Below, in pieces: positions 1 through 22,429 of a stretch of 22,429 nt of DNA. Positions within the stretch are counted from its first letter, which is position 1. Each line of letters begins with the position of its first letter. The DNA is from a virus. The notes below the pieces were generated by a model that ran no database searches, had not been told where the DNA came from, and worked only from the letters and a program-made list of their open reading frames with translations. The DNA lies in IMG/VR virus record IMGVR_UViG_3300027800_000326, positions 1 through 22,429 of that record; one strand, 5' to 3'. Both the position numbers and the translations under genes were made by a program.

Positions 1-33
1 TTTTTTGTCAATGTTTTTTTGCCTTAAAATAAT

Positions 34-61
34 TTGACACTATGAATGAACGTGTTAAAAA
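34..61 (+). promoter_or_regulatory. Putative sigma70-type promoter for the SWIM gene
   Basis: TTGACA at 34-39 is a perfect -35 box. TAAAAA at 56-61, after a 16-base spacer, is a weak -10. The gene starting at 103 follows with its own AAGGAG site. The extended string TTTGACACTAT (33-43) recurs at 1943-1953, so part of it may be a protein-binding site rather than only a -35 box. Confidence 0.4.
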
Positions 62-102
62 TAGTTTTATAATTTACAATCCTAAAACAAGGAGCATTTC
101 CG

Positions 103-444
103 ATGCAAATTTTTGTTAAAAGCAGCAACAAAGAGAATTCATATAGTATAACTGTTTCATCAACCGAGAGCGGTCTGGTGATGACCTGCTCCTGTCCTGC
201 CGGAGAATTAGGCCAGTTTTGCAAGCATAAGGCTGCTGTAGTCTCCAAACACTCCGCAATTCTTTATGACAATAACCAGATTGATACTTTTAATAAAATA
301 TCCAGTCTTCTTGATAAAACAAAACTCCCTGCACTGCTCATGCAGATTAAAGATTCGGAAAAAGAACTGGAGGCCATGAAAAAGAACATTAGAAACATGA
401 AAGTACAAATTGCCAGATTAATGAGAGACGGAGCTGACCAATGA
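103..444 (+). CDS. Small SWIM-type zinc-finger protein with helical C-terminus
   Basis: 113 residues. Residues 29-42 contain C-x-C-x8-C-x-H (C29, C31, C40, H42), the SWIM zinc-finger signature, which in known families binds DNA or protein. Residues about 66-110 are charged and heptad-like, suggesting a coiled coil. The start is supported by AAGGAG eight bases upstream of the ATG. The stop overlaps the next gene's start (ATGA at 441-444), so the two are probably translationally coupled and their products may work together. SWIM domains usually sit inside larger proteins such as SWI2/SNF2 ATPases or MuDR-like transposases; a stand-alone short version is less common. The zinc motif is seen directly; the DNA-binding role is inferred. 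Confidence 0.75.
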   Translation: MQIFVKSSNKENSYSITVSSTESGLVMTCSCPAGELGQFCKHKAAVVSKHSAILYDNNQIDTFNKISSLLDKTKLPALLMQIKDSEKELEAMKKNIRNMKVQIARLMRDGADQ

Positions 445-974
445 AAATTCATCCACATAAAATTGAACGTGACTATAATCTAATTGCAGAGTTCGTTGAC
501 GGTTTCGCCTCTGGCTGGAAAATGGCAGTCCCAGAAGCTTTCAAAGAGGCTCTTGATATAAAGTTAGCTGAGAGAGTAATCAAAGAGAAAACAAATGGAG
601 TCACAAAAAAGAGAACAACATTAGTATGGACTCAAGGGCTTCTGTATGATTTTCATGTAGGTGACACCATCTATGATACGAAACTTGGATATGAGAGATG
701 GAGTGAAGCTCTGAAGCATATTAAATTCTATGTTCAGGTTCAATCTGCACGGCCATCTATATTCGTTCAAGCTGAGAAAGAAGATGGCAAAATAGTCAAA
801 AAACAATATGTAGATCATGGGCTCGTACAATTCAGGGTTTATCGGCCAAACGAAGATAAAAGCTCTGTAAGAGAATGTGAAATGCTTGAATGTACTCAAG
901 AGGCGTTTGTCTCACTCCTTCAAACTGGGATAGTCCGCATAAAAGGCAATACAGAGGTTGATTTATTTGCCTGA
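441..974 (+). CDS. Hypothetical protein coupled to the SWIM protein
   Basis: 177 residues, not recognised. The start overlaps the preceding stop by four bases (ATGA), with CGGAG about eight bases before the ATG inside the upstream gene. The protein is soluble, mixed alpha/beta in appearance and rich in charged and aromatic residues, with no signal peptide, membrane segment or nucleotide-binding motif that I can see. Its only functional clue is the tight coupling to the SWIM zinc-finger gene. It may be a partner subunit of a two-gene module, possibly phage- or plasmid-derived, but that is a guess. Confidence 0.7.
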   Translation: MKIHPHKIERDYNLIAEFVDGFASGWKMAVPEAFKEALDIKLAERVIKEKTNGVTKKRTTLVWTQGLLYDFHVGDTIYDTKLGYERWSEALKHIKFYVQVQSARPSIFVQAEKEDGKIVKKQYVDHGLVQFRVYRPNEDKSSVRECEMLECTQEAFVSLLQTGIVRIKGNTEVDLFA

Positions 975-1016
975 TTTTTCATGAAAGATTTCTCTTTGTG
1001 TCAACATTTTTTTCTC

Positions 1017-1045
1017 TTGATATATGGATGCATAGTAAATACAAT
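1017..1045 (+). promoter_or_regulatory. Strong sigma70-type promoter
   Basis: TTGATA at 1017-1022 and TACAAT at 1040-1045 are separated by exactly 17 bases, each one mismatch from consensus. It lies 42 bases upstream of the ATG at 1088 and would drive the 1088/1356 gene pair. Confidence 0.6.
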
Positions 1046-1087
1046 ATTAAATAATGTAGAATTTGAATTTTAACTGGAAAATAACTT

Positions 1088-1363
1088 ATGCAAGAAAAAT
1101 CATTAAGCGAGATAGATAACAAAGTTGTAAAAAAATTACTTGAAGACATTCTTGCACTAATAAAAAAACAGGAAAAAAGAAACAGGACTTTTCATACATT
1201 GCATATGCTTGTATTCAACGAAATTTTAAAAACAAGCCCTGACTTACATTTAGAAATAACGCAAGCTCTTGAAGAACTTGAACTTACAGCAAGCTCATCT
1301 TTATTTGATAAAGAGGCTATTAAAGGGTACATTGAAGCTATGAAGGTTCCTGTCGATGGTTGA
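1088..1363 (+). CDS. Small helical hypothetical protein
   Basis: 91 residues, not recognised. The sequence is almost entirely helix-forming, with a lysine-rich first half (residues 14-35) and an acidic leucine-rich second half around residues 55-70. There are no cysteines, no membrane segment and no catalytic motif. Upstream spacing is poor (TGGAAAA about seven bases from the ATG), but a near-consensus promoter ends at 1045. The stop codon lies inside the start of the next gene (eight-base overlap), so the two are almost certainly co-translated. It could be a cytosolic partner or inhibitor of the membrane protein that follows. Confidence 0.6.
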   Translation: MQEKSLSEIDNKVVKKLLEDILALIKKQEKRNRTFHTLHMLVFNEILKTSPDLHLEITQALEELELTASSSLFDKEAIKGYIEAMKVPVDG

Positions 1364-1808
1364 TTCAAATGTGATTCACTTGTTTCGAGAAGACAAGCAT
1401 GAAATAGATGATATTGAGAAACGAATCCAAGAAATGGGCAAGGTGCCAGATATGTCAGACGACTCAAAATATATTGATCAGAGGTTTGAAAATGTTGATC
1501 TGAAACTGGAAATCCAGGAACAGAAATTTACATCAACATTAGACAGGCTTTGTGATAAAATAGATAACCTTCAGACCACCATCAATGATGTTAAAAATGA
1601 TTTAAATAATGTCAAAAATGAATTCAAAGAAGATGGCAAAAAGACCAGAACATCTGTTTTTATTACCGTTGTTGCTTCATTGTTTACTCTTTTTGTCGGT
1701 TTAGGTGGAATACTTTTCATGATCAACCAGCTACAAAGTTCATGGATACAGGAATATCTCTCTGTTTACTCAAAAGCTTTGGAGGCGTTAATTACTTCTG
1801 TGAAATGA
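1356..1808 (+). CDS. Coiled-coil protein with one C-terminal transmembrane helix
   Basis: 150 residues. Residues about 40-96 form a long coiled coil with repeated D-x-x-N-N-V-K-N pattern. Residues about 99-123 form one clear hydrophobic membrane helix, followed by a 27-residue tail. There is no signal peptide, so the coiled coil is probably cytoplasmic and membrane-anchored. The start has AAGG nine bases upstream and overlaps the preceding gene by eight bases. This bitopic coiled-coil layout resembles small phage or plasmid membrane proteins, including holin-like or exclusion proteins, but also generic DUF1640-like proteins. Function is unknown. Confidence 0.65.
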   Translation: MVDSNVIHLFREDKHEIDDIEKRIQEMGKVPDMSDDSKYIDQRFENVDLKLEIQEQKFTSTLDRLCDKIDNLQTTINDVKNDLNNVKNEFKEDGKKTRTSVFITVVASLFTLFVGLGGILFMINQLQSSWIQEYLSVYSKALEALITSVK

Positions 1809-2075
1809 AAGCAACCAAGTTGCCCCCCTCCTAACGCCTCACACACACTCCCCTCAATACGGTATCTCAGATCGCTTGACGCTAACTCTTTGTTTATCCT
1901 CTGCACTCATTATGTATTTTCTTGCCCAAGAATTGCTGATTGTTTGACACTATATCTTTTACAGGTTCGAAATGGGTAGGGAAAAATGTTGGAGAGTTGA
2001 AAAATATATTTACATATAGTACGTGAAATTGTCAGTATGTTGCGATACTTATTTCTAATATTGTCGTTTTAAAAA

Positions 2076-2097
2076 AAATAATTAAATTTAATTATTT
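2076..2097. promoter_or_regulatory. Perfect 22-bp AT-only palindrome, candidate operator
   Basis: The core ATAATTAAATTTAATTAT at 2078-2095 reads identically on both strands, and the symmetry extends two bases each side. It sits five bases upstream of the -35 box at 2103, a position where a dimeric regulator could act. The whole neighbourhood is A/T-rich, which raises the chance of a fortuitous palindrome. Confidence 0.4.
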
Positions 2098-2102
2098 AAC
2101 TA

Positions 2103-2131
2103 TTGATTAAAATATTAATATGGATTATATT
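2103..2131 (+). promoter_or_regulatory. Sigma70-type promoter for the 89-residue gene
   Basis: TTGATT at 2103-2108 and TATATT at 2126-2131 with a 17-base spacer. The ATG at 2174 lies 42 bases further on with a GGAGGAG site. AT-rich context makes chance matches likelier, but spacing and position fit. Confidence 0.5.
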
Positions 2132-2173
2132 TTTACTGTCTTGTAAAATTAATAATAGAGCAACGGAGGAGAC

Positions 2174-2443
2174 ATGTTACGACGACACAGTGAGCAACTA
2201 TTTCAAAGGCTGGACGAGCTATATGCTAATGGAACTACCTACATAAGCTGGGGAGAATTATATCATTGGTATAACATTAAAAGATTAGCCAAAACTCCTT
2301 GGAGAGACATTAAAGGAGGCTGGGAACAGCTATTGGAGGAGAAGGGGGAACAATACTTAGATCCTAATATAGCTCAACTTGAAAGTGGTGTTGCATTTTT
2401 TTTTAGTAGAGAGCCTAAAACTTTAAGTGACTTAGCCGAATGA
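2174..2443 (+). CDS. Small hypothetical protein (89 residues)
   Basis: Not recognised. GGAGGAG lies four bases before the ATG, an excellent ribosome-binding site, and a plausible promoter plus a 22-bp palindrome lie upstream, so this looks like an independently regulated monocistronic gene. The protein has many aromatic residues (W and Y clusters at residues 23-34 and 43-51) and no membrane segment or cysteine pair. A hairpin followed by a T-run sits just downstream. It lies convergent to the methylase/ATPase/receiver operon, so a functional link to that operon (for example a regulator or small effector) is possible but unproven. Confidence 0.65.
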   Translation: MLRRHSEQLFQRLDELYANGTTYISWGELYHWYNIKRLAKTPWRDIKGGWEQLLEEKGEQYLDPNIAQLESGVAFFFSREPKTLSDLAE

Positions 2444-2481
2444 CAGATGAGCATCACATTTAGAGGATGAGGTGAAAATTG

Positions 2482-2533
2482 GGGACAAGTCTATTTATAT
2501 AGACTAAATATGAATAGACCTGTCCCATTTTTT
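2482..2533. terminator. Inverted repeat acting as probable bidirectional terminator
   Basis: Arms GGGACAAGTCTATT (2482-2495) and AATAGACCTGTCCC (2513-2526) pair over 14 bp with one mismatch around a 17-base loop. On the plus strand an A and six Ts follow; on the minus strand AATTTT follows. It lies between the convergent 89-residue gene and the defence-like operon. The TGGGGACA end also resembles repetitive hairpin elements, so a mobile REP-like origin is an alternative. Confidence 0.55.
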
Positions 2534-2616
2534 ATGGATATATGTGTTTTGTCACCTGAGTGCAGCCACGAGGGGAATATACCTTGTATGGGTTGAGAAT
2601 GATATGAAAAAAGAAG

Positions 2617-4458
2617 CTAAAGATCTTCAGTCACAGAGAAATCATGTTCAAAACCTGCTCTTGAAAGATACAACATAAACTGATGTAATAAATCATCAGA
2701 ATATGGAGATTTTAGACGCTTTGTTCTACTGATCCCAAAGTCAAAACACCTTTTTGATTGAGTATATGGTTTTTGAGAGATTCCTTTTACACAGTTGTAT
2801 AAAGATAATTGAGGCTTTATATTTTTTATTACATCTTTGATATCGTTTGAGATGGATAGTTCCTTATTAATACTATCAAACGCATCATAGCATTTTTCAA
2901 GTTTAAGGAAGCCCTTTTTTGTTTCTTTATAGTGCTTTTTTAATGAGTCTTGTAAAAATTCTTCGCATGGAATTTTATCTAAATCTAAATCTATTTTACT
3001 GCAACCATCTGCGTTAAAAACACATAGGTCCAAATAATTCAGATCTATAGTTACATATGAGGGGAAATATAAAAAATATTCTTGTGTATCATCAAGAAAT
3101 GCTCGGACTTTTAACTTTTTATATGCTTTTTTTAACTCATCATATTCAGATTTTAATTTATCGTATTCAGATTTTAATTTATCATACTCAGATTTTTCGG
3201 TATTATCATCAATAGGAGTATTTTTCTGTAACTCATTTTTTTGTAATGGTACAATCATACCAGCAATTAATTCTGGAGTCCTTTTTCCATTACTCCTTAT
3301 TGAAAGATTACATGGCTGTACCAACAATATATATCTTTTGTCATTGATCTTAAAAATATCACCATTAGCTAATGGATAGTGAAGCTTGTTGATTAATGCA
3401 CTACCATAATAAAGTTCATCTTTACGGATTGATTTTATTTCTTTTTTGTTAAATTGAGTTTTAGCACCTGTCTCAATTTTTTCAAATTCTCTAATATTAC
3501 TAATGTTCGCAGTAAATTTGCTTCTTTGTTTTCCATCAGATATACATTCTTTAAATCTTTTATCTAATAGTATATTCGTAAGCCGGAAAAAGGTATCAAT
3601 CTCCCACACTCCCTCTTTTTCTGAACTTTTTTGGACAATATGATTAAATATTTCTGGTGACATATCTGATAAATATTTACTTGTATTATCAAAAGATTCT
3701 TTAATAATATCAATAGATTTAGTTTTTAAATCTTCAATTGCTGTTACCGTAAGAGCATTACGCATACCCTCAGCAAGCCCGGCCATGCCTTCTTCGGAAT
3801 GTCTTTTTTTGGAAATGGTATAAAAACGTTTAAACTCTATCCCCCGTTCAGAAATCTCTTTTCTTTTTTTATTTTCGTCTTCAATGGAAAAAGTATGTGA
3901 AAAAAGCCCACAGTAAATTTTTTCTGCATGTTCGCCAGTCAAGATATCTTTCGCTAACTCAACGCCATCAAATGTACAGCCCTCAAATTCGATATCAAAC
4001 AAGCAGAGCATTTTTTTATCATCTGTCAATATTTTCAGTAATTCCGCTTTACGCTCTTGCCATTGATTAGGTGTAAATGCAATCTGTTCAATCATCTCTT
4101 TTGGCAGATTCAATGGGAAATTGTAAACAAGTTTAGAATTCTCTATATCGTCAACCTTTCCCTCCTCATTTTTTAATTCTGAAAGATATTTTTTCTTTTT
4201 TTCTTCTGTTAAGCTATCCCACAGTGCTTCAATATATTGGTGAAACGGTGCTGTTGGTAAATTCCATTGAATCTGACTCAGTTGTTTCTGTAATTGTTCA
4301 TTTCTAACAACATAGGCTGCTTTAAGTGCTCCTATAAAATAGCCTTTTTCATGTTCTATATCATTTTTATCATCAATATATACAAGATACTTAATTTTTA
4401 AAAGTGTCATAAATCGAGATATCGCATTTAAAGCTACGCTTGTGGAATCCTCTGGCAT
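2617..4458 (-). CDS. Response-regulator-like protein of the GHKL/methylase cassette
   Basis: 613 residues, third gene of the operon. The N-terminal ~230 residues read as a receiver domain split by an insertion: strand 1 with acidic pair D29-D30; after about 110 inserted residues, candidate phospho-acceptor D155 in LFDIEFEG followed by DGVELAKDIL; a strand near residues 181-190; and the FYTISKK strand supplying the conserved lysine. These match receiver landmarks, inferred by eye. The middle holds a KRYILLVQPCNLSIR segment, then three SEYDxLK heptads forming a short coiled coil, then a 150-residue C-terminal region I cannot place. The obvious partner is the upstream histidine-kinase-like protein. 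The ATG has AGGA-type sites 9-15 bases upstream and lies 21 bases after that gene's stop. The effector activity, if any, must be in the unrecognised C-terminal part. Confidence 0.8.
   Translation of the reverse strand: MPEDSTSVALNAISRFMTLLKIKYLVYIDDKNDIEHEKGYFIGALKAAYVVRNEQLQKQLSQIQWNLPTAPFHQYIEALWDSLTEEKKKKYLSELKNEEGKVDDIENSKLVYNFPLNLPKEMIEQIAFTPNQWQERKAELLKILTDDKKMLCLFDIEFEGCTFDGVELAKDILTGEHAEKIYCGLFSHTFSIEDENKKRKEISERGIEFKRFYTISKKRHSEEGMAGLAEGMRNALTVTAIEDLKTKSIDIIKESFDNTSKYLSDMSPEIFNHIVQKSSEKEGVWEIDTFFRLTNILLDKRFKECISDGKQRSKFTANISNIREFEKIETGAKTQFNKKEIKSIRKDELYYGSALINKLHYPLANGDIFKINDKRYILLVQPCNLSIRSNGKRTPELIAGMIVPLQKNELQKNTPIDDNTEKSEYDKLKSEYDKLKSEYDELKKAYKKLKVRAFLDDTQEYFLYFPSYVTIDLNYLDLCVFNADGCSKIDLDLDKIPCEEFLQDSLKKHYKETKKGFLKLEKCYDAFDSINKELSISNDIKDVIKNIKPQLSLYNCVKGISQKPYTQSKRCFDFGISRTKRLKSPYSDDLLHQFMLYLSRAGFEHDFSVTEDL
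3140..3196 (-). repeat. 21-bp tandem repeat encoding SEYDKLK heptads
   Basis: Two complete near-identical 21-bp units at 3140-3160 and 3161-3181 and most of a third at 3182-3196. They encode three consecutive SEYDKLK/SEYDELK heptads. Unit number could change by slippage without altering the reading frame, changing the coiled-coil length. Confidence 0.85.
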
Positions 4459-4479
4459 TTGAATAATCCTATTCCTTGG

Positions 4480-6966
4480 TCATTTGATAATATTTGAAAA
4501 ATTAATTAAAAATATATATTTGCGATTATGATGATTGTTTTTTGGATCAACTGTTATCATACATCCAATTGAATCAAGAAGTTGCTGAACTATGAATAAT
4601 CCTAAACCTCGCCCTAACTCTCTGGGCTTCATAGTGGCAAATGGCTCAAAAAGAGTATTTTCAATCGAATTAGCAATTCCATATCCATTATCGTAGATAG
4701 AGACCCATGGTTTCTCAATAATTATGGTTATTCGTGATTCTTCACCAGGTGTGTCCTTCTGCTTGTCTAATAACCAATATTCCGAGTTATTTAAAATATT
4801 ATCTATAATTTGGGTAAGTTTACCTTTATTAATGTTAATAGCAAAATTGTCAACGGTTTTAATGTCCAGTTTTATACCTGATTTCTCAAATTTTTTCTCG
4901 TAGTAGTTTTTTTCTTCGGTAAAATAATTTAAAAGATCAATTTCCTGGTTTTTCTCTCTTTTATATTTCAGAGTAGGATCAACATGTTTTTGTAGAGTCC
5001 TTAGCCCTGAGATCGCTGTATTGACATATTCAATCAGGATAAAAGCATCTCTACTTTTAAATGTACCTTTTTGAAGTTTGTTGGAAAAAACAGCTACTCT
5101 ATCACTTAGGCTATCAGCAACATTATTGAATTCATGACTAATAGATTCTGCAAGCAAACCAATTGCGGCTAAAGAAGAAAAATTTTCCAGTTGTTCTTCT
5201 AAAATCTCAATTTTTGGTTTTAAAACATCAATAATCTCTGGTAAAAGCTCTGACGCTTCAATAATTGGTGTCATTTGAATAATAGTATCTTCAATCAATT
5301 TGAGTTCATTAAAGATATTTTTAACTTTTTCTGCAACCTGCCGTTCAATATCTGTTGCAAAAATTGGATCGTCTTCTACCTTCATTAAATAACTGGAAGT
5401 ATCTTGTTTTATTTTTTCAATTGTTTGCTTTGTTTGAGAAAATTGGAATTTTATATTTTTGACAGAATTTGCGGTATTGTTAATGGAATCAAAAGCCTGT
5501 GATACCGTTTTGATTTTGTTGTTTGCGGTTACTATCTTCTCAAGATACTCATTGTACTTTCGTCTTATGCTCTCTAAAAATCCAGAGCACTCATTACGAA
5601 TTAAAAATGACAATTCTAAAAAATTCTTTGAGTATGGAGTTTCAATAAAACCATTTCTATCTGTTTTATCCCTAAGATTCGAATTTACCCCTTCATCAAT
5701 AGCAAAGTAGCCTATTGTATTATGTGGCCTTAAGCCATAATATGAACCCCCAGAAGTTTGAGCTGCTCCCAATTTCATCCAGTCCAAACCAGAACTAAAA
5801 CCATATGGTTGTACAGCAAAGCCATTTCTGTAAATTTTTATTCCTACTTGATTTTTAGCGAACTCTTTAAAATTTGATAGGCTATCGAATGCACTATTTT
5901 TTTCTTCATGGTATGTTTTAGAGCTAAAGTTGAACTCATCTATTTCTCCAAAAAAATTTCCTGGGTTTGCCTTATGATTACCATCATACTCTAATTTAGA
6001 AACCTCTTGATCAAAATCTATTTCCTTTTTAAAACCTAAAAAATAGTTTTGGTTTGGTGTTGCAAAGAATTGGTTCTCATTATTAGATTTATTATAATGT
6101 GACAAAAAAAAATCACTGAATTTCTTTCCTTTGTCACCTGCAATAAACCGAATATATGAATCTAAGCTCTTTTTTGTATTGCCAATTAATTTTTCCGGTT
6201 TTATTTTGCCCTCAACAATCAATTTATTCCCATCAAAATAAAACTTGAACCTACTTATAGCAAGATCCCGTAAGTTTTCATTTTCTTGGCTTAGATCTAT
6301 ATTGTCAGAATTAATCGTTAAATAAACTTGAAAAGGCTTATTCTCTTGGTAGGGGGATATCATCATACTTAGCTGGGCTTTGAACCGCTCTAAATTACTA
6401 CTTTTCCAAACATTGGGTTGTTTTAAATTCAGTAAAACTATTTCCGTGCCATTAGGTTCATTGGTTGTCTGTTCTGATACTTGGACAGGTACTTCACTCA
6501 ACTTTGGACTGCTTTCAAAATCTTTCCAGTTAAAAGAAACTATTACCTTATTTTGGGTTCCTTCTTCGATTGTTTTGATTTCGCAGAATTCTGCCAGTCT
6601 TTGGGTGCTCAGTCTTCCTAACCCTTTTTCTCCTAATGGCGTTCTTCCTTTTGGAGTTTTTGCATTTCGGGACTTCATTTCACGTTTTGATGAATAAGAG
6701 ATCAAAAGCCAAGATTTCACTATGGTCTCTTTGTTCATGCCAAATCCATCATCTTTAATGGTTATAAAACCATTATGATTGGGATATTGAGCTGAGTCGG
6801 CATTATAGCTGCCAGATGTATTAAGTTCTATGCTGACCCATGTTGCATCGGCATCGTAAGAATTCTTAACAAGCTCCATCAAGGCAGTGATCTCATCCGG
6901 GACAAGCTCTTCTCCCAACTGTCTTACAACATGAGGGTCTATGTCGAATCGATGTCTTTCTTCCAT
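4480..6966 (-). CDS. Dual-GHKL protein: MORC/Hsp90-like ATPase plus histidine-kinase module
   Basis: 828 residues. The N-terminal GHKL ATPase has the N-box E31-x3-N35-x2-D38, the D72-x-G74-x-G76 motif and a glycine lid GEKGLGRLS near 113-121, as in Hsp90, MutL and MORC ATPases. A middle region follows, then a coiled coil of about residues 460-600. The C-terminus is a histidine-kinase core: H-box ISHEFNN with H611, N-box DNILNNSEYW, DNGYGI, LFEPFATMK and GRGLGLFI. No membrane segment or signal peptide, so it is cytosolic. It starts five bases after the methylase stop and precedes the receiver-like gene. Family knowledge: MORC-like GHKL ATPases occur in bacterial restriction-modification contexts. 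Inference: it senses DNA or phage cues and may phosphorylate D155 of its neighbour. Confidence 0.88.
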   Translation of the reverse strand: MEERHRFDIDPHVVRQLGEELVPDEITALMELVKNSYDADATWVSIELNTSGSYNADSAQYPNHNGFITIKDDGFGMNKETIVKSWLLISYSSKREMKSRNAKTPKGRTPLGEKGLGRLSTQRLAEFCEIKTIEEGTQNKVIVSFNWKDFESSPKLSEVPVQVSEQTTNEPNGTEIVLLNLKQPNVWKSSNLERFKAQLSMMISPYQENKPFQVYLTINSDNIDLSQENENLRDLAISRFKFYFDGNKLIVEGKIKPEKLIGNTKKSLDSYIRFIAGDKGKKFSDFFLSHYNKSNNENQFFATPNQNYFLGFKKEIDFDQEVSKLEYDGNHKANPGNFFGEIDEFNFSSKTYHEEKNSAFDSLSNFKEFAKNQVGIKIYRNGFAVQPYGFSSGLDWMKLGAAQTSGGSYYGLRPHNTIGYFAIDEGVNSNLRDKTDRNGFIETPYSKNFLELSFLIRNECSGFLESIRRKYNEYLEKIVTANNKIKTVSQAFDSINNTANSVKNIKFQFSQTKQTIEKIKQDTSSYLMKVEDDPIFATDIERQVAEKVKNIFNELKLIEDTIIQMTPIIEASELLPEIIDVLKPKIEILEEQLENFSSLAAIGLLAESISHEFNNVADSLSDRVAVFSNKLQKGTFKSRDAFILIEYVNTAISGLRTLQKHVDPTLKYKREKNQEIDLLNYFTEEKNYYEKKFEKSGIKLDIKTVDNFAININKGKLTQIIDNILNNSEYWLLDKQKDTPGEESRITIIIEKPWVSIYDNGYGIANSIENTLFEPFATMKPRELGRGLGLFIVQQLLDSIGCMITVDPKNNHHNRKYIFLINFSNIIK

Positions 6967-6971
6967 TGAGT

Positions 6972-8285
6972 TTATCTTTTGAAAATCAATACGTTCTCTT
7001 TTCCCATTGTTTTACTAATATTATTTCTGGAGGGCATTCGCTTATTTTGAATTTCTCTTTTTAAATCAACTATTTGCCCGACACCGTAGAATTCTAATAG
7101 TTCTTTTAGTATCAAAGTATTGTGTAATTCTTTGCCACCAACATGCCTATTCCCAATTGTAAAAATTAAATAACCATCTTTATTTATTGAGTTTACAATG
7201 TTTTTGATAGATTTGTTAAAATCATAAAAGAAATAAAGGACTTTATTAATTTTGCTATGATCATTAGAGTCAAATGAACAATAAAATTGCTTTAATTCAT
7301 TTGAAATGGAAAATAAGTTTTCTTTAATATCTAATAAGTTTTGATAAGCTTTACCGCCTAAACTCCTCGTATCAATTTCAGCGGTCGTTTTTAGGCAATC
7401 GCTATCAATATCAGGATCAATATCTTTCAAATTAATCCACTGCAACGGTAAATAAGAATATTGACCATACGTTACTGTTGTCTTGTTGTCTCCGTATGGT
7501 GGCGATGTTAATAGTAAATCAAACTTTTTAAGGCTTCTAATCCTTTTTGCTGAATCACCCAACTTCAGAGTTATATTTTTTATGTACTTATCTTTATGCA
7601 ACCAACCACAGTCATTCAACATGGTTCTATATTGAGTTATGTCTTTCATATTTCTATTTGAAATTTCAGAGAACATTTTTATGGGAGACATTCTTCTTAA
7701 TTCAATTTCACTTTTAGGCCTAACATGTAGCTTAAATGTAGATGTTCTATCGTTACTTGAGAGCCTTATGGTTTCAGCAAATGCAACCCATAAAAATTTT
7801 CTAAATAACAATTGCTTCTCAGACATAATGCCACGTCTGATTTTTGATAATTCAATTTGAACATCAGATTCAAACCATTTATCCAAATTAGTGAAAGATA
7901 CTTCAACCTTTTGATTTTTGTCTTCTAAAATTTTATTCAAAACCTCTTTTAATCTACATGTTGAACCTTTAATATAAGGTCCAGTTTTTACTTGGCTAAT
8001 TAATAGAGATAATGGATTAATATCTTGGCCAAATATATTAAATCCATATTTCATTGAAGTGGCAAAAGAAGTGGCAGAGCCCATATATGGATCTATTATC
8101 CAAGGATCACTTGGTAGTAGATTAAGGACAGCCTTTAGTATAGGTTCTTGAACAGATGGTACCATCATTGCTGGATATTGGAACAATCTATGAACATAAT
8201 CTCTTCTGTTATGGTTGGCACCATTGAGAATGTCAGTGTCAAGATTATTAAAACAATCAATTATTTCCTGTATAACTTGGGCCAT
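6972..8285 (-). CDS. DNA amino-methyltransferase (TRM11/SPPY class)
   Basis: 437 residues, first gene of the cassette. SAM-binding motif I is D65-PYMGSAT with the downstream acidic residue D88 in FGQDINP; the catalytic motif IV is T260-SPPYG. Motif I precedes motif IV by about 190 residues, an alpha-like order with a probable target-recognition region between them. SPPY is typical of N4-cytosine or N6-adenine enzymes, so the base is not determined. The ATG has GGAAAG about nine bases upstream and a good promoter at 8338-8366. No restriction nuclease is visible in the operon, so modification may serve self-recognition for the ATPase/receiver pair, or be an epigenetic mark. AT-rich like its two neighbours. 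Confidence 0.85.
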   Translation of the reverse strand: MAQVIQEIIDCFNNLDTDILNGANHNRRDYVHRLFQYPAMMVPSVQEPILKAVLNLLPSDPWIIDPYMGSATSFATSMKYGFNIFGQDINPLSLLISQVKTGPYIKGSTCRLKEVLNKILEDKNQKVEVSFTNLDKWFESDVQIELSKIRRGIMSEKQLLFRKFLWVAFAETIRLSSNDRTSTFKLHVRPKSEIELRRMSPIKMFSEISNRNMKDITQYRTMLNDCGWLHKDKYIKNITLKLGDSAKRIRSLKKFDLLLTSPPYGDNKTTVTYGQYSYLPLQWINLKDIDPDIDSDCLKTTAEIDTRSLGGKAYQNLLDIKENLFSISNELKQFYCSFDSNDHSKINKVLYFFYDFNKSIKNIVNSINKDGYLIFTIGNRHVGGKELHNTLILKELLEFYGVGQIVDLKREIQNKRMPSRNNISKTMGKENVLIFKR

Positions 8286-8337
8286 TTATAGTACTTTCCA
8301 GCGTTTAATGAGAGATTTATTTATTGAAGATATGAGT

Positions 8338-8366
8338 TATATAACCATAATATAGAACTTTAGCAA
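8338..8366 (-). promoter_or_regulatory. Sigma70-type promoter for the methylase operon
   Basis: On the minus strand TTGCTA (8366-8361) and TATATA (8343-8338) are 17 bases apart. The methylase ATG at 8285 lies 52 bases downstream. No competing promoter of similar quality was seen for this operon. Confidence 0.55.
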
Positions 8367-8507
8367 TTCTAAAAAATACATTGCGTGGAAAAGAGGGGGA
8401 CAGATTTGTTTTACAGTGCAAGATTGATTTAAAGAGTTATGTTCACCGTTAGTTCTCTTTGATGTAATCGTTTTTTTAAATGCCATATAATAAGCAATAC
8501 AAATATA

Positions 8508-8536
8508 TTGACAATAAATCAACATAGCTTTATATT
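8508..8536 (+). promoter_or_regulatory. Near-consensus promoter abutting the brnT start codon
   Basis: TTGACA at 8508-8513 and TATATT at 8531-8536 with a 17-base spacer. Transcription would start about seven bases after the -10, at or within a base or two of the brnT ATG at 8543, predicting a leaderless mRNA. The TA complex would be expected to repress here by binding over the promoter. Confidence 0.7.
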
Positions 8537-8542
8537 TTCTGC

Positions 8543-8836
8543 ATGACTAATAAAACTCACTTTGAATGGGATGAACACAAAGATAAGACCAACCAGGAAA
8601 AACATGGCGTCTCATTCGCTTTGGCTCAATCAGCTTTTTTAGACCAGAACCGTATTATCTTGGAGGACTTGAACCATAGTGCCGATGAACAAAGATTTTA
8701 TTGTCTGGGCAAGATCTCTGACGGGATTTTGACTGTAAGATTTACTTATCGCTCTAATACAATCAGAATCCTCGGTGCTGGATACTGGAGAAAGGGTAAA
8801 AAAATCTATGAAAAAGAAAATAGAATACACAGATGA
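8543..8836 (+). CDS. brnT: BrnT family toxin (type II TA)
   Basis: 97 residues, typical BrnT length. Family landmarks are visible: FEWDEHKDKTNQEKHGVSF at residues 8-26, then HSADEQRFYCLG, LTVRFTYR and a C-terminal IRILGAGYWRKGKKIYEK in the place of the usual RIISAR-A-K-E-R-x-Y block. BrnT is a RelE-fold ribonuclease toxin in the cytoplasm, neutralised by BrnA. The start is fixed by homology to the FEWDE opening; no Shine-Dalgarno precedes it and the promoter's -10 ends six bases before the ATG. It overlaps the brnA start by 29 bases. The TA pair lies between the defence-like operon and the phage-like element. Confidence 0.9.
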   Translation: MTNKTHFEWDEHKDKTNQEKHGVSFALAQSAFLDQNRIILEDLNHSADEQRFYCLGKISDGILTVRFTYRSNTIRILGAGYWRKGKKIYEKENRIHR

Positions 8837-9038
8837 ACCTATGGACAACGTGAAGGTGATATCCGATTTCTTGCCATCTCCTGAAGAGTTGGTCTTAAAA
8901 GATCAAACTGTGAAGATTACACTCTCATTGAGCAAGTCCAGCGTTGATTTTTTTAAGAAAGAGGCAAAAAAGTATAACACCCAATATCAAAAAATGATCC
9001 GTCGCCTTCTGGATGATTATGCAACTCATCAGGCATAA
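8808..9038 (+). CDS. brnA: BrnA family antitoxin (type II TA)
   Basis: 76 residues from the ATG at 8808, chosen over an upstream in-frame ATG at 8775 because AAAGGG lies about 11 bases before it and the MKKKIEYTDEP opening fits BrnA. The N-terminal 35 residues bind toxin in this family; the C-terminal VKITLSLSKSSVDFFKKEAKKYNTQ and MIRRLLDDY segments look like a ribbon-helix-helix DNA-binding domain. It neutralises BrnT and autoregulates the pair. The last residues include YATHQA. The gene overlaps the end of brnT, so translation is coupled. Confidence 0.85.
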   Translation: MKKKIEYTDEPMDNVKVISDFLPSPEELVLKDQTVKITLSLSKSSVDFFKKEAKKYNTQYQKMIRRLLDDYATHQA

Positions 9039-9103
9039 GAGACTTTGAAGCTAATAAGCCTACCCTCTTCAACTCTTTCAACCAGGAAAGAGTCTATGCA
9101 GCC

Positions 9104-9370
9104 TCATTGTTGTTTTATCTGAATCATTTCCACACTCTTTATCTGCATGTTCAGATGCCTGAGCACACACAGATCATTAAGACATTTATGATACCTGACT
9201 CTTGCTCCATCATCCCAGGGCTTGGTAGTTATAATTTTGGTTTTCAGGCCACAAATCGGGCAAATAGCTCCTGAGTAAGAAGTATATTCAACCCCTTGTT
9301 CAGCTATACTCTGTACTTTTTTTATTACTGCTATCACAGCGCTTGTATGGCCCATATCCCCTCCAATCAT
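9104..9370 (-). CDS. Ogr/Delta-like phage zinc-finger protein
   Basis: 88 residues from the ATG at 9370, four bases after the large-terminase stop, with GGAG eight bases upstream; an alternative ATG at 9355 gives 83 residues. The core is C-x2-C-x22-C-x4-C, beginning ICPICG and ending YHKCLNDLC, exactly the spacing of P2 Ogr and P4 Delta, which activate late-gene promoters with host RNA polymerase. The C-terminal stretch (VLRHLNMQIKSVEMIQ) is shorter than in Ogr. It is the last gene of the minus-strand operon. A Com-like translational regulator or a generic zinc ribbon are alternatives. Late activation is family inference; the cysteine spacing is seen. Confidence 0.7.
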   Translation of the reverse strand: MIGGDMGHTSAVIAVIKKVQSIAEQGVEYTSYSGAICPICGLKTKIITTKPWDDGARVRYHKCLNDLCVLRHLNMQIKSVEMIQIKQQ

Positions 9371-9374
9371 TGTC

Positions 9375-11354
9375 TCAACTCCAGAAATCCCCACCACCTG
9401 TGAATGGATTTTCAACAACCTCTTTTTTCCTGACCACAACCTCCTGACTGGCTTCCAGAAGCAGGTTAACCCCACCGCCCGGCCACTCCCAATCCGCTAC
9501 AATGGAGGCCATGCACTCGCAGTCAAGATAGTGGTTTGCCGCACTGGAACTCTTTTGCATCCACTTTTCAACCCCGCGGTCATCAATCTGCTTCTCTTCT
9601 GCCAGGATCTGCTTTGCATAACTCTCATCAGTATCAGCATGAAGGAAAGCGCCACCAGGCAACCCCTCCATTGCCTTTTCCAGACGCATGAAGAACATAT
9701 CCTTGAGCTTGTCAGTATCAAGCAGAATATTGCGCATACCAGCTCTTAACGGTTTGCCTGATGGAGTTTTGTTCAGAGGGTTTCCAATTCTCATTTTTGA
9801 CGGCAGAGGGTTGGAAGAGCCCTTAACACCCCAGACCCTGCACCCCATGCCATACCCCATCCGGCTCTGTAGCCACAGATATGTCTCTTCAGTTGAGGAT
9901 ACGTTGGAGGAGTATTTGCCTCCGCCAGTGTCAATTGCCGCTCTCCAGATCCCGGAAATATGGCCACACCCATCAACCGGATATCTTTTTTCAAACAGCA
10001 GTTGATCAACATCTGCCCAGGAGTCGAGATACCCGTAATCAACCAGCCAGGATGTGTAATCCTTTGCCCAGGCTCGCACAACAAACCAGAACCCGTGTTT
10101 CTGTACATCAATTCCGGCTGTAAGGGCCACTGCTTTTGACGGTACTGTCTGACGGGCAAGAGATGTGCAGCACTGGAGAATATCGCTGTATTCAGCAGTC
10201 ACAACCACGTTTTTCCACGGTTCAGCAGCATAATTGTTCCGAAAATCCCTCAGTTTGATCCTGTTTTTCTGCCCACGCAGAAAAGCAGCAGCACTTTCCG
10301 ACAGACTGACAAAGAAAGAGATCCATGCAGGCAAAAGAAAACCCACTTTTTTAGGGGCATATGCCTGCATATATGCCGGAACAGTCAGATTAAACTTGCC
10401 TCTGGAACGCCACTCTCCGGCTCTTACTGCCCGATTTCTCACCTCATCATCCCATTTCGCCTGGCAGAACTGACACTCGTACCAGGCAAGCAGCTTTGAC
10501 TCCACGGTTTCCGGATCTGCCTCTCCACCTTCCGGCCATTTTATCTGCTCAAAGACCATCACCTGATGCTGGCCACAGTGCGGACACTTGGCATAAAAAT
10601 CAAAGATCACCTGAGCTTCAGTGTTAAGGGCCTGCCAGATTGGCCCTGTTTCCACAGACGGGGTGGAGAGCTTCCAGATTTTAGCCTTTCCACGTCTTCT
10701 GTATGTGGTTGTCCTCTTCTCTCCAAGGGAGATCGGGTCAGACTCTGTTTTTGATGCTGCCGAAGGGTATTTGTCTGTCTCATCAAAGACAACATACCGG
10801 ATAGGGTCAGATGCCAGACTTGTAGCTGAGTGAGCCCACCCGATTGAGATGGATGTGTGCTTTAAAGAGAGTCCAAGGTTTGTCTCATCGTTCACAGCTC
10901 CGGTCATCAGCCGCCTGAGCCTCGGGCTCTCTTTGAACATGGGGATCACCCTTGTTCTGAGCTGCTTTTTTGCAGATGATTCATTAGGGTAAACATACCG
11001 TACCGGCCCAGGCTCCCGGTCAGTGCGCTTGCCAATGCAGTTATGGACAGCTTCGGATCCTCCTGACTGAACGCATTTGCACAGAATCACTGTCTGCACA
11101 CACTCGTAATCAGCAGCATCCATGATATCTACCAGGTACGGGGTGACAATGTTCTTCCATGGCCCCTTCATCTCCGATTCTGACACATACCGGTACTTTT
11201 CTGCCCAATCGCTGGTTTTCATGGATTTGAGCTTTCTCAATATCCGCTTTTCAGCAAATGAGAGTGAGAATTTCAAAGGTTTGCTGCCCTGTTCCCTGAT
11301 CAGGTTGACGTAGGCTTTTGGCATCCATGACGGTATTTTTACACTGAGTTGCAC
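9375..11354 (-). CDS. terL: Phage terminase large subunit, GpA family
   Basis: 659 residues, the usual GpA length. It packages phage DNA: an N-terminal ATPase translocates and a C-terminal nuclease cuts. The ATPase region shows CKCVQSGGSEA (K93 to about 103) where GpA proteins carry their P-loop-like motif, and the Walker B VVFDET with D191-E192. A CPHCG and CQFC pair forms the family's zinc finger at about residues 257-310, and AGIDVQ with D416 opens the nuclease domain. The canonical P-loop lysine position holds serine; lambda gpA likewise has an atypical motif (KSARVGYSK) using an earlier lysine. It starts four bases downstream of the small subunit. No portal or capsid gene follows. Confidence 0.92.
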   Translation of the reverse strand: MQLSVKIPSWMPKAYVNLIREQGSKPLKFSLSFAEKRILRKLKSMKTSDWAEKYRYVSESEMKGPWKNIVTPYLVDIMDAADYECVQTVILCKCVQSGGSEAVHNCIGKRTDREPGPVRYVYPNESSAKKQLRTRVIPMFKESPRLRRLMTGAVNDETNLGLSLKHTSISIGWAHSATSLASDPIRYVVFDETDKYPSAASKTESDPISLGEKRTTTYRRRGKAKIWKLSTPSVETGPIWQALNTEAQVIFDFYAKCPHCGQHQVMVFEQIKWPEGGEADPETVESKLLAWYECQFCQAKWDDEVRNRAVRAGEWRSRGKFNLTVPAYMQAYAPKKVGFLLPAWISFFVSLSESAAAFLRGQKNRIKLRDFRNNYAAEPWKNVVVTAEYSDILQCCTSLARQTVPSKAVALTAGIDVQKHGFWFVVRAWAKDYTSWLVDYGYLDSWADVDQLLFEKRYPVDGCGHISGIWRAAIDTGGGKYSSNVSSTEETYLWLQSRMGYGMGCRVWGVKGSSNPLPSKMRIGNPLNKTPSGKPLRAGMRNILLDTDKLKDMFFMRLEKAMEGLPGGAFLHADTDESYAKQILAEEKQIDDRGVEKWMQKSSSAANHYLDCECMASIVADWEWPGGGVNLLLEASQEVVVRKKEVVENPFTGGGDFWS

Positions 11355-11358
11355 TGTT

Positions 11359-12177
11359 TTAAGCCTCCTCTATCTCAAGATCAGAGCCTGATTCATCCAT
11401 TGAATAATCAGAATCAGTCTCTGTGATTGAATCATCAGCATCAGGATCAGGGTCAAACATGAAATCAAGAGAAAAGCTGTCAGTGTGAGCCATCTTGTTC
11501 ATCATGAAATCCAGTTTGCGCTCCACAAAGTTCTTGGCATTATTGATTTTGCGGATATCTCCACCCATCATGTGACAAAGATCAGCCATGATCATGTCCA
11601 TAAGCTGCCTGAAGTTGATATCAAGCACAGTGAGGATCCCGACCATCCTCATGTCCACCTCATCCTTGAGCACATATTTGCCCTGATCCCGCTCCCTGGA
11701 GAACTTGAGCTTTTCTATCTGCTCACGGAGCTTCTGCCTCTCCAGGTCTGCTTTATCTGCCTGGATGTCATTAAGATCATCCAGGTTTGCATTTGCCCGC
11801 TCAAGATATGTGGCAGCATAGGCACGAGCTTCTGCCTCTGGCACTGTGCCGTCTTTGTTGACAGCTATCAGCCCCTTGTCTTTATCGCGGTATATTCTGC
11901 TTTTGCTCACCTTGAAGCCTGCTTTTTTCAGATGTGAGCAGGCTTCAAGCAGGCTGGAAAAATGATTCATCTTTCCCCCTGCAAAATATTTTTGTTCAAG
12001 CCATTCTTTTTTTTTGGATAATGCTTCATTGGCAGAATCATGGTTTTTCTTGTTTGCCTGTGTTGGAGACTCCTGATAAGATCTTAAAGTTTTAAGAGTT
12101 GCATTTTTAAATATTTTCAGCTCGACAGATTCTTCTTCAGTAACAACCTTTAAAAGCTCCTCTATTGACTTTGTCAT
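11359..12177 (-). CDS. Probable terminase small subunit
   Basis: 272 residues directly upstream of the large terminase. A winged-helix-like segment at about residues 75-105 (SHLKKAGFKVSKSRIYRDKDKGLI) resembles the DNA-binding module of Nu1-like small terminases, followed by a long charged coiled coil (about 125-170, ADLERQKLREQIEKLKFSRER) and a helical region. The last 30 residues are a striking acidic D/S/E-rich tail (FDPDPDADDSITETDSD onward). The ATG directly abuts the TGA of the methyltransferase upstream with no intervening base. Role: recognition of the packaging site and recruitment of TerL. Assignment rests on position plus fold impression. Confidence 0.7.
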   Translation of the reverse strand: MTKSIEELLKVVTEEESVELKIFKNATLKTLRSYQESPTQANKKNHDSANEALSKKKEWLEQKYFAGGKMNHFSSLLEACSHLKKAGFKVSKSRIYRDKDKGLIAVNKDGTVPEAEARAYAATYLERANANLDDLNDIQADKADLERQKLREQIEKLKFSRERDQGKYVLKDEVDMRMVGILTVLDINFRQLMDMIMADLCHMMGGDIRKINNAKNFVERKLDFMMNKMAHTDSFSLDFMFDPDPDADDSITETDSDYSMDESGSDLEIEEA

Positions 12178-13521
12178 TCATAGCCTCTTAATTAAATTTG
12201 CCTTTTTACCCGTATAGTTCTCCCATCTCCGGATAATCACATCACAGTATTCCGGAGTCAGCTCCATTCCATAACAACGTCTGTCCAGGGCCTCACACGC
12301 TATCAACGTGCTCCCTGAACCAAGAAAGCAGTCAAACACAACATCACCCACCGCGGAAGAATTCCGTACCGCTCTTTTAACAAGCTCCACAGGTTTCATG
12401 GTTGGGTGCTCTTCGGATCTGTTCGGCTTTGGAAAATACCAGACTGTCTCCATCCCCTCATCCTGGTATTCAAGTTTGTAATCAGACACAGATAAAATCA
12501 CAGAGCCGTCATTTGTGTTAATGTTGACTGTCTTTTTATCTCCATGATCCTCAACAACAATGGATGGAATCTGCTGATACATGACAGAATCCTTGTTGCG
12601 TCCTCCATTCCAGAAATGACGCCCCTTTTTATTTCCATACAGAATAGGCTCGTGGCGGTAATGATAATCTCCCCTGGAAAAAACAAACTGCCCCTTCACC
12701 CACATCAAACACTGACGAAAAATCAGCCCGTTTGCAGCAAGAGGCTCCCGGAATGGCTTCCACATACTGTCAGCATGACAAATATAAAATGCTCCGCCAT
12801 CCACCAGGCTTGATGCAATATTCTGATAGACACTGTTCATGAAAGAATAGAAGGCATCAGGAGCCATGGAGTCATTCTTGATTTTTTCTCTATTCTGCTT
12901 GTTTCCACCAGAATAGTTGACGTTATATGGAGGATCAGTAAAACACATGCTGCATTGATGGCCATTAAGCAGTACAGAGACATCAGAAGGCTTTGTTGAA
13001 TCACCGCACATCAGCATGTGTCCCCCAAGCTGATACAGATCACCAGGCAGGACACTGCACTCCTCTTTCACATCAGGAACATCATCCTGATCAGTAAGGC
13101 CTGCAGAATCTTCCAGGCCATTAAGCAGGCTGTTTATATCTGCCTCAGAAAAACCTGGAATATCCAGCAGCCCGAAATCATTAATTTTCAGATCCAGCAG
13201 CTCTTCAAACAGCAGTTTTTCATCCCAGTTGCTCTCACCCACTTTGTTGTCAGCCATTCTGAATTTTCTGACCTGCTCAGGTGACAGGCTATCAAGCATG
13301 ACTGTGGGAACATGATCAAGCCCAAGCTTTACAGCAGCCAGGTATCTGCCATGGCCAGCTATAATCGTATGGCTTTTATCCAGGAGGATGGGCACATTAA
13401 AACCATACAGGGATATGGACTTTGCAATTTCTTCAACCTGTTTGGACGGATGCTTTTTTGCATTGCCTGAATACGGAGTTATCAACTCAAGCTGGATATT
13501 TTTGATTTCAGGTGATGACAT
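12178..13521 (-). CDS. ParB-domain DNA methyltransferase fusion
   Basis: 447 residues. Residues about 8-130 are a ParB/Srx-like domain (LITPYSGNAKKHPSKQVEEI, then IIAGHGRYLAAVKLG), followed by a beta-class amino-methyltransferase: catalytic D196-P-P-Y199 first, then HPTMKPVEL and the SAM-binding FLGSGST with G401 and G403. DPPY suggests N6-adenine methylation, though cytosine N4 is possible. Such fusions are recurrent in phages and prophages and probably protect the genome from host restriction or mark it for packaging. It overlaps the upstream gene's stop by one base (TGATG) and touches TerS with no gap, so it is part of the packaging block. Confidence 0.9.
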   Translation of the reverse strand: MSSPEIKNIQLELITPYSGNAKKHPSKQVEEIAKSISLYGFNVPILLDKSHTIIAGHGRYLAAVKLGLDHVPTVMLDSLSPEQVRKFRMADNKVGESNWDEKLLFEELLDLKINDFGLLDIPGFSEADINSLLNGLEDSAGLTDQDDVPDVKEECSVLPGDLYQLGGHMLMCGDSTKPSDVSVLLNGHQCSMCFTDPPYNVNYSGGNKQNREKIKNDSMAPDAFYSFMNSVYQNIASSLVDGGAFYICHADSMWKPFREPLAANGLIFRQCLMWVKGQFVFSRGDYHYRHEPILYGNKKGRHFWNGGRNKDSVMYQQIPSIVVEDHGDKKTVNINTNDGSVILSVSDYKLEYQDEGMETVWYFPKPNRSEEHPTMKPVELVKRAVRNSSAVGDVVFDCFLGSGSTLIACEALDRRCYGMELTPEYCDVIIRRWENYTGKKANLIKRL

Positions 13522-13967
13522 CAGGCTTCTCCAAGATATTTCTCAAGTTCCAAAACTCGTTCTAACTCTAAGTCATCACACAAAAAAAATTTTTTGTTTT
13601 TGATAATGTCTTTTAAGCAGGCCTTATGATAAACGATACTCGCTCTATAATTTGGATCTCTTTTTTTAAAGATTTCATGATAACTACGACTACTATCATC
13701 AAAAGCTGGATTTTCAAGTTGCAATTTTTCGTAAAGATTAGGATTCAATCTCGAGCAAAGACGATTAAACTGACGGCTCAAAGTTTCTATTTTAGAGTAA
13801 CCAAGCTCTCTGGAAACCCTAGAATAAGATTCCCCTCCAAAAATACGTAGAAAAATAGAATATTTTTTTTCCACTATGACGATTTTCTTTTTTGCTTCAT
13901 CAGAAGAACCGTACCTGATCTTTATTTTTGTAATATCTTCTTCTTTTAATCTTTGGAATTTATTCAC
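13521..13967 (-). CDS. HTH-containing phage hypothetical protein
   Basis: 148 residues. The start is GTG at 13967, overlapping the upstream TGA by four bases (GTGA). Residues about 39-75 (FLRIFGGESYSRVSRELGYSKIETLSRQF) look like a helix-turn-helix of the sigma-like or phage antiterminator type, suggesting DNA binding. The flanks are lysine- and glutamate-rich and contain no cysteine cluster. More AT-rich than the adjacent primase and methyltransferase, which may mean a separate acquisition. It could be a late-gene or packaging regulator; I do not recognise the family. Confidence 0.65.
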   Translation of the reverse strand: MNKFQRLKEEDITKIKIRYGSSDEAKKKIVIVEKKYSIFLRIFGGESYSRVSRELGYSKIETLSRQFNRLCSRLNPNLYEKLQLENPAFDDSSRSYHEIFKKRDPNYRASIVYHKACLKDIIKNKKFFLCDDLELERVLELEKYLGEA

Positions 13968-14167
13968 TTGAGATCCTCTGAGCTGTTCTGAATCTTTTTG
14001 ATCCTTGCGTTCATAGCCTTCAGCATTGTTGTTCTCAGCCCGTGTTTCAGCTCATATTCCAGAGCCTCCCTCAGCACTGTGAGTTGAGTTTCAGCCTTAA
14101 TTGTTGCAAGTCCATCCTGCACTGATGTGCAGCAGATCCTCTGAGCGGTTGTTAATTGCGGCATCAT
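13964..14167 (-). CDS. Small phage hypothetical protein (67 residues)
   Basis: The start is set at the MMPQ double ATG (14167) because AGGGAG lies eight bases upstream and this removes a long overlap with the primase. The longer frame opening at 14227 would run into the primase gene. The protein is mostly helical with residues TTAQRICC near the N-terminus and a basic C-terminal helix (MLKAMNARIKKIQ). It starts five bases after the primase stop and overlaps the next gene by four bases, so it belongs to the same operon. Function unknown; size and position fit a small replication-associated phage protein. Confidence 0.6.
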   Translation of the reverse strand: MMPQLTTAQRICCTSVQDGLATIKAETQLTVLREALEYELKHGLRTTMLKAMNARIKKIQNSSEDLK

Positions 14168-14171
14168 GTTT

Positions 14172-15656
14172 TTATCTCCCTGCCAAAAAGTTACCACGAT
14201 GAATATAGTCATGCGGGTGAGTATCAAGAAACTCCGCCACCTCCCCGTTCCAGAAAACCAGTGAAGAGAGCTGCTGGATCACAGCATCATTGTTGATGTT
14301 GTCCTGGAATGCAGGAGCCACAACAATCTTTGTCCTGTTTTTTGTGGCCAGAATTTTCACAGGGTATCTGTCCAGCAGGGCTTTCAGCTCTGCTACAGCT
14401 CTGGGGAACCCCGGGATCTCAATCAATTCTGCCTGCTGAGTAACCGGAAGCTGCTGGAGTTCCGGTTTTTCAACATCAACTGAGGGCTCCTGGGGTAGAT
14501 CGATCGGTTGATTTGCCTTGAGAGAAGCCTTGAATCTGGCATCTCTGAATCTCATCGTGAGCACTGGAGGCAAGCCAGCAAGCACCCACTCAAGCAGATT
14601 AACCCCTGCCTTGTATGCATCTCCAGGATCTTTTCCCACTGGAACCGACCATCTCCGCACTTTCTCGAACTCATCTGACCACCATTTGCCTGCTTTTTTA
14701 CCTGCTTCATCGAAATCCAGAGCGTTGAGGATTCTCAGCGCCCCTTGCAGAACAGGATAGGACTCTCGGCACGGCTTTGTCTGTGCAGATCCCAGAGCCA
14801 GCACTCCAACTGCTCCACCTGCAATCCTGGCAAGAAGCATGGCATCAAGCTCTGATTCCACGATCACAAAAGCCCGTCTCTCTCTGAAAATCAGCATGGG
14901 AGCCATGCAGGAGCCAGGCAGAACATAATACCTGACATCCTGCGGGCTGTTTATGTCGGCATCTGGCCGTCTTATCCTGATGCGCCGGACAATCTCCATG
15001 CCATCACTGTCGGTGCCCAGGTAGGGGATCACCACGCCTCTGGGTATCCAGAGCATCTTTTTACTGCCATTCTCTTTCAGAATGGTGGGTAAGCCCCAGG
15101 ATTCACGGGGTCTGAAAGCGGAGTTTTTCCCCTTTTCCCCAGGACACCACCCCAGCCTGAATATCTTTACTGCCTCAAGATCAAGCCCTCTTTCTGCCAG
15201 AATTTTAAGCTGCTCAGGGTTCTCCAGTAACTGACCATGTGCCCAGGTGACCAGCTTGCCAGCCTTAATCTGCCAGGTCTCGGGAGGCTCTTCATAGTGT
15301 GTTGGCTGAAAAGGCTCTTTTGCCCCTGATCCTGAAGTGCCTGCAACAGAAGCAGGAGAGATCAATGCCATACTCTGCTTAGATGTGTAGCCTTCCGGCA
15401 GCTCCCGACCCGCAGCCTTGAACGCATCTGGGTAGCTCATGCCATGGAAATCAACATAAAACTGCACCAGATCCCCGGCCTTCTCGCACCCCCTGCACCA
15501 ATACGACCCGTCAACCCTCAGATCCGGCCAAACATGGAAGCGGTCATTTCCACCACACCCAGGGCAGGCCCCGGTGTATTCCGCCCCCCGTTTCTGACTC
15601 ACTGATGTTTTTTTCAGCGTGATTCCTTTGTCTGCTGCTGCATCAAGTACGTTCAT
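14172..15656 (-). CDS. Phage DNA primase with CHC2 zinc finger and TOPRIM domain
   Basis: 494 residues from the ATG at 15656, chosen because AAGGAG lies six bases upstream; a further ATG at 15677 lacks a site. The zinc ribbon uses C31, C34, C54 and C57 (CPGCGG and WCRGC). The TOPRIM core follows with FVIVESELDAM and LNALDFDEAG, supplying the metal-binding acidic residues. It would make RNA primers on phage DNA. Unlike T7 gp4 or P4 alpha it has no fused helicase; the helicase is the upstream gene. After about residue 400 the C-terminal region is of unclear function. It sits downstream of the iteron-like region, which probably also carries its promoter. Confidence 0.9.
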   Translation of the reverse strand: MNVLDAAADKGITLKKTSVSQKRGAEYTGACPGCGGNDRFHVWPDLRVDGSYWCRGCEKAGDLVQFYVDFHGMSYPDAFKAAGRELPEGYTSKQSMALISPASVAGTSGSGAKEPFQPTHYEEPPETWQIKAGKLVTWAHGQLLENPEQLKILAERGLDLEAVKIFRLGWCPGEKGKNSAFRPRESWGLPTILKENGSKKMLWIPRGVVIPYLGTDSDGMEIVRRIRIRRPDADINSPQDVRYYVLPGSCMAPMLIFRERRAFVIVESELDAMLLARIAGGAVGVLALGSAQTKPCRESYPVLQGALRILNALDFDEAGKKAGKWWSDEFEKVRRWSVPVGKDPGDAYKAGVNLLEWVLAGLPPVLTMRFRDARFKASLKANQPIDLPQEPSVDVEKPELQQLPVTQQAELIEIPGFPRAVAELKALLDRYPVKILATKNRTKIVVAPAFQDNINNDAVIQQLSSLVFWNGEVAEFLDTHPHDYIHRGNFLAGR

Positions 15657-15685
15657 GTTTGGCTCCTTCTGGTACAAACTCTCAC

Positions 15686-15961
15686 TTTGGAGGGTTTGGA
15701 AGATTTTGGAGGGTTACTTATAAACCTTCCAAAGGAATAAACTACTGTTTTCTTTATTTTTTATTTACTCTTTGGAAGATTGGAAGGTTTTTTATATAAT
15801 TTTCAAAAAATAAAAATAAAAAAAAGATATTAATATATAGTAAAAAAAACCTTCCAACCCTCCAAACTGGCTATCCTACATCTTTTATATTAAAAGATTT
15901 CAATAAGTTAACTTTCTGGAAGATTGTCTGGAAGATTGTGGAGGGTTTTACAACCTTCCAG
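15686..15961. repeat. Iteron array with AT-rich core, candidate replication origin
   Basis: At least eleven copies of a degenerate TGGARGRTT motif in both orientations. Forward copies have TGGA at 15688, 15697, 15707, 15773, 15782, 15917, 15929 and 15939; inverted copies lie at 15723-15733, 15848-15857, 15856-15866 and 15952-15961. The copies at 15771-15791 and 15844-15866 form inverted arms differing at two positions and enclose a core of almost only A and T (about 15792-15843). The array fills the gap between the helicase and primase genes. Iterons plus a melting region beside replication genes is the classic layout of phage and plasmid origins; an operator array is the alternative. Confidence 0.7.
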
Positions 15962-15970
15962 ACTCTAAAA

Positions 15971-17554
15971 TCATGGAAACATCTGTGTATTATCCAAAAT
16001 TCCTACCCCGTAATACTTCATTGACCCCTCTTTACGCTTCTCGAAGCGCTTCCCAAGCCATCCGGAGAAGCTTTTTTGCTTTGGGATCTTGTTTGAGACA
16101 TTGGTTTTCCACCACTCCTCGAACACCTTATATATAGCTGTTGCCCCCACAGAGTAGTTTTCCCCGACAACGCAGCACTCATCAATAAAATCAGCGATTG
16201 TGTCCTCATCACGCTGATACTCGTCCACAGCATCCAAAACAGCAGTCGGCGGCGCCACCCCCATAACCTGCCAGGAGAGGCACCCTCTGACTATCCAGGC
16301 AAGGATGCCCGGCAATTCTGCCTCCAGCTTTGCGGATAGATATGGATCTGCACGCCTCTCATATGAGTTTTTCGGCGTCCATGCTTCATCCTCATCTACC
16401 GTAGGCCCCACAAAAGATAGCTCAAACGGAAATAAAACCATTCTTGCCCAAAACGCATAATCATCTGCAGGGGCATGGGGTTTATGGTTGGTCAGCAGAA
16501 ACAGGGTGTGTGACGGCAGGAATTGTACCTCATGCTTATCATGAGGACTTCTGCCCGTGAGTGTGTCATTGCCTGTAATCCATTTTGACCTAGATGGGGA
16601 GATCCGGCAGCCATCATCAGTCTCAGATGCGAATGCCATTCTTAATCCCCTGAGAGTCATGATCTCAGGAGTAGGCCCTGAAGAGTTCTGTTTGAACTGA
16701 TCCAGCAGCATCTCTGAACGAATTGCTCCGGCAAGATGGCCAAAAGCTTTGGAGAGTGTCTCCACTATTATTGACTTTCCGTTTCTCCCCCTGCCCGTCA
16801 TGACAACCAGGATGCTCTGCACCACTTTTCCTACAGCTGCATAACCACAGACCCGCTGAAAGCAATCTACAATGGGCTGTTTTTCTGAAAAAATCTCCAG
16901 GAGACTCTTCTCCCAAAGCGGACAAGGGGCATCAATGCCGTTCCACTCAACCGGAGAGGCCTTCAGGAGATAATCTTTCTGACGACCAGGCTCAAGCTCT
17001 CCAGTCCTCAGATCAATTACCCCGTTTTTGCATGCCAGCAACCATGGTTTGGCATCAATCTCATCTCCCTTAATTGCCAGGGCATCGCTGCTTGTGTGTG
17101 CGAACCTCAGACACTTGACTCGCCTTGTGTCACTCCTGAGCAGCTTGACACGCTGGTTCAGCTTTGCTCTTGTGCTCTTGAGCTGACCGGCCCTCCCGGA
17201 TGAGTCCTCCGCTGCTTCAAGTTTTGACATCTCCCTGGAGATCTGGTTAGCCTCGCCCTGGTACACCTGGGCAACTCCCTCCACAGACGCCAGGGCATCA
17301 CCCATAATATCCATGATCCAGTGGTGGCCATCCCACCTCATCCAGCAGTCAGCAGATTTGTTGAACACGAAATGGCTCCGGTAGAGGCGCTTGAAAAGAT
17401 TACCGTCCCCGAATTCATTCTCACGCAGGCACTGCAGGATGAACTCGGAGTCCGGAACTCCATCTTTTTCGGCATCGTCTATCTGGCCATTTTCCTCAAT
17501 TTGCCTGGCCATGACCGCCGATTTGATATCAAGCTCCTCTGGTTGCTGGTTCAT
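15971..17554 (-). CDS. P4/D5-type SF3 replicative helicase
   Basis: 527 residues from the ATG at 17554. That start overlaps the stop of a short upstream ORF (ATGA), as elsewhere in this operon; a GTG opening at 17695 is possible but has no ribosome site. Walker A is GRGRNGKS with K260, after the D5-N-type region (SDALAIKGDEIDAKPWLLAC, NGVIDLRTGEL). Downstream LTGRSPHDKHEVQFLPSHTLFLLTNHKP is the SF3 sensor/motif C region, and the C-terminus carries a winged-helix-like domain (YKVFEEWWKTNV). It unwinds phage DNA, probably assembling at the adjacent repeat-rich region. The primase is separate, immediately downstream, whereas P4 alpha fuses both. Confidence 0.88.
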   Translation of the reverse strand: MNQQPEELDIKSAVMARQIEENGQIDDAEKDGVPDSEFILQCLRENEFGDGNLFKRLYRSHFVFNKSADCWMRWDGHHWIMDIMGDALASVEGVAQVYQGEANQISREMSKLEAAEDSSGRAGQLKSTRAKLNQRVKLLRSDTRRVKCLRFAHTSSDALAIKGDEIDAKPWLLACKNGVIDLRTGELEPGRQKDYLLKASPVEWNGIDAPCPLWEKSLLEIFSEKQPIVDCFQRVCGYAAVGKVVQSILVVMTGRGRNGKSIIVETLSKAFGHLAGAIRSEMLLDQFKQNSSGPTPEIMTLRGLRMAFASETDDGCRISPSRSKWITGNDTLTGRSPHDKHEVQFLPSHTLFLLTNHKPHAPADDYAFWARMVLFPFELSFVGPTVDEDEAWTPKNSYERRADPYLSAKLEAELPGILAWIVRGCLSWQVMGVAPPTAVLDAVDEYQRDEDTIADFIDECCVVGENYSVGATAIYKVFEEWWKTNVSNKIPKQKSFSGWLGKRFEKRKEGSMKYYGVGILDNTQMFP

Positions 17555-17763
17555 ATTTCTCTGTAACCCTCTGTAATCAAGGATATTGTTTCCCGCTTCC
17601 CTCCCATTTTCAGATTTAAAATCGCGAAAAGATCGAGCCTTGCCCGCCCGTATAGAAGGAGGCCCCAGAAGGACCCGCACTGTTTTGTACAGCACAGGCC
17701 AGCAAGGTTTGATCTTTGGCTGGATCTCTTATCCGAGGGGGTGCGGGGGAGGTCAGTTATCAT
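17551..17763 (-). CDS. Short ORF coupled to kinase and helicase (70 residues)
   Basis: Easily overlooked. Opening at the ATG at 17763, inside the last eleven bases of the kinase gene, it ends in a TGA whose first two bases are shared with the helicase ATG (ATGA at 17551-17554). This dovetailing repeats the four-base overlaps seen throughout the operon and explains the gap between kinase and helicase. The peptide has a CCTKQC cysteine cluster and a basic, hydrophobic middle (FWGLLLYGRARLDLFAI). The ribosome site is weak (AGG). It might instead be a translated spacer; no family is recognised. Confidence 0.4.
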   Translation of the reverse strand: MITDLPRTPSDKRSSQRSNLAGLCCTKQCGSFWGLLLYGRARLDLFAILNLKMGGKRETISLITEGYREI

Positions 17764-18250
17764 AGACAACCTGGCAATTGAGCACTTCATAGAGCTCAAT
17801 CAGTGTAAACTCCACCTTCTGCCTGAACTCATCATCATGTTCAGCTCTGATTCCGTCTGGAAAGCAGAAGGGGTTGTTGTCAATAGTCTTGAAAATGATC
17901 TTGCTGTAATGCTTCAGGTGATGTCTGGCCATCTCCACCATGGCATACGCCAAAGTATCAAAGCCAGCTACCAGAGTGTAAGCAATGGAGTCCACAATGG
18001 ATCGGTCAGATACGACGATATCAAAGCGGGAGAGGTACTCAAGCTCAGCTTTGATCTGTGCTGTGAAGATCCACATCTGGCTCTCCAGTGTGGTCTTCTG
18101 ATTGATGGGGTATGGAGACATTGTTGCTGGCTCCATAAGGATTGTGATTGATTTTTCTGGGCAGGAGAGCTTTAAACTCTCTGCCTGCTTCAGGGCACTG
18201 GTTGTCTTGCCTGTACCATGTGTGCCTGAAAATGCGATAATATGGCCCAT
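17753..18250 (-). CDS. P-loop nucleotide kinase-like ATPase
   Basis: 165 residues. Walker A GTHGTGKTT at residues 9-17 with K15, and a second acidic motif IVVSDRSIVDSIAY near residues 80-95, matching thymidylate/deoxynucleoside kinase-like or NadR/Ttd14-type AAA proteins found in phages, where the DRS motif contacts the substrate. It would phosphorylate a nucleotide or nucleoside, perhaps to supply DNA precursors. GAGGAGG five bases before the ATG is an excellent ribosome site. It precedes the helicase in the operon. The C-terminal part lacks an obvious lid arginine pair, so the substrate is not determinable by eye. Confidence 0.75.
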   Translation of the reverse strand: MGHIIAFSGTHGTGKTTSALKQAESLKLSCPEKSITILMEPATMSPYPINQKTTLESQMWIFTAQIKAELEYLSRFDIVVSDRSIVDSIAYTLVAGFDTLAYAMVEMARHHLKHYSKIIFKTIDNNPFCFPDGIRAEHDDEFRQKVEFTLIELYEVLNCQVVYDN

Positions 18251-18293
18251 ATTGGCCTCCTCAATTCTTTATATTCAAAAGGTTATTGTTGCG

Positions 18294-18336
18294 CACCACC
18301 GCTAAAACCCCCCTTTGTATAAAAAAACTACGCCGC
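18294..18336. repeat. Copy 1 of a duplicated ~40-bp element
   Basis: CACCACCGCTAAAAC (18294-18308), a variable ten-base middle, then AAAAAACTACGCCGCT. The same two blocks in the same order and orientation recur at 20962-21000. It lies in the leader between the HTH/zinc-ribbon gene and the kinase. Possible replication, regulatory or recombination site. Confidence 0.6.
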
Positions 18337-18350
18337 TATAATCGTTCTGA

Positions 18351-18650
18351 TCAGAATTCTGCCCTCTGATTTCCTTTGTGATAACAGTTTGAACACAACC
18401 GTGTTAACAGGACTCCGTTTTTCAACGGTTTTTTAGGGACTGGTTGTAGTCCACAACATATGCAGAGATTTTTAATCTTCTTTTTTTGAGGTTTTTTCCC
18501 CTGCTCAAAAACAAAGCCTCCTTGCTTTGCACGGACATAAACAGTGTTGATTCCACAATGAATCTTTTGCGCGATTTCAGGCACGGAAAAGCCTTGATCC
18601 AACATCGGTATGATTTTTTCTGCTGTAATATCAGGTCTTGCTACTGGCAT
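18351..18650 (-). CDS. HTH/zinc-ribbon phage regulator
   Basis: 99 residues. Residues 15-50 (MLDQGFSVPEIAQKIHCGIN, then VYVRAKQGGF) form a helix-turn-helix of the resolvase/MerR-like kind; the C-terminus carries a zinc ribbon, CICCG and CSNC spaced by about 20 residues. A basic linker (KKPQKKKIKN) joins them. Likely a DNA-binding regulator of the phage operon. AAAGGAG lies about eight bases before the ATG, and a short gap separates it from the 153-residue gene upstream. Being early in the operon it may control the replication or packaging genes downstream. Confidence 0.7.
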   Translation of the reverse strand: MPVARPDITAEKIIPMLDQGFSVPEIAQKIHCGINTVYVRAKQGGFVFEQGKKPQKKKIKNLCICCGLQPVPKKPLKNGVLLTRLCSNCYHKGNQRAEF

Positions 18651-18702
18651 CTCAAAATCTCCTTTGTTTTTAATGTGCTATAAAAAAACAGGACTTAAGC
18701 TG

Positions 18703-19164
18703 CTAATCATCCAGCAGCGTCAAATCCTGCATTATGTCCTCAATAGCCAGACGAGCCAGCTCTCTGCGTTTGGCGTTGCTGGCCTCGGGATCTCTCATAG
18801 CTGCGGTGTATGCGGCCAGAGACTCGTAATTGTCCAGCAGCTCCTCCTCCAGAGTTGCCTTGTCTGGCGTGCACTCATCCTCATCCGGGATGAGAGTGCA
18901 TCTAACTATCCTTGCAAGATAATCCACGCCTGAGCGAGCGTGTTCAACCTGCCCGCGCATCATGAGCTTTGTAAGCATATATCCAAGGCGGGTCATTGGG
19001 CAGGCTGCGGTTGTGGCGGTGGTACTTGGATCAGCAGACCATTTTTCCACAGCCCTCTCTCCAACATTCCAGATTTTCACAATCTGGCTCTTAGACATGT
19101 GGTACATACACCCGGAAAACCACTCCCAGGGGGTAACCGGTGTCGAGGTCGGTTTACGGTTCAT
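18703..19164 (-). CDS. Early-operon phage protein with HTH-like N-terminus
   Basis: 153 residues, second gene of the minus-strand operon, overlapping the Cro-like gene's stop by four bases (ATGA) with AGAGGA about nine bases upstream. Residues 12-50 (WEWFSGCMYHMSKSQIVKIW, then GERAVEKWSADP) look like an HTH region; the C-terminal half is helical and acidic, ending IEDIMQDLTLLDD. I read it as a phage regulatory protein of the early region, possibly CII-like in role, but no named family is recognised. The residue pattern (MTRLGYMLTKLMMRGQVEHA) suggests oligomerising helices. Confidence 0.65.
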   Translation of the reverse strand: MNRKPTSTPVTPWEWFSGCMYHMSKSQIVKIWNVGERAVEKWSADPSTTATTAACPMTRLGYMLTKLMMRGQVEHARSGVDYLARIVRCTLIPDEDECTPDKATLEEELLDNYESLAAYTAAMRDPEASNAKRRELARLAIEDIMQDLTLLDD

Positions 19165-19391
19165 TTTCGGTTTTCCTCTTTTCCTTCTGGTTTTGGGATG
19201 TTGGCATCAAAAAATAATTCTAACTGGAGAGGAGATGCATATCTCCACCATTCTATGCCTTTTTCTGGAAATATTTTTGAAAGCCTTTCTGCAAAAGGCC
19301 ATGAAATTTTACGTTTCCCCTTTAGAATCACACAAAGGGTTGGTGGAGGTACTCCTAAAAATCTTGCTTTGTATGCTTGTGATGTTTTCAT
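19161..19391 (-). CDS. Small Cro-like HTH protein, first gene of lytic operon
   Basis: 76 residues from the ATG at 19391 (MKTSQAYKARFLGVPPPTL); a longer start at 19415 overlaps the palindrome AGCATATGCT and is less likely. Residues 1-45 resemble the lambda-repressor-like HTH fold (ARFLGVPPPTLCVILKGKRKISWPFAERLSKIF), where the second helix reads the DNA. No Shine-Dalgarno is evident, so translation may be inefficient or leaderless. It lies directly opposite the CI-like repressor across an AT-rich region full of palindromes, the arrangement of a lambda-type switch. Confidence 0.7.
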   Translation of the reverse strand: MKTSQAYKARFLGVPPPTLCVILKGKRKISWPFAERLSKIFPEKGIEWWRYASPLQLELFFDANIPKPEGKEENRK

Positions 19392-19403
19392 GCTGTATGA
19401 GGT

Positions 19404-19539
19404 AGCATTAAGCATATGCTAATGTCAATAGATTTTGTATTTTTATATTAAACAAAAACTATTAATATAAGACAAATAACTAATATTATTAGTGATTTTA
19501 TTGTTTGTCTTTTTCTCCAAAGGGGCTATAATTAGCAAT
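19404..19539. promoter_or_regulatory. Divergent immunity-switch region with candidate operators
   Basis: AT-rich divide between the Cro-like and CI-like genes. Candidate operators are the perfect palindrome AGCATATGCT (19411-19420) with a further AGCAT half-site at 19404, and ACTAATATTATTAGT (19479-19493), nested in weaker arms GACAAATAA (19471-19479) and TTGTTTGTC (19501-19509). On the minus strand TTGACA (19428-19423) may be a -35, but its -10 is poor. The promoters are therefore not fixed; the palindromes are seen directly. Confidence 0.6.
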
Positions 19540-20112
19540 ATGGTAATTAGAAAAACATATAACGATCCACTGGCGGCAGCTCTTAATTATTGTCTGTGGC
19601 AAACAAAGACAAAACAGCAGGAGCTTGCAATTGCTGTGGGATATAAAAACAGAAATATGATATCTGCTATACTTGCTGAATTATCACCTGGTTCAGAACC
19701 CAAGCGGAGAGCTATTGCATCGTTTTTTGGATATACATATGAGGATTTTCTTCAATTAGGGCTGGATATTATCAAAAAAAACAAAATAGATATGGATAGG
19801 GAATATCTATTAGAAGCTATGAATGCCAGAGCGGATGCTATTATTTATCAACAGGAAAAAGCAACTTCTACTCTGCCGCCAAAAACGAATATCAGTGAGA
19901 TTGCTGATACCGCAAGACTCAGACATCAAATTGTTATTGAAGGCTTTGAAGATAAAGAAAGAGCTATTAGACTAAATGAGAAACTTGTTCAGCTTGAAAA
20001 AAGAGATCCAGATAAACTTAAAAGTCTTGAAGATATGTTAAATGGATGGCTTGCGATAGCTCCTCCTGAAGCGCCCAAAAAAACGGGAACAACGAACAAT
20101 CAGGAGAGTTGA
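19540..20112 (+). CDS. CI-like phage repressor with HTH domain
   Basis: 190 residues from the ATG at 19540 (MVIRKTYNDPL). The N-terminus, residues about 10-70, is an HTH of the XRE type (ALNYCLWQTKTKQQELAIAV, then RNMISAILAELSPGS). There is no S24 peptidase domain: the C-terminus is a charged helical region, so induction cannot be by RecA-stimulated self-cleavage. AAAGGGG is about 14 bases from this ATG, rather far; the ATG at 19492 is an alternative with a hydrophobic extension that looks spurious. The TGA overlaps the next gene's TTG start. It presumably maintains the lysogenic state at the divergent region. Confidence 0.75.
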   Translation: MVIRKTYNDPLAAALNYCLWQTKTKQQELAIAVGYKNRNMISAILAELSPGSEPKRRAIASFFGYTYEDFLQLGLDIIKKNKIDMDREYLLEAMNARADAIIYQQEKATSTLPPKTNISEIADTARLRHQIVIEGFEDKERAIRLNEKLVQLEKRDPDKLKSLEDMLNGWLAIAPPEAPKKTGTTNNQES

Positions 20113-20447
20113 TCAACTTTGCTCTTGTAAAACCCGAATATAATACCCACCTGGTCAACGCTGAGGGTGTAATTCTTGATACTACGGTCAATAAAGGAAA
20201 TTCAGTTATAGCTCAAAAGGTTATCGGCACACTTGCCACTTCTTACATTCATCCTGATGATGCAATCCATTTTAGTAAAACATTGGGAAGAGCAATCTAT
20301 GATGGTAGGATGGAGTGCTGTGAATATAGAATTGCGAATCAGCACTTTAAAGCCAAATTTGAAAAGATAGCTGTGGATAGGGTGAGGATTGTTGAATGGA
20401 ATATCACTGGGTTGGATGTGGATCGGGTTTGGCAGTTGCCTTGGTGA
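20109..20447 (+). CDS. PAS-like protein coupled to the repressor
   Basis: 112 residues, starting with TTG at 20109 that overlaps the repressor's TGA by three bases; GGAG lies five bases upstream. The sequence resembles a single PAS fold: VIGTLATSYIHPDDAIHFSK, then ECCEYRIANQHFKAKFEKIAV and IVEWNITGLD match the PAS HPDD helix and final strands. PAS domains sense ligands, redox or partners. With no effector domain of its own it probably acts on the co-translated repressor, an uncommon arrangement for a prophage. HicB follows after 19 bases. Confidence 0.65.
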   Translation: MINFALVKPEYNTHLVNAEGVILDTTVNKGNSVIAQKVIGTLATSYIHPDDAIHFSKTLGRAIYDGRMECCEYRIANQHFKAKFEKIAVDRVRIVEWNITGLDVDRVWQLPW

Positions 20448-20466
20448 GGGGAAAAGGAGATTGAAA

Positions 20467-20676
20467 ATGAACACATACACAGCAATAATAAAACAAACTG
20501 ATAACTGGTGGATTGGCTGGATAGAGGAAGTCCCAGGTGTCAATTGCCAGGAAGAATCATATGAAGCTCTTATAAATTCATTGAAAGAGGTACTGACTGA
20601 GGCAATTGACTTTAACCGGCAGGACGCTATCATTGCCGCTGGGGACGATTATCAGGAAGAGTGCATAGCATTATGA
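20467..20676 (+). CDS. hicB: HicB family antitoxin
   Basis: 69 residues from the ATG at 20467, chosen for AAGGAG seven bases upstream and because the sequence then opens MNTYTAIIKQTDNWWIGWIEEVPGV, the RNase H-like HicB fold start (Y-x-x-I-x-x-x-D-x-x-W-I-G-x-x-x-E-x-P-G). It ends without an added DNA-binding domain, so any autoregulation would need the complex or another site. Its TGA overlaps the hicA start (ATGA). Antitoxin-first order reverses the canonical hicAB order but is common in phage-borne pairs. Confidence 0.85.
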   Translation: MNTYTAIIKQTDNWWIGWIEEVPGVNCQEESYEALINSLKEVLTEAIDFNRQDAIIAAGDDYQEECIAL

Positions 20677-20861
20677 AGCGCAAGGAATTCCTGCAATACA
20701 TTAGAAGTAAGGGTTGCGAACTCTTGAGAGAAGGAGGTAGTCATTCATGGTGGCACCATCCTGAGTCTAAACGAAGGTCTTCTGTTCCGAGGCACGCTGA
20801 AATTGATGATCTGTTGACCAAAAAAATTTGTAAAGATTTAGGTATCAGTTGGATACGGTGA
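20673..20861 (+). CDS. hicA: HicA family toxin
   Basis: 62 residues from the ATG at 20673, which overlaps the hicB stop. It shows the double-stranded-RNA-binding-like HicA pattern: MKRKEFLQYIRSKGCELLRE, then GGSHSWWHHP with the conserved catalytic histidine, RSSVPRH and the final LTKKICKDLGIS. HicA cleaves mRNA and is neutralised by HicB. Length is typical. The pair lies between the immunity genes and the integrase and may stabilise the element after integration. Confidence 0.9.
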   Translation: MKRKEFLQYIRSKGCELLREGGSHSWWHHPESKRRSSVPRHAEIDDLLTKKICKDLGISWIR

Positions 20862-20961
20862 TTGAGTTTGACCGTTCCCTTGGCAAATAGAGATTTTTAT
20901 TCTTATATTTTAAGGTTAAAAGCTCTTGACATTAATGATGTTTTTTTGTATGAGAAAAAGA

Positions 20962-21000
20962 CACCACCGCTAAAACTCCATGATAATAAAAAACTCCGCT
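20962..21000. repeat. Copy 2 of the duplicated ~40-bp element
   Basis: CACCACCGCTAAAAC (20962-20976), a variable middle, then AAAAAACTCCGCT; the first 15 bases are identical to copy 1 at 18294. The right end overlaps the terminator hairpin stem. Confidence 0.6.
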
Positions 21001-21029
21001 GAGGCTACTTTAGCCACAGACGGAGTTTT
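20990..21029 (+). terminator. Rho-independent terminator after hicBA
   Basis: AAAACTCCG (20990-20998) pairs with CGGAGTTTT (21021-21029), with an inner GGCT/AGCC pairing. It lies between hicBA and the HTH gene. The T-run is short, so partial read-through is possible. Confidence 0.6.
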
Positions 21030-21047
21030 ATGTTTATGGGAGTTACT

Positions 21048-21419
21048 ATGGAACAGATTGTTGATATAACAGGACTCGCACAAGTTCTGCACTGCTCTGA
21101 CCGAACGCTTGAAAAGCAATGGCAGCAGTATCCTCATTTTTTTATAGGGGAGGGCAGGGACTTAAGAGGCGCAAGGTTTGACGTTTGTGATGTTATTGAC
21201 TTTCTGAAACAAAGGGATTATAGCAATGCCATATCCAGACAAGAAAAAGCGAACTTGGATAGGACAAATAAGAATAAATGGAGTCAAAAGAAAAAAAACC
21301 GGATTCCCGACAAAATCGGCAGCAACAGAATGGGAACGGATGACAAGTCAAGAAATATTGTATCCGAGTCAAGATCCGGATGTATTGAAGAGTTCGCACG
21401 CCATTTTGGAATATCTTAA
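21048..21419 (+). CDS. AlpA/excisionase-like HTH protein overlapping int
   Basis: 123 residues from the ATG at 21048, chosen for GGGAG five bases upstream over the ATGs at 21030 and 21036. The N-terminal 65 residues (DITGLAQVLHCSDRTLEKQW, then FDVCDVIDFLKQRD) form an MerR/AlpA-like winged helix as in excisionases and phage terminase-Nu1-like regulators. After about residue 60 the frame is read over the start of the integrase gene in a different frame for 194 bases and becomes low complexity and basic. Either the overlap is real or the C-terminal half is an incidental extension. Position just before int suggests a directionality factor. Confidence 0.6.
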   Translation: MEQIVDITGLAQVLHCSDRTLEKQWQQYPHFFIGEGRDLRGARFDVCDVIDFLKQRDYSNAISRQEKANLDRTNKNKWSQKKKNRIPDKIGSNRMGTDDKSRNIVSESRSGCIEEFARHFGIS

Positions 21420-22299
21420 ATACTGCGACACACGCCAGAAACCTCACACCTGCAAATACAAAACCTTCATTCTCAAGGGGCTTCTTGAACACCGGAACTG
21501 TGCTGAAATTCCTATATCTGAAATTACTCAGATTTTCATTGAATCTTATCTTGACCATAGATTTGCATCTGGGGGTGGGAAAACAGCAAACAGAGACATG
21601 AGAGAAATAAAAACATGCTGTAACTGGCTTTTGCAGCGTGATTATATAAATACCAATCCTTGCAAAAATATTGTACAGTATAAAGAGGATATGTTTTCAA
21701 AATATGTTCCTCCAGCAGAAGATATTCAAGCTGTTCTTGCAGTTTCAAATTCTATGGAAGCAGATATCATAAGAGTGGCATATCACTCTCTTGCAAGATC
21801 AGGAGAAATCCGTCAGATGAAATTTTCAGACTGTGATTTTCTAACACGCTCAGTGAAAATTTATACTGCTAAACGTAAAGGAGGATCTCTTGAATATGAT
21901 ACAATATCTATGAACCAATCCCTTTATGAAATACTTGACAGAAGATATCAGCAGCACCTGCCAAAATGTGATTGGATTTTTCCTGGAGAAAATGGCCAAC
22001 AATTATCCAGGGATAGTATAAATAAGATAATGCCCAGACTCTGCAAAAAGGCGGAGGTAAAAGCTTTTGGATTGCATAGCATCCGGCATCATGTGGCAGC
22101 TCTGCTTACTACTCGACTAACGCTCATTGAAATTCAAAAAGTATTGAGGCATAAACGAGCAACAACCACTGATATTTATCTGCGGAGTTTGATAAAGATT
22201 GACACAAAAGGGATTCATGTCCTTGATGAACTGGAAAGTCAGTCAGTTTGCAATGGTGATAATATTGTACCCTTTAATAAAATAGTGAACGAAAGATGA
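21226..22299 (+). CDS. int: Tyrosine recombinase integrase
   Basis: 357 residues. The N-terminal 40 residues (KKRTWIGQIRINGVKRKKTG) are an AP2-like arm-binding domain, then a SAM-like core-binding domain (about 60-150), then the catalytic domain with R191, H284-x-x-R287, H309 and Y318, the complete tyrosine-recombinase set apart from the strand-turn lysine near residue 215 (TAKRKG). It would integrate and excise the element at an att site. AAAGGG lies nine bases before the ATG, which overlaps the preceding HTH gene by 194 bases in another frame. It is the last gene of the element on the right. Confidence 0.92.
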   Translation: MPYPDKKKRTWIGQIRINGVKRKKTGFPTKSAATEWERMTSQEILYPSQDPDVLKSSHAILEYLKYCDTRQKPHTCKYKTFILKGLLEHRNCAEIPISEITQIFIESYLDHRFASGGGKTANRDMREIKTCCNWLLQRDYINTNPCKNIVQYKEDMFSKYVPPAEDIQAVLAVSNSMEADIIRVAYHSLARSGEIRQMKFSDCDFLTRSVKIYTAKRKGGSLEYDTISMNQSLYEILDRRYQQHLPKCDWIFPGENGQQLSRDSINKIMPRLCKKAEVKAFGLHSIRHHVAALLTTRLTLIEIQKVLRHKRATTTDIYLRSLIKIDTKGIHVLDELESQSVCNGDNIVPFNKIVNER

Positions 22300-22429
22300 T
22301 ATTCAGGGGGCTTTTTTGGGGGGGCTTTTCTTTTTTTTGTTTAATCTGATATTTATTATTAGAATTTTAGATTTAATTATAAAAAGTTGGTCGCTGGAAT
22401 GAATTATAATTTTCCTATTAAGAGATAAA

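Follow-up and report, generated by a model that had tools for sequence, protein, structure and literature searches.

A sensor kinase with two GHKL modules encoded in a conserved cassette with a DNA methyltransferase and a receiver-effector protein

Three adjacent genes on the minus strand of a virus record

The stretch of DNA analysed here, a virus record of 22,429 bases (hereafter the window), contains three consecutive genes encoding a DNA methyltransferase (MTase), a histidine kinase with two GHKL modules and a receiver protein with an additional C-terminal domain (Table 1). The MTase gene lies directly upstream of the kinase gene with a gap of 5 nt, and the receiver gene is found directly downstream of the kinase gene after 21 nt. 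The original prediction was confined to the middle gene, and had missed both the partners as well as the strand. The architecture of the kinase and its partnership with the MTase and the receiver protein are well supported by the results given below.

Table 1. Features of the three-gene cassette, with positions in the window.
Feature	Position	Strand	Basis
DNA methyltransferase, 437 aa, SPPY-type (TSPPYGDN), first cassette gene	6972..8285	-	PADLOC MTase_II, alignment, neighbourhoods of relatives
Two-GHKL sensor kinase, 828 aa	4480..6966	-	ORF call, Pfam, alignment, AlphaFold model
MORC/MutL/Hsp90-type GHKL ATPase + S5 transducer (ATP clamp), residues 8-472	5551..6945	-	Pfam HATPase_c_3, structure matches
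E31 codon, predicted catalytic Glu of clamp ATPase	6874..6876	-	Kept in 36/36 aligned core orthologues
Long helical/coiled-coil linker, residues 473-594	5185..5550	-	Predicted helices 444-482, 488-532, 539-632
DHp-like helical hairpin, residues 595-666	4969..5184	-	Model; DHp-CA matches begin at 595-608
H611 codon, predicted phospho-acceptor His (ISHEFNN)	5134..5136	-	Invariant in 56 relatives, 37/37 core
Histidine-kinase CA domain, residues 673-828 (N, G1, F, G2 boxes)	4483..4950	-	Pfam HATPase_c, CckA match
Receiver-effector protein, 613 aa, third cassette gene	2617..4458	-	ORF call, model, orthologues
REC domain with inserted helical stretch, residues 16-241; D29/D30, D155, K217	3736..4413	-	CheY4 match, conserved residues
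D155 codon, predicted phospho-acceptor Asp	3994..3996	-	37/37 orthologues
Effector domain, residues 340-613, NGDIF...YILxxQPC(D/N)LxxRxxGxR...LDL...R...R	2620..3441	-	32-orthologue alignment

The cassette is conserved across many phyla

A genome scan with three orthologues gave 257 relatives, 80 of which were taken for study, and the scan of viral contigs gave 64 loci when an alignment was used and nothing when a single protein was the query. More than 130 relatives were recovered, and the MTase, kinase and receiver genes were present together in ~40 core loci. These loci came from Bacteroidota, Pseudomonadota, Thermodesulfobacteriota, Acidobacteriota, Gemmatimonadota, Planctomycetota, Armatimonadota, Actinomycetota and one archaeal bin. 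The gene order was MTase-kinase-receiver, the exceptions being the divergent viral locus L086 and the pair L028 and L036, whose MTase gene lies downstream of the other two on the opposite strand. The kinase and receiver genes were adjacent in nearly all the core loci, and in an Armatimonadota MAG (L029, 9001-12798) the kinase and the receiver-effector form a single fused protein of 1266 aa. A few core contigs are cut, and the MTase was found in every core locus that was complete enough to judge. There was no sign of a fourth cassette gene, as no other family occurred in more than 3 of the ~40 core loci. The conserved MTase-kinase-receiver cassette, in ~40 loci over many phyla, is new here.

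The pairwise distances of the MTase, the kinase and the receiver protein correlate with each other (r 0.92-0.95), as is expected of any co-inherited operon. The closest partner of the window in the MTase tree is a Thermodesulfobacteriota MAG (L006), and the clade around the two is mostly Bacteroidota, a placement that indicates transfer between phyla. When the window was compared with L006, dN/dS was ~0.12 for both the MTase and the kinase; for the receiver protein, of which the N-terminal part was compared, it was 0.19. All these values are rough because dS is near saturation. The cassette genes are under purifying selection.

Both halves of the kinase are GHKL modules

The middle gene had been predicted to encode two different GHKL ATPases in one protein, and both the Pfam profiles and the predicted structure placed each half in this superfamily. 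HATPase_c_3 matched residues 27-169 (E 2.9e-17) and HATPase_c matched residues 716-810 (E 1.7e-14), both above their curated cut-offs. Because the same profiles recur in 55 of the 56 and in all 56 aligned relatives, respectively, the two GHKL domains are not a chance observation. The AlphaFold2 model made from 56 sequences (mean pLDDT 85.2, pTM 0.62) was compared with the PDB, where residues 8-472 matched the Morc3 ATPase cassette (5ix2; Z 20.1, 300 residues, 3.5 Å), MutL (1b62; Z 18.4) and the Hsp90 family. Similarly, residues ~599-828 matched the DHp-CA region of CckA (Z 17.8) as well as ZraS and HK853, and the CA domain matched that of CckA (5idm) with Z 17.9 over 145 residues at 1.9 Å. These matches indicated that the N-terminal half is a complete GHKL plus S5 clamp and the C-terminal half a DHp-CA kinase having H611 in the first DHp helix.

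The N-terminal module has the Bergerat fold, an N-box with its E and N residues, the DxGxG motif and a glycine lid, and in the predicted structure the GHKL domain is followed by an S5/transducer domain as in the MORC/MutL/Hsp90-type clamps. The residues E31, N35, D38, D72, G74 and G76 were the same in all 36 aligned core orthologues. The original prediction had placed this module at residues 1-130; the motifs that it named (E31/N35/D38 and DxGxG) were borne out and its extent had to be revised, as the match including the S5/transducer spans residues 8-472. The coiled coil of about 140 residues proposed to link the two halves was approximately right, the predicted helical linker being 444-632.

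In the C-terminal half, the profile, the structure and the conserved residues agreed with a histidine kinase carrying H611 in ISHEFNN, that is, a DHp helix with the His followed by a CA domain with N, G1, F and G2 boxes. H611 lies within the predicted helix 539-632, which is followed by helix 638-666 and then by the CA domain, and its modelled position is therefore in the first of the two helices of a DHp-like hairpin and not outside the dimerisation helix. The residues H611, N723, N727, D759, G763, F773, F776, G785, G787 and G789 were present in 37/37 core orthologues, the position G761 had G in 33 of these 37 and A in the other 4, and the subset H611, N723, N727, D759, G763, G785, G787 and G789 was invariant across the alignment of 56 kinase sequences. 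As no transmembrane-type region was evident in the kinase model and the gene adjoins that of a receiver protein, the description of this protein as a cytosolic sensor fits.

The partner carries a receiver domain and a conserved C-terminal domain

The receiver protein was modelled with pLDDT 83.2 and pTM 0.73. Its receiver domain gave no Pfam receiver match, and Response_reg_2 (PF19192) did not match any of 34 receiver proteins at E <= 0.1. In structure comparison, it matched CheY4 (4h60; Z 10.5, 118 residues, 2.8 Å), showing the (beta-alpha)5 receiver fold with the acidic pair, the Asp and the Lys in place. D155 and K217 were found in 37/37 orthologues and the acidic pair D29/D30 was essentially invariant, and the Thr expected after beta-4 (T189) was present in 24/37, at a position where the alignment is uncertain. 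E195 of the same protein (window numbering, 2617-4458) was also invariant in 37/37, though it is outside the usual receiver catalytic residues.

The variation at T189, together with the HEF_HK profile (PF19191), which matched the kinase weakly at residues 602-629 with 14.7 bits and thus under the Pfam cut-off of 24.1, would be in keeping with a C-terminal GHKL half that is no longer a kinase, where two ATPases and a receiver make a static DNA-remodelling complex. We regard such a complex as very improbable, because H611, the Asn pair of the N-box, D759, the G2 glycines and the receiver residues D155 and K217 are all invariant, and this is the pattern needed for active phosphotransfer. The same invariant residues strongly suggest that H611 and D155 would be the donor and the acceptor in a phosphotransfer reaction.

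The C-terminal domain of the receiver protein (residues 340-613) is defined by a conserved motif, in which the window has N at the (D/N) position of QPC(D/N)L. This domain matched no Pfam family, and the sequence search against solved structures gave nothing meaningful. When the whole receiver protein was used for fold searches, only residues 16-241 were covered, and these searches therefore make no case for a new fold in the effector. In a profile comparison, the domain aligned with its counterpart at the C-terminus of distant receiver partners (prob 90.7, E 1.3e-6), and many distant receiver proteins have in common a domain with TGDI...VLTPxCDL. The cassette points to an effector domain that many receiver proteins share, in a widespread family whose description has so far been computational only. 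In a Hymenobacter plasmid (L003, 10560-12356) the receiver-effector gene is labelled as a cytochrome P450, which is probably a misannotation.

No recognised nuclease motif was found in the effector domain, and the REC-plus-helices part of the model matched PorX (Z 9.5, 168 residues, rmsd 7.5), a receiver protein with an enzymatic output. Furthermore, the MTase has been retained in all the core loci that could be judged despite its moved position in some, as happens in addiction modules. These observations would suit an abortive-infection switch, in which a compromised MTase or self-methylation would cause the effector to poison the cell, by acting on RNA, nucleotides or protein, and foreign DNA would stay uncut. 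This switch seems rather unlikely, as no toxin family matched the effector, and its relationship with PemK/MazF toxins, which was suggested by eye (GDI...ILLxQPC) and by a weak viral fold match (rank 20), was not supported by hhalign (prob 0.3%). The origin of the effector from an MvaI/BcnI nuclease was also rejected, with an hhalign prob of 0.08%.

The MTase is related to those of MvaI/BcnI-type restriction-modification systems

The first gene matched PADLOC MTase_II with E 3e-84, as a DNA methyltransferase of type II restriction-modification (R-M) systems does, and has an FxGxG-like SAM motif upstream of TSPPYGDN. Among the relatives of this protein are plasmid MTases whose neighbours are MvaI/BcnI-family endonucleases, in Latilactobacillus, Lactococcus, Parabacteroides and Halorubrum, with identities of 28-31% over >90% of the length in L166, L168 and L169 and of 25.6% in L170. 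In viral contigs, only 4 weak matches to the cassette MTase were found. The MvaI/BcnI endonuclease profile found nothing in the core cassette loci, and the same profile gave matches in L115 and L096. The core cassettes thus share a homologous MTase with MvaI/BcnI-type R-M systems and differ from them in that kinase and receiver genes come after the MTase in place of that endonuclease. Because the MvaI/BcnI endonuclease is absent from the core loci, the kinase and receiver genes occupy the position expected of an endonuclease.

A cognate restriction endonuclease was not found in the cassette, there being no recurring fourth gene and most cassettes having no recognised nuclease at all. HNH_2-like genes for HNH-type endonucleases were found near the cassette in L018 (6768-7577), L019 (6653-7441) and L030 (8936-10012), and because the effector lacks a nuclease signature, the nuclease may be separate or accessory. 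The true endonuclease could then be an HNH or other nuclease encoded elsewhere, leaving only modification and licensing to the cassette, and HNH_2 was the commonest nuclease near the HEF_HK family in the 2021 study of that family (Bellieny-Rabelo et al, 2021; PMC8011034). We consider this arrangement improbable, as an HNH gene was seen in only 3 of the ~40 loci and none was seen in the window.

The kinase and the receiver could also form an ordinary two-component regulator of the MTase or of host genes, in the manner of an R-M controller protein. An HTH regulator is found alongside the R-M relatives of the MTase, and HEF_HK pairs were suggested in that study to be signalling proteins that control R-M systems (PMC8011034). 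However, none of the 34 receiver proteins matched an HTH or winged-helix family, no separate endonuclease that such a regulator could control recurs among the cassettes, and the strongly conserved effector motif is not a known DNA-binding output, which makes a regulator of this kind an unlikely explanation.

Relation to HEF_HK, paraMORC and other known families

The HATPase_c_3+HEF_HK+HATPase_c architecture was described computationally in 2021, and in that report it is the most common HEF_HK architecture (174/222 proteins), HEF_HK being linked to a receiver-like partner in 91.6% of 644 regions with R-M genes nearby (Bellieny-Rabelo et al, 2021; PMC8011034). The cassette shares with these HEF_HK (PF19191)/Response_reg_2 (PF19192) pairs the domain order, the His-Glu motif, the soluble nature, the adjacent receiver and the nearby methylase. 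It differs in that the kinase of the window scores below the HEF_HK cut-off, its receiver has no PF19192 match and its MTase is of SPPY and not C5 type. The S5 clamp, the kinase-receiver fusion and the MvaI/BcnI connection are additional here to what the available text of that report describes (PMC8011034). The claim that the two-GHKL protein is unusual therefore stood only in part, given that common architecture and the number of relatives recovered here, yet neither the kinase nor its partner is captured by those Pfam models.

The paraMORC GHKL families in R-M operons were defined earlier (Iyer et al, 2008; PMC2292703), and these also have an N-terminal GHKL+S5 unit beside DNA methylases, whereas the C-terminal output in the window is a histidine kinase and the cassette has no helicase or RE-fold domain. 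Since the architecture and the paraMORC families are already published, the two-GHKL kinase is not categorically new. The BbrUII/HgiDII restriction enzymes have a similar N-terminal GHKL module, but the match of their model (NF050001) to the kinase was confined to residues 6-226 with 89.2 bits, far under the cut-off of 550. The GHKL-Shedu protein VcSduA (paraMORC3), an experimentally tested antiphage protein, likewise has a GHKL clamp proposed as the gate of an antiviral output, but the output of VcSduA comes from a PD-(D/E)XK nuclease on the same polypeptide and not from a phosphorelay (PMC12137116). The GHKL modules of VcSduA and of the BbrUII/HgiDII model provide a precedent for the clamp in an antiviral role.

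No experimental study of the cassette or its relatives was found in the literature searched on HEF_HK, GHKL/receiver defence and two-component antiphage systems. The DefensePredictor systems having HATPase and REC among their labels are predicted and not validated. Kinase-receiver phosphotransfer is used for defence in the Detocs antiphage system, whose sensor and effector are unlike those of the cassette and which has no MTase.

Among the distant kinases, 102/107 are followed directly by another ORF, and most of these ORFs begin with a receiver-like acidic motif. The 64 upstream neighbours of distant kinases included 26 C5 MTases, 12 matches to Eco57I or N6 MTase models and 5 N6_N4 MTases, these counts being overlapping. 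In the wider family, then, the kinase and receiver genes stay together and it is the class of MTase that changes. The cassette of the window is a divergent branch, with a different MTase class and an apparently missing endonuclease. In a Polaromonas plasmid (L005, 5998-11225), a distant kinase-receiver pair lies beside FtsK/SpoIIIE and PAPS-reductase-family proteins with no MTase annotated alongside, and it is possibly a version tied to DNA phosphorothioation. On a viral contig (L115), the neighbourhood of a distant kinase-receiver pair includes a gene (1369-2685) for a 439-aa protein with an MvaI/BcnI-like endonuclease domain.

A proposed phosphorelay in an R-M-like defence cassette

We propose, with a probability of about one half, that the kinase is a cytosolic sensor with a MORC/MutL-type clamp as its input and is the middle gene of an R-M-like defence cassette that acts by phosphorelay. 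The MTase would mark self DNA, and the clamp would dimerise on ATP and engage DNA that lacks the MTase mark or is in an abnormal state. Closure of the clamp would reach the DHp domain via the coiled coil and lead to autophosphorylation of H611. The phosphate would then pass to D155 of the receiver, which would free the C-terminal effector for restriction or cell killing. We infer both the DNA signal that the clamp would sense and the chemistry that the effector would perform, and the clamp may drive the kinase directly, as had been suggested for this protein. The further proposition, that the phosphorelay replaces the endonuclease, with a MORC-like clamp detecting unmodified DNA and His-Asp transfer licensing the effector (GDIF, QPCD, Arg), is put forward tentatively. 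If the proposal is true, restriction can run on two-component signalling, and a MORC-type clamp is read out by a phosphorelay, where phospho-H611 would be a direct and easily assayed report of the DNA state detected. MORC-type clamps are related to ATPases through which animals and plants silence transposons.

Genomic context of the cassette

Defence genes were frequent neighbours of the cassette, the flanks of core loci including BREX (BrxL, PglZ), GmrSD, Thoeris-like TIR/ThsB, Hma, PD-T7-1, R-M genes and integrases, in a survey made without a random-locus control. In the window, the GC content of the cassette is 0.30-0.35, and that of the adjoining phage genes at 9-19 kb is 0.39-0.51. Among these phage genes are those for a large terminase, for primases and for a ParB-MTase fusion, and an integrase is encoded at 21226-22299. 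The cassette looks like the cargo of a prophage or satellite. Searches of the window for tRNAs and Rfam families found none, and beyond the terminase no gene for a portal or capsid protein was noticed. A small Cys-rich ORF on the minus strand (9104-9475), which is Ogr/Delta-type activator-like by eye, overlaps the end of the terminase gene, and this ORF together with a P4-type primase and the integrase suggests a phage satellite. The ParB fusion (12178-13521, minus strand) is a second DNA methyltransferase joined to a ParB-like domain, as judged from PHROG matches. Two small overlapping genes on the plus strand (8543-9038), divergent from the MTase gene, resemble a BrnT/BrnA toxin-antitoxin pair, the BrnA model matching with an E of only 0.018.

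Follow-up and report, generated by a model that had tools for sequence, protein, structure and literature searches.

What is the function of a repeat-crowded gap between a helicase gene and a primase gene, and which protein reads its repeats? We addressed this in a 22,429-base stretch of DNA (positions 1-22,429 of IMG/VR virus record IMGVR_UViG_3300027800_000326), analyzed at full length and hereafter called the window. The original prediction counted at least 11 copies of TGGARGRTT in the gap, four of them inverted. Exact matching bears this out: the window holds 13 copies, 12 of which lie within 15688-15960 (8 forward, 4 reversed). In 100 shuffles of the whole window the word occurred 1.58 times on average and at most 6 times; when the A/T-rich gap alone was shuffled (n = 200), the mean was 3.2 and the maximum 7, compared with the 12 observed. 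The copies surround an A/T core as follows.

15686-15961, no strand: whole iteron/AT-core/iteron array, the proposed origin, with 12 of the window's 13 exact copies
15688-15715, plus strand: left outer iterons, three in tandem (starts 15688, 15697 and 15707; spacing 9 and 10)
15723-15731, minus strand: left outer reversed iteron
15773-15789, plus strand: left inner tandem pair, pointing toward the core (starts 15773 and 15781; spacing 8)
15790-15847, no strand: A/T core, the proposed melting site (58 bp)
15848-15864, minus strand: right inner tandem pair, facing the left pair (starts 15848 and 15856; spacing 8)
15917-15947, plus strand: right outer iterons (starts 15917, 15929 and 15939; spacing 12 and 10)
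15952-15960, minus strand: right outer reversed iteron

As had been claimed, no gene lies in the array: the helicase-primase gap contains no ORF of at least 60 aa. The facing arms also proved real (15771-15796 and 15841-15866, 88% complementary over 26 nt). The core between them had been described as nearly pure A/T and about 50 bases long; the composition held (94.8% A/T), and the length, at 58 bp, did not. By nearest-neighbour energy, no 58-bp stretch in 9001-22000 is less stable than this core, and across the whole window a single 58-mer is. A spacing of 9-10 bases, thought to place the copies on one face of the DNA, does not describe the inner pairs, which run 8 bp from start to start, a step of roughly three quarters of a helical turn that leaves adjacent inner copies on different faces. 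GC skew, suggested as a check, follows the coding strand without a turn at 15.8 kb and lends the origin no support.

The array does stand between a helicase and a primase, as predicted. Along the direction of transcription the helicase gene is upstream of the array, which follows directly 3′ of its stop at 15971, and the primase gene is downstream.

15971-17695, minus strand: D5/P4-type superfamily 3 helicase, the proposed initiator (Pfam D5_N, PF08706, E 2.4e-26)
16016-16093, minus strand: helicase residues 535-560, in the C-terminal winged helix, with the best covariation with iteron letters
16052-16078, minus strand: recognition-type helix, helicase residues 540-548 (model helix 492-500)
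14172-15656, minus strand: primase with zinc-binding domain (Pfam Zn_Ribbon_Prim and CHC2 zinc finger; PHROG DNA primase), starting at ATG 15656, with TTG 15677 also possible

The helicase combines a D5_N with a helicase domain, as do D5_N/P4-type self-loading SF3 helicases, and it matches PHROG primase families with values down to 2.1e-91. Its structure model (pLDDT 93.2 from 65 sequences) resembles ASFV C962R (Z 28.6), vaccinia D5 (28.2), the SaPI5 primase-helicase (27.4 over 402 residues), NrS-1 (20.1) and PriRep1 (14.4). At the C-terminus, residues 470-518 of the model are predicted to fold as a winged helix, with helices followed by a wing. Beyond the primase are encoded a ParB_N-like/methyltransferase protein and the small and large terminase subunits; on the helicase side lie a weak HTH match and an integrase. 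The first of these (12178-13521, between primase and terminase) fuses a weakly matching ParB_N-like domain to an N6/N4 DNA methyltransferase.

We then looked for the same arrangement in relatives. Because single-protein searches for close relatives returned few loci (helicase, no viral and one genome locus; primase, one viral locus), alignment searches were needed. One relative, L005 from a Desulfobacterales assembly, has helicase, an approximately 300-bp gap and primase in the same order as the window, and its gap carries AGGACAGTT-type repeats that face each other across an A/T core; the helicase occurs at E ≤ 1e-60 in 34 of 395 genomes of that assembly's phylum. The full search gave 256 loci, from which we removed 10 without a helicase match, 53 without a primase match and 3 in which the two were not adjacent. 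The 190 remaining gaps reduced to 115 non-redundant gaps of at least 90 bp. One locus with a related primase and no helicase match (L004) was excluded from this set. Portal genes were present in 23 of 25 relatives checked, for which reason we regard the relatives as phages rather than islands.

The original prediction had named homologous elements without the repeats as an outcome that would speak against it. We obtained the opposite result, with arrays in related helicase-primase gaps. The best 8-mer family was unreached in 100 shuffles for 68 of the 115 gaps, and reached in at most 2 of 100 for 82; 47 and 33 gaps, respectively, fell short of these thresholds. Among equal-length segments of helicase genes, used as a control, 1 of 114 passed at 0/100. 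Of the 68 passing gaps, 51 have GGA within their best word. In an earlier set of 84 gaps, a same-strand spacing of exactly 8 bp was observed 66 times against 1.2 expected, and convergent pairs at 66-90 bp were observed 129 times against about 11 expected. Facing tandem quads with a score of at least 42 occur in 37 of the 115 gaps, and 20 shuffled sets yielded none; the cores measure 56-64 bp in 21 of the 37, and 67-80 bp and beyond in the remainder. We dropped the idea that core lengths are helically phased, as overlooking one inner copy would produce apparent steps of 8-9 bp. In 39 of 50 cases the core has a higher A/T content than the remainder of its gap.

A GGA iteron with this geometry could be aligned in register in 61 of the 115 gaps, with variable letters that are chiefly CCA (18), GGG (12, then T), CGA (11) or GGA (6). 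The relatives thus keep the layout, tandem pairs 8-9 bp apart facing across about 60 bp, and change the letters of the repeat. Two gaps hold two complete facing arrays each (L021, gap coordinates 38-309; L123, gap coordinates 43-441) and appear to be duplicated origins.

Arrays of this make also occur where an origin has been annotated. In Lactobacillus phage A2 (AJ251789.2), a rep_origin directly follows a D5/P4-type primase gene and contains ACGGGAGGAT copies, in tandem and facing across an A/T core; the same iteron class is present in three of our relatives (L113, L119 and L146). A2 differs in having a single long primase gene, whose C-terminal part carries the helicase match, and helicase identity is only 29%. 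The A2 rep_origin reportedly rests on an original experiment. Since A2 carries an annotated origin of this make, the kind of origin is not in itself new. Together, the arrays of the same place and geometry in relatives and the annotation in A2 support the original reading, and we assign a probability of roughly 0.87 to this segment being the replication origin of a phage or prophage.

The same data bear on whether the array could instead be an operator, at which a repressor or the helicase would bind the repeats to control the primase and downstream genes, with no part in replication. Its place just upstream of the primase start would allow the array to cover the primase promoter, and many copies would suit cooperative repression. 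Against this, facing pairs held at a fixed distance across an A/T core in many relatives would be superfluous for an operator, and in A2 an array of this kind bears a rep_origin annotation. A search for a sigma-70-like promoter on the minus strand, the only useful direction, found none, although this is a weak test. We consider an operator alone unlikely; operator use alongside origin use is possible.

If the segment is an origin, which protein recognizes it? We compared distances among iteron letters 5-7 with distances in 15-residue protein windows, after removing the overall helicase-plus-primase distance, and retained only loci with GGA iterons in register (43 of 84, later 61 of 115). Among the 43 loci, the best windows fell at helicase residues 528-560 (r up to 0.36, with a permutation maximum of 0.27, n = 300), while the best primase window reached r = 0.22. 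With 61 loci, the best window rose to r = 0.39 against a permutation maximum of 0.20 (n = 100). Helicase residues 535-560, a region chosen after the first covariation result, surpass every one of the 421 windows located elsewhere in the two proteins (r = 0.38; 0/1000 permutations, which ignore relatedness). When the 14 loci with threonine at residue 541 are left out, this region still surpasses all 406 windows (r = 0.28; 0/1000).

The covariation signal leans partly on one clade. With the GGAGGG clade removed from the 43 loci, no window exceeded the permutation maximum; with the 14 T541 loci removed from the 61, the window-wise maximum was not significant (7/100), and helicase 536-550 (0.25) no longer stood above primase 199-213 (0.26). 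The primase value may reflect chance or a contact between primase and origin. Tree-based independent pairs were too few for a covariation test. At residue 541, threonine accompanies G at iteron position 7 in 14 of 14 loci, and lysine accompanies A in 36 of 40; exceptions include the window itself, which has lysine with mixed A/G, and phage A2, which has glutamine. We dropped a one-residue code at this position, as the tree gives only three residue changes and six base changes. Overall, these comparisons make it likely that the helicase, rather than the primase, reads the iterons, through its C-terminal winged helix.

That the repeat letters follow the helicase winged helix, among windows drawn from helicase and primase, also bears on whether the array might serve in partition or packaging, as a centromere-like or a pac/cos site, with the ParB_N-methyltransferase protein or the small terminase as its reader. 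Sites of this sort can take the form of repeat arrays, and both the weak ParB_N match fused to a methyltransferase and the small terminase are encoded nearby. In relatives, however, the position of the array is tied to the 3′ end of the helicase gene, and we regard a site of this kind as extremely unlikely.

A plausible course of initiation at the proposed origin can be outlined. The helicase would bind the iterons through its C-terminal winged helix, assembling on either side of the core, and would melt the A/T core. It could then encircle the strands as two opposed rings that move outward, while the adjacent primase would start new strands, so that the excised circle would be replicated bidirectionally. 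The geometry offers a sequence rule for locating origins throughout a large group of phages and prophages that are uncultured, and the analysis names a protein and a helix as their likely readers.

Several known origins resemble this arrangement. In phage-inducible chromosomal islands (PICIs) of the SaPI and EcCI type, the origin comes directly after the 3′ end of the Rep helicase gene, with two sets of short iterons flanking an A/T-rich region, a layout that the consulted part of the source calls common to no other known bacterial replicon (PMC6092414). The window array is likewise 3′ of its helicase gene with iteron sets on both sides of an A/T-rich region, and the helicase fold matches that of SaPI5 Rep. 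Contrary to that statement, then, the window's family appears from its sequences to share the PICI layout. PICIs are islands that lack phage structural genes and depend on a helper phage for induction; the window's family differs in being viral, judging by the portal genes, and, in the window, in having primase and helicase as separate genes with the origin between them. The SCCmec helicase Cch2, also of D5_N type, binds direct repeats 3′ of its own gene through its C-terminal domain; the excerpts consulted describe only three 5-nt iterons and no facing pairs (PMC7581432).

Among 12 phages and 5 plasmids hand-picked from three match lists, clear arrays were found in A2, AcaML1, Waddlia pWc and a Bacillus glycinifermentans plasmid, with Acinetobacter 4316 borderline. 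For GMA4, LilPharaoh and ZoeJ, GC-rich coding controls score too, or nearly so; Shambre1 and Dubu are weak at best. Amyev, Shady, RR1-A, Ashes, Thermaerobacter, pPL62 and Syntrophotalea showed no array. In a circular 13.7-kb Syntrophotalea acetylenica record (L264, NZ_CP015456.1, 12126-13631), the helicase match is split into three tblastn pieces, no primase is matched and no array follows, and the helicase gene looks broken. Classical plasmid iteron origins of the RepA/TrfA type carry direct iterons of about 17-22 bp; we set this class aside, as the window has 9-bp iterons in facing pairs.

The window array can also be described as a long inverted repeat, enclosing about 58 nt of loop and lying 3′ of a helicase gene, as in archaeal plasmid pRN1, whose 100-bp stem-loop origin is described, in the parts of the sources consulted, with a 21-nt stem and a 58-nt loop (PMC4234260, PMC3869888). 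For phage BIP-1, the same partial source reports that a MEME repeat search gave no origin, and proposes stem-loop recognition (PMC4234260). We re-examined these stems for tandem repeats. The pRN1 stem contains TGGACA twice and the pRN2 stem GGAC twice, and the BIP-1 arms contain TTGCCTCGT twice, in each case 9 bp apart. The origins with facing 9-bp tandem repeats are located as follows.

L278, 285-384: pRN1 stem-loop origin
L277, 58-160: pRN2 stem-loop origin
L280, 135-238: pHEN7 stem-loop origin
L279, 208-311: BIP-1 stem-loop origin

Pooling five hairpin origins, the arms match themselves at lag 9 in 38 of 64 positions; for the remaining lags between 4 and 12 the fraction is 0.19-0.33. None of 20,000 shuffles attained the combined best lag-8/9 score, and four of the five fall individually below 0.015; in the arms of the fifth, pSSVx, the 9-bp period was not found. 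Core lengths in the five are 58, 59, 60, 56 and 60 bp. Like the window array, the origins of pRN1, pRN2, pHEN7 and BIP-1 lie 3′ of an SF3 helicase gene and have 9-bp tandem arms around cores of 58-60 bp. They differ in having inner pairs only, with no obvious outer copies, and an archaeal-type primase domain (according to the available parts of PMC4234260 and PMC3869888); the GGA strand of pRN1 is directed away from the core.

These arms also speak to a hairpin (cruciform) reading of the window, in which the fold of the arms would be recognized rather than the repeat letters. The window's complementary arms could pair, and pRN1 and BIP-1 have been interpreted in this way, at least in the part of the source consulted (PMC4234260). 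A hairpin would not require arms built of 9-bp tandem repeats, as those of pRN1, pRN2, pHEN7 and BIP-1 are, and the outer copies of the window, single or in tandem, fall outside any one hairpin. We therefore hold this explanation to be very unlikely.

A broader proposal, to which we give even odds, is that D5/P4-type helicases of bacterial phages, satellites and archaeal plasmids share a single origin design, in which 9-bp sites stand in two tandem pairs (spacing 8-9 bp) that face each other over a core of about 60 bp. The pRN1 and BIP-1 'hairpins' would then be this design and not rolling-circle hairpins, the length of the core would count over its sequence by fixing how far apart two opposed helicase rings sit, and the recognition helix would code for the three variable iteron letters. 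In the 58-bp loop of pRN1, 3-bp deletions abolished function in 8 of 8 cases, whereas a few single substitutions were tolerated (PMC3869888, as far as consulted). We infer that both results would follow if two facing binding sites had to keep a strict distance. In partial coverage of the literature we found none joining the pRN/BIP-1 hairpin origins with facing iterons; the geometry and spacing rule and the joining of phage, island and pRN origins are what is new here, and the re-reading of pRN1 is relevant to the choice between rolling-circle and theta replication for these plasmids.

Finally, the window itself may be incomplete. To the left of the large terminase gene, G+C content drops from about 0.47 to about 0.31 (1-9100), and the window yielded no match to a portal gene, with the large terminase present. 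This fall in G+C and the missing portal indicate that the structural module is absent from the window, and the window copy may be inactive, as it lacks a portal gene. Region 1-9100 could represent a truncated prophage, a join to a host defence-like region or a satellite carrying a large terminase. Methyltransferase and ATPase genes at 2617-8285 are candidates for such a defence-like region. Two short adjoining ORFs at 8543-9038 resemble a BrnT/BrnA toxin-antitoxin pair. At 20389-20861, a search match identifies a HicA toxin gene, preceded by an ORF that we take to be a HicB-like antitoxin.
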